From Pararhodobacter zhoushanensis (GTDB taxonomy: Bacteria > Pseudomonadota > Alphaproteobacteria > Rhodobacterales > Rhodobacteraceae), in contig NZ_REEZ01000005.1 in NCBI RefSeq assembly GCF_003990445.1, positions 229,869-293,868 of the forward strand: a stretch of DNA of 64,000 bases, given 5' to 3'. Position numbers and translations under genes: made by a program. The notes beneath the pieces are model-generated. The model made no database searches, was not told where the DNA came from, and saw only the letters and a program-made list of their open reading frames with translations. This document shows, one piece after another, positions 1 through 64,000 of this stretch; within the stretch, counting starts at the first letter, position 1; the number at the start of each line of letters is the position of its first letter.

Positions 1-1
1 C

Positions 2-370
2 GACGCCACGCCGATGGAAGCCGGTCTCGACCGCTTCATCGACCTGAGCAAGGAGTTCCGCGGCAAGCAGGCGATGCTCGATACCGGCATCCGCTCGAAA
101 TGCGTCACGCTGTTGATTGACGGCCCGTCCGACACCGACCCGTGGGGCAAAGAGGCGCTGCTGCTGGACGGCGAGAAAATCGGCCGCCTGACCTCGGGCG
201 GGTATTCGGTCGCCTTCGGCAAACAGATCGGCATGGGCTATGTCCGCCCCGATCTGGCAGCGGTCGGCACCAGGCTCAAGGTCAAGATGCTGCTGCAGGA
301 ATGGGACGCCGTCGTGGTCGAGGACAGCCCCTACGACCCCACAAACACCGTCATCCGCAAAGACGCGTAG
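2..370 (+). CDS. C-terminal fragment of a GcvT-domain FAD dehydrogenase (dimethylglycine/sarcosine dehydrogenase type)
   Basis: The gene enters from the left edge in frame 2, so only the last ~122 residues are seen. They match the C-terminal aminomethyltransferase (GcvT C) domain found at the end of large FAD-dependent dimethylglycine/sarcosine dehydrogenases: an EAGLDRFIDLSKEFRGKQAM segment, then a GKIGRLTSGGYS-like turn (here EKIGRLTSGGYSVAFGK), IGMGYVRPDLA and a closing PYDPTNTVIRKDA. In this family the domain carries the tetrahydrofolate-linked one-carbon transfer. The in-frame ATG at 14 is internal, because the reading frame is open to base 2. A stand-alone GcvT protein is possible, but the ending fits the long oxidoreductases better. 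The domain is clear; the exact substrate is not. Confidence 0.75.
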   Translation, partial: DATPMEAGLDRFIDLSKEFRGKQAMLDTGIRSKCVTLLIDGPSDTDPWGKEALLLDGEKIGRLTSGGYSVAFGKQIGMGYVRPDLAAVGTRLKVKMLLQEWDAVVVEDSPYDPTNTVIRKDA

Positions 371-499
371 GGTGCGTTTTCAACGCACCTTTGTAGGACT
401 GGGAAGGGGGCCGCGAGAGCGGCCCTTTCTCGTTGCTGCGAGATGATCATCGGGCTACCAAATGGGGATCCCGTGACACGTGACGGATGGATTTGCGGT

Positions 500-1159
500 A
501 TGGAAGATTATTCTATTTTTATTGACCGATTGGAGCGCCAGTTCGACGCGCTCTGCGTTGATTTAAGTTTTGTTGAAGAATTCTTGAAAAGAGACGATCT
601 TTTTGAACGAAGCAATAGAGAGAAGTCAGTTCGTGCAGCGTATTGGGTGCTGCTGACGTATAGCGATAGTCTCTATCTCAACACTGCAAAGCTACTGGAA
701 AGAATTCAAGATTCGGTATCTCTCCAAAATTTCGTCGATAAGTATTCTACCATCGGACGGTTTCAAAGTACTGAATTAATTGGCGAATACGAAGAGTGGG
801 TTGCGGATTTCAACGAATGGTCAAGCCGAACGGAGAGCCAGACCACCTCGCTAATTCGCTCGGAGAGAATCGCGCATTCACTTATTAAGTCATGGGATCG
901 TGGGGGCAAGCGTTTGCCTGCTTACAAGGATTTTAAGGGGAATGACAAGCAAGAGTATATCGGTACCGTGTCCACTGTTGTTGCAAATTGTCGCGATGGG
1001 ATTTTCATTCTCGCAAGACTTTTGACGCTCTGCGGAAAAGGGCGCAACTCCCCTCATTACTTTGGTTTCAAGCGCGCCGCCGAAAAAAATGTGGAAGATG
1101 CGTTAAGAGATTACAGAGAGTATCAGGCTGCTCTATTGAGTGCTTTGGATTCTGAGTAA
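500..1159 (+). CDS. AT-rich orphan protein of unknown function
   Basis: About 219 residues from the ATG at 500 (MEDYSIF..). An in-frame ATG at 443 would add 19 residues. I prefer 500 because a GGATGG sits about nine bases upstream and the AT-rich coding style begins there. I recognise no family. The protein is mostly charged, amphipathic helix with many Glu/Arg/Lys and no signal peptide or clear membrane segment, so it is probably soluble and cytoplasmic. Base composition is unlike the surroundings: 25 of 60 bases are G/C at 541-600 and 21 of 60 at 721-780, whereas the flanking genes run near 43 of 60. That and the isolated position suggest recent horizontal gain. No catalytic motif is visible. 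Confidence 0.7.
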   Translation: MEDYSIFIDRLERQFDALCVDLSFVEEFLKRDDLFERSNREKSVRAAYWVLLTYSDSLYLNTAKLLERIQDSVSLQNFVDKYSTIGRFQSTELIGEYEEWVADFNEWSSRTESQTTSLIRSERIAHSLIKSWDRGGKRLPAYKDFKGNDKQEYIGTVSTVVANCRDGIFILARLLTLCGKGRNSPHYFGFKRAAEKNVEDALRDYREYQAALLSALDSE

Positions 1160-1251
1160 GTTTGATCTTTTCGCCCACAACTCGCTCGTCGCCCTCGCTT
1201 TCACCGCCCACGACATTACGTTGGCGCTTCAGCCTTTACACTAGCCCGTAG

Positions 1252-1269
1252 GTCGGGGTTCACCCCGAC
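1252..1269. repeat. CGTAGG-type intergenic hairpin, copy 1
   Basis: GTCGGGGT / ACCCCGAC (8-bp stem, 2-base loop) preceded by CCCGTAG. It shares layout and the CGTAGG lead-in with the second hairpins at 53108 and 63888, but the stem bases differ in a compensated way. Confidence 0.55.
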
Positions 1270-1272
1270 ACT

Positions 1273-1310
1273 CCCTCCCAAACCCAAACCCAAACCCCTA
1301 CCAAAACCCT
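1273..1310 (-). other. CCCAAA-repeat tract with G-quadruplex potential on the minus strand
   Basis: The plus strand runs CCCTCCCAAACCCAAACCC followed by AAACCCC and AAAACCC, so the minus strand has at least five G-tracts of three or more separated by 1-7 bases. The tract lies in the gap between the AT-rich orphan and rpiB, downstream of both genes. Confidence 0.5.
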
Positions 1311-1352
1311 AACGCCACCACCTAACCCCTTGATTCCCCTCACCTCACAAAA

Positions 1353-1369
1353 TGTCCCATCGTGGGACA
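1353..1369. promoter_or_regulatory. 17-bp palindrome TGTCCCATCGTGGGACA, copy 1
   Basis: Perfect 7-bp arms around TCG. An identical copy lies at 3093-3109. This one is ~75 bases past the rpiB stop. It could be an operator or a small hairpin; no U-run follows. Confidence 0.5.
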
Positions 1370-1444
1370 CCCCCTCCCGAAACGCAAAAAGGGCCGCGTG
1401 GCGCGACCCCTTCCTGTTTCTCCGGTCCTGAAAGCGGCGTTAGA

Positions 1445-1894
1445 TTACCCCTCCAGCGCCTCGATCATCGCCACCCGCGTCGCGTGCCGCCCGCCCTCGA
1501 ACTCGGCACCCAGAAACGCCTCGACAATATCCAGCGCGAGGCTCTCGCCGACCACCCGCGCGCCGATGGACAGCATGTTGGCGTTGTTATGCTGGCGGAT
1601 CATGCGGGCCGAGAACGGCTCGGCGCAGACCCCGCAGCGGATGCCGGTCACCTTGTTCGCCGCCATCATGATGCCCTGACCCGTGCCGCACAGGATAATG
1701 CCGAACCGGCAATCGCCCGACGCCACCATCCGCGCCGCCTCTGCGCCACGCTCAGGGTAGGGCGTGCTCTCGGCCGTGGTCGGGCCGATGTCGACCGCCT
1801 CCCAGCCCAGCGTGGTGATATGCGCGGCGATGATCCGGCGCAGCTCGATAGCCGCGTGATCGCTGGACAGGACGATACGGGTGTTGGTGGTCAT
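1445..1894 (-). CDS. rpiB: Ribose 5-phosphate isomerase B
   Basis: 149 residues, the normal RpiB length. RpiB interconverts ribose 5-phosphate and ribulose 5-phosphate in the non-oxidative pentose phosphate pathway, in the cytosol. Seen: the N-terminal SSDHAA phosphate-binding motif, the family signature region GIILCGTGQGIMMAANK with its Cys, and the NNANMLSIGARVVG block. The start is the ATG at 1894: its ATGA overlaps the stop of the upstream hydrolase-like gene (TGA at 1893-1891), so the two are translationally coupled. The frame continues seven codons further upstream, but that would lie inside the other gene. Sugar-isomerase paralogues of the RpiB/LacAB family are the only real alternative. 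Confidence 0.9.
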   Translation of the reverse strand: MTTNTRIVLSSDHAAIELRRIIAAHITTLGWEAVDIGPTTAESTPYPERGAEAARMVASGDCRFGIILCGTGQGIMMAANKVTGIRCGVCAEPFSARMIRQHNNANMLSIGARVVGESLALDIVEAFLGAEFEGGRHATRVAMIEALEG

Positions 1895-2934
1895 GGGCGT
1901 TTTCCAAGGGGGCATGAGATCGCCGCCTTGGAGCAGGTTCTCTGCGTCGCGTCAATATTCCCGCCGTCGCGGGCTAAGTGCCCGGCGGTCTGCAGGAAGC
2001 GCAGAACCGCGGCAAGGATCGCCGCATGCGCCGCGTCGCGCGCGGAAGGGGAGTCGCCGCAAATCGCCGGATCGCCACCGTCCTCACGCAGGATGTCGGG
2101 ACCGGCGGGGGTGCAGGCCGCGAACCCGTCGAACACCGTCGCCGCCAGCGTGGTCTGCGGGACTGCGCCCGTTCCGCTCTGCGCCGCGCCCAGCGACAGG
2201 ATCAGCGACGGCACCGCGACCGTGCTCAGCCCGTCCGCGAACACATCGACCCGCTCAGGCGCAATCGCCACCACCGACCCGATGCGCGGATCGCGACGCA
2301 GGCTTGCCAGCGCCGGGCCGTCGACCGAGGTCAGCGCAACCCCCTGCGCCGCGAACCAGCCGCAGTCCGGCCCGGAGTGTGGCGGTGTGCAGGATTGCAG
2401 GTAAGCGTCGGTGTCAAACAGGCCGCCCGCCAAGGCCAGCGCCGCCGTGCCGCCAAGCGCGAAGCCGACCGTGGCGATGCGGGTCGGATCAAGGCGGGGG
2501 GACCACGCCGGATCGCTGGTCAGGGCGTCCAGCGCGCGGGTCACATCGGCGGGACGCTGCCAGATCTCGTTGACGCCCTGCGCCGCCGAGGTCGCGCGCG
2601 GGGCGTTGATTTCGACGGCCAGATAACCCGCCCGCGCCAGTCCGGCCGAGAGCCATGCGCCCGAGTCCGCCGCCGAGCGCAAGCCGCCGTGCGAGACCAG
2701 CACCACCGGCAGGCTTTCGACCGCCACCGCAGCGTCCCGCGCGGCGGTGACGCCGGTGAAGACCGCGTTGCCGCCGACCACCTCGACGGTGCCGCCGGTG
2801 CCGGGATACCAGAGTGTCATGGTCAGAGGCCTGTCCGCGTGACGGTCAATGACCGTCGCCACGCCGGTCGTCTGGTCGGCACAGGCCGCCGAGGCGCCCA
2901 GGGCAAAGAGGGACAGGAGGAGGGCGAATTTCAC
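1891..2934 (-). CDS. Secreted dienelactone hydrolase-like protein lacking the catalytic nucleophile
   Basis: 347 residues. Residues 1-19 form a signal peptide (MKFALLLSLFALGASAACA), so the protein is probably periplasmic. The rest has the alpha/beta-hydrolase layout of the predicted dienelactone hydrolase group: LWYPGT near the start, VVLVSHGG for the oxyanion strand, then RIATVGFALGGTAALALAGG at the nucleophile elbow. In active relatives the elbow reads G-x-S/C-x-G-G; here the central residue is Ala (codon GCG), so the nucleophile is missing. Several Cys late in the chain could form disulphides. It is the first gene of a two-gene unit with rpiB. Function is unknown and it may be a pseudoenzyme. 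Confidence 0.75.
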   Translation of the reverse strand: MKFALLLSLFALGASAACADQTTGVATVIDRHADRPLTMTLWYPGTGGTVEVVGGNAVFTGVTAARDAAVAVESLPVVLVSHGGLRSAADSGAWLSAGLARAGYLAVEINAPRATSAAQGVNEIWQRPADVTRALDALTSDPAWSPRLDPTRIATVGFALGGTAALALAGGLFDTDAYLQSCTPPHSGPDCGWFAAQGVALTSVDGPALASLRRDPRIGSVVAIAPERVDVFADGLSTVAVPSLILSLGAAQSGTGAVPQTTLAATVFDGFAACTPAGPDILREDGGDPAICGDSPSARDAAHAAILAAVLRFLQTAGHLARDGGNIDATQRTCSKAAISCPLGKRP

Positions 2935-3092
2935 GACGGGCTGACTCCGGTTCGCGTCAGGCTGGCCAACGGCTTGCAGGGTTCGCTGCTATCAGAAATT
3001 GCGCGCGGATGGCAATCGGTCTGGGGCGTAGAACGCTTGAGGAAACCTTAAGGCGTCGCTGCAAGTCATTGACTATATTCGCGGCAAGGGGC

Positions 3093-3109
3093 TGTCCCAT
3101 CGTGGGACA
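3093..3109. promoter_or_regulatory. 17-bp palindrome TGTCCCATCGTGGGACA, copy 2
   Basis: Identical to the copy at 1353-1369. It lies 8 bases past the stop of the nucleotidase gene and ~160 bases upstream of the hydrolase-rpiB start, so it could serve either as an operator for that unit or as a 3' hairpin. Confidence 0.5.
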
Positions 3110-3116
3110 TCCCGCG

Positions 3117-5150
3117 TCACGCCCCGTGCGACAAATCCAGCTTGAGCCGCAGGAAGCCATGCGGCGTCAGCCCGCGTTGTTCAGGGTGGAATCCCTCGAT
3201 CTCGTTCATATGCGCCATCGCGGCGGGGCCGGTTTCGAAGATCACGCTGGTGTTCGGCATCGCCTTGAAACGCAGGCTGCCGTGATCAGGGCGCCGCAGC
3301 GAGCCATGCTCGCGGACATGACGGTGCAGGATATCGCGGGTCACGCTTTCGTCTGACAGCACCAGATTGCTCGCCTTGGCCCCGGCGAATTTACCGGCCC
3401 CTCCGGCGCGGTAGCTGTTGGTGCACAGCAGATAGCGGCCTTGCGGGTCCAGCGGTTCACCGTCCAGCATCACCGAGATCACCCGGTGCGCCTGTTCATT
3501 GATCATCACCCCGGCAAAGTCATAGCGCGCGGGTTGCGACAGATCGTAGATCACGTCGAGCGGGTCGATGACCTCGAAATTATAGCCCGGCACATCACCG
3601 TTGCGCAGCGGTGTTCCGGTCGAGCCGGGGCGGATCCGGTTGAAGGCCGCGGCCGAGCGTTCCAGCCATTCGATGACCTCGGCCCCGGTCAGGCACAGCG
3701 CGGCAATCGCGTTGGGGAAGGGGTAGAGATCGGCGATGTGGCGCAGGGCGACGGGACCGGCGGGCACATCGGTATAGCCAGCAGGGCCTCCGCGACCGCC
3801 TGATTTGAACGGGGCCACGGCGGACAGGATCGGCAGATCCACCAGATCGGGATCGGTGATGCGGGCGCGCACGTAGTCGCGCTGTGCCTCGGCCACGACC
3901 TGCAACGAGCCGGTGACGCCCAAATGGGTAAAGTAGGAATGCAGCGCCTCGGACGAGGTGCCGACCGGACGGCGGATGCTGGTCAGCGTATCGGCATGCG
4001 CCTGCGCGACGGCCTCAACCACGCGCTCGCTGGGACCATTATCGCGGGGAGCGGCGGGGTCGGCGTGCTCGATCTCCTGCACGGTCGGCAGGGCGCGGAC
4101 CTCAGACCGTGTGCCCAGAACCTGCCATTCGCCCGCTTCGTGGACCAGCAACATGTCGATGACACCGATATGCGCGCCCCAGCATCCGGCCATCACGGCG
4201 GGTTTCCCGGCGATCGTGCCGGTGGCGATATCGACATCGGGAAGCGAGCCGAACACGGGCGAGGGGAACAGCAAATGGCTGTGGCCGGTCAGCAGCGCAT
4301 CGATCCCGGGGACACGGGCGAGCGGGATGGCGGCATTCTCCATGCCATGCGAATAGCGCGCGCTGCCGATGCCGGTATGGGCCAGCGCGATGACCAGATC
4401 GGCCCCGGCTTCGCGCATTTCGGGCACCCAGGCGCGGGCGGCTTCGACGATGTCGCGGGCGTGAAGGCGGCCATCCAGCGCGTGATTGTCCCAGTCCATC
4501 ACCTGCGGCGGGGCAAAGCCCACGACGCCGATGCGGATCGGATGCTCGAACCCGGTCTGATCCTTGAGCATGCGGTCCAGCAGGACATAGGGTTTGACCA
4601 GCGTTGTGTCCTTGCGCGGCTCAGACCCCAGACCGACCGCCAGATTGGCCGAGACGACGGGGAAGTTCGCGCCGTCCAGCGTGGCCATCAGAAAATCGAG
4701 GCCATAGTTGAATTCGTGGTTGCCCAGCGTGATCGCGTCATAGCCGACCGCATTCATCGCCGCCATGATCGGGTGCACGTCGCCGTCGCGCAAGCCGGTC
4801 TGATGCGCGACGTAATCGCCCATCGGGGTGCCTTGCAGAAAATCGCCATTGTCGAAAACCACCGAATTCCCAGCCTCGGTGCGGGCTTCGTCGATCAGGC
4901 GCGCGGCTTCGGACAGGCCCACTCCGGCCGAAGGGCGGTCAGCGTAGTAATCGTAGGGGAGAAGGTGCAGGTGCAGGTCCGTCGTCTCGATCACCCTGAG
5001 GTGGACGGCGCGCTGGCCGGCGGCTAATCCGCTGAAGGAGAGGGTGTTGAGCAACCTGTTGCCTCTGACGATCACTGTTTCAGTCCCAAGCGCGCACGCA
5101 GTTCCGGCGATGACCAGGCGCGAGGGGCACGCCTTGGTTAATGATGGCAC
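3117..5150 (-). CDS. cpdB: 2',3'-cyclic-nucleotide 2'-phosphodiesterase / 3'-nucleotidase (CpdB-like)
   Basis: Up to 677 residues. It hydrolyses 2',3'-cyclic and 3'-nucleotides for phosphate and nucleoside salvage. The N-terminal metallophosphatase domain shows the metal motifs in order: ETTDLHLHLLPYDYYADR (DxH), DNGDFLQGTP, LGNHEFNYG, ALAHTGIG and LLTGHSHL. The C-terminal 5'-nucleotidase domain follows, with YPFPNAIAALCLTG and NSYRAGGAGKF. The start is uncertain. The longest frame opens with GTG at 5150 with no good ribosome site; a TTG about 32 codons in, preceded by AGAGG, is plausible. No convincing signal peptide is seen, although CpdB of E. coli is periplasmic. It is divergent from nudC. 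Confidence 0.85.
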   Translation of the reverse strand: MPSLTKACPSRLVIAGTACALGTETVIVRGNRLLNTLSFSGLAAGQRAVHLRVIETTDLHLHLLPYDYYADRPSAGVGLSEAARLIDEARTEAGNSVVFDNGDFLQGTPMGDYVAHQTGLRDGDVHPIMAAMNAVGYDAITLGNHEFNYGLDFLMATLDGANFPVVSANLAVGLGSEPRKDTTLVKPYVLLDRMLKDQTGFEHPIRIGVVGFAPPQVMDWDNHALDGRLHARDIVEAARAWVPEMREAGADLVIALAHTGIGSARYSHGMENAAIPLARVPGIDALLTGHSHLLFPSPVFGSLPDVDIATGTIAGKPAVMAGCWGAHIGVIDMLLVHEAGEWQVLGTRSEVRALPTVQEIEHADPAAPRDNGPSERVVEAVAQAHADTLTSIRRPVGTSSEALHSYFTHLGVTGSLQVVAEAQRDYVRARITDPDLVDLPILSAVAPFKSGGRGGPAGYTDVPAGPVALRHIADLYPFPNAIAALCLTGAEVIEWLERSAAAFNRIRPGSTGTPLRNGDVPGYNFEVIDPLDVIYDLSQPARYDFAGVMINEQAHRVISVMLDGEPLDPQGRYLLCTNSYRAGGAGKFAGAKASNLVLSDESVTRDILHRHVREHGSLRRPDHGSLRFKAMPNTSVIFETGPAAMAHMNEIEGFHPEQRGLTPHGFLRLKLDLSHGA

Positions 5151-5303
5151 TCAGTGGCACAAATTAGGCAAAAGACCGACCTGTCGAAGGCAAGTATCCA
5201 CAGCCCATAGTTGCAAGACAACACGTAAACTGAATGCTGCAAAGCAGCGGTGTTCCCAAGCTACGGAAAATACCCTAAACGACGTATAATTTAGGGGGTT
5301 AGC

Positions 5304-6290
5304 GTGCCGCGAAACATAGTCTTTGCCGCAGAATGGGACGATCGCCAGGCAGAACTGCGCGGAGACGCGGATCGTTTGAGCGCGCTTCTTGGTGATTCGG
5401 CGACGCGGATCCTGCCGGTCTGGCGTGGCCGTCCGCTGATCTGGGGCGAGGCCGAGGCGACCGCCGTCTGGCTGGCACCGGGTCACGCTGTGCTGGACGA
5501 TGCCGGGGCCGATCTGATCTTTCTGGGCACCCATCAGGGCCACGCGCGTTTCGTGGCCGATGTGTCGTCCTGGGTGCCCGCCGGTCTGGACGAGGCCGCG
5601 ATGTCCGGCTTTTTCGACGCGACCGAGTACAGCCACCCCAGCCTGCCCGACGATCACCGCTATGCCGATCTGCGCGGGCTGATGGCGCGGCTGGACCCGG
5701 TCGACGCGGCCATGGCCGCGACCGCGCGCGGTTTGCTGAACTGGCACCGTTCGCATCGGTTCTGTTCGTCCTGTGGTCAGCCCAGCGATGCGGCGCAGGG
5801 GGGCTGGCAGCGCATCTGCCCGTCCTGCCGGGCGGTGCATTTCCCGCGGACCGATCCGGCGGTTATCATGCTGGTGCAGCACGGCGATACGGTGCTGCTG
5901 GGCCGTTCTCCGGGCTGGCCCGAGGGGATGTATTCGACGCTGGCAGGGTTCGTGGAACCCGGTGAATCGCTGGAAGCCGCCGTGCGGCGTGAGGTGTTCG
6001 AGGAAACTAGCGTCCGTGTCGAGCGGGTGTCCTATGTCGCCTCGCAGCCCTGGCCGTGGCCCAGCAATCTGATGCTGGGATTCGTGGCCGAGGCGGTGAG
6101 CAAAGACATCACGCTGGATCACGAGCTGGAAGACGCGCTGTGGATCACCCGTGACGAGTTGGCGCAAGTGATGGCAGGTGAGCATCCGCGCATTCGCCGC
6201 CCGCGCAAGGGTGCCATCGCGCAAGAGCTGATGGCCCGCTGGCTGGCCCAAGAGATCGGCTTCGCGCCGCAGACCGACGCTGAAGACTGA
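5304..6290 (+). CDS. nudC: NAD(+)/NADH pyrophosphatase (decapping Nudix hydrolase)
   Basis: 328 residues. NudC cleaves NADH to NMNH and AMP and removes NAD caps from RNA. Seen: an N-terminal NUDIX-like region, a four-Cys zinc ribbon (FCSSCGQ..ICPSC), the Nudix box GFVEPGESLEAAVRREVFEE, and the NADH-specific tail SQPWPWPSNLMLGF that separates NudC from other Nudix enzymes. It starts at GTG 5304, chosen because AGGGGG sits five bases upstream. A perfect TATAAT lies at 5285-5290, so if it is a -10 the leader would be only a few bases long; I see no matching -35. The START-like gene follows 14 bases downstream. Confidence 0.92.
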   Translation: MPRNIVFAAEWDDRQAELRGDADRLSALLGDSATRILPVWRGRPLIWGEAEATAVWLAPGHAVLDDAGADLIFLGTHQGHARFVADVSSWVPAGLDEAAMSGFFDATEYSHPSLPDDHRYADLRGLMARLDPVDAAMAATARGLLNWHRSHRFCSSCGQPSDAAQGGWQRICPSCRAVHFPRTDPAVIMLVQHGDTVLLGRSPGWPEGMYSTLAGFVEPGESLEAAVRREVFEETSVRVERVSYVASQPWPWPSNLMLGFVAEAVSKDITLDHELEDALWITRDELAQVMAGEHPRIRRPRKGAIAQELMARWLAQEIGFAPQTDAED

Positions 6291-6304
6291 CAAGGAGCAC
6301 CGCT

Positions 6305-6733
6305 TTGGACATTGACGCCACCAAGGATTTCAAGCGCCCGCGCGCTCAGGTCTTGGAGAAATTCCGCGATCCCGCCCGCTTCGAGTCGGTGATGCGCGAT
6401 ATGAAGATCGAGGCCGAGCGCACCGGCGAGCCGCCGAGTGCGACCTGGGCCTGCTCGGTTCAGTGGCGCGAGGAACCGCGGCGCTTTGCTGCCGGGTTGG
6501 TGGAAACGGCGGCGGCGGAAACCATGGTGATGCAGTTCACCTCGGATCTGGCCGATGCGCAGATCACGATGGATTTCTACGACCTGCCCGATGGCGGCTG
6601 CCGGGTGATCGGCAAGGGTGTGGTCAGCGCGCGAACGATCATGGCCAAGCTGGCGCTGCAATCCATGCGGCTGGTGCGCGGCAAGGCCGAAGAGCGGCTG
6701 ACGCGGCTGATCTTCAACATGGGTCGCCCCTGA
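6305..6733 (+). CDS. SRPBCC (START-like) family protein
   Basis: 142 residues beginning at TTG 6305; the start is set by AAGGAG at 6292-6297. The fold-level pattern (DATKDFKRPRAQVLEKFRDP, a hydrophobic beta region with MVMQFTSDLADAQITMDFYD, and a long C-terminal helix MAKLALQSMRLVRGKAEERL) fits the SRPBCC lipid/ligand-binding superfamily. No catalytic residues are evident and the ligand is unknown. It is probably co-transcribed with nudC and is cytosolic. Confidence 0.65.
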   Translation: MDIDATKDFKRPRAQVLEKFRDPARFESVMRDMKIEAERTGEPPSATWACSVQWREEPRRFAAGLVETAAAETMVMQFTSDLADAQITMDFYDLPDGGCRVIGKGVVSARTIMAKLALQSMRLVRGKAEERLTRLIFNMGRP

Positions 6734-6749
6734 CCCCGCTGCGGCGGGA

Positions 6750-8228
<1,479 letters not shown>

Positions 8229-8339
8229 GCTGTGCTCCTCTTTGGGCGCAAGACTAACGGCAGGGCGGGTGCCGTCAACAGAGGGTGACAGGCGAAGGGG
8301 CTTCTGCTTTGCTGACGACACGTCACAGGTGAGGCCCCG

Positions 8340-9296
8340 ATGAGCATTGATTTCCAACCCGCTTCCGGCTTTGTGCTGCCGCGCTATGCCGGGATCGCCA
8401 CCTTCATGCGGCTGCCGCATATCGGGCTGGATGACCCGCGTCTGGGTGAGGTGCAGGTCGGCCTGATCGGCGCGCCCTGGGATGGCGGCACGACCAACCG
8501 GCCCGGCCCGCGCCATGGGCCGCGGCAGTTGCGCGATGCTTCAACGATGATCCGCGCGCAGCACGGCATCACCGGGGTGCGGCCCTTCGAGGCGATGAAC
8601 TGCGCCGATCTGGGCGATGTCGCGCCCAATCCGGCCGATGTGCAAGACAGCCTGCGGCGGATGACGGAATTTTACACGCGGGTGCGTGCGGCCAGGATCA
8701 TCCCGCTGACCGCCGGCGGAGACCATCTGTGCACCCTGCCGATCTTGCGCGCCCTGGCGGCGGATCGCCCGCTGGGGATGATCCATTTCGACAGCCACAC
8801 CGACCTGTTCCACAGCTATTTCGGCGGCCAGATGTATACCCATGGCACACCGTTCCGCCGCGCGGTGGAAGAGGGGCTGCTGGACCCGCACCGCGTCTGC
8901 ATGATCGGCATTCGCGGTACGGCCTATGACAGCGAAGACCGCGATTTTGCCAAGGCGGTCGGCATCCGGGTGATCCCGATCGAAGACTTCCACAAACGCG
9001 GGGTCGAGGATGTGATGGCCGAGGCCCGCAGCATCGCGGGAACAGGTGACACATACGTCAGCTATGACATTGATTTCGTCGACCCCGCCTATGCGCCGGG
9101 CACCGGCACGCCCGAGGTCGGCGGTCCGACCTCGTGGCAGGCACTGGAATGCGCGCGGCTGCTGGGCGGGGTGACGATCGTCGGCGCGGATCTGGTCGAG
9201 GTCTCGCCACCGTTTGACCCTGCGGGGGGCACGGCCTTTCTGGGCGTGTCCTTGATGTTCGAAATGCTCTGCGCCATCGTGATGGCGCATCAATAG
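8340..9296 (+). CDS. speB: Agmatinase-family ureohydrolase
   Basis: 318 residues. Arginase/agmatinase-fold enzymes hydrolyse the guanidino group to urea using two Mn ions. The metal ligands are all present: [14 protein letters not shown] and [20 protein letters not shown] (D-x-D then the family signature). Substrate cannot be read from sequence: agmatine, guanidinobutyrate or guanidinopropionate are all possible, so the symbol is provisional. An SDR follows 8 bases downstream and is probably co-transcribed, which suggests a catabolic pair rather than polyamine synthesis. Confidence 0.85.
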
Positions 9297-9304
9297 GAGT
9301 TGGT

Positions 9305-10054
9305 ATGCTGAAAACCGCCCTCGTGACCGGCGCCGCGCGCGGCATCGGTCTGGCCACGACGAAACTGTTTCTGGAAGCGGGCTGGCAGGTCGCGATGATC
9401 GACCGCGACCTGCCCGAACTCGACAGCAGCGCCGCCGAGCTGGAGAACGCCGAGCACTTCGCCTGCGACGTCTCGATCCCGGAGGAGGTGGCGGCCACCG
9501 TCGCGCAGGTGCTCAAACGCTTCGGTCGGATCGACGCGCTGGTCAACAACGCGGGTGTCGCGGATTTCGGCCCGATTGAGGACACGACGTTCGAGCGCTG
9601 GCGGCGGGTGATGAGCACCAATCTGGACGGGGTGTTCCTGATGTCGCAAGAAACCATCCCGGCACTGAAGGAGACCAAAGGCGCGATCGTCAACATCGCC
9701 TCGATCAGCGGGTTGCGGGCGTCGACGCTGCGGGTGGCCTATGGCACGTCCAAGGCGGCAGTGATCCAGCTGACGAAACAACAGGCGGCGGAATTGGGGG
9801 AATACGGCATCCGCTGCAATTGCGTCTGCCCGGGGCCGGTGCGCACCAAGCTGGCAATGGCGGTGCACAGCCAGGAGATCATCGACGCCTATCACGACGC
9901 GATCCCGCTGAACCGCTACGGCACCGAGCGCGAGATCGCCGAGGTGATCGTGTTCCTGTGCTCGGAGAAAGCGAGCTACGTGACCGGCCAGATCGTTGCG
10001 GCAGACGGCGGGTTCGAAAGCACGGGGGTGGGGCTGCCGGCGCTGCGCAGCTAG
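9305..10054 (+). CDS. Short-chain dehydrogenase/reductase
   Basis: 249 residues, classical SDR length. The cofactor motif is TGAARGIG near residue 9, an Asp (IDRD) at the end of beta-2 suggests NAD(H) preference, NNAG is at the expected place, and the catalytic Ser-Tyr-Lys set is visible (ASISG, then AYGTSKAA). The C-terminal PGPVRTKLA and YVTGQIVAADGG blocks are standard. AGGAG precedes the ATG and the gene directly follows the ureohydrolase gene. Substrate is unknown. A copy of the GGATATTT-box repeat lies just past its stop. Confidence 0.88.
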   Translation: MLKTALVTGAARGIGLATTKLFLEAGWQVAMIDRDLPELDSSAAELENAEHFACDVSIPEEVAATVAQVLKRFGRIDALVNNAGVADFGPIEDTTFERWRRVMSTNLDGVFLMSQETIPALKETKGAIVNIASISGLRASTLRVAYGTSKAAVIQLTKQQAAELGEYGIRCNCVCPGPVRTKLAMAVHSQEIIDAYHDAIPLNRYGTEREIAEVIVFLCSEKASYVTGQIVAADGGFESTGVGLPALRS

Positions 10055-10110
10055 CGAGGGGTTTCGCCCTCGACCGAAACGGCTGCCGCCGCCGCGCCCT
10101 CGGGCGACCG

Positions 10111-10234
10111 GGCAGGGGGGCCTTGCCCCCCTCTTGGCCTGACGGCCAATTCACCCCCCAGGATATTTAAGGACAGATGATAAGGGTTCGTTAACCCTGT
10201 TTCATTTTCTGTCTGAAAATATCGATGGGGGGGC
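10111..10234. repeat. GGATATTT-box intergenic repeat, copy A
   Basis: The order of parts is: G-run/C-run hairpin AGGGGGGC-CTT-GCCCCCCT (10114-10132), small hairpin TTGGCC-TGAC-GGCCAA, conserved box TTCACCCCCCAGGATATTT, inner stem AAGGGTT..AACCCT, and a closing TGTCTGAAAATAT that partly mirrors the box. It is nearly identical to copy D at 37258. It lies between the SDR and a decayed transposase. Confidence 0.85.
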
Positions 10235-10690
10235 CAATTCATAGGACCGACCGTTTGCGCCTTGCGACCGCCGCCCGGTTTTGCCATTGTAGCGCCGCAC
10301 CTCGCGGTCGATGATCCGCAGCGCCTCCGCTCTCTCGACAGGCCGGACGCTGCCTGCCGCGCGCGCACCCGGTTTGTGCCCTGCATAAGCGCCCTTGAAC
10401 TCTGGCCGGCCATCAAGCGCGCGGGACAAGGTAGCGAACACTCGCTCTGCGATTTTTGACTTGCCGCCAGAGTGATCGGGTCCACTGGGCAGGGCGAAGT
10501 GCAGCCGGATGCCCATAAACTTGCAGATGCCCGGCAAAGGCAGTGCCGTTGTCCGTACAGAGGCGGTCGAAGATGCCGAACGTCTCGCAGGTCTTCTTGA
10601 TCAGCCGCACCGTGTCGGTGGCAGTCTCGCTTGCTGCCAGCTCTCAGCCCAGAATGAAGTTCGACGCTACGTCCGTGAAAACCGCTATGG
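10202..10690 (-). pseudogene. Decayed DDE (rve/Mu-type) transposase
   Basis: Only the central-to-C-terminal part survives. Reading minus, FTDVASNFILG is followed by an in-frame TGA (10646-10644) where the family would have Trp. Next comes ELAASETATDTVRLIKKT, then the catalytic-Asp motif LCTDNGTAFA. The reading frame then shifts near 10520-10540 into a second frame (MGIRLHFALPSGPDHSGGKS.., ARYNG-like EVRRYNGKTGRRSQGANGRS). Stop plus frameshift make it inactive. The exact insertion-sequence family is uncertain. It marks the left border of the accessory block. Confidence 0.7.
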
Positions 10691-10815
10691 CGGTGCTGGT
10701 CCTTCGGATCAGAAGGCGATCATGCGACACCCCCGATCTTCGCATCGGTCGGGGGCAAATGTTCTGCAGCGATATGATCAAGAGGCCCCGAGAGTATCCG
10801 GCAGGGTCTGACCAC

Positions 10816-12189
10816 TTAAGGGCCGATGGCCGGTAGCATCACCTCGACAATCAGGCCCGGTCGGTTGTCGCGCAGCGCGACGCGGCCCTGGTGCTTCTCG
10901 ACAATCGCCCGCACCAGCGCCAGTCCCAACCCGTTGCCGGGTTTCGAGCGGCTGGGATCGAGCCGGAAGAAGGGTTCGAACACCCGCTCCATCGATGCTG
11001 CGGGAATGCCCGGCCCGGTATCGGCGACTGTGAAGCGCAGGGCGGGACCGTCGCGCTCCAGCCGAACGGCGATCCGGTTGCCCATGGACCCATGGGTCAC
11101 GGCATTCTGCAACAGATTCACCACCAGCTGCTGCAGCATCTGCGCGTCGCCGGTCACCCCGTAATCCGACCCGGCCTCGGCCGCGAAGGACAGGCTTTGC
11201 CCCTCGTCCTCGGCAATGAGGGCGAAAGTTTCGACCAATTCGGCGGTCAGGGACCGCAGATCGACACGGGCAATCAGCGGTGCGTCGCCTGAGGTCTCGA
11301 TCCGCGAGAGTTGCAGGTAGGAATCGAAAATAACGCGCATGCGTTCGAGTTCGACCTGCGTATCGCTCATGGCCTCTGTCGGGTCCTCCCCCTGTTCGAC
11401 CCGCTCCATAGCGCGGCCGAGTGAGAGATAGGCGCGGCCCAGTGGCGATTTCAGGTCATGGGCTGCAGCGGCGGCAGTGTTCCGCGTCGTCGCGATCATC
11501 CGCGACAGCCGGTCGAAATGCAGGTTCATCTGCCGGGCGATGCGGTCGATCTGCGTGCTGCCGCCACGGTCCGAGATGCGCACCGCTGTATCGCCCTCGC
11601 TGGTTTTCGACAGCGCTGTCTCGATGTCGCGCAGGCGCCGCAGGCTCTTGCTGCTCAGGTAATATCCGACGGAGAGCATGGTCAGAACGATGAGGAAACC
11701 GCTCAGTGTCAGGGTACGGAACAGCAGGATCTTGGTCCGATAGAGCAGATCCAGCCGCTCGCCCACCACCAGCAGGTTTTCCCCCAACCGAGCGGCGACA
11801 TAAATATACTCCTGCGTGACCGCCCCGGTCGCGGCAGCGGCATGGTCGAGGGGGCCGACCTGCAGCCCCTCGCTCGCCGGGCGGGTCATGATGTTGCCGG
11901 CAATGAAGGCACCCTCTGCCCCGAACAACGCTGCCGCGTGATGCCCGCCCGAGGCCACGCGCGACAGGGTGGAGATGGTTGCGGCGATCTGAGCGTCGCC
12001 GTCGATCGCGTGTTCAGCGGCCACGATGTCCCAGCGTTGGTGCACGTCATCGCCCAACTCGGCGATCAGGCTCTGGTTGACAGAGGTGATCGTTACCCAG
12101 CCGAAGAGCAGCAACACCACGACAAAGGCGACGGCCGAGCGCAGGACGGCCGAGAAGGCTGCGCCCGAAAGGATATCACCGCGGTCCAT
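10816..12189 (-). CDS. Membrane sensor histidine kinase
   Basis: 457 residues. Order of parts: TM1 (about 13-38), a periplasmic sensor of ~110 residues, TM2 (about 157-179), HAMP linker, dimerisation helix with the phospho-acceptor His at about 244 (AAAHDLKSPLG), N box (NLLQNAVTHG), G1 (VADTGPGIP) and G2 (GNGLGLALVRAI). It autophosphorylates and passes phosphate to the OmpR-type regulator encoded just upstream; the two reading frames overlap by 14 bases. The signal is unknown. The pair is transcribed away from the HdeD-MprF-Cyo operon, which it probably controls (inference). Confidence 0.92.
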   Translation of the reverse strand: MDRGDILSGAAFSAVLRSAVAFVVVLLLFGWVTITSVNQSLIAELGDDVHQRWDIVAAEHAIDGDAQIAATISTLSRVASGGHHAAALFGAEGAFIAGNIMTRPASEGLQVGPLDHAAAATGAVTQEYIYVAARLGENLLVVGERLDLLYRTKILLFRTLTLSGFLIVLTMLSVGYYLSSKSLRRLRDIETALSKTSEGDTAVRISDRGGSTQIDRIARQMNLHFDRLSRMIATTRNTAAAAAHDLKSPLGRAYLSLGRAMERVEQGEDPTEAMSDTQVELERMRVIFDSYLQLSRIETSGDAPLIARVDLRSLTAELVETFALIAEDEGQSLSFAAEAGSDYGVTGDAQMLQQLVVNLLQNAVTHGSMGNRIAVRLERDGPALRFTVADTGPGIPAASMERVFEPFFRLDPSRSKPGNGLGLALVRAIVEKHQGRVALRDNRPGLIVEVMLPAIGP

Positions 12190-12853
12190 GCATCGTATAC
12201 CCGGTGTTGCGGATCGTGTGGATCAGCGGCGTATCGAAGGGTTTGTCGACCTTGGCGCGCAGCCGGCTCATATGGGTCTCGACCACGGTGGTGTTGGGTT
12301 CGAAATTGAAATTCCAGACCCGTTCCAGCAGCAAGGTTCGCGTCACTACGCGCCCGGCATTGCGCATCAGAATTTCCAGAATGCTGAATTCCTTGCTGTG
12401 AAGCTCGATCACGCTGCCCTGGCGGGTGGCCGTGCGCGACAGCAGGTCCAGCGTCAGGTCGTGGACACTCAAGGTCCGCTCGACCTTGGTTTCGGTCTTG
12501 CGCCGGACGATGGCGTCGATCCGGGCCACGAGTTCCGAGAAATGGAACGGCTTGGTCAGGTAATCATCGCTGCCCGCTGCCAGCCCTTCGACCCGGTCGT
12601 CGACCTGCCCTAGCGCGGTCAGGAACAGCACCGGCAGCGATGACTTCGAGGCCCGGAGCGCCTTCAGCACCGACAGACCGTCCATGCCCGGCAGCATCCG
12701 GTCCAGGATCACCACATCGCAGCTGTTGTAGAGACAATAGCTGAGCGCGTCCCGGCCGTCCGCGACGTGATCGACGGAGTGGCCTTGTTCCGAGAGGCCG
12801 GCCACGATGTAATCGGCCAGTTTCGCATCGTCTTCGGCGAGCAGGATCTTCAT
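12176..12853 (-). CDS. OmpR/PhoB-type response regulator
   Basis: 225 residues. The receiver domain has the acidic pair EDD (7-9), phospho-acceptor Asp51 (VVILDRMLPGMDG) and the conserved Lys (YLTKPF). The C-terminal winged helix ends with VVETHMSRLRAKVDKPF and IHTIRNTGYTM, typical of OmpR/PhoB. The start is ATG 12853 with AAGGAGA upstream. First gene of the unit with the sensor kinase. The 162-base divergent region upstream contains three palindromes that could be its binding sites. Confidence 0.93.
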   Translation of the reverse strand: MKILLAEDDAKLADYIVAGLSEQGHSVDHVADGRDALSYCLYNSCDVVILDRMLPGMDGLSVLKALRASKSSLPVLFLTALGQVDDRVEGLAAGSDDYLTKPFHFSELVARIDAIVRRKTETKVERTLSVHDLTLDLLSRTATRQGSVIELHSKEFSILEILMRNAGRVVTRTLLLERVWNFNFEPNTTVVETHMSRLRAKVDKPFDTPLIHTIRNTGYTMHGPR

Positions 12854-12871
12854 GGGCGTCGTCTCCTTGCC

Positions 12872-12929
12872 CTCATTTAATGAGAAAGGTGCCCCCAGTG
12901 CCAGCGAAAGCGCTTTCTTTGCAAGAAAG
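12872..12929. promoter_or_regulatory. Palindrome cluster in the divergent promoter region
   Basis: Three palindromes lie between the response regulator and the HdeD gene: CTCATT-T-AATGAG (12872-12884), GAAAGCGCTTTC (12906-12917), and the overlapping CTTTCTT-TGC-AAGAAAG (12913-12929). The last two share bases, so occupancy of one would exclude the other. They are plausible operator sites for the divergent two-component regulator, but I have no direct evidence of binding. Confidence 0.5.
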
Positions 12930-13015
12930 TAAGGTTCGCGCGATTTTCGGGTGCGGGGGCGGGGCTATGGCTTGGGTGTCCGGTCGCGCCCACCGGCAGC
13001 ACAGGAGCCAAAGCA

Positions 13016-13585
13016 ATGCCGACATTCCTGACAAATCTTGCTTCGCCGATGCGTCCCCCCGACGCGCGATCCGGCCTCCATCGCCTGCGGGTGGTGGGCG
13101 GGATCCTCGTCGCTATCGGCCTCTTGGCCATCCTCCTGCCCACGGTCGCGACCTTGGCCGAGGAAGAGTTGGTGGCTTCGCTATTGACCCTCTGGGGAGC
13201 GGCCGGCCTGTGGTTTTCCTGGGCCATCCGGCCCAGTTCGGAATGGCGCTATGGCGTCGCAGGCTTCGGTCTCTTGTTCATTGCCGGCCTGGCGCTGGTC
13301 CTCTTCCCCGTCGCCGGGATCGCCGCGCTGACCGTGGTAATGATGCTCTCCTTTCTGATGGAGGGGATTCTCTCGATCCTCTACGGGCTGCGCAGCAGCG
13401 CTCAGGTGTCGACCTGGGAGTGGCTGGTGTTCAGTGGGCTTTGTTCCTTCGCCGCTGGCCTCGTGATTCTCTTCGGCTGGCCCTGGACCGCCGGATGGAC
13501 GCTGGGCCTGGTGATGGGGCTCAACTTCCTGTCGACTGGTTTGTCGCTGTTCATGTTGACGAAACCGGGCCGGGCGACGGGCTGA
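13016..13585 (+). CDS. hdeD: HdeD-family acid-resistance membrane protein
   Basis: 189 residues, largely hydrophobic, with about six membrane segments, beginning after a short polar head (LRVVGGILVAIGLLAILLPT). Paired two-helix repeats and the motif GGILVAIGLLAI..TL match the HdeD family, which in E. coli supports acid resistance at high cell density. CAGGAG precedes the ATG. First gene of the rightward operon; mprF follows after 74 bases. Inner membrane. Mechanism is unknown even in the model organism, so the acid role is by family only. Confidence 0.75.
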   Translation: MPTFLTNLASPMRPPDARSGLHRLRVVGGILVAIGLLAILLPTVATLAEEELVASLLTLWGAAGLWFSWAIRPSSEWRYGVAGFGLLFIAGLALVLFPVAGIAALTVVMMLSFLMEGILSILYGLRSSAQVSTWEWLVFSGLCSFAAGLVILFGWPWTAGWTLGLVMGLNFLSTGLSLFMLTKPGRATG

Positions 13586-13659
13586 GAGGCTTGCGGGCCG
13601 GGGGCAAAAGCAGGCCAAGATGGGGCGGTGTCGAATCGAGCTGACTGAGGAAGACCGGA

Positions 13660-16245
13660 ATGACCGCTAAGAGCCTGTCCCTGATCTCGCGGGCGATCCG
13701 GGTGATCGAACACCCGGCGATAAAGATTGCGATTCCCGTGGTCGTGGGCCTGCTGGCGGTCTTCGTGCTGCACAAGCTGGCGAGCCATGTGAGCTGGGCC
13801 GATGTGAAATCCGACCTGTCGGGGGCGAAACCGGACGTGCTGCTGCTGGCGCTCGCCTGTACGGTGCTCAGTTTTGTCGGCATCGGCAGCTATGACTGGC
13901 TGAGCCTGCGCGCCGTCGCGCCGGGCCGGATGCCGGCATCCGTGCCCATCGTCGCCGGGGCGGCGGGCTATGCCGTCTCGGGCCTGTTGGGCGTGTCCTA
14001 TCTGACCGGGACGGCGGTGCGTTACCGGGTCTATTCCGCCTTCGGCCTCGATCTGGTCAAGATCACCGGCATCGTCGCCATCTCGTGGACCGGCTTCTTT
14101 TCGGCGCTGGTGCTGGGCTTTGGTGCGCTGCTGACCTTCCACCCGACCGGTCTGAGCGCGGTGGCCAACATCCCGCCAGGGGTCGAGACCGTGGCGGGCG
14201 TGGCGCTGCTCGCGGCCTTCGGCGGCTACCTGTTGTGGCTCGGCACCGGAAAGCGGCGCATCCGTTCGGGCGAAAAGTCTCTGGACCTGCCGGGGCCGCT
14301 GCAGGCGCTGAGCCTGACATTCGCCGGCGTCCTCGATGTCTCCGGCGCGGCGCTCACGCTCTACGTGCTGATGCCGCCGGATCTGGTGCCCAGCCTGCCG
14401 GTCTTCGCCACTGTCTTCATCGCGGCCGTGGGGCTCGGCATCCTCAGCCATGCTCCGGGCGGACTTGGCGCCTTCGAGGCGACGATCATCGCAGGCTTCG
14501 GCGCGGGCGGCCGTTCGGATGTTCTGGCCTCGCTGCTGCTCTACCGGCTGATCTACACCGTCCTGCCCTTCGCTATCGCCGCCTTCGGCCTCGCCCTTGC
14601 TGCCGCCCTGGCCCATCGCGGAAGGCTGCGCAGCACCGCGAACACGCTCTGGCACGCGCTGAAACCCGTGGTGCCGGTGCTGGCCTCGGCGCTGGCCATG
14701 CTGGCCGGGATCATGCTGCTGGTCTCGGGCTCGCTGCCGGCCGAGGGCACGCGGCTTGAGCTGTTGCGCGACCTTCTCCCGCTGGGCGTGATCGAGGTCT
14801 CGCATCTGGCCGGCAGCCTTGCCGGCGCGCTGCTGATCGTCGTGGCGGCGGGGCTGTACCGCAAGCTCTACCGTGCCTGGCTGGTGGCTATGGCGCTGAT
14901 CGGGCTTGGCTTCATCGTCTCGCTGGCCAAGGGGCTTGATTGGGTCGAGGCGCTGTCGATGGCCGCCATGCTGATCGCCCTCGGGCTGCTGCGCCCGGCC
15001 TTCTACCGTGCCGAGGACAGCTCGCTCTTCCGGCTGGACCGGCGCTGGATTCTCAGCCTGCTGGTGCTGGCGGCAGCGGTCTTCTGGATCGGGCTTTTCG
15101 CCTATGATCATGTCGATTACCGCAATGCCTTGTGGTGGCAGTTCAGCTGGACAGGCGACGCCTCGCGCTTCCTGCGCGCCAGCCTCGTGGTGGCGGGGGT
15201 GCTGGCCGTGGTCACGGTCAATTCGCTGATCAACCAGCGCCCCTCGCTGCACGAAACCCGGCAGATCCCCGACATCGTGCACCGGCTGGTGGCGGAAAGC
15301 GAGGATACCGAGGCCAATATCGCCCTGACCGGCGACAAGCTGTTCCTGGTCTCGCCCGACGAGAAGGCCTTCATCGCCTATGCCGATACCGGCGCCTCGC
15401 TCATCGCCAAGGGCGATCCGGTCGGCGAGCGCAAGGCGGGCGAGGCGCTGATCTGGTCGCTGCGCGAACGCGCCTATCGCAGCGGCAAGCGGGTCGCCTT
15501 TTACGCGGTCTCGCCGGCCTATCTGCCGACCTATCTGGATCTCGGCCTCTCGATCCTCAAGATCGGCGAGGTGGCGCGGGTCGATCTGCGGGGCTTCACG
15601 CTGGACGGGTCGAAACGCAAGGATCTGCGGCAGGCCCGCAACCGCGCCGCGCGCGACAGTTTCACCTTCACGGTGATTTCCCGCGCCGAACTGGAGCCGG
15701 TGCTGCCCGATCTGCGGCGCATCTCGGACGCCTGGCTGGAGCGCAAGCAGGGCGAGGAAAAGGGCTTCTCCCTCGGCGCTTTCACCGAGGACTACATGCG
15801 CAATTTCGACGTGGCGGTGCTGCGCGACCCCGAGGGGCGGATCGTCGCCTTCGCCAACCTCTTTCAGGGCGCGAACCGGCACGAGCTGTCGCTCGACCTG
15901 ATGCGTTACCTGCCCGAGGCGCCGAATTTCGCCATGGACGCGCTCTTCGCCGAAATGCTGCTCTGGGGCGCGGCGGCGGGGTTTCACTGGGCCTCGCTGG
16001 GGGCCGCGCCCTTCGCCGGGGTCGAGAACCGCGAGCTTGCGCCGCTCTGGAACCGGATCGGCGGCTTCATCTATGAACACGGCGAGCATTTCTACCGCTT
16101 CGAAGGGTTGCGCGCCTACAAGGAGAAATTCGACCCGGTCTGGTCGCCGAATTACCTCGCCTGCCCCGGCGGGCTGGCCGCGCCGCGCATCCTCTACGAG
16201 GTCAATGTGCTGGTCTCGGGCGGGCTGCGCGGACTGATGAAATAG
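13660..16245 (+). CDS. mprF: Phosphatidylglycerol lysyltransferase/flippase
   Basis: 861 residues, full MprF size. The N-terminal ~530 residues form the multi-helix flippase domain. The C-terminal ~320 residues form the soluble aminoacyltransferase (DUF2156) domain, with LSLDLMRYLPEAPNF, FAEMLLWGAAAGFHW and FYRFEGLRAYKEKFDPVW. The enzyme moves Lys (or Ala) from aminoacyl-tRNA to phosphatidylglycerol and flips the product outward, reducing surface negative charge and sensitivity to cationic peptides and acid. GAGGAAG precedes the ATG. The next gene starts 9 bases after its stop. Which amino acid is used cannot be told. Confidence 0.92.
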   Translation: MTAKSLSLISRAIRVIEHPAIKIAIPVVVGLLAVFVLHKLASHVSWADVKSDLSGAKPDVLLLALACTVLSFVGIGSYDWLSLRAVAPGRMPASVPIVAGAAGYAVSGLLGVSYLTGTAVRYRVYSAFGLDLVKITGIVAISWTGFFSALVLGFGALLTFHPTGLSAVANIPPGVETVAGVALLAAFGGYLLWLGTGKRRIRSGEKSLDLPGPLQALSLTFAGVLDVSGAALTLYVLMPPDLVPSLPVFATVFIAAVGLGILSHAPGGLGAFEATIIAGFGAGGRSDVLASLLLYRLIYTVLPFAIAAFGLALAAALAHRGRLRSTANTLWHALKPVVPVLASALAMLAGIMLLVSGSLPAEGTRLELLRDLLPLGVIEVSHLAGSLAGALLIVVAAGLYRKLYRAWLVAMALIGLGFIVSLAKGLDWVEALSMAAMLIALGLLRPAFYRAEDSSLFRLDRRWILSLLVLAAAVFWIGLFAYDHVDYRNALWWQFSWTGDASRFLRASLVVAGVLAVVTVNSLINQRPSLHETRQIPDIVHRLVAESEDTEANIALTGDKLFLVSPDEKAFIAYADTGASLIAKGDPVGERKAGEALIWSLRERAYRSGKRVAFYAVSPAYLPTYLDLGLSILKIGEVARVDLRGFTLDGSKRKDLRQARNRAARDSFTFTVISRAELEPVLPDLRRISDAWLERKQGEEKGFSLGAFTEDYMRNFDVAVLRDPEGRIVAFANLFQGANRHELSLDLMRYLPEAPNFAMDALFAEMLLWGAAAGFHWASLGAAPFAGVENRELAPLWNRIGGFIYEHGEHFYRFEGLRAYKEKFDPVWSPNYLACPGGLAAPRILYEVNVLVSGGLRGLMK

Positions 16246-16254
16246 GAGCGGTGG

Positions 16255-16578
16255 ATGATCGTCAATTTCGAAACCCATGCCTCGAACGAGCGGACCTTCC
16301 TGTCCTGGGTGCGTACCGCCGTCGCCATCGTCGGCTTCGGCCTGGCGGCGGCGCGGCTGGGTGACCGTGCGGTGCCGGCGTGGTCAACGTATCTGCTGTT
16401 CGGTGCGGGGGCGGCGGTGGTGCTGATCGCCTGGGCCCGGATGCGGCATGTGCGCAAACGCATCGACCTGGCTGAGCGGCTGCCCGACGATGACGGCCCG
16501 GCCGAAGCCTTCCTGCTGCTGCTGGTCATCGCGCTGTTTGCCCTGTTGGGGAGCTTCGCCGTCCATGTCGCGCCCTGA
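16255..16578 (+). CDS. DUF202 small membrane protein (YidH-like)
   Basis: 107 residues. The N-terminal ANERTFLSWVRTAVAIVGFG-type block (here ASNERTFLSWVRTAVAIVGF) is the hallmark of the DUF202/YidH family. Three membrane segments follow, separated by a short basic loop (RMRHVRKRIDLAERL). Function is unknown. It sits 9 bases after mprF with TAGGAG as ribosome site and overlaps the next gene by 14 bases, so it is clearly part of the operon. Confidence 0.85.
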   Translation: MIVNFETHASNERTFLSWVRTAVAIVGFGLAAARLGDRAVPAWSTYLLFGAGAAVVLIAWARMRHVRKRIDLAERLPDDDGPAEAFLLLLVIALFALLGSFAVHVAP

Positions 16579-17236
16579 CCTGCCCCCGGCCCGCGCGCAG
16601 ATCCGACGGTTGCCCTTCACACTGGGCTTTCTGGCGGTGATGCTGGTGGCCAATGCGCTGGCCGGAACCTTCGCTGGCCGGATCGACCCCGAGGTTCTGG
16701 CCGCGCGGGGCATCGGCGTGGCCGCGCTTGGCGACGGCGACCTGACGCGGTTTCTGACCGCCACGTTTCTGTCGCACGACCTGCCGATGCTGCTGCGGCA
16801 ACTGCCCTTCGCAGCCCTTGTGATCGGCGCAGCGGAATGGCGCTGGGGCAGCGCGCGGACAGCCGGGCTCTTCTTCGGCATCGACCTCGCCGCGACGCTG
16901 ATCTTGCTGGCGGTTGTCGCGCTGGTCCCGGCCCTCGGCGCGCTGGAGGGGGTCACGGATGTCGGCATGTCACTGGGCGGTTTCGGGCTGATCGGTGTCT
17001 GGATCGCCACCCGGCGCCGGGCCGGGATCATGCTGGCCGCAATTCTCGCAGCCATCGTGGTTAAATTTTCCCTGGCGCCCGAGGCGCTTGCCGATGCGGG
17101 GCATGTCTTCGCTCTGGTCATCGGTTTCGGTATCGGTCTTTATGGAGCGCAGGCCCTGGGTCCTGCCGCCGGTCCTGCCGGCGTCGGGCCTCCCACAAGG
17201 CCTGAAAGCGCAAGGCAGTGGGGCGGGCGGCAATGA
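16565..17236 (+). CDS. Rhomboid-like integral membrane protein
   Basis: 223 residues from the ATG at 16565, which overlaps the DUF202 stop; the frame is open upstream, but that part is a shadow of DUF202. About six membrane helices. A Ser in DVGMSLGGFGLIG and a His in DAGHVFALVIGFGIG are placed like the Ser-His dyad of rhomboid proteases and resemble the actinobacterial rhomboid-like group (DVGxS). The canonical GxSG is not exact, so protease activity is uncertain. Its stop overlaps the cyoA start (ATGA). Being locked between mprF and cyoA suggests a role in envelope or oxidase assembly. Confidence 0.6.
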   Translation: MSRPDLPPARAQIRRLPFTLGFLAVMLVANALAGTFAGRIDPEVLAARGIGVAALGDGDLTRFLTATFLSHDLPMLLRQLPFAALVIGAAEWRWGSARTAGLFFGIDLAATLILLAVVALVPALGALEGVTDVGMSLGGFGLIGVWIATRRRAGIMLAAILAAIVVKFSLAPEALADAGHVFALVIGFGIGLYGAQALGPAAGPAGVGPPTRPESARQWGGRQ

Positions 17237-18186
17237 GTGTTCGGCAGATTTCCAGGATCCTTCCCGGGGCACTGGCTCTCGCGCTGACGGGATGCACCGG
17301 GTCGGGGGATTCCTTCCTGCAACCCGGCGGGCCGATCGCGGCGGCGCAGCGGACGGAATTGTTCCAGATCTTCGGCTGGACGATGATCGCGATCCTGCCG
17401 GTCTTCGTGCTGGTGCCGCTGCTGCTGTGGCGCTACCGCTACCGCAATGCCAAGGCGCGCTACACGCCGGATTGGGACCGCTCCGCGATCCTCGAGGTGT
17501 TGATGTGGGGTGTGCCGCTGGTCATCGTCGTGGTCCTGTCCGCGCAGCTTTACCGAACCACCCACGCGCTGGACCCGGTCCAACCGCTTGCGTCCGAAAA
17601 CCCGCCGCTCCGGGTGCAGGTCGTCGGCCTCGACTGGAAATGGCTGTTCCTCTACCCCGACCTCGGGATCGCCACGGTCAACGAGCTGGCCTTTCCGGTG
17701 GAGACCTCGGTCGCGCTGGATCTGACCACCGATACGGTGATGCAGTCCTTTCTGATCTCGGCGCTGGCGGGGCAGATCTATGCCATGCCCGGCATGCGCA
17801 CCCGGCTGCACATTCTGGCCGATGCGCCCGGTAGTTTCGAGGGCGAGAACACCCAGTTCAACGGCACCGGCTTTCCTGCGCAAAGGTTCGCGGCCAGGGC
17901 GATGAGTGCCGCCGATTTCGACGCCTGGGTGGCGCAAGTCCGGGCCGATGGCCAGCCGCTGACCGAGGCCAGCTACGCGCTGCTGGCCGAATCCTCGACC
18001 GGGGCGCAGGCGCAGGCGCGACTGGGGGCCGAGGGGATGGCCCCGGGAGTCCTGCATTTCTCGACGGTCGAGGGCGACCTCTTCCACAGCATCCTTCACC
18101 GCTACATGCACGGCAATCCCGTGCCGCCTTCCGCCCAGCCCGGCGCGGTTGGTTACGCGCCCGAGACCGCGGAGCAAACCCGATGA
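17233..18186 (+). CDS. cyoA: Cytochrome bo3-type quinol oxidase subunit II
   Basis: 317 residues from the ATG that overlaps the previous stop. It has a lipoprotein signal (LALALTGC, lipobox LTGC), two membrane helices, then a periplasmic cupredoxin domain. The CuA ligands of cytochrome c oxidases are absent: the region reads QSFLISALAGQIYAMPGMRT, as in CyoA, so the substrate is quinol and not cytochrome c. Codons overlap with cyoB (ATGA), giving coupled translation. The signal, helix pattern and gene order make the assignment firm. Confidence 0.93.
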   Translation: MSVRQISRILPGALALALTGCTGSGDSFLQPGGPIAAAQRTELFQIFGWTMIAILPVFVLVPLLLWRYRYRNAKARYTPDWDRSAILEVLMWGVPLVIVVVLSAQLYRTTHALDPVQPLASENPPLRVQVVGLDWKWLFLYPDLGIATVNELAFPVETSVALDLTTDTVMQSFLISALAGQIYAMPGMRTRLHILADAPGSFEGENTQFNGTGFPAQRFAARAMSAADFDAWVAQVRADGQPLTEASYALLAESSTGAQAQARLGAEGMAPGVLHFSTVEGDLFHSILHRYMHGNPVPPSAQPGAVGYAPETAEQTR

Positions 18187-20276
18187 CCGACCCGATTTTC
18201 GGCCGCCTCGACCTGTCGTCCCTGTCCGTCTGGCGCGCCTTCCAGGACCCCTCGCTGAGCGAGCTGATCGGGGCGGGCGCGGCGATGGCGGTGATCCTGG
18301 GCGCGTTGGCCACGCTGGCGCTGCTCACCTGGATCCGGCTCTGGGGGCCGCTCTGGCGCGACTGGCTGACCAGCGTCGACCACAAGCGGATCGGCATCAT
18401 GTATTGCGCGCTGGCGCTGATCATGCTGGCAAGGGGCGTCATCGAGGGCGTGCTGATGCGCACGCAACAGGCTTTCGGACTGCACGGCGGCTTCCTCACC
18501 CCCGACCATTTCTCGGAACTCTTCAGCACCCATGGCACGATCATGATCTTCTTCGTGGCGATGCCCTTCATCGCCGGGGTGATCAATTACGTCATGCCGT
18601 TGCAGATCGGCGCGCGCGACATGGCCTTTCCGGTGATGAACCAGATCAGCCTGGGTCTGACTGCAACGGGCGCGGCGCTGGTGATGATCAGCCTTGTGTT
18701 GGGCGAATTCTCGACCGGCGGCTGGGCCAATTACCCGCCCTATACCGGCGCCGATTTCCAGCCCGGGCCGGGGCCCGATTACTGGATCTGGTCCATCGTG
18801 CTGGCGGGGATCGGCACCACGCTCTCGGGCATCAACTTTGCCGTCACGATCTACAAGGAGCGCGCGCCGGGGATGCACTTCCTGCGCATGCCGATCTTCT
18901 GCTGGACCGTCATCTGCACCTCGATCATCATGATCTTCGCCCTGCCGCCGCTGACCGTGGCGGCGCTGATGCTGGCCGCCGACCGCTATCTGGATTTCCA
19001 CTTCTTCACCAACGACCTCGGCGGCAACATGATGAATTACGTCAACCTCTTCTGGTTGTTCGGTCATCCTGAGGTTTATCTGCTGGTCATCCCGGCCTAT
19101 GGCGTGTTTTCCGAGGTCATCTCGACCTATTCGGGCAAGCGGATCTACGGCTACATGTCGATGGTCTATGCCACCATGTCGATCGCCGTGCTCAGCTTCT
19201 GCGTCTGGCTGCACCATTTCTTCACCATGGGTCAGAGCGCCAATATCAACGCGGCCTTCGGCATCGCTTCGATGGCGATCGCCGTGCCGACGGGCGTCAA
19301 GATATACAACTGGCTGGCCACGATCTTTCGCGGGCGGGTCCGCATGACGGTGCCGATGATCTACGCCACCGGCTTTTTCTACCTCTTTGTCATCGGCGGG
19401 CTGACCGGCGTCATGCTCGCCAATCCGGTGATCAGCTATCAGGTCCACAACACCTTGTTTCTGGTGGCGCATTTCCACAATGTCATCATCCCGGGCGTGC
19501 TGTTCGGGTTGCTCGCGGGCTATCATTACTGGTTCCCCAAGGCCTTTGGCTTTCGCCTGCACGAGGGTTGGGGGCGTGCGGCGGCGCTCCTCTGGATCGT
19601 CGGTTTCTCCTTCACCTTCCTGCCGCTCTACTGGCTGGGGCTGCAGGGGATGCCGCGCCGCTCTGCCTCGTTCGGCGATCCGTCTTTCCAGCCAATGCTG
19701 TGGCTGGCGCTGTTTGGCGGGATGCTGATTCTGGCGGCGCTCGGCTCGCTCATGCTTCAGCTCTGGGTCAGTATCCGCAACCGCGTGCAGTTGGCGGTGC
19801 CGCTGGGCGATCCCTGGAACGGGCGCTCGCTGGAATGGTCGATCCCCTCACCGCCGCCTGCCTATAATTTCGCGCTGCTGCCGCAGGTCCTGGACCGCGA
19901 CGATTTTGCCGAGGCCAAGGCCAGCGGCCGCGCCTATGCCGAACCCGCAGTCTATGAAGACATCGAGATGCCGGACAATACCGCGATCGGCATGATCGTC
20001 TGCGTCTGTTCGACGTTGATGGGGCTGGCGCTGGTGTTCTGGATCTGGTGGCTGGCGGTGCTGTCGCTGGGTGTCATGGTCGTCTCGCTGATCGGCCGCA
20101 CCTTCCGCACCGACCTCAGCCATGTGATCCCGGCCGCCCAGATCGCCGCCGAGCATCGCGCCTGGCTGGCGCGGGTCCGGGCGGCGCCGGCGGTGGACCG
20201 GCTGGCGGAAACCCATGATCGCAACCGGGGCCGGGCTATGCCGGAACGCCCCTTCGCAGCGGGGGCGGCGGAATGA
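18183..20276 (+). CDS. cyoB: Cytochrome bo3-type quinol oxidase subunit I
   Basis: 697 residues, longer than cytochrome c oxidase subunit I, as in CyoB. Heme-copper motifs are intact: SVDHKRIGIMY, STHGTIMIFF (low-spin heme His), QIGARDMAFP with the D-channel Asp, WLFGHPEVYLLVIPAYGVFSE-type loop with the His-Tyr cross-link site and gating Glu, LHHFFTMGQ (CuB His pair), and VAHFHNVIIPG (heme His ligands). The enzyme reduces O2 to water with ubiquinol and pumps protons across the inner membrane. ATGA overlaps on both ends. A heme O synthase gene (cyoE) is not in the cluster. Confidence 0.96.
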   Translation: MTDPIFGRLDLSSLSVWRAFQDPSLSELIGAGAAMAVILGALATLALLTWIRLWGPLWRDWLTSVDHKRIGIMYCALALIMLARGVIEGVLMRTQQAFGLHGGFLTPDHFSELFSTHGTIMIFFVAMPFIAGVINYVMPLQIGARDMAFPVMNQISLGLTATGAALVMISLVLGEFSTGGWANYPPYTGADFQPGPGPDYWIWSIVLAGIGTTLSGINFAVTIYKERAPGMHFLRMPIFCWTVICTSIIMIFALPPLTVAALMLAADRYLDFHFFTNDLGGNMMNYVNLFWLFGHPEVYLLVIPAYGVFSEVISTYSGKRIYGYMSMVYATMSIAVLSFCVWLHHFFTMGQSANINAAFGIASMAIAVPTGVKIYNWLATIFRGRVRMTVPMIYATGFFYLFVIGGLTGVMLANPVISYQVHNTLFLVAHFHNVIIPGVLFGLLAGYHYWFPKAFGFRLHEGWGRAAALLWIVGFSFTFLPLYWLGLQGMPRRSASFGDPSFQPMLWLALFGGMLILAALGSLMLQLWVSIRNRVQLAVPLGDPWNGRSLEWSIPSPPPAYNFALLPQVLDRDDFAEAKASGRAYAEPAVYEDIEMPDNTAIGMIVCVCSTLMGLALVFWIWWLAVLSLGVMVVSLIGRTFRTDLSHVIPAAQIAAEHRAWLARVRAAPAVDRLAETHDRNRGRAMPERPFAAGAAE

Positions 20277-20902
20277 GCGGCTCGAACCTTCATCCCGGCC
20301 TGAACCTCGGGGCCCGGCACGGCAGCGCGCATGAGGGGGCCGAGACCGTCGTCTTCGGCTTCTGGATCTTCCTGATGAGCGATCTGGTGATCTTTGGGCT
20401 GGTCTTCGCGTCCTATCTGACGGTCGCGAATCCGCTGGGCATGGCGGGTGGGCCCGGCCCGGCCGACGCTTTCGACCTGCGCAGCATTTTCGTCCAGACC
20501 ATGATCCTGCTCACCAGCAGCCTGACCTTCGGCTTCGCCACGCTGGCGCTCCGGCACGAAAAGGGGCGGACGGTGATCGCTGGCTGGCTGGGGGTAACGC
20601 TGCTGCTGGGGCTGGCGTTTCTGACGCTGGAGCTGCGCGATTTCGCCCATATGATCGAGGTCGGCGCAGTGCCTCAGCGCAGCGGCTTCTGGTCAGCCTT
20701 CTGGGGCCTCGTGCCGCTGCATGGGCTGCATGTCGCCCTCGGCTGCCTGTGGATCGCGGTGATGCTGGCGCAGATGGCGCTTCTAGGGCTGGTGCCGGTG
20801 GTCAAGACGCGGCTGCTGCGGCTGGGTCTCTTCTGGCACTTCCTCGACCTGATCTGGGTCGCGATCTTCTCCATCGTCTATCTCGGAGGGCTGATGCCAT
20901 GA
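20273..20902 (+). CDS. cyoC: Cytochrome bo3-type quinol oxidase subunit III
   Basis: 209 residues with five membrane helices, the CyoC length. Seen: FGFWIFLMSDLVIFGLVFAS, then GFWSAFWGLVPLHGLHVALG, and a closing WHFLDLIWVAIFSIVYLGG, all standard for subunit III of bo3 oxidases. It stabilises subunit I. Starts in an ATGA overlap with cyoB and ends in another with cyoD. Confidence 0.94.
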   Translation: MSGSNLHPGLNLGARHGSAHEGAETVVFGFWIFLMSDLVIFGLVFASYLTVANPLGMAGGPGPADAFDLRSIFVQTMILLTSSLTFGFATLALRHEKGRTVIAGWLGVTLLLGLAFLTLELRDFAHMIEVGAVPQRSGFWSAFWGLVPLHGLHVALGCLWIAVMLAQMALLGLVPVVKTRLLRLGLFWHFLDLIWVAIFSIVYLGGLMP

Positions 20903-21204
20903 GCGATCCTGACCACAGAAGCGAGGCGCGGCTTTACCTGGCGGGCTTCGGGCTGGCCCTGACGCTGACGCTGGTGCCCTTCGGGCTGGTCCATTGGGGG
21001 CTGATGCAGGGAAAGGCGCTGGCGATCACCATCGCGGTGCTGGCCGTGGCGCAGATCGTCGTCCATCTGCGGTTCTTCCTGCACATCGACCTCTCGCGGC
21101 AAAAGCGCGAGGATCTGCAGCTGATCCTTTTCACCGTGCTGCTGCTGGGGATCATGGCCTTCGGCACGCTCTGGATCATGGGCAACCTCGCCACGCGGAT
21201 GTAG
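20899..21204 (+). CDS. cyoD: Cytochrome bo3-type quinol oxidase subunit IV
   Basis: 101 residues with three helices. The start is ATG 20899, overlapping the cyoC stop. The motif VVHLRFFLHIDLSRQKRED is the CyoD signature (HxxFFLH-like), and the second half is a hydrophobic helix ending in TLWIMGNLATRM. It assists CuB assembly in E. coli. Last gene of the rightward operon; a 12-bp terminator stem follows 12 bases later. Confidence 0.92.
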   Translation: MSDPDHRSEARLYLAGFGLALTLTLVPFGLVHWGLMQGKALAITIAVLAVAQIVVHLRFFLHIDLSRQKREDLQLILFTVLLLGIMAFGTLWIMGNLATRM

Positions 21205-21215
21205 CGCAACGCATC

Positions 21216-21242
21216 GGCGGCGCGGGAGGGTCCCGCGCCGCC
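21216..21242. terminator. Strong symmetric hairpin between cyoD and the leftward operon
   Basis: GGCGGCGCGGGA - GGG - TCCCGCGCCGCC, a perfect 12-bp G/C stem located between convergent transcripts. It probably ends both; no clear U-run. Confidence 0.7.
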
Positions 21243-21260
21243 GGTCAGGCTGTCCGACGC

Positions 21261-21410
21261 TCAGGCGCCGAAGAGATGCGGGAACAGCCCGGCCAGTCCG
21301 AAGAGGATCAGATAGGCCGCGATCACGTAATTCAGGATCCGGGGGAAGATCAGGATCACCACCCCGGCGATCAGCGCCAGCAGCGGCTGCAGGATGATGA
21401 CGCCGGTCAT
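21261..21410 (-). CDS. DUF3096 small membrane protein
   Basis: 49 residues, beginning MTGVIILQPLLALIAGVVIL and ending GLAGLFPHLFGA. It is two hydrophobic helices around a short FPRILNY turn, matching the tiny DUF3096 proteins. Its ATG overlaps the stop of the DUF1269 gene (ATGA), which supports it being real and translationally coupled despite the length. Function is unknown. Last gene of the leftward operon. Confidence 0.75.
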   Translation of the reverse strand: MTGVIILQPLLALIAGVVILIFPRILNYVIAAYLILFGLAGLFPHLFGA

Positions 21411-21931
21411 GCCTGTTCCGGCGCGCTGGCGCCGACCTCCGCCTTATGGGCCGCATCGAAGGCGCGGCGCAGGTGGTTCTCGGCGTCGGTGTCGAGATTG
21501 GTGCGCAGCACCCGCCCACCATGATCGGCAAGCCGCTCGATCACCCGGTCCGAGGCCTCGGTCCGCACCATCATGAACAGCGCCGCCTGACCCGGTTGCA
21601 GCACCCCGGCCACATCCTTCATGAAGCCGTCGTTGATGCCGTAATCGGTCAGCGCACCCGACAGCGCGCCCGCCCCGGCCCCCACGGCCACCCCCAGCAG
21701 CGGGTTGAAGAAGATCATCCCGACCAGAAGCCCCCAGAAGGCGCCGCCGGCCGCGCCGGCGGTCCACATGTTGACCATCTGGTTGAGCTTAACATTGCCC
21801 TTGGCATCGGCCACTGCGACCACCGCATCGGCAACATCGACGAGATAGTCGCGGGCCATGGTCATCAGAGCGTCGCGGGCTTCCTCGGCTTTTTCGGGTG
21901 TGTCGTACCCGATGACGATCAGTTCGGACAT
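21407..21931 (-). CDS. DUF1269 membrane protein
   Basis: 174 residues from ATG 21931, chosen because AAAAGGAG lies seven bases upstream; 16 more codons are open before it. MSELIVIGYDTPEKAEEARDAL is followed by DAVVAVADAKGNVKLNQMVN, then a Gly-rich hydrophobic stretch with GAFWGLLVGMIFFNPLLGVA, and a helical tail. This order is typical of DUF1269, a stress-associated membrane family of unknown mechanism. It is coupled to the DUF3096 gene. Confidence 0.82.
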   Translation of the reverse strand: MSELIVIGYDTPEKAEEARDALMTMARDYLVDVADAVVAVADAKGNVKLNQMVNMWTAGAAGGAFWGLLVGMIFFNPLLGVAVGAGAGALSGALTDYGINDGFMKDVAGVLQPGQAALFMMVRTEASDRVIERLADHGGRVLRTNLDTDAENHLRRAFDAAHKAEVGASAPEQA

Positions 21932-21962
21932 GGGGTTCTCCTTTTCAGAATTTGTACGAATT

Positions 21963-22232
21963 TCAGTTGGATGCGACATGCGTGGAGTCGAAGCTTTCGA
22001 ACCATTGCTGCACCGAGCGTTCGAGATCGCTCACATGGTGGCCATGGGCCTCGGCTTCGGCGATCTCGCCGTTCAGACGCGCTTGCACACGCTCGTAGCG
22101 GTCCTTGAGCTCGTTCGCCGTCAGGTGCGCTGCGTCGTGCCGCCAATGCGCCTGCTCGCGCAGCTTTGCTTCAGCGGTCTCGATCCTGGTTCCAAGCGCC
22201 GCAAGGCGGTCATGAAGGGCGTCGTTTTCCAT
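21963..22232 (-). CDS. Small coiled-coil protein (sll1863-type stress protein)
   Basis: 89 residues, almost entirely charged helix: LAALGTRIETAEAKLREQ, then LKDRYERVQARLNGEIAE. Spacing of hydrophobics fits a coiled coil. Size and pattern resemble the sll1863-like stress response proteins, but similarity among short coiled coils is weak evidence. CAGGAG precedes the ATG. It lies between the 3-hydroxybutyrate dehydrogenase and DUF1269 genes. Confidence 0.65.
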   Translation of the reverse strand: MENDALHDRLAALGTRIETAEAKLREQAHWRHDAAHLTANELKDRYERVQARLNGEIAEAEAHGHHVSDLERSVQQWFESFDSTHVASN

Positions 22233-22250
22233 GGCATGTCTCCTGACAGG

Positions 22251-23033
22251 TCAGTTCATGTACCAGCCGTGGCTGACCACCAGCGACTGACCGGTGAGCG
22301 CGTTGGTCGGGAAGGCGGCGAAGACATGGGCCACTTCGGCCACGTCCTCGATGGTGGTGAATTCCTGGTCCACGGTCTCGCCCAGCATGATCTTGTTGAC
22401 GACCTCCTCCTCGGAGATGCCCAGATCGCGTGCCTGTTCGGGGATCTGCTTCTCCACCAGCGGGGTCTTCACGAAGCCGGGGCAGATGACGTTGGCCCGG
22501 ACACCGTGCTTGGCACCCTCTTTCGAGATGACGCGGGCTAGGCCCAGAAGCCCATGTTTCGCCGTCACATAGGCCGACTTCAGCGGGCTCGCTTCCTTGG
22601 AGTGCACCGAGCCCATGAAGATGATCGAACCCGAACCCGCCTTGTACATATGCGGCAGCACGGCTTTCGAGGTCAGGAACGCGCCGTCCAGATGGATCGA
22701 GAGCAGCTTTTTCCATTCGTTGAAGGGGAAATCCTCCAGCGGGTGCACGATCTGCACGCCGGCATTGGATACCAGCACGTCGATCTTGCCCCATTTCTTG
22801 ATGACCGCGGCGACGCCGGTATTCACCTGGGCCTCGTCGGTGACGTTCATCTCGACGGCCATGGCTTCACCGGGGCCCTGCGCGGTCAGCGCGTCGGCGG
22901 TCTTCTGCGCCGCATCCAGTTTCAGGTCGGCGATGACGACCTTGGCGCCGTCAGCCACATAGCGCTTGGCGATGCCCAGGCCGATACCGCTGGCCGCGCC
23001 GGTGATGATGCAGACTTTATCTTTGAGGTTCAT
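22251..23033 (-). CDS. bdhA: 3-hydroxybutyrate dehydrogenase
   Basis: 260 residues from ATG 23033 (GGAGAC upstream). SDR enzyme converting (R)-3-hydroxybutyrate to acetoacetate with NAD. Seen: [15 protein letters not shown], an Asp after beta-2 (IADLK), [16 protein letters not shown] (the bdh-type NAG loop), [20 protein letters not shown] with the catalytic Ser and YxxxK, and a C-terminal [12 protein letters not shown]. The [10 protein letters not shown] and [13 protein letters not shown] blocks distinguish it from generic SDRs. With the adjacent acetoacetate decarboxylase gene it would form a route from 3-hydroxybutyrate to acetone. Confidence 0.88.
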
Positions 23034-23069
23034 GGTCTTGTCTCCGTTTCTTGCGTTGTGCACGAGGTG

Positions 23070-23432
23070 TCAGGCGGCAGCCCAGGTCAGGGCGTCTGAT
23101 TGCTCGCCGGCTTTGAAAAGTTTGGTTTTTGCAGGCAGGAGGGGCATGAACATCCGCATCCCGTTGGCGATCCAGTCGTGATCGGTGACGACAGCGATCC
23201 GCTCGAAGTCGCGCCAGTGCGTCACGCCGAACAGCGCGTCATCCAGCATGGCACCGGCTTCGAAACCCTCGAATTCCGGGCCGATCACATAGACAAAGCG
23301 CACCTTGCCCTGTGCCGTGATCTGCGCGTCCAGCGCCGGGATCAGGGTGGATTTGTAATCCTCGCCGGTGATCTTGCCGACGGCCCTGAAGGCCAGCACG
23401 TTGCTCGCAGTGGGTACAATACGTTCCAACAT
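23070..23432 (-). CDS. SpoIIAA-like (STAS superfamily) protein
   Basis: 120 residues from ATG 23432, chosen for the AAAGGAAA site. Pattern of the SpoIIAA-like family: MLERIVPTASNVLAFRAVGK, a KVRFVYVIGPEFEGF strand, DDALFGVTHWRDFERIAVVT and WIANGMRMFMPLLPAKTKLF. The family has a STAS-like fold and is often found beside membrane or lipid genes; its biochemical role is unclear. It lies between adc and bdhA in the same operon. Confidence 0.78.
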   Translation of the reverse strand: MLERIVPTASNVLAFRAVGKITGEDYKSTLIPALDAQITAQGKVRFVYVIGPEFEGFEAGAMLDDALFGVTHWRDFERIAVVTDHDWIANGMRMFMPLLPAKTKLFKAGEQSDALTWAAA

Positions 23433-23463
23433 GGGATTTCCTTTCGTTTCCTTGGGGTCGATG

Positions 23464-24201
23464 TCAGGCGAGGTAATCGTGAACGACCTCACCCAGGCCG
23501 AGCGTCAGGTCGGTCATCAGATGGACCGCCGAGATAACCTCGAGCACCGGCAGTTCGGCCACAGGGGCCAGCGCGTGCTGGTGCAGCTCAAGTCCCGCGG
23601 GGCCTTCCCAGGCGCCTTTCAGCGTCACATCCAGGGTGTAGTAGCGGACCAGCTCGCAGATGCGCGGGGTGCAATCGACGTGCGGAATGACCTTCAGCAT
23701 GAAGTTCGGTGCGTCGAAGCCCTTGAGCACGGTGGCATGGTCCAGTTCGCGGTGCTTGTAGCCCATGGTTCCGGTGGCAACCCGGACGGACCCCACATCA
23801 AGCGTGCCGACCAGCGTGTCCTTCTCGACCCTCAGCGCCGGATCGGCCAGCTTCTTCGGAAAGCCCCAGATCTCGCGGCCACCGGCGATGGGTGCGTCGT
23901 CGTTGAGGAACATCGAATGGACATAGCCGCCGGCGATGCCGTTCAACGTGACAGGGATCACCTGACCGCTTTCGGTGTAATCGCCGAAGCCGGTCGAGTC
24001 GGGCATGCGGATGAATTCGTATTTCACCAAAGGCTCGGGGATCTCCAGCGGCTCGGGCACCACCCGGCGCAGGGCCTCCATGTCGGTGCGGTAGGTGATG
24101 GTCAGGAATTCGCGGTTGACGAAGCGGTAGGGCCCTTTGGGATAGGACGGGCTGGTGACCGGCATCGCGAAGGCATTGGCTACGAGGTCAGCGGCGTTCA
24201 T
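23464..24201 (-). CDS. adc: Acetoacetate decarboxylase
   Basis: 245 residues, standard size. It converts acetoacetate to acetone and CO2, consuming a proton. The Schiff-base Lys is in [15 protein letters not shown], and the [21 protein letters not shown] block matches the family, as does [26 protein letters not shown] precedes ATG 24201, which begins one base after the patatin stop region. Located two genes from bdhA, so the pair would take 3-hydroxybutyrate to acetone. Confidence 0.93.
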
Positions 24202-24202
24202 G

Positions 24203-25318
24203 TCAGGCTTCCTTTTTTTCGGTGGTTCCAAGATCGAAGACGTGCAGGCCATCGACCCCCACGCGGCGGGATTTCCAGGACGGGTGCGTCAACGTGCGGG
24301 TCACGTCCGCAAGCCCAGCGGCCCAATGGTCGGACATCGACTGGCGCGAGAATTCATAGTCCTTGCCGCTGCCCTCGAACCCTTCCTTGCGGTGGATGAG
24401 GTGCACCAGCGTAACCGGGCACGAGGGGCCCGCCTGGCGCAGCAGCGCCAGATCCGGGTCGTCACGCAGCCCCTCGGGCAGTTTCGCAGCCAGCCGTTCG
24501 GCGGCGGTGTGCAAGGCGTGCAACTGGCGGTAGCGGTCGGTGGTCAGGCGCGTCCGGCTGGAATACCGGATATCCTTCTCGCGCTGCTGGACCTCGATTA
24601 CGTCCTTGGGCAGCCCGCCCCGCGCGTTGAAGAGGTCAACCTGGAAGATGCAGAGCGGTTGATCGCCCTCGGCCTGTTCCATGACGTATTGCAGGGGCGT
24701 GTTCGAGACGAGGCCGCCGTCCCAGTAATGCCGCCCACCGATCTCGACCGGCGGAAAACCCGGCGGCAGGGCGCCGCTGGCCATGATGTGGCGCGCATCG
24801 ATCCGGGTGGTGCGACTGTCGAAATAGGTGAAGTTGCCGGTTTCCACATCGGTAGCGCCGACGCAAAGCCGTGGGCCCTTGCTGTTCAGAAGCTCGAAAT
24901 CCACCAACTCGTTCAACGTCGCCTCCAGCGGGCTCGTGTCATAGAAACTGAGCCCGGGTTCGGACAGGAAGGGCCAGAAAGCCGAGACAGGACGCGGTCG
25001 GAAGAAGCCCGGCGCACCGGCCAACATCACCTCGGTAGCGGCCAGCTCGGAAAAAGCGCGGCGCCCGCCGACGGTCCAGAAGGGCGCTGCCACCGGCAGA
25101 TTGTTGGTGATACGGTCCCAGAAGGCTTGCATCGCGGGCACCCGGTCCTCCGGGCGGTTGCCGCAGATCAACGCCGCGTTGATCGCCCCGATCGAGATCC
25201 CGGCAATCCAGTCGAACGAGAAGCCGTTCTCCGTCAGGGCGGCGAAGGTCCCGGCCTGATAGGCGCCAAGCGCGCCGCCGCCTTGCAAGACCAGTGCGTT
25301 GAGTTCGGTTCCAGCCAT
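24203..25318 (-). CDS. Patatin-like phospholipase
   Basis: 371 residues from ATG 25318; an ATG three codons earlier is possible, but AGGGG is too close to it. Patatin motifs are complete: oxyanion loop [12 protein letters not shown], nucleophile [11 protein letters not shown] (GxSxG), and the catalytic Asp in [11 protein letters not shown]. The C-terminal region ([16 protein letters not shown] and following) matches the longer bacterial patatins often found beside bdh/adc genes. It would hydrolyse phospholipids or another acyl ester. First gene of the leftward operon. Intracellular; no signal peptide. Confidence 0.88.
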
Positions 25319-25435
25319 GTCGATCATTCCCCTGAAGCGGCATCGTTTGTCGTTGTTGAAGATGTAGGGGGCCTGTCCTGCGCCAGACTTTCGGCAATCT
25401 TACATCCGAGACAGATTCACCAAGCTTCCATGACA

Positions 25436-25470
25436 AAACGAAAAACCCGCCACCGGGGGGGTGACGGGTT
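25436..25470 (-). terminator. Intrinsic terminator of the small secreted protein gene
   Basis: Read on the minus strand: AACCCGtCACC-cccc-GGTGgCGGGTT followed by TTTCGTTTTG. It follows the stop of the gene at 25493-25900. Confidence 0.75.
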
Positions 25471-25492
25471 CATCGCAAAGGCGGATCTGTGG

Positions 25493-25900
25493 TCAGTTGC
25501 TGTAAAGCCAGCCGTGCATCGGATAGTCCCTGGGCGGGGGGCCGCCGAAGACCGCGGCATAGGTTTCCTGCTCGAAAGCGCGCACACTCGCGTCGCTGCG
25601 GCGGTCGGCCGGCGCGTCAGCGTTGAGATAAGTGCAGAAGGCCGTGATCATGATGTCGGCGACTTCGGGGTTGGTGGCATCAGGATAATCGGCGTGGATC
25701 TGCTGGGCCACAGTATACAGCGCTTGGCTGTTGGGCTGCGCATTGCCGACGGTCTGCGCGAGCTGCCCCAGATCGAGGGTATTGGCCCCGACTTGGGCGA
25801 AGACAGGCGCGGGCTCGGGACATTGCAGCGCCTGCGCGCCCGCCAGTGCGGGGGCGGAGAGGTACAGCACCGTCGCCAGGGGTAAGAGGGGGTTTTTCAT
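25493..25900 (-). CDS. Secreted small protein of unknown function
   Basis: 135 residues with a signal peptide (MKNPLLPLATVLYLSAPALA, cleavage near AGA-QA). The mature part has two Cys and ends in RDYPMHGWLYSN. I recognise no family. AAAGGAG lies seven bases before the ATG and a clear intrinsic terminator follows, so it is an independent unit. Probably periplasmic. It is upstream of and separate from the patatin operon. Confidence 0.7.
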   Translation of the reverse strand: MKNPLLPLATVLYLSAPALAGAQALQCPEPAPVFAQVGANTLDLGQLAQTVGNAQPNSQALYTVAQQIHADYPDATNPEVADIMITAFCTYLNADAPADRRSDASVRAFEQETYAAVFGGPPPRDYPMHGWLYSN

Positions 25901-26188
25901 CGCAATCTCCTTTCAGACAGGGCGCCGCGGCGGCCGGGCAGTTGCAACCGGCACCAGCCGCGGGCGGTGGATTTGGGGCGGCACCAACAATGCTGCGCCC
26001 CGCAAAGCGCTTAGGATTCTCAGACAGAAATTCGGCATGTTTCGCCTCCCATGGACGTTCAGCATGGGGCGTTTCTGACCGATCCTCTTGCAGCGGAATT
26101 GTCCGGAGTCTTACAAAAGCGACAGGTTCGTCAGCCGATCTCCGGACCGGCAGCGCGCTGCCGCTTTGGCATGGTTCCGTCGTAGGCA

Positions 26189-26286
26189 ATGCCCCTGCTC
26201 ATCATGGAGCTGGTCGGCGTTGCGGGGCTGGTACTGTCGCTTCTGCTCGGACGGGCTAACCGCCAGATTGCCGAACACTACCAGGT
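26189..26286 (+). pseudogene. Small membrane reading frame cut by an IS remnant
   Basis: MPLLIMELVGVAGLVLSLLL starts a hydrophobic segment followed by GRANRQIAEHYQ, then runs into the IS end. Probably the 5' part of a short gene broken by the insertion. Could be chance. Confidence 0.3.
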
Positions 26287-26582
26287 TCCAGACTCATTGA
26301 TTTTCAAAGCCAGAAGAGAACGGTCGCAGCGAGGGCGATGGCCGAGAGGAACACCTTCGGGCACCTGTCGTAGCGCGTGGCGACACGTCGCCAGTCCTTC
26401 AGTCTGCCGAACATGATTTCGATGCGATTGCGTCGTTCATAGCGGCGCTTGTCGTAGCGGGCGACCTTGCCGCGTGACTTCCGACCCGGGATGCAGGCCC
26501 GTATGCCTTTGTCTTTCAACGCATCTCTGAACCAGTCGGCATCGTAGCCTCGATCTGCGATCAGCCAATCGGAGGCTGGCAG
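26287..26582 (-). mobile_element. IS5-family insertion sequence remnant (transposase C-terminus)
   Basis: Minus strand, stop at 26304. The surviving ~92 codons include the second catalytic Asp (WLIADRGYDADWF), GRKSRGKVARYDKRRYERRN, the catalytic Glu region RIEIMFGRLKDWRRVATRYD and a hydrophobic tail ending VLFWL, all typical of IS5-family (IS427-like) transposases. Upstream of DRGYD the frame meets a stop near 26582, so the 5' two-thirds are gone. CCAGACTCATT at 26287 may be the surviving terminal repeat. It is the right border of the accessory block. Confidence 0.8.
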
Positions 26583-26692
26583 GCATCAAACCTATTGATT
26601 GCCGATCATAGCAAGTAATCGTTTTCTAGGGAAAAATTTTCCGGCCGGCATCAAATCAAGTGAACGCCGTCACGTGCTCCTGCCTTTGGGCA

Positions 26693-26712
26693 GGGGGGCG
26701 TTAGCCCCCCCT
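26693..26712. terminator. G-run/C-run hairpin before pncB's 3' end
   Basis: GGGGGGC-GTTA-GCCCCCC, the same first stem as the GGATATTT-box repeats but without the rest. Located 12 bases past the pncB stop (minus strand), so a terminator is likely. Confidence 0.6.
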
Positions 26713-26723
26713 AACACTACGTG

Positions 26724-28016
26724 TCACACGATGACGTCCAGCGCCTGCTGCGCGCCCAGTTCGAACACACGCTTGTAGCGCGCGATCTCGTCCGCCGGGC
26801 CCATAGCCTTGTTGGGGTTATCCGACAGCTTTACCGTTGGCCTTCCGTCCGCCGAGATCGCCTTGCAGACCAGCGAGAACGGCGCAAGGGCGTCGTCGGC
26901 AACAAGACCGCGGAAGTCATTGGTCAACAGCGTACCCCAGCCGAAGGAGACCTTCACCCGGCCTGCAAACTGCCTGTGCAGGGCTTCGATCTTGTCCACA
27001 TCCAGCCCGTCCGAAAAGATCACCAGCTTGTTCGTCGGGTCTTCGCCCCGTTCTTTCCACCAGCGTATCGCCCCCTCTGCCCCCTCGGCAGGATCGCCGG
27101 AATCGATGCGCATCCCCGTCCAGCCCGCCAGCCAGTCCGGGGCATGCTTCAGAAAGCCTGCGGTGCCATACGTGTCGGGCAGGATGATGCGCAGGTTGCC
27201 GTCGTGTTCCTCGTGCCAGTCCGCCAGCACCTTGTAGGGTGCCTGCGCCAGTTCCGCGTCGCTGTCGGCAAGGGCGGCGTAGACCATCGGCAATTCATGC
27301 GCATTGGTGCCAATCGCCTCGATCTCGCGGCGCATGGCGATCTTGCAGTTTGAGGTGCCGGTGAAGGCATCGCCCAGCCCCTCCATCATCGCCTGTACGC
27401 ACCAGTCCTGCCACAGGTGCGAATGCCGCCGCCTTGTGCCGAAATCGGCCAGTTTCAGCCCCGGTATGGCACGCAGGCGTTCGACCTTTTCCCAGACCCG
27501 GCTCATCGCGCGGGCATAGAGCACTTCCAGCTCGAACTTGCCCATGCTCTTGAGCACCGCGCGCGAGCGCAGCTCCATCAGGATCGCCAGTGCCGGGATC
27601 TCCCAGAGCATGACCTCGGGCCAGGCACCCTCAAACGTCAGCTCGTACTGACCGTCGCGCTTTTCCAGCTGGTAGGGAGGCAGGCGCAGGGCTTCGAACC
27701 ACTCCATGAAATCCGAGCGGAACATCTGCCGCTTGCCATAGAAGGTATTGCCCCGCAGCCAGGTGCTTTCCCCCCGCGTCAGCGAGAGCGAGCGCACGTG
27801 ATCCAGCTGCTCACGCAATTCGCCCTCGTCGATCAAATCGGCCAGCCGCACGTCTTTCGAGCGGTTGATCAGGCTGAACGTGACGCGCGTCTCGGGCTGG
27901 TTGCGAAAGATCGACTGGCACATCAGAAGCTTGTAAAAGTCGGTGTCGATCAGCGACCGGACGATCGGGTCGATCTTCCAGTTGTGATTATGGACGCGGG
28001 TTGCGATATCGACCAT
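26724..28016 (-). CDS. pncB: Nicotinate phosphoribosyltransferase
   Basis: 430 residues from ATG 28016, preceded by AGGAGG. It joins nicotinate and PRPP to give nicotinate mononucleotide in the NAD salvage (Preiss-Handler) route. Seen: [29 protein letters not shown], the catalytic-His region [15 protein letters not shown], and the phosphate-binding segments [13 protein letters not shown] and [11 protein letters not shown]. The frame is open far upstream of the ATG, but that is antisense shadow of gpsA. A terminator-like hairpin follows the stop; gpsA diverges from it. Confidence 0.95.
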
Positions 28017-28108
28017 CTCGGCCCTCCTGCCGCACAAGGGCGTTTGAACCCTCTTAGCGGCACGGAACCGAAGGTGCAAAGCCCCAAAGGGCGGAAAGGA
28101 CGGGCGAT

Positions 28109-29077
28109 ATGCCGGCGGATATCGGAGTTCTGGGCGCCGGGGCCTTTGGAACCGCTTTGGCGATCGCGCTCGCGCAGGCGGGGAAGCGCGTTGTGCTTTG
28201 GGCGCGGGACGCCGGGCAGGCTGCTGCGATGGCGGCTGCGCGTGAGAATGTCGCGCGGCTGCCGGGCGCTGCGTTCCCCGGCGGGCTGCACCCCACCGCC
28301 GATTTCGCGCTGGCGGCGCAGGCCCCGGTTCTGCTGCTGGCCGTCCCGACGCAGACCCTGCGCGGTCTGGCCGAAGCGCAGGCGGCACAGCTGGCCGGGC
28401 GGCGGCTGGTGGTGTGCTGCAAAGGGGTCGAACTGGGCACCGGGTTGCTACCGACGCAGGTGCTGGGGCAGGTGATCCCGGGCGCACAGACGGCGGTGCT
28501 GACCGGGCCGAGCTTTGCCGCCGATATCGCCAGGGGCAAGCCGACCGCGCTGACGCTGGCGGTCGAGGGGGCGGGCGGCGAGGCACTGCAGGCGGCGCTG
28601 GCGACGCACAACCTGCGGCTCTATCTGGCGCATGACGTGATGGGCGCACAATGGGGCGGGGCGCTGAAGAACGTGGTCGCCATCGCTGCGGGGGTCGTGC
28701 TCGGCGCAGGCTTCGGCGAAAGCGCTCGCGCGGCGCTGATGACCCGCGGCTTCGCCGAGATCGGGCGGCTGGCCCAGTCACGCGGCGCGCAGGCCGAGAC
28801 GCTCTGGGGTCTCTCGGGCTTTGGTGATCTGGTGCTGACCTGTACCTCGGACAAATCGCGCAACTTCCGTCACGGACAGGCGATCGGCCGCGGCGAGGCG
28901 CCGGACCTGACCCAGACAGTCGAGGGCGTGATGACCGCCCACGCCATCGCGCAGGATGCCGACCCCGATATGCTCCCGGTTACCTGTATGGTCTCGGCCT
29001 TGCTGCGCGAGCAGGTCAGCCTTGAGCAGGCAAAAGACCTGCTCCTGTCGCGCCCGCTGCGCAACGAACGCGGTTGA
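28109..29077 (+). CDS. gpsA: Glycerol-3-phosphate dehydrogenase [NAD(P)+]
   Basis: 322 residues, normal for GpsA. It reduces dihydroxyacetone phosphate to sn-glycerol 3-phosphate for phospholipid synthesis. Rossmann motif [17 protein letters not shown] at the N-terminus, [33 protein letters not shown], the catalytic Lys in [14 protein letters not shown], and [20 protein letters not shown] are all present. GGAAAGG precedes the ATG. A GGATATTT-box repeat follows the stop and meets a convergent regulator gene. Confidence 0.95.
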
Positions 29078-29144
29078 TCAACCTCCGCCCGATGATGCGA
29101 GCGGAGCGCGCGGGCAAGCCCACGCGCGTTCCTTTTCGTGCGTT

Positions 29145-29273
29145 AAGGGGGGCCTTCTGCCCCCCTCTTCGGCTGAAGCCGAATTCACCCCCTGAGGATA
29201 TTTGCAGACAGAAAATGCGCGGCTAACGGAAGGTTAACGCCCCTATTTTCTGTCTGCAAATATCCCGGGGGCG
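29145..29273. repeat. GGATATTT-box intergenic repeat, copy B
   Basis: G-run hairpin (GGGGGGC..GCCCCCC), small hairpin TTCGGC-TGAA-GCCGAA, box TTCACCCCCTGAGGATATTT, then a perfect 19-bp inverted repeat: 29198-29216 (ATATTTGCAGACAGAAAAT) against 29245-29263. Located between convergent gpsA and the LuxR-type regulator. Confidence 0.88.
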
Positions 29274-29343
29274 GGCCGGAACGGCCCGGCGGGGGCAGCG
29301 CCCCCGGCGCGGCGCGAGGGCCCTCGATGGGCCCGAGCGCCGC

Positions 29344-30009
29344 TCACCCTTCGGGCACGAAGCTGGTAAACCGTGCCTGCTGGGCGATCAGCACCGCCTG
29401 CGTCCGGCTCTGCACGCCGAGTTTACGCATGATCGCGGTGACATGCGCCTTCACCGTCGTTTCGGCGATCGACAGCTCCCACGCGATCTGTTTGTTCAAC
29501 CGTCCCTGACACAGCAGTTCCAGGATGCGGGCCTGTTGGCGGGTCAGTTGGGCGAGGCGGGCGACGGATTCGGCGCTGGCGTCGGCTTCATCCGCCGCGA
29601 TCCCTTCGGGCAGCCATGTCCGCCCATGCCCTAGCGCGTCCAGCGCTGCGCGGACGCTGTCGCGACCGGCGTGCTTGGGCACAAAGCCCGCTGCTCCGGC
29701 GGCCAGCGCCGCCCGGATCAGCCGCGGTTCGGCCATGGAAGATACCACCAGCACCGGCACCTCAGGGTGCGTGGCGCGCAGACGGAGTAGACCATCGAGC
29801 CCGTCAACGTCGGGCAGGTCGAGGTCAAGCAGCACCAGATCCGGCTGTGGCGCCCTTTCCAGACGCTCCAGCGCAGCGCCCAGGGAATGCGCCGTATCCA
29901 CCGCGATGTTGCCCGCGATGCCACGCAAGGTCAGCGCCAGCGCGTCACAAAAAAGCGGGTGGTCTTCGATGATCAGGGCGTGGGCAAAGGTCTGGGCGCT
30001 GGCGGTCAT
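29344..30009 (-). CDS. NarL/FixJ-type response regulator
   Basis: 221 residues from ATG 30009; 16 more codons are open upstream. Receiver: acidic ED pair in IIEDHPLFCDAL, phospho-acceptor Asp in LVLLDLDLPDVDGL, and Lys in GFVPKHA. The C-terminal LuxR-type HTH reads LTRQQARILELLCQGRLNKQ and AWELSIAETTVKAHVTAIM. No sensor kinase gene is adjacent, so the partner and targets are unknown. It is convergent with gpsA and divergent from coxG. Confidence 0.9.
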   Translation of the reverse strand: MTASAQTFAHALIIEDHPLFCDALALTLRGIAGNIAVDTAHSLGAALERLERAPQPDLVLLDLDLPDVDGLDGLLRLRATHPEVPVLVVSSMAEPRLIRAALAAGAAGFVPKHAGRDSVRAALDALGHGRTWLPEGIAADEADASAESVARLAQLTRQQARILELLCQGRLNKQIAWELSIAETTVKAHVTAIMRKLGVQSRTQAVLIAQQARFTSFVPEG

Positions 30010-30161
30010 GGGCTGGCTCCGGGTCTTGGGCGCCCACGATAGCAGGCTGCACGCCATCCCGGAACCGCCCGTCCATGCGACGAAGGTCTGAGAGACAAAA
30101 GCCTGCTTTCACAGCCTGCGCCGGTGCCCTAAGGTGCCCGCGACCCAGGGAGGATTTTGTC

Positions 30162-30695
30162 ATGCAGATGATCGACAGCCGTATTATTGCCGCCCCGCCT
30201 GCCGTGGTCTGGGCCGCGCTTCTGGATGCCGAGGTACTCAAATCCGCTGTGCCCGGTTGCGAAGAGCTGAGTGGTTCGGTGGAAGAGGGCTATGAGGCCG
30301 CCGTTGTGCAAAAGGTTGGCCCGGTCAAGGCGCGCTTTGCCGGTCGTGTCACCTTCGCCGATATCGTCGAACTGCAGAGCCTGACCCTGCTCGGTGAGGG
30401 CAAGGGCGGCGCTGCCGGGTTCGCCAAGGGCGAGGCCAAGGTCGCGCTGGAGCCTGAGACGCTGGAGGATGGCAGCGAGGGCACCAAGCTGTCCTATCAG
30501 GTCGATGCCAAGGTAGGCGGCAAGCTGGCGCAGCTGGGCAGTCGCATCATCGACGGTTTCGCACGCAAGATGGCGGATGATTTCTTCGCCCGCTTTGCCG
30601 ATGCCGTCGAAGGCCCCAAAGCCGACGCGCCTGAAGCCGAAGCCGAGGGCGACGCGCCCAAGAAGGGCTGGTTCAAGCGGATGCTGGGCGACTAA
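30162..30695 (+). CDS. coxG: CoxG-like SRPBCC protein
   Basis: 177 residues from ATG 30162 (GGGAGG upstream). SRPBCC/CoxG pattern: IIAAPPAVVWAALLDAEVLK, SAVPGCEELSG, then a beta-rich lipid-cavity region and KVGGKLAQLGSRIIDGFARK, with a C-terminal acidic linker (ADAPEAEAEGDAPKK) and a short basic amphipathic end WFKRMLGD that may contact the membrane. In CO dehydrogenase clusters CoxG helps anchor the enzyme; no cox structural genes are near, so the role here is open. Its stop overlaps that of the convergent NnrU gene by four bases. Confidence 0.8.
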   Translation: MQMIDSRIIAAPPAVVWAALLDAEVLKSAVPGCEELSGSVEEGYEAAVVQKVGPVKARFAGRVTFADIVELQSLTLLGEGKGGAAGFAKGEAKVALEPETLEDGSEGTKLSYQVDAKVGGKLAQLGSRIIDGFARKMADDFFARFADAVEGPKADAPEAEAEGDAPKKGWFKRMLGD

Positions 30696-31357
30696 CGCAG
30701 CCACCCCAACGGATCAACCCCGATCACCAGCGGGTGCAACGCGATCAGTGCGGCCCACGTGACCACCCCTGCCAGGCTGGGCCAGAGCGGCAAGGCCGCA
30801 ATACCGCGTAGCGAAAGCAGCGCGGTGTTGCGGGCGAGGCGGTCCCAGTCGGGCATCATACGGCGCTTGCGGCGGTCGATTGCCGCCATGCCGAGTAGTG
30901 CAAAAATGCCCATCGGCGCGAACAACAGCAGATGTGCCAGATCGCCGTTGGCCAGCGTGTGGGCCAGCGCCCAGAGCGCCAGCGCCAGCAGGACCGGGTG
31001 ACGGGTGACGCCCGCGACACCGGGGCGCTCAGGATCAAAGGGCGCGGCGCGGCTGCCAAAGCTGAACGGGTTCACCCCGGCCAGCGCCTGTGCCACCAGC
31101 ACGCAGGCCAGCAGCATCAGCCCCAGCGCCGCCCATGCCTGCCACACAGCGAGGGACCAGAGCGGCACATAGGGTGCCCGCCCCGCTCCCACGATCACCC
31201 AGGCCAGCAGCGCGACCGACAGCGCCGAATAGGCCAGCGTGAAACCACCGGCCCCTAGCCGGGCGACAAGGGGCGCTTTCACCCTTGGCCAGACCATCAG
31301 CCGGTGAGAGCCGACAAACACCGCCATCGCGGCCACAAAGCTGCCCCATCCATCCAT
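30692..31357 (-). CDS. NnrU-family membrane protein
   Basis: 221 residues with about six membrane segments. The start is ATG 31357 (MDGWGSFVAAMAVFVGSHRL); upstream codons are open but lack hydrophobic or ribosome-site support. The VAGVTRHPVLLALALWALAH segment with Arg-His-Pro and GSHRLMVWP near the N-terminus match the NnrU family, linked to nitrogen-oxide respiration and structurally to isoprenylcysteine methyltransferase-like membrane proteins. No denitrification genes are nearby. Function is unknown. Confidence 0.8.
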   Translation of the reverse strand: MDGWGSFVAAMAVFVGSHRLMVWPRVKAPLVARLGAGGFTLAYSALSVALLAWVIVGAGRAPYVPLWSLAVWQAWAALGLMLLACVLVAQALAGVNPFSFGSRAAPFDPERPGVAGVTRHPVLLALALWALAHTLANGDLAHLLLFAPMGIFALLGMAAIDRRKRRMMPDWDRLARNTALLSLRGIAALPLWPSLAGVVTWAALIALHPLVIGVDPLGWLR

Positions 31358-31445
31358 GCCGCTCACAGTGACGACAGCCGCGCCCGGTTGCAATTGACCC
31401 CGCGCGCAGAACCGCGACAATGCGGTCGAAATCTCTGGAGGCGCT

Positions 31446-32045
31446 ATGCACACCGAACCCGGCCCCGATGGGCAACACCGCTGCTGGTGGTGTCTCTCGA
31501 CCCCGCAATACATCGCCTATCATGATGACGACTGGGGCTATCCGGTGGGCGAGGATCAGCGCCTGTTCGAAAAGCTGACGCTTGAGGCGTTCCAGTCCGG
31601 TCTGAGTTGGCGCACGATTCTGGAAAAACGTGACACGTTCCGGCTGGCCTTTGCCGGGTTCGATGCGCAAAAAGTCGCGGCGTTCGATGAGGGCGATGTC
31701 GAGCGGTTGTTGCAGGACAAGGGTATCGTGCGCCATCGCGGCAAGATCGAAGCGACGATCAACAACGCCCGCCGGTTGCTGGAACTGCAGGCAACCGGCA
31801 CCAGCTTTGCCGCCTATGTCTGGGGCTATGAGCCGAGCGAGGCCCCGACGCCGGGGATCGCCAGTTCGCCTGCCTCGGTTGCGATGTCCAAGGATCTGAA
31901 GAAGCGGGGCTGGAAATTTGTTGGCCCGACAACGGTTTACGCCTTCATGCAGGCGATCGGCATGGTCAACGACCACCTGCCCGCCTGCGCGCACCACGCC
32001 AAGGCCGAGGCCGCGCGCGCCAGCTTCGAGCGCCCCACGGCATGA
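31446..32045 (+). CDS. tag: DNA-3-methyladenine glycosylase I
   Basis: 199 residues. It removes 3-methyladenine from alkylated DNA (base excision repair). Tag-specific features: CWWCLSTPQYIAYHDDDWGY with the N-terminal zinc Cys and His, FEKLTLEAFQSGLSWRTIL in the catalytic pocket, FVGPTTVYAFMQAIGMVNDH, and a C-terminal zinc pair (CPACAHH-like, here LPACAHHAKAE). CTGGAGG precedes the ATG. Its ATGA stop overlap couples it to the CPBP protease gene. Confidence 0.94.
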   Translation: MHTEPGPDGQHRCWWCLSTPQYIAYHDDDWGYPVGEDQRLFEKLTLEAFQSGLSWRTILEKRDTFRLAFAGFDAQKVAAFDEGDVERLLQDKGIVRHRGKIEATINNARRLLELQATGTSFAAYVWGYEPSEAPTPGIASSPASVAMSKDLKKRGWKFVGPTTVYAFMQAIGMVNDHLPACAHHAKAEAARASFERPTA

Positions 32046-32932
32046 TCCCGCCCAGCTACGAGCCCCTTGTCGCGCCCGCGCGGCCCCGCCGTCAGCTGTG
32101 GCGGACGGTGCTGGGGCTGGCCATCGCGATTGCGATTTATGTCTTGTGGATGGTCGCCATGGGGGCGGTGCTGTGGGCGTGGCAGGGCGGGGATGTGTTC
32201 TCGGTCCAGCTGGGGCAGATCAGCACCGGGTCCGACCCTTGGTCGCTGATTTTGCTGCTGAGCACCTTTCTGGGCGGCTGGGTCGGGCTGTGTGTGACGA
32301 TGCACCTGCTGCACCGCCGCCGCCTGCGCAGCCTGCTGGGCCGCGCGCCGCTGGTGTTGCGCGATTTCGTCACCGGGGTTGTGGCAATGGCAGTGATCGG
32401 CGGCGGGATGACATTGGCGATTGCGCCGTGGCTGCCGCCCCTGGCGCTGACGCCGGATCTGGGGGTGTGGCTGACATTCCTGCCTCTCGCCCTGCTGGGC
32501 ATTCTGATTCAGACCGGAGCCGAGGAGTTGGTGTTTCGCGGCTATGTGCAAAGCCAGCTGGCGGCGCGGTTCGCGCAGCCGCTGGTGTATCTGATTGTGC
32601 CCTCGCTCCTGTTCGGCATGGCGCATTTCAACGCCGAGGAACTGGGCGGGCTGGCGTGGGTCGTTGTTGCGTCGACGGCGCTGTTTGGCCTCATCGCGTC
32701 GGATCTCACGCAGCGCACCGGGGCACTGGGACTGGCCTGGGGTCTGCACTTTGCCAATAATGTGCTGGCGATACTGGTGATCAGCGTGATGGGCGGGCTT
32801 GACGGTCTGGCCTTGCTGCATCTGCCCGAAGGGGCGGCAGGCGAAGAGCTGCTGCGGCCCTTGCTCTATTCCGATATGATCCTGATGGTGGCCGTCTGGG
32901 CGGCCTGTCGTTTGTGGGTGCGCCGCCGGTGA
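32042..32932 (+). CDS. CPBP-family intramembrane metalloprotease
   Basis: 296 residues with about eight membrane segments. The Abi/CAAX-type signature is complete: GAEELVFRGYVQ (EExxxR), then LLFGMAHFNAEE (FxxxH with His followed by N/D), and a third conserved His/Asn near WGLHFANNVLAIL. The family includes Rce1-like proteases and bacteriocin-immunity proteins; the substrate is unknown. It starts in an ATGA overlap with tag. accD follows after 67 bases. Confidence 0.87.
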   Translation: MIPPSYEPLVAPARPRRQLWRTVLGLAIAIAIYVLWMVAMGAVLWAWQGGDVFSVQLGQISTGSDPWSLILLLSTFLGGWVGLCVTMHLLHRRRLRSLLGRAPLVLRDFVTGVVAMAVIGGGMTLAIAPWLPPLALTPDLGVWLTFLPLALLGILIQTGAEELVFRGYVQSQLAARFAQPLVYLIVPSLLFGMAHFNAEELGGLAWVVVASTALFGLIASDLTQRTGALGLAWGLHFANNVLAILVISVMGGLDGLALLHLPEGAAGEELLRPLLYSDMILMVAVWAACRLWVRRR

Positions 32933-32999
32933 GGCGCGGGCCTGTGTTGCATTCTGGCTGGCCTCGTCCTATCTGGATCCAGCAAAGAGGGGAGACCCG

Positions 33000-33941
33000 A
33001 TGAACTGGATCACCAACTACGTCCGCCCGACCATCAATTCGCTGTTCTCGCGCCGCGAGGTGCCCGAGAATCTGTGGTCCAAGTGCCCCGAGTGCGGCAC
33101 CATGCTGTTCCACCGCGAACTGACCGATAACCTGCAGGTCTGCACGAACTGCAACCATCACATGGCGATCTCGCCGCGTGAGCGGTTCAAGGCGCTGTTC
33201 GACGGCGGCGTGTTCGGCGAGGTCTCGGTGCCCGAGCCGGTCGTCGACCCGCTGCAGTTCCGCGACCAGAAGAAATACCCCGAACGGTTGCGCGGTGCGC
33301 AAAAGGCCACCGGCGAGAAAGAGGCGATGCTGGTCGCCGAAGGCGAGCTGGGCCGCATGACCGTCGTGGCGGCTGCGCAGGACTTCAGCTTCATGGCCGG
33401 GTCGATGGGCATGTATGTCGGCAACGCGCTGATCGCGGCGGCCGAGCGGGCGATTGCCCACAAGGCCCCGCTGGTGGTGTTCTCGGCCGCTGGCGGCGCG
33501 CGTATGCAGGAGGGGATCTTGTCCCTGATGCAGATGCCGCGCACCACGGTGGCGATCCAGATGCTCAAGGAAGCCGGGCTTCCCTATGTCTGCGTGCTGA
33601 CCCATCCGACGACCGGCGGCGTCACCGCGTCTTATGCGATGCTGGGCGACGTGCAGATCGCCGAGCCGAACGCGCTGATCTGCTTTGCCGGGCCGCGCGT
33701 GATCGAGCAGACGATCCGTGAAAAGCTGCCCGAGGGCTTCCAGCGCGCCGAGTATCTGCTGGATCACGGCATGCTCGACCGGGTGACGAACCGCAAAGAC
33801 ATGCGTGATGAGCTGATCACCATCCTGCGCATGCTCAGCGGGTTGCCGCCCGCGGTGGCCGGCGATCTGCCTGCACCCGATGCAGAGACGCTCGCCCCTG
33901 TCCCCGCCGACGCACAGACCACGGGTGAACCCCAATCGTGA
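33000..33941 (+). CDS. accD: Acetyl-CoA carboxylase carboxyltransferase subunit beta
   Basis: 313 residues. With AccA it transfers CO2 from carboxybiotin to acetyl-CoA, making malonyl-CoA for fatty acid synthesis. The N-terminal four-Cys zinc finger is clear (SKCPECGTM..QVCTNCNHHM), followed by the crotonase-like carboxyltransferase core: DFSFMAGSMGMYVGNAL, SAAGGARMQEGILSLMQM, HPTTGGVTASYAMLGD and FAGPRVIEQTIRE. GAGGGGAGA precedes the ATG. The folC start overlaps its end (GTGA), the usual accD-folC pairing. Confidence 0.97.
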   Translation: MNWITNYVRPTINSLFSRREVPENLWSKCPECGTMLFHRELTDNLQVCTNCNHHMAISPRERFKALFDGGVFGEVSVPEPVVDPLQFRDQKKYPERLRGAQKATGEKEAMLVAEGELGRMTVVAAAQDFSFMAGSMGMYVGNALIAAAERAIAHKAPLVVFSAAGGARMQEGILSLMQMPRTTVAIQMLKEAGLPYVCVLTHPTTGGVTASYAMLGDVQIAEPNALICFAGPRVIEQTIREKLPEGFQRAEYLLDHGMLDRVTNRKDMRDELITILRMLSGLPPAVAGDLPAPDAETLAPVPADAQTTGEPQS

Positions 33942-35212
33942 GCGCGACCAGTTCTGATGTCATCCTCGCCCGGATGCTGGCCCTGCATCCCAAGATCATC
34001 GACCTGACGCTCGACCGGATGTGGCGCTTGCTCGCCGCGCTGGGCAATCCGCAGAATGACCTGCCCCCGGTGATCCATATCGCCGGGACCAATGGCAAAG
34101 GCTCGACTCAGGCGATGATTCGCGCCGGGCTTGAGGCTGAGGGCAAGCGCGTCCACGCCTATACCTCGCCGCATCTGGCCCGGTTCCACGAGCGGATCCG
34201 GCTGGCGGGTGAACTGATCACCGAAGACGCGCTGACCGCGCTGCTGGATGAATGCTACGCGGCCAATGGCGGTGAGGCGATCACCTATTTCGAGATCACC
34301 ACCTGCGCCGCAATCCTCGCCTTTGCCCGCACCCCGGCGGATTATCTGCTGCTGGAAGTGGGGCTGGGCGGCCGTCTGGACGCCACCAATGTGGTCGAGA
34401 AACCGGCGATGACGGTGATCACGCCAGTCTCGGTCGACCACCAGCAATATCTGGGTGACACGCTGGCCGAGATCGCGGGCGAAAAGGCCGGGATCATCAA
34501 GCGCGGGGTGCCCTGTGTGGTCGGCCCGCAAGCCGAAGACGGCCTTGCCGTTATCGAGGCGCGGGCCGAACGGCTGGGTGCTGAGGTGATCGCGTCGGGT
34601 CAGCACTGGCACGCCTTTGAAGAACGCGGGCGGCTGGTGTTTCAGGACGAGACCGGCCTGCTGGATCTGCCGCTGCCCAACTTGCCCGGACCGCATCAGA
34701 TCGAGAACGCCGGGGCCGCTCTGGCGGTGCTGCGTGCGCTGGGATTTGGCAGTGCGGCGTTCGAGGCTGCTGTTACCAAAGCCTACTGGCCCGCGCGCAT
34801 GCAACGCCTGCGCCACGGCCCGCTGATCGACGCGGCACCCAGGGCCGAGCTGTGGCTGGACGGCGGGCATAACCCGGCCGCAGGTCTGGCAATTGCCGCG
34901 ACGCTCGACCGCTTGGCCAAACGCCCCACATGGCTGATCTGCGGGATGCTGAACACCAAGGACATCAAGGGGTTCATGACGCCGCTGATGGGCCACGCCG
35001 AGGCGCTCTATGCAGTGTCGATCCCCGGCGAGGCGGCGACGCTGAGCGCCGAGGCGACAGCAGCGGCGGCACAGGCCGCAGGCCTGCAGGCGCAGACCGC
35101 AGGTTCGGTGCTGGAGGCGCTGCAAGCGATCACCCGCGACGTGCCGGAAGCGCGCGTGCTGATCTGCGGCTCGCTGTATCTGGCGGGCGGCGTGCTGCGC
35201 GAGAACGGCTGA
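33938..35212 (+). CDS. folC: Bifunctional dihydrofolate synthase/folylpolyglutamate synthase
   Basis: 424 residues beginning at GTG 33938, which overlaps the accD stop (GTGA). It adds glutamate to dihydropteroate and to reduced folates. Mur-ligase-type features: P-loop HIAGTNGKGSTQAM, YTSPHLARFHERIRL, GLGGRLDATNVVEKPAMTVI, GEKAGIIKRGVPCVVGPQ, the linker-domain PGPHQ-like stretch, and DGGHNPAAGLA. Length and order are normal. A GGATATTT-box repeat lies past the stop, against the convergent quinone reductase gene. Confidence 0.95.
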   Translation: MSATSSDVILARMLALHPKIIDLTLDRMWRLLAALGNPQNDLPPVIHIAGTNGKGSTQAMIRAGLEAEGKRVHAYTSPHLARFHERIRLAGELITEDALTALLDECYAANGGEAITYFEITTCAAILAFARTPADYLLLEVGLGGRLDATNVVEKPAMTVITPVSVDHQQYLGDTLAEIAGEKAGIIKRGVPCVVGPQAEDGLAVIEARAERLGAEVIASGQHWHAFEERGRLVFQDETGLLDLPLPNLPGPHQIENAGAALAVLRALGFGSAAFEAAVTKAYWPARMQRLRHGPLIDAAPRAELWLDGGHNPAAGLAIAATLDRLAKRPTWLICGMLNTKDIKGFMTPLMGHAEALYAVSIPGEAATLSAEATAAAAQAAGLQAQTAGSVLEALQAITRDVPEARVLICGSLYLAGGVLRENG

Positions 35213-35235
35213 CGGCAACGCTTTGGCGGGCCGGG

Positions 35236-35340
35236 CAAGGGGGGCTTTCAGCCCCCCTCTTCGCTTTCAGCGAATTCACCCCCTGAGGATATTTGAAGCA
35301 TAAAGTTGGGCATGGTTAACGCGGTGTTAACCGCGCGCTT
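35236..35340. repeat. GGATATTT-box intergenic repeat, copy C
   Basis: AAGGGGGGC-TTTCA-GCCCCCCT, small hairpin TTCGC-TTTCA-GCGAA, box TTCACCCCCTGAGGATATTT, then GCATAAAGTTG and an inverted repeat GGTTAAC-GCGGT-GTTAACC. The far end differs from copies A, B and D. Between convergent folC and the quinone reductase gene. Confidence 0.85.
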
Positions 35341-35341
35341 T

Positions 35342-36364
35342 TCACGGGCGGATCATCACCTTGCCGGTGCTGGTGGCATAGGCGGGCAGGATGCCGTCGA
35401 GGGCCTGGTGCAGGGGTAATTCGGCGGCGACGCGGGTGGTCCAGGTGCCTGTGGCGAAGCGGGTCTGCACCTGTTTGACGACAGCGGCGACCCGGTCGGC
35501 AGGGGCCGAGGGGAGCCAGCGGCTGAGCCAGAAGCCCTCGATATGCTTGTCCATAAAGATGAACTGGCCCATCTGGGTCAGCGACGGGGCGTCGTCGCTC
35601 ATCTTGCCGTAACTGACCCAGCGCGCGCCCGAGGGCATGGCGAAGAACAGATCCGCCGTGGCCTGATCGCCCACCGCGTCGAGCAGAACGCGGGGTTTGT
35701 GCGCCTTGAGCACGGTGGCGGCCTGAGCGCGGAAGTCGGGGGCGTTGGTGACCAGCACCTCGGCGGCACCAGCGTCACGCAGGGCGTCTTCCTCGCCGGG
35801 GCGGCGGATGACGGCGATGGCGGTCAGGCCTTCGTCGCGGGCGAGGCCGAGGATCAGGCGGCCGAGTTGCGAGCTGGCGGCGTTAACCACGAACGCCTGC
35901 CCACCGCTGCGCGCCCGCTCGACCAGCGCGACGGCGGTCAGCGGGTTCACGATCAGCGCCGCGCCATCGATGTCGCTGACGGCATCGTCGAGGGGGATGC
36001 AGAGCGTTGCATCGGCGATGGCGTGTTGGGCCCAGGCCCCGGTTCCGGTGCCGAGGAAGGCGACTCGCTGGCCGAGCAGAGCGTCCGCGCCGTTGGTGGC
36101 AATCACGCGGCCCACGCCTTCAAAGCCCGCAGCATGACCCTGAACGCGGGGCTGGCCATAGCCGCCTTGCACGAAGAACAGGTCCGAGGGGTTTACCGGG
36201 CTGAGGATCACCTCGATCAGCACTTGGCCGGGGACGAGTGGGGGCAAAGCGACCTCCCGCAGGTCGAGGAAGGGCGCGAGGCTGTCAGGCACCTGCGGCG
36301 TCGGGGCCTTGGCGTAGCCGCCTTCGCGCAGGGCGAGGGCAAGGGTCGTCGTGGGCTGGGTCAT
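35342..36364 (-). CDS. Zinc-free MDR-type quinone oxidoreductase / alcohol dehydrogenase-like protein
   Basis: 340 residues with the medium-chain dehydrogenase fold: N-terminal GroES-like domain (VLIEVILSPVNPSDLFFVQG, HAAGFEGVGRVI) and a Rossmann domain (AFVVNAASSQLGRLILGLAR, an AASSQLGR variant of the usual GxGxxG loop). The Cys/His zinc ligands of alcohol dehydrogenases are absent, so it belongs with the quinone/enoyl reductase group. GGAGGCC precedes the ATG. Substrate is unknown. Confidence 0.82.
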   Translation of the reverse strand: MTQPTTTLALALREGGYAKAPTPQVPDSLAPFLDLREVALPPLVPGQVLIEVILSPVNPSDLFFVQGGYGQPRVQGHAAGFEGVGRVIATNGADALLGQRVAFLGTGTGAWAQHAIADATLCIPLDDAVSDIDGAALIVNPLTAVALVERARSGGQAFVVNAASSQLGRLILGLARDEGLTAIAVIRRPGEEDALRDAGAAEVLVTNAPDFRAQAATVLKAHKPRVLLDAVGDQATADLFFAMPSGARWVSYGKMSDDAPSLTQMGQFIFMDKHIEGFWLSRWLPSAPADRVAAVVKQVQTRFATGTWTTRVAAELPLHQALDGILPAYATSTGKVMIRP

Positions 36365-36517
36365 CGGGTGGGCCTCCGTGGCTTTGTCTGCATGCTAGCG
36401 GTCGTGCGGCGACGCGCCTAGCGCGGCAAAAGGACGGGGACGCCACGTCAGCCGGGCAGGGTACGCTTGCCCCGCCGCAAGGGGCGGGGCAGCATGCGGG
36501 GAAACGGGGGAGGGTTT

Positions 36518-37231
36518 ATGGCGCGTATCATTCTGGTTCACGGGGCTTGGGGGAATGCGAAAAGCTGGGCGGCGGTCGAGCCTTTGCTGACGGAGGCGGG
36601 GCATCAGGTCGAGGCGCTGGACTTGCCGGGGCACGGGCGCGGGGCGGAGCCTTCGGGCGAGATCGGGCAGGCCGCGTATGTGGACTATGTCGAGGCGCGG
36701 CTGTTGGCCGGGCCGCCCGCGCTGCTGGTCGGGCACTCGATGGGCGGGATCGTGATCGCGCAGGTGGCGTCAAGGCAGCCTGAACAGGTGCGGGCCTGCG
36801 TGTTCGTGACGGCGCTGTTGCCGCGCGATGGGGAGAGCCTGCTGGGGTTGATCCGCCAACAGGCAACACCGGGTGTGATGGGCGCGGTCCGCAAGGGGCC
36901 GGTGCTGGGAACCACGGTGCTGGATCCGGCGGCGGCAGAGGTGCTGTTCCCTGATGCGACGGCGAAGGCTGCAGCGCTGGCGATGTCGGCGATGAGCGTG
37001 CAGTCGGACAAGGCGCAGAAGGACAAGGCCGTGATCGGGCCGGGCTTTGCTTCCGTGCCACGCGCCTATGTGTTCTGTGATCAGGACCTTGTGGTGACAC
37101 CCGTGCTGCAACGCCAGATGGTCGCTGCGACGCCCTGCGAGGCAGAATTCACGCTGCACTGCGGACACGCGCCCATGCTGACGCAACCAAAGGCTCTGGC
37201 GGAGATCTTGCTGGGCCTGGCGGTGGGGTAA
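36518..37231 (+). CDS. Alpha/beta hydrolase (EstC/methylesterase-like)
   Basis: 237 residues from ATG 36518, preceded by GGGGGAGGG; 17 more codons are open upstream but look non-coding. Seen: LVHGAWGNAKSW (oxyanion loop), GHGRG, nucleophile elbow LLVGHSMGGIVI, catalytic Asp in FCDQDLVVTP, and His in CGHAPMLTQP. The pattern matches the small plant-methylesterase/EstC-type hydrolases. No signal peptide. Substrate is unknown. A GGATATTT-box repeat follows, against convergent dapA. Confidence 0.85.
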   Translation: MARIILVHGAWGNAKSWAAVEPLLTEAGHQVEALDLPGHGRGAEPSGEIGQAAYVDYVEARLLAGPPALLVGHSMGGIVIAQVASRQPEQVRACVFVTALLPRDGESLLGLIRQQATPGVMGAVRKGPVLGTTVLDPAAAEVLFPDATAKAAALAMSAMSVQSDKAQKDKAVIGPGFASVPRAYVFCDQDLVVTPVLQRQMVAATPCEAEFTLHCGHAPMLTQPKALAEILLGLAVG

Positions 37232-37257
37232 CTGGTTTCGCCCGTGGGGGACCGGGC

Positions 37258-37377
37258 AGGGGGGCGTTGCCCCCCTCTTGGCCTGACGGCCAATTCACCC
37301 CCCAGGATATTTGGAGACAGATGATAAGGGTTCGTTAACCCTGCTTCATTTTCTGTCTGAAAATATCCACGGGGGGA
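37258..37377. repeat. GGATATTT-box intergenic repeat, copy D
   Basis: Same parts and almost the same bases as copy A, including GGGGGGC-GTT-GCCCCCC, TTGGCC-TGAC-GGCCAA, box TTCACCCCCCAGGATATTT, AAGGGTT-CGTT-AACCCT, and TGTCTGAAAATAT. Lies between the convergent hydrolase and dapA genes. Confidence 0.88.
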
Positions 37378-37470
37378 TTTTCAAGGGGGGCGCGTGCGTC
37401 CCCCTTGAAGCAGGTTTGGGCGGCAGCCCATGCGGGCCGAGGGGGCTCGATGCCCCCGAGGCCCGCACTC

Positions 37471-38346
37471 TTAGTTCAGGATCCCGGCGTGGCGCATGGC
37501 CGCGTCGATCACCGCTCCGGTGCTGTCGGTGACGCCCAGCAGCGGCAGGCGGACCTCGTTTTCGCAATGGCCCAGCCGCGACAGCGCGTATTTGGCGCCG
37601 GCGAGGCCCGGTTCGATGAAGATCGCGGTGTGCAGCGGCATCAGGCGGTCCTGATACTCGAGCGCCAGCGCGTAATCCCCGGCCAGCGTGGCCTCCTGGA
37701 ACTGTGCGCAGAGCCGCGGCGCGACATTGGCCGTGACCGAGATACACCCGGTGCCGCCATGGGCATTGAAGCCCAGCGCCGTCGCATCCTCGCCCGAGAG
37801 CTGGATGAAATCCTTGCCGCAGGTGTCGCGCTGCATCGAAACACGCTCGATCTTGCCGGTGGCATCCTTGACCCCGATGATGCGCGGCAGTTTGGCCAGC
37901 TCGCCCATCGTTTCGGGGGACATGTCCACGACCGAACGGCCCGGAATGTTGTAGATGATGATCGGCAGGGACGAGGCATCATGCAGCGCGCGGAAATGCG
38001 CGATCAGCCCGGCTTGCGTCGGCTTGTTGTAGTAGGGGGTCACAACCAGCGCCGCGTCGGCGCCGACCTTTTGCGCGTGTTTGAGCAGACGGATCGCCTC
38101 GACCGTGTTGTTCGAACCGGCACCGGCGACAACCGGGACACGGCCCTTCACGGCCTTGACCACGGCCTCGACGACCTGTTCGTGCTCTTCATGCGTCAAG
38201 GTCGGGCTTTCGCCGGTGGTTCCCACGGGCACGAGCCCATGGCTACCTTCAGCGATATGCCACTCGACCAAGGCCGCGAGCGCCTCGAAATCGACCGCAC
38301 CGTTCTTGAACGGCGTGATCAGGGCGGGAAGCGATCCCCGGAACAT
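37471..38346 (-). CDS. dapA: 4-hydroxy-tetrahydrodipicolinate synthase
   Basis: 291 residues. It condenses pyruvate with aspartate semialdehyde, the first step of lysine/diaminopimelate synthesis. Seen: [30 protein letters not shown], the catalytic Tyr in [15 protein letters not shown], the Schiff-base Lys in [15 protein letters not shown], and the Arg/Tyr region [20 protein letters not shown] precedes ATG 38346. It is divergent from the lytic transglycosylase gene, a pairing that places two cell-wall genes around one promoter region. Confidence 0.96.
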
Positions 38347-38469
38347 CCTGTACTCCTCTTGGTGGTCCGATCTCAGAGTTCTGCGCGCGGGGGCGGACCT
38401 GACCCCATTGTGTGTTGCGCAGACGTCCCACGCGGTTAGACTCTCTGGACCTCCTTTTCAAGAGTAAGC

Positions 38470-40422
38470 ATGCGCCGTTACCCTGCCGTTCTCACCCTCG
38501 CCGCCCTTGGCGTCGCCAGTCCCGCTTTGTCCTGGGACGGCCCGCCGCCACCCCGGGCGGGCGGGGCCATCGGTGCCTTGGTCAGTGCCGTGCGGGCGGG
38601 CGATGCGCAGGGTTTCGCCGCTCTGCGCGATGCGGCGGGGCCGGTGGGTGTGCGGGTCGCGACATGGCGGATCCTGCGCGAAGGCATTGCGGGCGATTTT
38701 TCCACCTATGTCGCGTTCGAGGCCTCGCACCGTGACTGGCCCGGCATGGACCTGCTGCGCGCAAGGGCCGAATCGCGGATGGCGGACCAGCCGCCCGACG
38801 TGATCCTCAGCTGGTTCGCCACGCGCCAGCCGCAGACCGGGCAGGGCTATCTGGCGCTGTTGGCCGCGCAGGTTGCGACCGGTGCGGACCCGACAGAAAC
38901 GTTGCGCATCCTTTGGCTGGAGCGTGAGCTGGACGCCGCCACCGAAGAGCAGCTGTTGGCCACGCATGGCGACTTTCTGCGCCCGCTCAACGCCGCGCGG
39001 CTGGATGCGCTGCTGTGGGACGGCGAGCGTGCCGCAGCCGAACGGATGATGCCGCGCGTCACCGCGGGGCAGGTCGCGCTGGCGCGCGCGCGGCTGGCCT
39101 TGCAGGCCCGCGCGGACGGGGTTGACGCGATGATTTCCGCCGTGTCCGCGTCACTGGCCGATGATCCCGGCCTTGCCTATGACCGGTTCCGCTGGCGGCT
39201 GGCGCGCGGGATGACCGACGGCGCCGCCGAGCTTCTGCGCGCCCAGTCCGCCGACAACCTTGGCCGGCCCGAGGCCTGGGCCGGGCAACGCGCGCGCCTG
39301 TCGCGCAACGCGATGGACGCGGGCGACGCGCAGCTGGCCTATGATCTGGCGGCGAACCACGGGTTGACCGACCATGGCAGCGCGATGGCGGATCTGGAGT
39401 GGCTGGCGGGCTATATCGCGCTGCGCTTTCTCAACCGGCCCGCCGAGGCGCTGGGGCATTTCCAGACACTGCGAGAGCGCTCGGTCAGCCCCATTACGCT
39501 GGGCCGCGCCGGGTATTGGGAGGGGCGGGCGCAAGAGGCGCTGGGCAACCCGGAAGCGGCGCAGGAAGCCTATGCTTTTGGCGCGCTCTACCAGACCGCG
39601 TTCTATGGCCAGCTCGCCGCCGAGCGGATCGGTCAGCCGCTGGACCCGGCGCTGATCGCGCCCTCCACCTATCCCGACTGGCACACGTTGCCACTGGCGA
39701 ACTCGGAAATCCTGCAGGCCGCGCTGCTGCTGCATGCCTCGGGCCAATGGTACGAAGCGCGGCGCTTCACGCTGCAACTGGCCGAGAACCTCGAGACCGA
39801 GGCCGAACTGGGATCGCTGGCGCAGCTCTGGCTGGACCGGGGCGAGCCGAATTTCGCGCTCAGGATCGCAAAGTTGGCGATCACGCGGGGCATTCTGTTG
39901 CCGCATGCCTATTTCCCGGTGACCGAGCTTGCGACCATGCAACTGGCAGTGCCCGCCGATCTGGTCCTGTCCATCGCCCGGCGTGAGAGCGAGTTTGATC
40001 CCCGCGTCGTCAGCCCCGCCGATGCGCGCGGGTTGATGCAGGTGATGCCCGCGACCGGCGCGCATGTCGCCCGGCAGCTGGGGGTCGGGTTCGAAGAGGG
40101 GCTGCTGACCTCGGACCCCGCGTATAATGCGGTGCTGGGGGCCGGGTATCTGCAAGAGATGTCCGAGCAGTTCGGCGGTACGCTGTCGATGGTCGCCGCC
40201 GCCTATAACGCCGGACCCGGCCGCCCGACCCGCTGGGCGCGCGAGAACGGCGATCCGCGCGACCCGGCGATGGACCCGGTGGACTGGGTCGAGATGATCC
40301 CCTTCACCGAAACCCGCAACTACGTGATGCGGGTGACGGAATCGGTGGTGCTCTACCGCGCGCTGCTGGCTGGCGAGAGCGGGCCGATCCGGCTAACCGA
40401 TATCCTGCGCGGACGCGATTGA
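38470..40422 (+). CDS. Periplasmic soluble lytic transglycosylase
   Basis: 650 residues, the Slt70 size. Signal peptide (YPAVLTLAALGVASPALS), then a long helical superstructure with TPR-like repeats (about 30-500), then the C-terminal SLT catalytic domain with the catalytic Glu (IARRESEFDPRVVSPADARG), LMQVMPATGAHVARQLG, and MVAAAYNAGPGRPTRWA. It cleaves peptidoglycan glycan strands, giving 1,6-anhydro ends, during wall turnover. Slt and not MltG, by domain order. Single gene, divergent from dapA. Confidence 0.93.
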   Translation: MRRYPAVLTLAALGVASPALSWDGPPPPRAGGAIGALVSAVRAGDAQGFAALRDAAGPVGVRVATWRILREGIAGDFSTYVAFEASHRDWPGMDLLRARAESRMADQPPDVILSWFATRQPQTGQGYLALLAAQVATGADPTETLRILWLERELDAATEEQLLATHGDFLRPLNAARLDALLWDGERAAAERMMPRVTAGQVALARARLALQARADGVDAMISAVSASLADDPGLAYDRFRWRLARGMTDGAAELLRAQSADNLGRPEAWAGQRARLSRNAMDAGDAQLAYDLAANHGLTDHGSAMADLEWLAGYIALRFLNRPAEALGHFQTLRERSVSPITLGRAGYWEGRAQEALGNPEAAQEAYAFGALYQTAFYGQLAAERIGQPLDPALIAPSTYPDWHTLPLANSEILQAALLLHASGQWYEARRFTLQLAENLETEAELGSLAQLWLDRGEPNFALRIAKLAITRGILLPHAYFPVTELATMQLAVPADLVLSIARRESEFDPRVVSPADARGLMQVMPATGAHVARQLGVGFEEGLLTSDPAYNAVLGAGYLQEMSEQFGGTLSMVAAAYNAGPGRPTRWARENGDPRDPAMDPVDWVEMIPFTETRNYVMRVTESVVLYRALLAGESGPIRLTDILRGRD

Positions 40423-40494
40423 GCGCAGGCCGGTCGGCTTGACCCGGCTGCGGTGAGGCTCTAGCAGGCGGGCGCTGAGACAAGGGAGGCCGCT

Positions 40495-41022
40495 ATGCCC
40501 GATCAAGCCCGCAAACCCGCGCTGCAAAGATTGCAGGCCCGGCTGTTCAAGCTGCGGCCTGCCCCGGCTGCCGGGGAACCGGCTGCGCTGACCCTGCGCC
40601 CCTATCAGGACGAGGATCTGGCCGCGTTGTCCGACATCTGGCTGCGAGCCTCGCGTCAGGCGCATGGGTTTCTGGGCGAAGAGCGTCTGCGCCGGGATCA
40701 GGCGCTGGTCGAAGAGATCTACCTGCCCAAGGCCGAGACCTGGGTCGCCCTTCGCGGCACGCAGCCGGTCGGGTTTATCGGGCTGCTGGAAAGTTTTGTC
40801 GGCGGGCTGTTCGTCGATCCCGCTGCCCATGGGCAGGGGATCGGGCGGGCGCTGATGGCGTTGGCGCGGGAGAAAAAAGGCACGCTGGAGCTTGAGGTCT
40901 ACACCGACAACAGCCGTGCGATGGCGTTCTATCGGCAGCTTGGGTTTGAAGAGGTCTCGCGCCGCAGCGACGACGATCAGGGCGCGCCGTTCGAGAACGT
41001 CGTGCTGCGCCTGCTGGGCTGA
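40495..41022 (+). CDS. GNAT-family N-acetyltransferase
   Basis: 175 residues. The GNAT core is clear: TLRPYQDEDLAALSDIW, then acetyl-CoA-binding VDPAAHGQGIGRALMALA and the closing VYTDNSRAMAFYRQLGFEEV. An N-terminal ~30 residue extension (QARKPALQRLQARLFKL) is unlike the core; a later start is possible, but GGGAGG at 40483 supports ATG 40495. Substrate is unknown. A GGATATTT-box repeat follows the stop, against convergent moeB. Confidence 0.82.
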   Translation: MPDQARKPALQRLQARLFKLRPAPAAGEPAALTLRPYQDEDLAALSDIWLRASRQAHGFLGEERLRRDQALVEEIYLPKAETWVALRGTQPVGFIGLLESFVGGLFVDPAAHGQGIGRALMALAREKKGTLELEVYTDNSRAMAFYRQLGFEEVSRRSDDDQGAPFENVVLRLLG

Positions 41023-41045
41023 GGTCTCTTGGATAGCGCGGGCAG

Positions 41046-41112
41046 AAGGGGGGCGTTGCCCCCCTCTTTGCTGCGCAAATTCACCCCCCAGGATATTTAG
41101 AGCATAAAGTTG
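41046..41112. repeat. GGATATTT-box intergenic repeat, copy E (short)
   Basis: AGGGGGGC-GTT-GCCCCCCT, small hairpin TTTGC-TGC-GCAAA, box TTCACCCCCCAGGATATTT, then GCATAAAGTTG as in copy C. The right half of the longer copies is missing. Between the convergent GNAT and moeB genes. Confidence 0.82.
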
Positions 41113-41130
41113 GCAAGGCGCGTTGCGCGG

Positions 41131-42189
41131 TCAGGCCGTCGCGCCTTTGCCGTGGCAGACGGGGCAATCGGCGCGGGCATGCGTGGTCATGCGGCGGGAT
41201 TCGCCATAGAGGCCGTCGTAGATCACCAGCGCGCCGCGCAGGGACGCACCGGCATGGGTCAGGGTCTTGAGCGCCTCGACGGCCATCATCGATCCAAGGA
41301 CGCCGGGCAGCGGGGCGATGACGCCCGCCTCGGCGCAGCTGGGGACGAGGCCGGGGGCGGGGCGCTCGGGGAAGAGGCATTCAAAGCACGGACCGCCGCG
41401 CGCGGGGTCATAGAGGGCGATCTGCCCCTCCCATTGCGTGATGGCGGCGGCGATCAGCGGTTTGCTGCACTGCACGGCGATGCGGTTGGTCAGGTAGCGG
41501 GTGTCGAAATTATCGGTGCCGTCGAGGATCAGGTCATACTGCGCAAAGAGCTGCTCGGCCTCGGCTTCGGTCAGGCGGCGGTTGTAGGGTTGCACCGTGA
41601 CGAAAGGGTTGAGCGCCTGCATCTGCGCCTGCGCCGAGAAGACCTTGGGCATGCCGATGCGCGCGTCGGTGTGGATGATCTGGCGTTGCAGGTTGGTGCC
41701 ATCAACGGTGTCATCGTCGATTACCCCGATGGTGCCGACCCCCGCCGCCGCCAGATAGAGCAGGGCGGGCGAGCCGAGGCCGCCAGCGCCGATGACCAGA
41801 ACCTTGGCCTGTTTGAGCGCGCGCTGGCCGGGGCCGCCGACCTCGCGCAGCATCATGTGGCGGGCGTAGCGGGTGAGTTCGGTGTCCGTGAACACCGGCT
41901 TGGGCGCGGTGTCGGGCTGTGCGGGCGCTTTGGCATGGGCGCGGTTGCGCAGGCGGGCGAGCAGGGCGCGGTAGCCCCAGACGGCCAGCGCGAGGATTGC
42001 CAGCACCAGCCAGGGGCGCGCGTCGCCGCCGGTGTTGACGCGGAAGGGGATTTCGGCGGGCAGCAACAGGTGGGCGGCAACGATGGCCAGCCAGACCACG
42101 CCCAGCACCACCAGCCGCACGCGCATCGGCACGCCAAACACCCAGGCCAGCGCCCAGAGAGCCGCTGCGGCGAACAGCAGCGCCATCAT
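41131..42189 (-). CDS. moeB: Membrane-anchored MoeB/ThiF-family adenylyltransferase
   Basis: 352 residues from ATG 42189, which overlaps the dut stop. The N-terminal ~85 residues hold about three hydrophobic helices ([20 protein letters not shown], then VLGVVWLAIVAAHLLLP), unlike the soluble E. coli MoeB. The catalytic part is typical: YARHMMLREVGGPGQRAL, ATP loop VIGAGGLGSPALLYLA, DLILDGTDNFDTRYL, zinc CxxC pairs (GPCFECLF and DCPVC), and SCAEAGVIAPLPGV with the conserved Cys. It activates the small sulphur-carrier MoaD or ThiS by adenylation; which one cannot be told. Third gene of coaBC-dut-moeB. Confidence 0.87.
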   Translation of the reverse strand: MMALLFAAAALWALAWVFGVPMRVRLVVLGVVWLAIVAAHLLLPAEIPFRVNTGGDARPWLVLAILALAVWGYRALLARLRNRAHAKAPAQPDTAPKPVFTDTELTRYARHMMLREVGGPGQRALKQAKVLVIGAGGLGSPALLYLAAAGVGTIGVIDDDTVDGTNLQRQIIHTDARIGMPKVFSAQAQMQALNPFVTVQPYNRRLTEAEAEQLFAQYDLILDGTDNFDTRYLTNRIAVQCSKPLIAAAITQWEGQIALYDPARGGPCFECLFPERPAPGLVPSCAEAGVIAPLPGVLGSMMAVEALKTLTHAGASLRGALVIYDGLYGESRRMTTHARADCPVCHGKGATA

Positions 42190-42656
42190 CAGCTGCGACC
42201 CGTCGAGCCAAAGCCGCCGGTGCCGCGCGGGGTATCGCCCAGTACATCGACCGGGGTGAAGCGGGCCTGCACGACCGGGGCGACGATCAGTTGGGCAATG
42301 CGCTCGCCGTGCTGGATCGTGTAGGGATCGTCGGACAGGTTGATCAGTGGCACGCCGACCAGACCGCGATAATCGCTGTCGATGGTGCCGGGCGTGTTGG
42401 GCAGGGTGACGCCGAATTTCAGCGCAAGGCCCGAGCGCGGGCGGACCTGTACTTCGAAGCCGTGGGGGATTTCCAGCATCAAGCCGGTGGGAATCAGTGC
42501 GCGGTGCCACGGGTCGAGGGTAAAGCCGGTGGCGCGATCCTCGGGGCGCAGATTGGCGCGGATGTCCGCGCCAGCAGAGCCTGCGGTTTCATAGGCGGGC
42601 AGGGCGATCTCGGCGTCGGCCCAGGCCTCGCGGGTCAGTTTGATCTGGACGGTCAT
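42189..42656 (-). CDS. dut: dUTP diphosphatase
   Basis: 155 residues. It hydrolyses dUTP to dUMP, limiting uracil in DNA and feeding dTMP synthesis. All five trimeric-dUTPase motifs are present in order: [39 protein letters not shown] and [10 protein letters not shown]. Its ATG overlaps the coaBC stop (ATGA) and its stop overlaps the moeB ATG, so all three are coupled. Confidence 0.97.
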
Positions 42657-43846
42657 GCTAGGTCCTGTGCGATGCGGGCGGCGAGGCGGCGGGCGACCTC
42701 GGGCTTGGGAAGGCGGGGCCAGTCTTCAACGCCGCCTTCGCTGATCAGGTGCACGGCGTTTTCGCCGCCGCCCATGATGCCGGTGGCGGGCGAGACGTCA
42801 TTGGCGACGATCCAGTCGCAGCCCTTGCGGGCGCGTTTGGCCTGCGCGTGGGCGATGACATTCTCGGTCTCGGCGGCGAAGCCGACGACCAACGCCGGGC
42901 GCTGGGCGTGGCGCGAGATGGTGGCGAGGATGTCGGGATTCTCGGCGAACTCCAGAACCGGCAGCGGCGCGCCTGCCTGTTTCTTCATCTTCTGCCCGGC
43001 CTCGGACTTCACGCGCCAGTCGGCGACGGCCGCAGCAAAGACGGCGGCATCGGCGGGCAGGGCGGCTTCGACGGCTGCCAGCATCTCAAGGGCGGTCTCG
43101 ACGGCGACAACGGTGACGCCGGGCGGCGGCGGCGTGGTGGCGGGGCCGGTGACGAAGGTGACGTGCGCGCCCAGATCGCGCAGCGCGGCGGCGATAGCAC
43201 TGCCCTGCTGGCCGCTGGAGCGGTTGGCGATATAGCGCACGGGGTCGATGGGTTCGTGGGTGGGGCCCGAGGTGACGAGGATATGCTTGCCCTTGAGCGG
43301 GCCATCGGACAGCGCGGCGTCAATAGCGGCGAGAATCGTGGCGGGTTCCGCGAGGCGACCGGGCCCATGTTCGCCGCAGGCCATGTCGCCACTGTCGGGG
43401 CCGACGGTGAGGATGCCGTCGGCGGTGAGGGTTGCGAGATTGCGCTGCGTGGCGGGGTGCTCCCACATGCGCACATTCATCGCCGGCGCAATCAGCACGC
43501 GCTTGTCCGTGGCCATCAGCAGGGTCGAGGCGAGGTCATCGGCGTGACCCTGCGCCATCTTGGCCATGAGGTCGGCGGTGGCGGGGGCGACGACGACCAG
43601 ATCGGCGGCGCGCGAGAGCTGAATATGGCCCATCTCGGCCTCGGTCGTCAGGTCGAAGAGATCGCGGTGCAACGGCTCACCGGCAAGGGCGGCGACGGAG
43701 AGGGGGGTGACGAATTCGGCACCACCTTTGGTGAGGACGGGGGTAACCGTCGCTCCTGCGCCTTTGAGCAGGCGAATGAGTTCGAGTGACTTATAGGCTG
43801 CGATGCCGCCGCCGATGATCAGAAGGATGCGCTTGCCTGCCAGCAT
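42653..43846 (-). CDS. coaBC: Phosphopantothenoylcysteine decarboxylase / phosphopantothenate-cysteine ligase
   Basis: 397 residues, the bifunctional coenzyme A enzyme. The N-terminal FMN-dependent CoaC part shows [15 protein letters not shown], the catalytic His in [20 protein letters not shown], and [12 protein letters not shown]. The C-terminal CoaB ligase has [17 protein letters not shown] and NRSSGQQG. The coaBC-dut pairing is common across bacteria. The ribosome site at CCGGGGG is modest. First gene of the three-gene unit. Confidence 0.96.
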
Positions 43847-44071
43847 GGATGCCCCCGGTTTGGCCCTGCCCTCGGTGTAGGGGCGGGGGGTGGGGATGGC
43901 AACACTCTGGCGTCATCCCCTGTGGCCCGGCGCGCGCGCGGCGCTCCCACCCACCCACCCCGCTTGCGCGCGCGCCTGTGGGGTCAGACGGCACGGTGAG
44001 TATTTGGGACAAGATGATGGGGGCCGTTCTGTCGATGGCAGAGCGGGGGCGACGTTGGTGAAATTCGCCCC

Positions 44072-44100
44072 TTGATTTCCCTTTTGCGCTGCCGTAATCC
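44072..44100 (+). promoter_or_regulatory. Predicted sigma70-type promoter of tRNA-Trp
   Basis: TTGATT, 17 bases, TAATCC, placed 12 bases upstream of the mature tRNA 5' end. Confidence 0.55.
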
Positions 44101-44112
44101 CCCGCCAAGGAT

Positions 44113-44188
44113 AGGGGTATAGCTCAGTTGGTAGAGCGACGGTCTCCAAAACCGTAGGTCGCGGGTTCGAACCCTGCTGCCCCTGCCA
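44113..44188 (+). tRNA. trnW: tRNA-Trp (anticodon CCA)
   Basis: 76 bases with encoded CCA. Acceptor AGGGGTA pairs with TGCCCCT (one G-T pair). D arm TAGCTCAGTTGGTAGAGC, anticodon stem-loop CGGTC-TCCAAAA-CCG with anticodon CCA (tryptophan), and T arm GCGGGTTCGAACCCTGC. The discriminator base is G. Confidence 0.97.
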
Positions 44189-44254
44189 TCCTTACCTTCC
44201 CGGAACGCGAAATCACTGACCGGCACCCGCAGGCAAGCGGTGTCAGCGACGTGA

Positions 44255-44884
44255 CTACGCCGAGCGTTTGAACGCGACGGTGGCGAGCCCCATGGCGATC
44301 AGCGCGCCACCGCCCAGCCGGGATAGCCAGCCTATGACCGCAGGGCACGCGATCTTGTGCCGCAGCCGGTCCGCCAGCATCCCCAGCGCGAAAGCATTGA
44401 TCGCGGCCATGCCGCCAAAGGTTGCGACCAGAATCGCGAATTGCGGAAGCAGGGGATGTTCGACGGACACGAACTGCGGCACGAAGGCGATAAAGAAGAC
44501 GATGGATTTGGGATTGAGGGCCGTCACCGTGGCCGCATGGACAAAGACGCTTGTTGCTTTCGTCCGGGCGACGGGTTCGAGCTGTCCGGGGCCGGCGGTT
44601 GTGCTGCTGCGTAGGAGGGTGACCCCCAGATAGACCAGATAGGCCGCGCCGAGCCATTTGAGCACCGTGAAGAGCGTTGCCGAGGCCAGCACCAGTGCCC
44701 CCAGCCCGGCAAGCGAGGCCGTCAGGGCCACCAGATCGCCAACGACGACACCGGCGACGGTTGCCAGAGCGACCCGTCGACCCTGACTGACGGCATAGCT
44801 GAGGATCATCAGCGCCGTCGGGCCGGGGATGAGCAGCAGGGCGGTGGAGGCGGCGACGAAGGCAATCCAGTTCTGAAAATCCAT
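44255..44884 (-). CDS. LysE/RhtB-family amino-acid exporter
   Basis: 209 residues from ATG 44884. About six membrane helices with the family start FVAASTALLLIPGPTALMIL, the loop YLVYLGVTLL, and NPKSIVFFIAFVPQF before the fourth helix. It exports amino acids or homoserine-lactone-like compounds; the substrate is unknown. It lies on the minus strand between tRNA-Trp and secE, which are usually adjacent in this order of bacteria, so it looks inserted. Inner membrane. Confidence 0.88.
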   Translation of the reverse strand: MDFQNWIAFVAASTALLLIPGPTALMILSYAVSQGRRVALATVAGVVVGDLVALTASLAGLGALVLASATLFTVLKWLGAAYLVYLGVTLLRSSTTAGPGQLEPVARTKATSVFVHAATVTALNPKSIVFFIAFVPQFVSVEHPLLPQFAILVATFGGMAAINAFALGMLADRLRHKIACPAVIGWLSRLGGGALIAMGLATVAFKRSA

Positions 44885-45249
44885 GCCAGGGCCTTTCGTG
44901 CTGCAGCTTTTTGCAACCAATCCACGGCGCGGCACCGCCGTAAAGCAGAATCTGCGCGGTGCCGCTGGTCCGCCTGTGCGGGGCCACGTCTTCGGGGAGC
45001 GACCCTGAAACTGGCACGGCGGACGCGCAAGGCTTTGAACTGTCAGTGGGATGCGGTGATGGCCCCCGGATGCCGGGCTTTGAGCCGCGCGCGGGCCAGC
45101 GCGTGCTGTGTTGCAGAAACGTCAACATCGGCGGCTTCGTGCTCTGGTTGGCCCCGCAGGGTTGAATCCGCCACGGCCGGGGCGTATCTGAGCGCCAACC
45201 CGCCGCGCCGCTATCCGTGTGGCTTGCGATTGTGCCCAGAGGTGTTCCC
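44885..45249. other. Gene-free stretch before secE, with a likely promoter
   Basis: No convincing gene. Short frames here lack ribosome sites or family features. It carries the predicted secE promoter described separately (45162-45190) and no strong hairpin. Confidence 0.55.
45162..45190 (+). promoter_or_regulatory. Predicted sigma70-type promoter of secE
   Basis: TTGAAT, 17 bases, TATCTG, ending 59 bases upstream of the secE ATG. Confidence 0.5.
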
Positions 45250-45447
45250 ATGGCTTGGACCAACCCGTTGACCTTTATGCAGCAGGTACGTGCTGAGACC
45301 GCCAAGGTCTCGTGGCCGACCCGCCGCGAAGTGGGCGTCAGCACCATCATGGTGCTGGTTCTGACCGGCCTGACAGCAGTGTTCTTTTTCGCCGTCGACC
45401 TGCTGATCCGCACGGGGTTGGGCGCGCTGCTGGGCTTTGTGAGCTGA
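45250..45447 (+). CDS. secE: Preprotein translocase subunit SecE
   Basis: 65 residues, the short single-helix alphaproteobacterial form. The conserved amphipathic part FMQQVRAETAKVSWPTRREV precedes one membrane helix (STIMVLVLTGLTAVFFFAVD). It clamps SecY in the protein-export channel. The start at ATG 45250 gives the usual MAWTNPLTF N-terminus. An intrinsic terminator lies between it and nusG. Confidence 0.95.
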   Translation: MAWTNPLTFMQQVRAETAKVSWPTRREVGVSTIMVLVLTGLTAVFFFAVDLLIRTGLGALLGFVS

Positions 45448-45534
45448 GCCGCGAACAGGGGTGAAAATCCAGCCGGGGACTTGAAGTTTCGGGCTGGCAT
45501 CGATAAAGGCACCAAGAACACCCGGCATCATGGC

Positions 45535-45562
45535 GCGCACCGATTCGGTGCGCACATTTTTT
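45535..45562 (+). terminator. Intrinsic terminator or attenuator between secE and nusG
   Basis: GCGCACCG - ATT - CGGTGCGC (8-bp stem), then ACA and six T. It should end part of the secE transcript before nusG. Confidence 0.7.
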
Positions 45563-45655
45563 GTCTGCCGGACAGTCGCGGTCAGGTTAGGGGCAACTCT
45601 CTGATCGTCAATGGAATTTCGCGGCGGTTCAGGCCGTTGCAGACGGGGAAATGGC

Positions 45656-46189
45656 ATGGCCAAGCGCTGGTATTCGGTGAGCGTCCTCTCGAACTTCGAG
45701 AAGAAGGTCGCCGAAGCGATCCGCCAGGCGACCGCCGAGGCGGGGCTTGAGGACGAGATCGAAGAAGTTCTCGTGCCGACCGAAGAGGTCATCGAGGTGC
45801 GTCGCGGCAAGAAAGTGACGTCCGAGCGCCGCTTCATGCCGGGCTATGTGCTGGTGCGCATGGAGATGTCCAACAAGACCTACCATCTGGTCAGCTCGAT
45901 CAACCGCGTCACCGGCTTTCTGGGCCAGCTGGGCAAACCCAGCCCGATGCGCGACGAAGAGGTCAACCTGATCCTGAACCGCGTTGAAGAGGGTCAGGAA
46001 GCGCCGCGCAACCTGATCCGCTACGAGGTCGGCGAGCAGGTCAAGGTGTCGGACGGTCCGTTCGACGGCTTCTCGGGCATGGTCGAGGAAGTGGACGAAG
46101 ACAACGGTCGCCTGAAGGTGATGGTGTCGATCTTTGGCCGGCCGACGCCGGTTGAACTGGAATTCACTCAGGTCACCAAAGGGGCCTGA
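45656..46189 (+). CDS. nusG: Transcription termination/antitermination protein NusG
   Basis: 177 residues from ATG 45656; 15 more codons are open upstream but are not NusG-like. The NGN domain opens with AKRWYSVSVLSNFEKKVAEA and includes RRFMPGYVLVRMEM. The C-terminal KOW domain has VGEQVKVSDGPFDGFSGMVE. It binds RNA polymerase clamp helices and links it to Rho or ribosomal S10. A terminator hairpin stands upstream, so nusG may have its own promoter. rplK follows after 88 bases. Confidence 0.96.
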   Translation: MAKRWYSVSVLSNFEKKVAEAIRQATAEAGLEDEIEEVLVPTEEVIEVRRGKKVTSERRFMPGYVLVRMEMSNKTYHLVSSINRVTGFLGQLGKPSPMRDEEVNLILNRVEEGQEAPRNLIRYEVGEQVKVSDGPFDGFSGMVEEVDEDNGRLKVMVSIFGRPTPVELEFTQVTKGA

Positions 46190-46277
46190 GTGGTCACCGT
46201 GGGAGGCGGGCCCAAGGGTTTCGCCGGACCACTAAGCAGGCCCCGTATCGGGGCGTTGTGAAAAAAGGAGCGGCCAC

Positions 46278-46730
46278 ATGGCCAAGAAAGTTATCGGGCA
46301 GCTGAAGCTGCAAGTTAAGGCGGGGCAAGCCAACCCGTCCCCGCCCGTCGGCCCGGCTCTGGGTCAGCGCGGCATCAACATCATGCAGTTCTGCAAGGAC
46401 TTCAACGCGAAGACCGCAGACATGGAACCCGGTTCGCCGGTTCCGGTGGTGATCACGTATTACCAGGACAAGTCGTTCAGCCTCGAGCTGAAGACCTCGC
46501 CTGCCTCGTGGTATCTGAAAAAGGCCGCTGGCCTGAAGCCGGTCGGCAAGCGCAACCGCGCCAAGGGTTCGGTCAAACCGGGCCGTGAAGTTGCCGGTTC
46601 GGTCACCGTCGCGCAGATCCGCCAGATCGCCGAAGCCAAGATGAAAGATCTGAACGCCGTCGATATCGAAGGCGCCATGCAGATCATCGTCGGTTCGGCG
46701 AAATCCTGCGGCATCGAGGTCAAGGGGTAA
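46278..46730 (+). CDS. rplK: 50S ribosomal protein L11
   Basis: 150 residues. Typical L11: [40 protein letters not shown], and the C-terminal rRNA-binding domain with [20 protein letters not shown] and [15 protein letters not shown]. It forms the base of the stalk with L10 and L7/L12. AAAAAAGGAG precedes the ATG; rplA begins 3 bases after its stop. Confidence 0.97.
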
Positions 46731-46733
46731 GTC

Positions 46734-47432
46734 ATGGCAAAGCTCGGTAAACGTACCCGCGCCGCTCGCGAAGCCTTTGGCACCGCCTCCCTGATGCCGC
46801 TCGGCGACGCTGTTTCGCTGGTGAAATCGTCCTCGACCGCCAAATTCGACGAGACCGTCGAAGTGGCGATCAACCTGGGTGTTGACCCGCGTCACGCCGA
46901 CCAGATGGTCCGTGGTGTTGTCAGCCTGCCCAACGGCACCGGCAAAACCGTGCGCGTCGCTGTTTTCGCCCGTGGCGCCAAGGCTGATGAAGCCACCGCT
47001 GCCGGTGCTGACATCGTCGGCGCCGAAGAGCTGATGCAGGCGATCCAGGGCGGCGAGATCAACTTTGATCGTTGCATCGCGACCCCGGACATGATGCCGC
47101 TGGTCGGCCGTCTGGGCAAGATCCTGGGCCCGCGCAACCTGATGCCGAACCCCAAGGTCGGCACCGTGACGATGGACGTGGCGCAAGCCGTGGCCAACGC
47201 CAAGGGTGGCGAAGTCCAGTTCAAGGTCGAAAAGGCCGGGATCATCCACGCTGGCGTGGGCAAAGTGTCGTTCGACGCCGACAAGCTGGCCGAGAACGTC
47301 CGTGCCATCGTTGACGCGGTCAGCAAGGCGCGCCCGACCGGTGCCAAAGGCACCTACCTGCGCAAGGTTTCGCTGTCCTCGACCATGGGTCCGGGCGTCA
47401 GCGTTGATCTGGCGTCGGCGCTGGGTCAGTAA
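46734..47432 (+). CDS. rplA: 50S ribosomal protein L1
   Basis: 232 residues. Seen: the N-terminal [13 protein letters not shown], then [60 protein letters not shown] and [20 protein letters not shown]. It binds 23S rRNA and, in E. coli, represses the rplKA mRNA. AAGGGGTAAG precedes the ATG. A 12-bp hairpin follows the stop within the rplJ leader. Confidence 0.97.
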
Positions 47433-47723
47433 TTTCGCGGGGTGCGTGCCCGTCACGCACCCCGCCCAAAGTTTCCCGGTCTTCGGGCCGGGAATGGCGG
47501 GGCGGAAACGCCCTGTCCTGTCCGAGACGGTGGGTGTCTTGTTTATAGCCTGCAAAGGCTTAAGTAAGGCTTAATTTCCTGCCTGAGATAGGGAACGAGA
47601 CAACTGTTTCCGGGGGTACCCTCGGGCGGTTTTGGACTCGGCTCCTTTCGGACCCGAACGCCTCGGCTCTTCGGTCGGGGCGCAATTGAGCCGGGGGGAA
47701 ACCCCCAAACTTGGAGCAAACCT
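47433..47723 (+). promoter_or_regulatory. rplA-rplJ spacer: hairpins and probable L10 leader
   Basis: The 291-base gap has no gene. GCGGGGTGCGTG-cccg-CACGCACCCCGC-type stem (47437-47465) directly follows rplA. A second hairpin, TTCCCGG-tcttcg-GCCGGGAA, is next. The second half carries CTCGGCTCTTCGGTCGGGG and a purine/C-rich stretch before rplJ, where the autogenous L10-L7/L12 binding site lies in other bacteria. Assignment of that site here is inference. Confidence 0.55.
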
Positions 47724-48239
47724 GTGGATAGAGCACAAAAGGAAGCCCTGGTCGACGAGCTCGGCCAGATTTTCGAAAGCTCTGGCGTGGTTGTGGTTGC
47801 ACACTACGCGGGTCTGACGGTTGCCGAGATGCAAGCCCTGCGCGCGAAAATGCGTGACGCTGGTGGGGCTGTACGCGTTGCCAAGAACAAGCTCGCCAAG
47901 ATCGCCCTGGAAGGCAAGCCCTGCGCAAGCATCGCTAAACTTCTGACGGGCATGACCGTCATCGCCTACTCTGAAGACCCCGTCGCTGCGGCGAAGGTGG
48001 TTGAAGCCTACGCCAAGGATAACAAGAAGTTTGAGATCCTGGGCGGGGCAATGGGCGATACGGCACTGACGCCGGAAGGTGTTAAAGCTGTGGCATCCAT
48101 GCCGTCGCGGGAGGAGCTTATCGCTTCGATCGTGGGCTGCATTGGCGCACCTGCTTCCAACATCGCCGGGGCCATTGGCGCACCTGCTTCGAACATCGCG
48201 AGCATCCTCTCCACCCTGGAGGAGCGGGAAGCCGCTTGA
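47724..48239 (+). CDS. rplJ: 50S ribosomal protein L10
   Basis: 171 residues starting at GTG 47724, set by GGAG at 47713-47716. Seen: [20 protein letters not shown], then [20 protein letters not shown], and the C-terminal helix that binds L7/L12 dimers, with two repeats of the IGAPASNIA motif near the end. It anchors the stalk. The doubled [20 protein letters not shown] is a small internal duplication. Confidence 0.96.
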
Positions 48240-48308
48240 GCACCCAACAGCCCGTGTGGTGGTTGATTACCCCATGTCGGCAACACCCTGTTAGAATGGA
48301 AAACTGAA

Positions 48309-48686
48309 ATGTCTGATCTGAAAGCTCTCGCCGAGCAAATCGTCAACCTGACCCTGCTGCAAGCTCAGGAACTGAAAACCATCCTGAAGGATGAGTACGG
48401 CATCGAGCCCGCTGCTGGCGGCGCTGTGATGATGGCTGGCCCGGCTGGCGCTGCTGCCGAAGCCGTGGAAGAAAAAACCGAATTCGACGTCATCCTGGTC
48501 GAAGCCGGCGCCAACAAGATCAACGTGATCAAAGAAGTTCGCGGCATCACCGGTCTGGGCCTGAAAGAAGCCAAGGACCTGGTCGAAGCTGGCGGCAAAG
48601 CCGTGAAAGAGCAAGCTCCGAAGGCTGAAGCCGAAGAGATCAAAGCGAAACTGGAAGCCGCTGGCGCCAAAGTTGAGCTGAAGTAA
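48309..48686 (+). CDS. rplL: 50S ribosomal protein L7/L12
   Basis: 125 residues. N-terminal dimer domain ([20 protein letters not shown]), Ala-rich hinge, and C-terminal domain with [20 protein letters not shown] and [20 protein letters not shown]. It recruits translation factors. Followed by a 248-base gap with a strong hairpin before rpoB. Confidence 0.98.
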
Positions 48687-48728
48687 TTAGGCGGGATGCA
48701 CAGCGCATCCTGACCGCATGACATGGCT

Positions 48729-48750
48729 GGGCCCGGTGTTCTCCGGGCCC
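48729..48750 (+). promoter_or_regulatory. rplL-rpoB intergenic hairpin (attenuator-like)
   Basis: GGGCCCGG - TGTTCT - CCGGGCCC, an 8-bp G/C stem in the 248-base rplL-rpoB gap. No T-run follows, so pausing or RNA processing is as likely as termination. In many bacteria an attenuator in this gap lowers rpoBC transcription relative to rplJL. Confidence 0.6.
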
Positions 48751-48934
48751 GGCTGCTGCTGTTTCTGGCAGGTGATCCCGCGGGATCTTCTTCCAGAAGC
48801 AGCCGGGGCTCGGGAGCTGATCGGTGGGACGATCGGCAGGAATGGGGCCTCAGCTTCTGTTTCGCATGGGGTGCAGCCTTGCCGAGGCCCGACGGCAGGC
48901 GCATCCGCGAAAAAATTGAAAGGTGATACCGAGC

Positions 48935-51900
48935 ATGGCTCAGTCCTATGTTGGCCAGAAGCGCATCCGTCGGATGTTCGGCAAGATCCGTGAAGTTCTG
49001 GAAATGCCCAACCTGATCGAGGTTCAGAAGTCGTCCTACGACCTGTTCCTGCGCTCGGGTGACAGTGATAAACCGCTCGACGGCGAAGGCCTGATGGGCA
49101 CGTTCCAGTCGGTTTTCCCGATCAAGGACTTCAACGAGACCGCGGTTCTGGAATTCGTCAAGTACGAGCTGGAAAAGCCGAAGTACGACATCGAAGAGTG
49201 CCAACAGCGCGACATGACCTTTGCGGGCCCCCTGAAGGTCACGCTGCGTCTGATCGTGTTTGATGTGGACCCCGACACGGGCGCGCGGTCGGTCAAGGAC
49301 ATCAAGGAACAAGAAGTCTTCATGGGCGACATGCCTTTGATGACTCCGGTCGGAACGTTCATCGTGAACGGCACCGAGCGTGTTGTCGTGTCGCAGATGC
49401 ACCGCTCGCCGGGCGTCTTCTTTGACCACGACAAGGGCAAGACCCATTCGTCGGGCAAGCTGCTGTTCCAGTGCCGGATCATCCCCTATCGCGGCAGCTG
49501 GCTGGACTTTGAATTCGATCCCAAAGACCTGGTCTTTGCGCGCATCGACCGTCGCCGCAAACTGCCGGTGACGACGCTTCTGTATGCCCTGGGTCTGACC
49601 CAGGAAGGCATCATGGATGCCTATTACGACACCGTTACGTACCGTCTGGAAAAGAACCGTGGTTGGGTCACCAAGTTCTTCCCCGAGCGTGTGCGCGGCA
49701 CCCGTCCGACGATGGATCTGGTTGATGCGGCCTCGGGTGAGATCATCCTGAAGGCTGGCGAGAAAGCCACCCCGCGTCTGGTCAAGAAATGGATCGACGA
49801 CGGTCAGATCACCGATCTGCTGGTGCCGTTCGAGCATGTTCTGGGCCGTTTCTCGGCCAAGGACATCATCGACGAAGAGACCGGCGCGATCTGGATCGAA
49901 GCGGGCGACGAAGTCACCTGGGAACTGGACAAGGACGGCGAAGTCAAAGGCGGCTCGCTGAAAACCCTGCTCGATCAGGGCGTGACCGAGTTCGAAGTTC
50001 TCGACATCGATAACGTCAACGTCGGTGCCTACATCCGCAACACGATGGCTGCGGACAAGAACATGAACCGCGATCAGGCGCTGATGGACATCTACCGGGT
50101 CATGCGCCCGGGCGAGCCCCCCACCGTCGACGCGGCGATCCAGCTGTTCGAAACCCTGTTCTTCGATTCCGAGCGCTACGACCTGTCGGCCGTGGGTCGC
50201 GTGAAAATGAACATGCGCCTTGATCTGGATGCGCCCGATACCCAGCGCACCCTGCGCAAGGAAGACATCATTTCGTGCATCAAGGCTCTGGTCGAGCTGC
50301 GCGATGGCAAAGGCGAGATCGACGACATCGACCACCTCGGCAACCGCCGGGTGCGCTCGGTCGGCGAGCTGATGGAAAACCAGTACCGTCTGGGCCTGCT
50401 GCGCATGGAGCGCGCGATCCGCGAGCGCATGTCGTCGGTCGATATCGACACCGTCATGCCGCAGGATCTGATCAACGCCAAACCGGCGGCGGCTGCCGTG
50501 CGCGAGTTCTTCGGCTCGTCGCAGCTGTCGCAATTCATGGACCAGACCAACCCGCTCTCGGAAGTGACGCACAAGCGTCGTCTTTCGGCTCTCGGGCCGG
50601 GCGGTCTGACCCGTGAGCGCGCGGGCTTCGAGGTTCGCGACGTTCACCCGACCCACTATGGCCGGATGTGCCCGATTGAAACGCCGGAAGGTCAGAACAT
50701 CGGTCTGATCAACTCGCTGGCCACCTATGCCCGCGTGAATAAATACGGCTTCATCGAGACCCCGTACCGCAAGGTCATCGACGGCAAGGTGACGGACGAG
50801 GTGCAATACCTCTCGGCCACCGAAGAACAGCGCCACGTCATCGCTCAGGCGAACGCGACGCTGAACGAGGCCGGCGAGTTCGTCAACGATCTGGTGTCGA
50901 CCCGCAAGGGCGGCGACTTCATGCTGAACCCGCGCGAAGTGATCGACATGATCGACGTGTCGCCCAAACAGTTGGTGTCGGTGGCCGCGTCGCTCATTCC
51001 GTTCCTGGAAAACGACGACGCCAACCGCGCGCTGATGGGCTCGAACATGATGCGTCAGGCTGTGCCGCTGCTGCAAAGCGATGCACCGCTGGTGGGCACC
51101 GGGATCGAGGGCATCGTCGCCCGTGACTCGGGTGCTGCGATCATGGCGCGCCGCGCCGGGATCATCGACCAGGTGGACGCTCAGCGTATCGTTGTGCGCG
51201 CGACCGAGATGCTGGAGCCGGGCGAGCCGGGCGTCGACATCTACCGTCTGCGCAAGTTCAAACGCTCGAACCAGTCGTCCTGCATCAACCAGCGTCCGCT
51301 GGTGAAAGTGGGCGACAGCGTCGCGCGTGGCGAGGTGGTGGCCGATGGTCCGTGCACCGACATGGGCGAACTGGCTGTGGGTCGTAACATCGTCGCGGCC
51401 TTCATGCCGTGGAACGGTTACAACTATGAGGACTCGATCCTCATCAGCGAACGTATCCTGAAGGACGACGTCTATACCTCGATCCACATCGAGGAATACG
51501 AAGTCGCCGCCCGCGATACCAAGCTGGGGCCGGAAGAGATCACCCGCGACATTCCCAACGTCGGCGAGGAAGCCCTGCGCAACCTCGACGAAGCCGGGAT
51601 CGTCTATATCGGCGCTGAAGTTCAGGCGGGCGACATTCTGGTGGGCAAGATCACCCCCAAGGGTGAAAGCCCGATGACGCCGGAAGAAAAACTGCTGCGC
51701 GCCATCTTTGGTGAAAAAGCGTCTGACGTTCGCGATACATCGCTGCGTCTGCCGCCGGGTGCTTACGGTACGGTTGTCGAAGTTCGCGTCTTCAACCGCC
51801 ACGGCGTCGACAAGGACGAGCGTGCGCTGCAGATCGAGCGCGAAGAGATCGAACGCCTGTCGCGCGACCGCGATGACGAGCAGGGCATCCTGGACCGCAA

Positions 51901-53071
51901 CATCTACTCGCGTTTGAAAACCCTGATCATGGGCAAGACCGCGGTGAAAGGCCCCAAAGGCGTTCGCCCGAACAGCGAGATCACCGAAGAGCTGCTGGGC
52001 ACGCTGTCCAAAGGCCAATGGTGGCAGCTGGCCCTGGCCGAAGAGACCGAAGCGCAGGAAGTCGAGGCACTCAACGCCCTGTACGACCAGCAGAAGCGCC
52101 AGCTCACGCTGCGCTTTGAAGACAAGGTCGAGAAGGTTCGCCGCGGCGACGATCTGCCCCCGGGCGTGATGAAAATGGTCAAAGTGTTCCTGGCGGTGAA
52201 GCGCAAGCTGCAGCCGGGTGACAAGATGGCCGGTCGTCACGGCAACAAGGGTGTGGTGTCCAAGGTGGTGCCCGAAGAGGACATGCCGTTCCTCGCCGAT
52301 GGCACGACTGTGGATCTGGTGCTGAACCCGCTCGGCGTGCCGTCGCGGATGAACGTCGGCCAGATTCTGGAAACGCACATGGGCTGGGCGCTGCGCGGTC
52401 TGGGCATCCAGATCGACGAGGCGCTGCAAGAGTATCGTCGCTCGGGCGATCTGACCCCGGTGCGTGACGCGATGCGCCATGGCTACGGCGATCAGGTCTA
52501 TGACGATGCCTTTGCCGAGATGGACAGCGACCACCTGGTCGAAGCCGCCTCGACCGTGACCAAAGGGGTGCCGATCGGCACGCCGGTGTTCAACGGTGCC
52601 AAGGAAGCCGATGTCAACGACGCGCTCAAGCGCGCCGGGTTCGATCAGTCGGGTCAGTCGGTGGTCTTCGATGGACGCTCGGGCGAGCAGTTCCAGCGCA
52701 AGGTTACCGTGGGTGTGAAATACATGCTCAAGCTGCACCACCTGGTCGACGACAAGCTGCACGCCCGTTCCACGGGGCCGTACAGTCTGGTCACGCAGCA
52801 GCCGCTGGGTGGTAAGGCGCAGTTCGGTGGTCAGCGTCTGGGTGAGATGGAGGTCTGGGCTCTGGAAGCTTACGGCGCCGCCTATACCCTGCAAGAGATG
52901 CTGACGGTGAAGTCGGATGACGTGGCAGGCCGGACCAAGGTCTACGAATCGATCGTCAAGGGCGAGGACAACTACGAGGCCGGTGTGCCTGAATCCTTCA
53001 ACGTGCTGGTGAAGGAAGTCCGCGGCCTCGGCCTGAACATGGAACTCCTGGATTCGGAAGAAGACGAATAA
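48935..53071 (+). CDS. rpoB: RNA polymerase subunit beta
   Basis: 1378 residues from ATG 48935 ([18 protein letters not shown]); a GTG four codons earlier is possible, but the AAAGGTG site fits 48935 better. Rifampicin-pocket residues are wild type: [17 protein letters not shown]. Also seen: [46 protein letters not shown], and the C-terminal [19 protein letters not shown]. It forms half of the catalytic cleft. A repeat hairpin pair separates it from rpoC. Confidence 0.98.
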
Positions 53072-53072
53072 C

Positions 53073-57397
<4,325 letters not shown>

Positions 57398-57417
57398 GAT
57401 CTGAAGCTCTGAAAATC

Positions 57418-57450
57418 AAACCCCCCGCAGCCTGGCTGCGGGGGGTTTTT
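57418..57450 (+). terminator. Intrinsic terminator after rpoC
   Basis: AAACCCCCCGCAG - CCTGG - CTGCGGGGGG then TTTTT. It ends the rpoBC transcript; the symmetric A/T flanks would also serve the convergent gene. Confidence 0.93.
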
Positions 57451-57481
57451 CTGTGTCCTGTCGGCCGTGTGGGGGCGGGCT

Positions 57482-58033
57482 TTAGCGCTGCGTGCACATC
57501 GCGGCGACCGTATCCGCCAGCGCGTCGGTTGGCTGCGTGCCGTCCAGCCGCAGCACGGGCGCGGTTTGCGCGGCAAGCCAACGCTCATGCTGGGCACGGT
57601 TGCGGCCGGTGAAGTGCGGATCGTCATAGCGCGCGGCCCAGTCCCGAAACGCCAGATGTGCCGCGTGCATGTCACCCCCCGGCAGGATGCGGGCGCCGTG
57701 GCGCTGCGCCTCGCGCGTGTCGAGCCGTTGCAGCCGCAGCGGGGTGGGCGTGTGGACGAAGACGATCAGATCCACGCTACGGATCAACGCATCGCCCCAG
57801 CCCATGAACGAGCCGGTCAACACCCAACCAGCGCTCTCGCGCTGCCGGGCCTCGATCAGCCGCACGCGGTCCTCCGGCGCGCGCTTGGTGGTGAACGGGG
57901 GATCGGTCGGCATCCAGTAGACGTCATCGACATCGAGCTGCGGCACGGCAAACCGCGCCGCCAGAGCCGCCCCCAGTGTCGAGACGCCCGAGCAGGACGC
58001 CCCGGTCAGATATAGACGTGGTGTCGGTGTCAC
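57482..58033 (-). CDS. P-loop kinase-like protein with altered Walker A
   Basis: 183 residues, GTG start at 58033 with AAGGAGGA upstream. It opens like a small NMP/shikimate-kinase fold: LYLTGASCSGVSTLGAALAA then LDVDDVYWMPTDPPF. Walker A would be GxxxxGK[ST]; the Lys is replaced by Val (GASCSGVST). Later features fit a kinase lid and Walker B (DLIVFVHTP, then RLQRLDTRE). I know of relatives annotated as AAA/adenylate kinase-like with the same variant loop. Function is unknown. Confidence 0.75.
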   Translation of the reverse strand: MTPTPRLYLTGASCSGVSTLGAALAARFAVPQLDVDDVYWMPTDPPFTTKRAPEDRVRLIEARQRESAGWVLTGSFMGWGDALIRSVDLIVFVHTPTPLRLQRLDTREAQRHGARILPGGDMHAAHLAFRDWAARYDDPHFTGRNRAQHERWLAAQTAPVLRLDGTQPTDALADTVAAMCTQR

Positions 58034-58103
58034 GGCGTCCTCCTTCGCGCAAGATCGCGGGGTTTAGCGCAGCCGCGCAGGCGGTTCAACGCGGCGCACC
58101 GGT

Positions 58104-58301
58104 TCAGGCCGGATCGGGTTGGAAGATCTCTTCAATCGCCGCGTCAAACAGCTGCGCGATCTTGAAGGCCAAGGGCAAGCTGGGATCGTAGCGGCCCCGT
58201 TCCAGCGCGTTGACGGTCTGCCGGGAAACGCCCAGGGCCAGGGCCAGCTCGGCTTGCGACCAGTTGCGCTGCTGGCGCAGCTCAAGGATCCGGTTCTTCA
58301 T
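58104..58301 (-). CDS. XRE-family small transcriptional regulator
   Basis: 65 residues, nearly all helix-turn-helix: MKNRILELRQQRNWSQAELA, LALGVSRQTVNALERGRYDP, then LAFKIAQLFDAAIEEIFQPD. It resembles the tiny YozG-type regulators that pair with a small membrane protein. Its ATG overlaps the stop of the membrane protein gene (ATGA). Probably binds the two operator-like palindromes upstream of that operon. Confidence 0.88.
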   Translation of the reverse strand: MKNRILELRQQRNWSQAELALALGVSRQTVNALERGRYDPSLPLAFKIAQLFDAAIEEIFQPDPA

Positions 58302-58666
58302 CCGTAGCGAACTTTTCCCACAGCCAGACCGACAACCCAGAGCGTCGCCATCATCGGCCAGACCACGAACATCGACAGGCGGGGCAGCCCGGTACCTTCA
58401 AGAAAGCCATAGCCAAAGGTGATCAGCGCGGTCCCCGCAAAGGCGAAGACCAGTGCCTCGAACTGGAGTTTGCGCTGCCTCTCATCCATGCGCCGGATCG
58501 TGCGGACGATCACGCCGCAGATGAACACTGCGGGCAGCATTGGCAGCAGGGACAGGCCAAGGCGCAGAACGGGCGCCTCGACCCCGCGCGCAAACAGGGC
58601 GTTGGACAGGATCAGGGCGGCGACATAGGCGGCCAGTCCCGCCAGCAAGAAACCGAAATAGCGCAT
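58298..58666 (-). CDS. Small membrane protein, partner of the XRE regulator
   Basis: 122 residues with four predicted helices: FLLAGLAAYVAALILSNALF, LLPMLPAVFICGVIV, a charged RTIRRMDERQRKLQFEALVF link, and two C-terminal helices. DERQRK-type loop between helices is seen in DUF2178-like membrane proteins encoded with XRE regulators. CGGAGG precedes ATG 58666. Function is unknown. Confidence 0.75.
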   Translation of the reverse strand: MRYFGFLLAGLAAYVAALILSNALFARGVEAPVLRLGLSLLPMLPAVFICGVIVRTIRRMDERQRKLQFEALVFAFAGTALITFGYGFLEGTGLPRLSMFVVWPMMATLWVVGLAVGKVRYG

Positions 58667-58680
58667 TGGTGCCTCCGAAT

Positions 58681-58735
58681 TGTAAAGTATCCTTTACATG
58701 GCCATGCGGCGCTTGTGTGTCAAGTAGACTTTACA
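58681..58735 (-). promoter_or_regulatory. Paired operators of the XRE/membrane operon
   Basis: Site 1 TGTAAAG-TATC-CTTTACA (58681-58698, perfect 7-bp arms). Site 2 TGTCAAG-TAGA-CTTTACA (58718-58735, one mismatch). Centres are 37 bases apart. On the minus strand site 2 contains a TTGACA (-35) and site 1 covers the -10 region, so binding would repress. Autoregulation by the XRE protein is likely but unproved. Confidence 0.7.
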
Positions 58736-58826
58736 TGTCGGATGCCGTGCTGCCGTGACAGAAACACAGGGCTTTTCTTTTCACGTGTTCAATGCCAAGC
58801 CGGTGGGACGGTTTCCGGGGGTGTGT

Positions 58827-59717
58827 ATGCTGTCCGACAACGCGCGTGGCGCGCTTTTGATGATGGCCGGGATGGCCGCCTTCACGCTCTCTGATTCCTT
58901 CATGAAACTGCTCGGACAGGAACTGCCGATGTTCCAGACGCTGGTCTGGCGCGGGCTGGCGGTGTCGGCGGTGCTGGGCCTGTGGGCGTGGCGGGCAGGG
59001 GCGTTTAGGGTGGTGCTGACCGGGCATGACCGGCGGCTGATCGTGCTCAGGGCGTTGTTCGATACGGCTTCGGTCTGGTTCTTCCTGCAGGCGCTCTATC
59101 ACACGCCCATCGCCAACCTGACCGCGATCATGCAGGCGCTGCCGCTGACCGTGACGCTGGGGGCGGCGCTGTTTCTGGGCGAGGCGGTAGGGTGGAAGCG
59201 GTTGGCGGCGATCGGTGTGGGCTTCCTGGGCGTGCTGCTGATCGTGCGGCCAGAGGCCGGCGGCTTTGACGTCTACGCCCTCTATGCGCTGATCTGCGTG
59301 GTCGTGGTCACGGCGCGCGACCTGCTGACGCGGCGGATGACCAAGGCCATCCCGTCGCTGCTGGTGGCGTTGGTGAACGCGGTCTTCGTGACGCTATTCG
59401 GCGCGGTGGGGATGCTGGGCGAAACGGTGCAGCTGCCCAGCCCGCAGGCGGCGCTGCTGCTGTGCGGCACCTCTCTCGCCATCGTCGGCGGGTATCTGAT
59501 GACGGTGATGGCGGTGCGGACCGGGGAGCTGGCCGTGGTCACGCCGTTCCGCTACGTCGGGCTGATCTGGGCGTTGATCGTCGGGTTCTTCCTGTTTCGC
59601 GAATGGCCCGACATGCTGACCCAACTGGGGGCGGGGCTGATCGTGGCGACGGGTCTCTTCACCTTTTACCGTGAGCGCGTCACCGCCCGTAAAGCGCGCG
59701 CACGCGTTCTGCGCTGA
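58827..59717 (+). CDS. DMT-superfamily transporter (EamA)
   Basis: 296 residues from ATG 58827 (MLSDNARGALLMM). A GTG at 58755 would add 24 polar residues (MTETQGFSFHVFNAKPVGRF..) and cannot be excluded. Ten membrane helices in two EamA repeats: GMAAFTLSDSFMKLLGQ, ..ALYHTPIANLTAIMQALPLT with the second half ending YVGLIWALIVGFFLF. Probably exports a small metabolite. It overlaps the convergent glycosyltransferase gene by 38 bases at the 3' end. Confidence 0.85.
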   Translation: MLSDNARGALLMMAGMAAFTLSDSFMKLLGQELPMFQTLVWRGLAVSAVLGLWAWRAGAFRVVLTGHDRRLIVLRALFDTASVWFFLQALYHTPIANLTAIMQALPLTVTLGAALFLGEAVGWKRLAAIGVGFLGVLLIVRPEAGGFDVYALYALICVVVVTARDLLTRRMTKAIPSLLVALVNAVFVTLFGAVGMLGETVQLPSPQAALLLCGTSLAIVGGYLMTVMAVRTGELAVVTPFRYVGLIWALIVGFFLFREWPDMLTQLGAGLIVATGLFTFYRERVTARKARARVLR

Positions 59718-60519
59718 TGCCGAAGGCGCGCTGGAAGCGGGCCTCTTGCTCGGCGGTCAACAGCGCGACATTGCGCCCGATCCGGTCGCCCGAATCGTTG
59801 TGATCATTGACCCCGCGCACCCACATGTCCGGGTCGGTACGGGTGATGGTCGGCATATGCTGCCAGACCTCGTGATGGGTAAAGTTCATCACGCTGAGCG
59901 CGACGTCGGGCCGAAAGACAATGGCGAAGGCGACGCCGAGGTAAAGCTGGTTGGCGGGCTCGGCCAGAATGCCCTGTGGCTCAGCCCGGGCGTTGTAGCC
60001 GCGGGTAAAGTCGATGGCGACATGGCGGCTGCCCTGAAACAGCGCAAAATACTGGTGCAGGGTCTTGCGGCACTTGGCGACAAAGCCGACGCCCATGGCG
60101 TCATCATCGTCCAGCCGGAACTGGATGGAATAGCGACCCGCCTGACGGACCGAGGCGATGGCTTCGGCCATGACCGTGCGATGGCGGCCGGGGGGATAGG
60201 CCTGAATGACCACTTGCGGCAGGTCGGCGGTCAGGGCGCGCAGCTGGGTCAGGCGTTCGGGCGGGAAGTCCTCGCCAATGATGATGAGGAAGGTGAAGTC
60301 GGGGTCGCTCTGGGCGCGCAGGCAGGGCAGGGTGAAGGCTTCGAACAGCCGGAATCGCTGATCCAGCCGCTCGGGCGCATAGAGAAACCGGGCACGATCC
60401 TGTGGCGTTTCATGCTCGGTCTTGAAGCCGCCGAGGGCGGGATAGGAAAACCGGCAGATGCCGATCACCTGCGCCTTGCGCGCGGCACGGCGACGGTAGA
60501 GATAGCGTGAAAACAGCAT
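59680..60519 (-). CDS. Putative glycosyltransferase (rhamnosyltransferase-like)
   Basis: 279 residues from ATG 60519 (MLFSRYLYRRR, with GGGGGCAGG upstream). The middle has the nucleotide-sugar pattern IQFRLDDDDAMGVGFV (DDD), preceded by SDPDFTFLIIIGEDFPPERL and FRLFEAFTLPCLRAQSD. This matches a glycosyltransferase group annotated as putative rhamnosyltransferase. Donor and acceptor are unknown. No signal peptide. Its C-terminal 38 bases overlap the convergent DMT gene. Confidence 0.75.
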   Translation of the reverse strand: MLFSRYLYRRRAARKAQVIGICRFSYPALGGFKTEHETPQDRARFLYAPERLDQRFRLFEAFTLPCLRAQSDPDFTFLIIIGEDFPPERLTQLRALTADLPQVVIQAYPPGRHRTVMAEAIASVRQAGRYSIQFRLDDDDAMGVGFVAKCRKTLHQYFALFQGSRHVAIDFTRGYNARAEPQGILAEPANQLYLGVAFAIVFRPDVALSVMNFTHHEVWQHMPTITRTDPDMWVRGVNDHNDSGDRIGRNVALLTAEQEARFQRAFGISAERVRALYGR

Positions 60520-60858
60520 TCTGCCTGCCCCCGGATTACCCCGCGAGCCTAGCAAGCCTGCGCCGGTGCGGCAACGCAGTGCAGGGCGCTTGGCGTGTGT
60601 TGACAAGGCTCGCGACTCCCCCTATACGCCGCTCACCCGGGGTCGGTATGTGCAGACTCAGGGGCTTTAGAAACACCACGTGGTCATGATCCAGGTTGCA
60701 AAACCTCGATCCTCTGGAATTCCACCGCGGCGCTTCCGTTATCGGACGCGCATGCGGTTTTGTGTTTTGCGGACGCGCAATTCACGACATGACGAACTGC
60801 CCCCGGATACCCCGCTGACGAGCGCAGGTTGAACGGGCCGCAAGACAAGGCGAAACGT
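60520..60858. other. Gene-free stretch before rpsL
   Basis: 339 bases with no gene seen. It contains the predicted str-operon promoter at 60600-60628 and a long leader for rpsL. Confidence 0.6.
60600..60628 (+). promoter_or_regulatory. Predicted sigma70-type promoter of the rpsL-rpsG-fusA-tuf operon
   Basis: TTGACA (60600-60605), exactly 17 bases, TATACG (60623-60628). The leader to rpsL would be roughly 220 bases. The best promoter match I found in the window. Confidence 0.75.
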
Positions 60859-61230
60859 ATGCCGACGATTCAACAGCTGATCCGCAAGCCGCGGCAGCCG
60901 AAAGTCAAACGCTCCAAGTCGCAGCACTTGGAGAACTGCCCGCAGAAGCGTGGCGTCTGCACCCGCGTCTACACCACGACGCCGAAGAAGCCGAACTCGG
61001 CTATGCGTAAGGTTGCCAAAGTGCGCCTGACGAATGGCTTTGAGGTCATCAGCTATATTCCTGGCGAAAAGCACAACCTGCAAGAGCACTCGGTCGTGCT
61101 GATCCGCGGCGGTCGCGTAAAAGACCTTCCCGGTGTGCGTTACCACATCCTGCGCGGCGTTCTCGATACGCAGGGCGTCAAAGATCGTCGTCAGCGTCGT
61201 TCGAAATACGGCGCGAAGCGTCCGAAGTAA
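60859..61230 (+). CDS. rpsL: 30S ribosomal protein S12
   Basis: 123 residues from ATG 60859. Streptomycin-related residues are wild type: [13 protein letters not shown] (Lys43) and [13 protein letters not shown] (Lys88). Also [16 protein letters not shown] at the start. It contributes to decoding accuracy. rpsG follows after 12 bases. Confidence 0.98.
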
Positions 61231-61713
<483 letters not shown>

Positions 61714-61725
61714 GGATCACAGATC

Positions 61726-63849
<2,124 letters not shown>

Positions 63850-63856
63850 TTGGTGT

Positions 63857-63906
63857 GGCGGGGTGAACCCCGCCCTACCGCCCGTAGGGTGGGATTTCAT
63901 CCCACC
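63857..63906. repeat. CGTAGG-type hairpin pair between fusA and tuf
   Basis: Stem 1: GGCGGGG-TGAA-CCCCGCC. Stem 2: GGTGGGAT-TTC-ATCCCACC after CCCGTAG. Stem sequences differ from the rpoB-rpoC copy, but base pairing is kept. Confidence 0.75.
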
Positions 63907-63936
63907 GCCACCGATACCGAATTAGGAGAAGCCATC

Positions 63937-64000
63937 ATGGCGAAGGCAAAGTTTGAACGTAACAAGCCGCACGTGAACATCGGGACGATCGGTCACGTTG
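63937..64000 (+). CDS. tuf: Elongation factor Tu (5' end)
   Basis: Truncated by the window edge. [20 protein letters not shown] is the EF-Tu N-terminus leading into the G1 loop. AGGAGAA precedes the ATG. Confidence 0.95.

Follow-up and report, generated by a model that had tools for sequence, protein, structure and literature searches.

Do the two convergent operons of this locus, with the two-component system beside them, act as one stress module? A preliminary description had proposed so, coupling cationic lipid synthesis and a bo3 oxidase on one side to ketone-body decarboxylation on the other in a response to acid or envelope stress. We analyzed the window (the whole stretch of DNA, 64,000 nucleotides, from Pararhodobacter zhoushanensis) together with loci from other genomes. 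In our main reading, the genes form a horizontally acquired stress island whose dedicated two-component system commands three transcription units. Taken as a whole, this explanation has a probability of about 0.65 in our estimate.

Gene content and insertion of the island

All the genes named in the preliminary description were present as intact frames according to Pfam, NCBIfam, and inspection, with start codons picked by inspection. The two-component system was present too, but its genes lie to the left of position 12853, where the module had been thought to begin. The genes lie between an SDR gene (9305 to 10054) and NAPRT (from 26724). Genome G187, from the same genus, has the empty site: there the left and right flanks adjoin each other (L146, 17595/17606). 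The island was thus inserted in one piece. Besides the two-component system, it comprises three predicted transcription units, HdeD-MprF-DUF202-rhomboid-CyoABCD, patatin-ADC-SpoIIAA-HBDH-coil-DUF1269-DUF3096, and the gene of a small secreted protein, g25493.

10053-26722, no strand, inserted island, 16.7 kb
10202-10537, minus, transposase remnant at the left edge (Mu-type DDE_2; Pfam, 26.1 bits, cut-off 23)
26304-26519, minus, transposase remnant at the right edge (DDE_Tnp_1_2; Pfam)
10816-12189, minus, sensor histidine kinase with HAMP (Pfam)
12176-12853, minus, OmpR-type response regulator, CusR/HprR-like (Pfam; NCBIfam TIGR01387; tree)
13016-13585, plus, HdeD-like (DUF308) membrane protein (Pfam)
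13660-16245, plus, MprF, lysyl-phosphatidylglycerol synthase and flippase (NCBIfam)
16255-16578, plus, DUF202 membrane protein (Pfam)
16565-17236, plus, rhomboid-like membrane protein (GxSxG and late His by eye; Ponticoccus plasmid relative)
17218-18186, plus, CyoA, quinol oxidase subunit II (Pfam COX_ARM and COX2, COX2 at cut-off)
18183-20276, plus, CyoB, bo3-like quinol oxidase subunit I (Pfam, NCBIfam, solved relatives)
20273-20902, plus, CyoC, subunit III (frame; Thioclava relative annotated as oxidase subunit 3)
20899-21204, plus, CyoD, subunit IV (Pfam)
24203-25327, minus, patatin-like phospholipase, Patatin and DUF3734 (Pfam)
23464-24201, minus, acetoacetate decarboxylase, ADC, PRK02265 (NCBIfam, 430.4 bits, cut-off 150)
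23070-23432, minus, SpoIIAA-like protein (Pfam)
22251-23033, minus, 3-hydroxybutyrate dehydrogenase, HBDH (NCBIfam and solved relatives)
21963-22232, minus, small coiled-coil protein (frame; conservation in relatives)
21407-21931, minus, DUF1269 (Pfam)
21261-21410, minus, DUF3096 (Pfam)
25493-25900, minus, g25493, secreted 135-amino-acid protein, third unit (signal peptide by eye)

In the first unit, HdeD was assigned through DUF308 (45.3 bits, cut-off 25). MprF belongs to bifunc_MprF (NF033480, 839 bits, cut-off 600) and matched Pfam LPG_synthase_C with 295 bits, while its LPG_synthase_TM score of 26.9 bits was below that model's own cut-off of 33.4. No Pfam match was found for the rhomboid-like protein; a relative with 50% identity on a Ponticoccus plasmid is annotated as a rhomboid protease. 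The oxidase is bo3-like by its nearest solved relative, since E. coli bo3 came top of 41 solved sequences for CyoB, but the name given to it earlier has to be softened, as CyoB misses the curated cut-off of TIGR02843 (863 versus 1020 bits). The channel motifs GHPEVY, QIGARD, and TGVKI are conserved. CyoC is conserved in L002 to L004 and L084.

In the second unit, the PKK, ESGQ, and NRE motifs of ADC align with the solved enzymes 3bgt, 3c8w, and 3bh2, whose active site contains a Lys pair, a Glu, and an Arg; both ADC and the patatin retain their catalytic motifs. HBDH scored 369.6 bits with NF009931 (cut-off 340) and 325 bits with TIGR01963 (cut-off 307). The coiled-coil protein, which had no Pfam match, is conserved in L002, L004, L084, and L136, and g25493 gave no Pfam, NCBIfam, or PADLOC match. 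Two other candidates were rejected. The patatin as a CBASS phospholipase effector reached 42 bits against a cut-off of 200, with a weak PADLOC match and no cyclase named among the scanned island genes. For tRNA-mediated insertion, the sole tRNA call in the island (tRNA-His, 20160 to 20237) lies inside CyoB and was treated as false. No Rfam match at gathering score was found within 9900 to 27000.

Taken by itself, patatin-HBDH-ADC might be a plain operon for mobilizing a storage polymer, regulated accordingly. A PHA synthase is encoded in the genome, and according to the account in PMC4549902 of the work of Aurass et al., PHB breakdown is impaired in a bdhA-patD mutant of Legionella. However, a second HBDH is encoded outside the island, which makes the island copy an extra one, and a predicted operator (see below) links the unit to the two-component system. 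We therefore consider this reading unlikely.

Recurrence of the pairing and a common predicted operator

The pairing of the two sides recurred in 8 of the 80 ADC loci (L002 to L005, L007 to L009, and L012), in genome G195, and on the Ponticoccus plasmid. The regulator gene was visible in five of those eight loci; the available stretch stops before its position in L003 and L004, and in L005 the kinase and MprF genes are fragmented and the regulator is missing. Thus, a set of relatives keeps the pairing, but the association is weaker than initially described: none of the companion genes lay within the stretch examined in 64 of the 80 ADC loci, and CyoABCD was absent from the 41-kb Ponticoccus stretch. 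CyoABCD is an optional part of the module. The idea that ADC generally goes together with MprF or CyoB in Alphaproteobacteria was rejected, each pair being found within 25 kb in 3 of 34 genomes, the window included. These ADC-bearing genomes comprised nine matches from the order above 400 bits and 25 further matches from the class, with nine weaker order matches omitted, and contig ends may hide neighbors. HdeD (DUF308) was near ADC in two of the 34 (G000 and G195). Locus counts for Dyella and Rhizobium reflect shared synteny and were kept out of the evidence.

The regulators of the module-bearing loci form a single clade (support 99/96), and orthologues of the kinase were found in six other loci with 49 to 71% identity. 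TIGR01387 and HprR were the best-scoring NCBIfam models for the response regulator, which stays below the curated TIGR01387 cut-off (252.7 versus 279.2 bits). In 9 of 16 other members of the larger regulator group, the regulator gene is adjoined by the gene for YfdX, a periplasmic stress protein.

A comparison of 16- to 20-nt k-mers common to the window's intergenic regions gave nothing clear, and the window palindrome CTTTCTTTGCAAGAAAG was dropped as an operator, TTTCTTNNNAAGAAA being present in 0 of 81 loci. An operator emerged once orthologous promoters were aligned: one predicted site resembling CTTACA-N4-TGTAAG precedes each of the three island units.

12914-12938, plus, predicted operator toward HdeD, between the HdeD and response regulator genes (alignment and matrix scan)
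25394-25418, minus, predicted operator before patatin (alignment and matrix scan)
26105-26129, minus, predicted operator upstream of g25493 (matrix scan)

All three are imperfect dyads. The distance from the operator to a -10-like box is constant between units 1 and 2. The g25493 site was the third best in the window with 20.3 bits, the fourth reaching 10.1 bits; the unit that it precedes had been overlooked in the preliminary description. The E. coli CusR/HprR box, TTACA-N4-TGTAA, has the same geometry according to PMC9302797, and the predicted operator fits the neighboring CusR/HprR-like regulator.

We then compared the two promoter sets. With a matrix built from the HdeD-side sites of the other loci, the patatin site ranked first in 8 of 10 loci and second and third in the rest, among 39,000 to 128,000 positions per locus and with the locus's own HdeD site excluded. 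The reverse test was weaker, with the HdeD-side site first in four of seven loci, second in L002, third in L090, and fifth in the window. The sites had initially been chosen by eye with both promoter sets visible, so this cross-test is not blind; only the tests on the plasmids and at the regulator-homologue loci count as blind. On the Ponticoccus plasmid, which is outside the matrix, the best two matches fell at the two promoters where they were expected; for plasmid CP031593, also outside it, they lay between YfdX and an EmrAB-patatin-ADC-HBDH run. In all eight ADC loci that have close orthologues of the module, an operator of at least 15 bits (own locus left out) was found upstream of the core; of the 72 others, two had one. 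A pattern drawn from the island's sites matched its own genome three times, always in the island, a result that is partly circular; it matched G195 twice, both times at its module (the backwards control also gave two matches in G195), and three same-genus genomes without the module gave none. Perfect dyads numbered 8 in 161 kb around regulator homologues versus 1 in 293 kb elsewhere, and at 16 of 23 regulator-homologue loci none was found within 3.5 kb. A Thioclava cluster lacked the operator, its best site scoring 9.1 bits.

The recurrence in other genomes and the operator common to the promoters make the arrangement more than chance. Two unrelated cargo operons merely sharing one mobile element would also account for the transposase remnants at both edges and for the 64 ADC loci without companions. 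They would not be expected to have a predicted operator in common, nor a promoter geometry that stays fixed in module-bearing relatives while the kinases diverge to 49% identity, and we regard this alternative as very improbable. Because both gene sets, here and in relatives, are preceded by one and the same predicted switch site, they probably act together as one stress response. At the sequence level, the proposal of one module from two convergent operons is thus borne out by a single insertion, by joint recurrence elsewhere, and by a common predicted regulator site that links both to the two-component system. Neither of the outcomes that would have spoken against it, a failure of the operons to co-occur or a missing tie to that system, was seen at this level.

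Proposed response and its signal

In the stress island as we picture it, the kinase would sense a change at the cell envelope, and the phosphorylated CusR/HprR-like regulator would bind the predicted operators and turn on the three units. Unit 1 would place lysyl-phosphatidylglycerol in the membrane and, in this version with CyoABCD, increase proton pumping. Unit 2 would oxidize and decarboxylate 3-hydroxybutyrate or acetoacetate, leaving CO2 and acetone, which is neutral; the NADH formed might feed this oxidase, as proposed earlier. The expected benefit is protection of the envelope and of the proton motive force, the likeliest conditions being acid, organic-acid, or cationic stress. The proton argument made earlier needs correction: decarboxylation takes up a proton, but hydrolysis of polyhydroxybutyrate releases one, so by stoichiometry the two cancel out on the route from the polymer. 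Protons are removed on balance only when 3-hydroxybutyrate or acetoacetate arrives as the free acid. The coupling of the two operons is supported by sequence.

According to PMC2651895, lpiA (MprF) is among the genes most strongly induced in S. meliloti after an acid shift, and cyoB is in a rising cluster; from the same source, cyo is not the preferred oxidase of E. coli at low pH, which counts against the model. Acid or envelope stress is plausible as the signal because of this induction of lpiA and cyoB and because the regulator group is often found beside YfdX.

The same regulon might instead respond to cationic peptides, with a PmrB-like sensor and MprF as its chief output, while the metabolic operon would only supply lipid turnover and energy. 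MprF is indeed second in the first operon, directly after HdeD, and weakly similar kinases lie near eptA, dgkA, and PAP2 genes on an Agrobacterium plasmid (32% identity) and near glycosyltransferases on a Rhizobium plasmid. Those kinases are distant, however; YfdX is the commoner neighbor of the closer group, and ADC and HBDH fit poorly with a pure charge response, which leaves this reading rather unlikely. About equally doubtful is a periplasmic oxidant, chlorine, or copper as the signal of the same regulon, as for HprSR and CusSR. The best-scoring regulator models and the operator geometry point that way; E. coli HprSR responds to HOCl and CusSR to copper (PMC9302797), and hdeD and the YfdX-type pscA and pscB of the tLST confer heat and chlorine resistance (PMC8407380). 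Yet the island genes scanned with Pfam and NCBIfam included none named for copper efflux, Msr, ClpK, Hsp20, or KefB, and MprF, Cyo, and ADC would have no evident role against chlorine.

To return to the acid/envelope reading, its fullest form is put forward tentatively and is more doubtful than probable. Here one mobile envelope-stress two-component system would command, on the one hand, a proton-pumping quinol oxidase and the production of lysyl-phosphatidylglycerol and, on the other, a route from 3-hydroxybutyrate to acetone that serves as a tool for pH and proton motive force. If true, this decarboxylation, which yields a neutral and volatile compound, would do for such Alphaproteobacteria what amino-acid decarboxylases do for enterobacteria, and their release of acetone would be a sign of envelope stress. 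A single sensor would connect the quinol oxidase and membrane charge with the predicted formation of acetone. The locus also offers a testable regulon for genes that tend to be classed as unconnected or unknown (DUF1269, DUF3096, DUF202, SpoIIAA-like, rhomboid, and g25493), and the predicted operator allows this regulon to be traced through other genomes.

Comparison with known systems

The island resembles the tLST (PMC8407380) as a mobile stress-gene island with hdeD, and the tLST gene yfdX adjoins relatives of its regulator group. It differs in that a two-component system of its own is present, along with MprF, Cyo, and ketone-body genes; of the tLST core genes sHsp20, clpK, yfdX (pscA/B), and kefB, none was named among the island genes scanned with Pfam and NCBIfam, which include only the hdeD-like gene. 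With the CusSR and HprSR systems it has in common the regulator family and, at its predicted sites, the operator geometry, but its predicted targets are neither metal efflux nor methionine sulfoxide repair, and its regulator is below the TIGR01387 cut-off. The Legionella bdhA-patD pair also combines a 3-hydroxybutyrate dehydrogenase with a patatin-like protein and PHB is not broken down normally without it; the cited portions of PMC4549902 do not mention an ADC, and the patatins are likened by family, not orthology. In the acid responses of enterobacteria, stress proteins such as YfdX and HdeD are likewise under two-component control (PMC6394985), EvgAS being one such system, whereas the cited portions of PMC6394985 do not name MprF, Cyo, or ADC as partners, and the regulators there, EvgA and RcsB, are likened by description. 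Finally, the rhizobial lpiA-acvB/atvA operon has an acid-induced lysyl-phosphatidylglycerol synthase of the MprF type, also in Alphaproteobacteria, according to the sections cited from PMC5936775 and PMC2651895; in the island, DUF202 rather than AcvB/AtvA follows MprF, and the gene company is different.

Gene layout and the inserted segment

The preliminary description had named the genes of a possible stress module, and reading-frame inspection and family profile searches confirmed every one as an intact frame. The units were arranged as follows:

10816-12853: regulator and kinase genes, divergent from HdeD
13016 (HdeD) to 21204 (CyoD): first operon; the longest gap was 74 nt, with five overlaps on frame inspection
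25327 (patatin) down to 21261 (DUF3096): second operon, convergent with the first

ARAGORN also placed a tRNA-His at 20160-20237; this lies inside CyoB and is probably false.

In a genome of the same genus (G187), the match to window positions 8339-10052 stopped at base 17595 of locus L146, and the match to 26723-28998 started at base 17606. The flank matches nearly abut in G187, and positions 10053-26722 (16.7 kb) are therefore extra DNA in the window; transposase remnants were found at both edges. The empty site was evident in one of three same-genus genomes. The remaining two had NAPRT, the gene to the right of the island; in the fetched stretches, the left neighbour was not found beside it. 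None of the three had a match to the acetoacetate decarboxylase (ADC) family at E 1e-30. This ADC type was patchy: within the order, 18 of 391 genomes matched at E 1e-30 (9 of them above 400 bits, the window's genome counted), and within the class, 26 of 385 matched at E 1e-100.

Recurrence of the module genes

Confirmed relatives of ADC in genome contigs numbered at least 524, and we compared the best 80. Among these best 80 loci, patatin was near ADC in 70 and 3-hydroxybutyrate dehydrogenase (HBDH) in 68, so patatin-ADC-HBDH is a common core. Companions, scored above set identities, were the regulator, kinase, HdeD, MprF, DUF202, rhomboid, Cyo, CLS, EmrA, DUF1269, DUF3096, YfdX, DedA, SpoIIAA, coil and g25493, a predicted secreted protein. 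At least one was present in 16 and at least two in 14 of the best 80, a count that omits the truncated regulator at the edge of L002. All eight loci with ADC identity of at least 80% (L002-L009) had two or more companions, and 64 of the 80 had none within the stretch searched (up to 10 kb a side, some shorter). The regulator adjoined HdeD in L002, L007, L008, L009 and L012. In L003 and L004 the available sequence stops short of its position, none was seen in L005, and L006 had only DUF1269 and g25493 as companions.

In L005, from a Pseudorhodobacter MAG, the kinase and MprF were in pieces (11.6-13.4 kb) and the operator before patatin was intact; either decay or an assembly fault would account for the fragments. 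A DUF347 membrane protein lay inside the second operon in L012 (12169-12930), as did a relative of it in L008 (12531-13292).

A search led by the kinase, with ADC ignored, found only the window's genome among 385 genomes of the class at E 1e-60, and 14 plasmid records at E 1e-40, six of which were examined. Patatin, ADC and HBDH were near the two most similar kinases (Ponticoccus, 65.5%; CP031593, 38.3%), and the other four records had no ADC within 8-10 kb a side. Relative to the window, the Ponticoccus stretch had extra EmrAB and cytochrome b561-type genes and was without DUF202, SpoIIAA and CyoABCD; because of this last absence, we regard Cyo as optional. In both Thioclava and G012, the patatin, ADC and HBDH genes were preceded on their own strand by Cyo oxidase genes and a phospholipase-D-like (cardiolipin-synthase-type) gene, in Thioclava with a few genes intervening; this is a second, differently built link between oxidase and core. 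On the Ponticoccus plasmid (L136, NZ_CP047167.1, 7547-7953), the g25493 homologue was broken into two overlapping frames.

A predicted operator shared by the units

The orthologous promoters of the HdeD side (7 loci) and of the patatin side (10 loci) each aligned without gaps across the predicted operator and as far as a -10-like hexamer, whose spacing from the operator was constant; L084 and L090 in these alignments are the same genome. Sites were chosen by eye with both promoter sets visible, so the cross-test was not blind. With a matrix from the other loci's HdeD-side sites, the patatin site took rank 1 in 8 of the 10 loci, rank 2 in L009 and rank 3 in L007. With a patatin-side matrix, the HdeD site took rank 1 in 4 of 7 loci, rank 2 in L002, rank 3 in L090 and rank 5 in the window; among the sites outranking it in L002 and the window, the best was that of g25493.

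A combined matrix, built with the window's top two sites included, gave best scores of 31.0, 26.8 and 20.3 bits in the window, followed by 10.1. The background was 6 sites of at least 20 bits in 123 loci (4.4 million positions), five of which lay in loci retrieved for a regulator homologue. With a locus's own sites left out, at least 15 bits were reached upstream of the core in 10 of 80 ADC loci (L002-L009, L012 and L045); L041, L065 and L068, whose regulator, MprF or HdeD genes are less closely related, stayed below this. The top two sites of each of the Ponticoccus and CP031593 plasmids, both outside the matrix set, fell in the expected gaps, and the scan of the Thioclava plasmid found no operator (best 9.1 bits). 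A pattern made from the window's three sites matched three times in its own genome, all at the island, and two times in G195, each at that genome's module; G012 and the three same-genus genomes had no match. The same pattern backwards gave 0 matches in the window's genome and 2 in G195.

In L045, from a beta-proteobacterial MAG, the operator-like site scored 16.3 bits and lay 57 nt ahead of patatin; the stretch searched had no module companions. In L009, operator-like sites accompanied both a second kinase end beside YfdX (3-1128) and a DUF1344/CusF-like secreted protein (16024-16764), one site each; judged from sequence, these suggest that the regulon may be larger in that genome. In L101, L102 and L114, regulator homologues were accompanied by two tandem kinase genes, with an operator-like site before the second.

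Regulator family, physiology and known systems

The regulator's top models were CopR/CzcR-type and HprR, both below cut-off. Around regulator homologues, the dyad YTTACN6GTAAR occurred 8 times in 161 kb, spread over 7 of the 23 loci, versus once in 293 kb elsewhere; without Y and R, the counts were 5 versus 1. Two other spacings gave no match in the same search, and two of four scrambled forms gave one each. A tree of 33 regulators placed the seven from the module in a single clade (99/96), whose next neighbour was that of CP031593, with YfdX, EmrAB and patatin-ADC-HBDH (95/83). Of 34 loci inspected, 10 had YfdX next to genes of a two-component system:

L009 (second, cut kinase), L041, L096, L098, L103, L105, L106, L139, L151, L152

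The tree group holding the module had 23 rows, with YfdX beside 9 of the 16 non-module rows. Stepwise assembly from a YfdX-linked sensor system is suggested: the sensor would have acquired EmrAB and patatin-ADC-HBDH genes, YfdX would then have been replaced by HdeD-MprF, and Cyo may have joined last.

Members of the MprF family attach lysine to phosphatidylglycerol. The polyhydroxybutyrate route had been proposed both to supply NADH and to consume protons. By stoichiometry, conversion of 3-hydroxybutyrate to acetoacetate does give NADH, and decarboxylation to acetone and CO2 takes a proton, but polymer hydrolysis frees one proton per unit; the two balance, and polymer-fed flux is thus neutral, mainly an NADH supply. 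A net proton sink would come only from free acids entering the cell. The window's genome encodes a PHA synthase and, outside the island, a second HBDH, so the island HBDH looks like a dedicated extra.

Literature searches on ADC with patatin or HBDH, acid stress or HdeD, MprF, DUF or YfdX turned up no system of this composition; coverage of subscription journals was thin, so the missing description is weak evidence of absence. Excerpts of one paper (PMC2651895) place lpiA among the genes most strongly induced by acid shift in S. meliloti and cyoB in a slowly rising cluster, and state that E. coli at low pH prefers an oxidase other than cyo. In K. pneumoniae, both HdeD and YfdX contribute to survival in acid, according to part of another (PMC6394985). 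In the mobile stress island tLST, hdeD and YfdX-type genes matter for heat and chlorine, according to an extract of PMC8407380. On plasmid CP129669.1 (L154, 738-3971), genes for a rhomboid, a Clp protease subunit, TrxC and a cation:proton antiporter formed a cluster resembling part of tLST; a distantly related kinase and an eptA-type gene lay nearby. The predicted dyad has the same geometry as the E. coli CusR/HprR box in the portion of PMC9302797 consulted.
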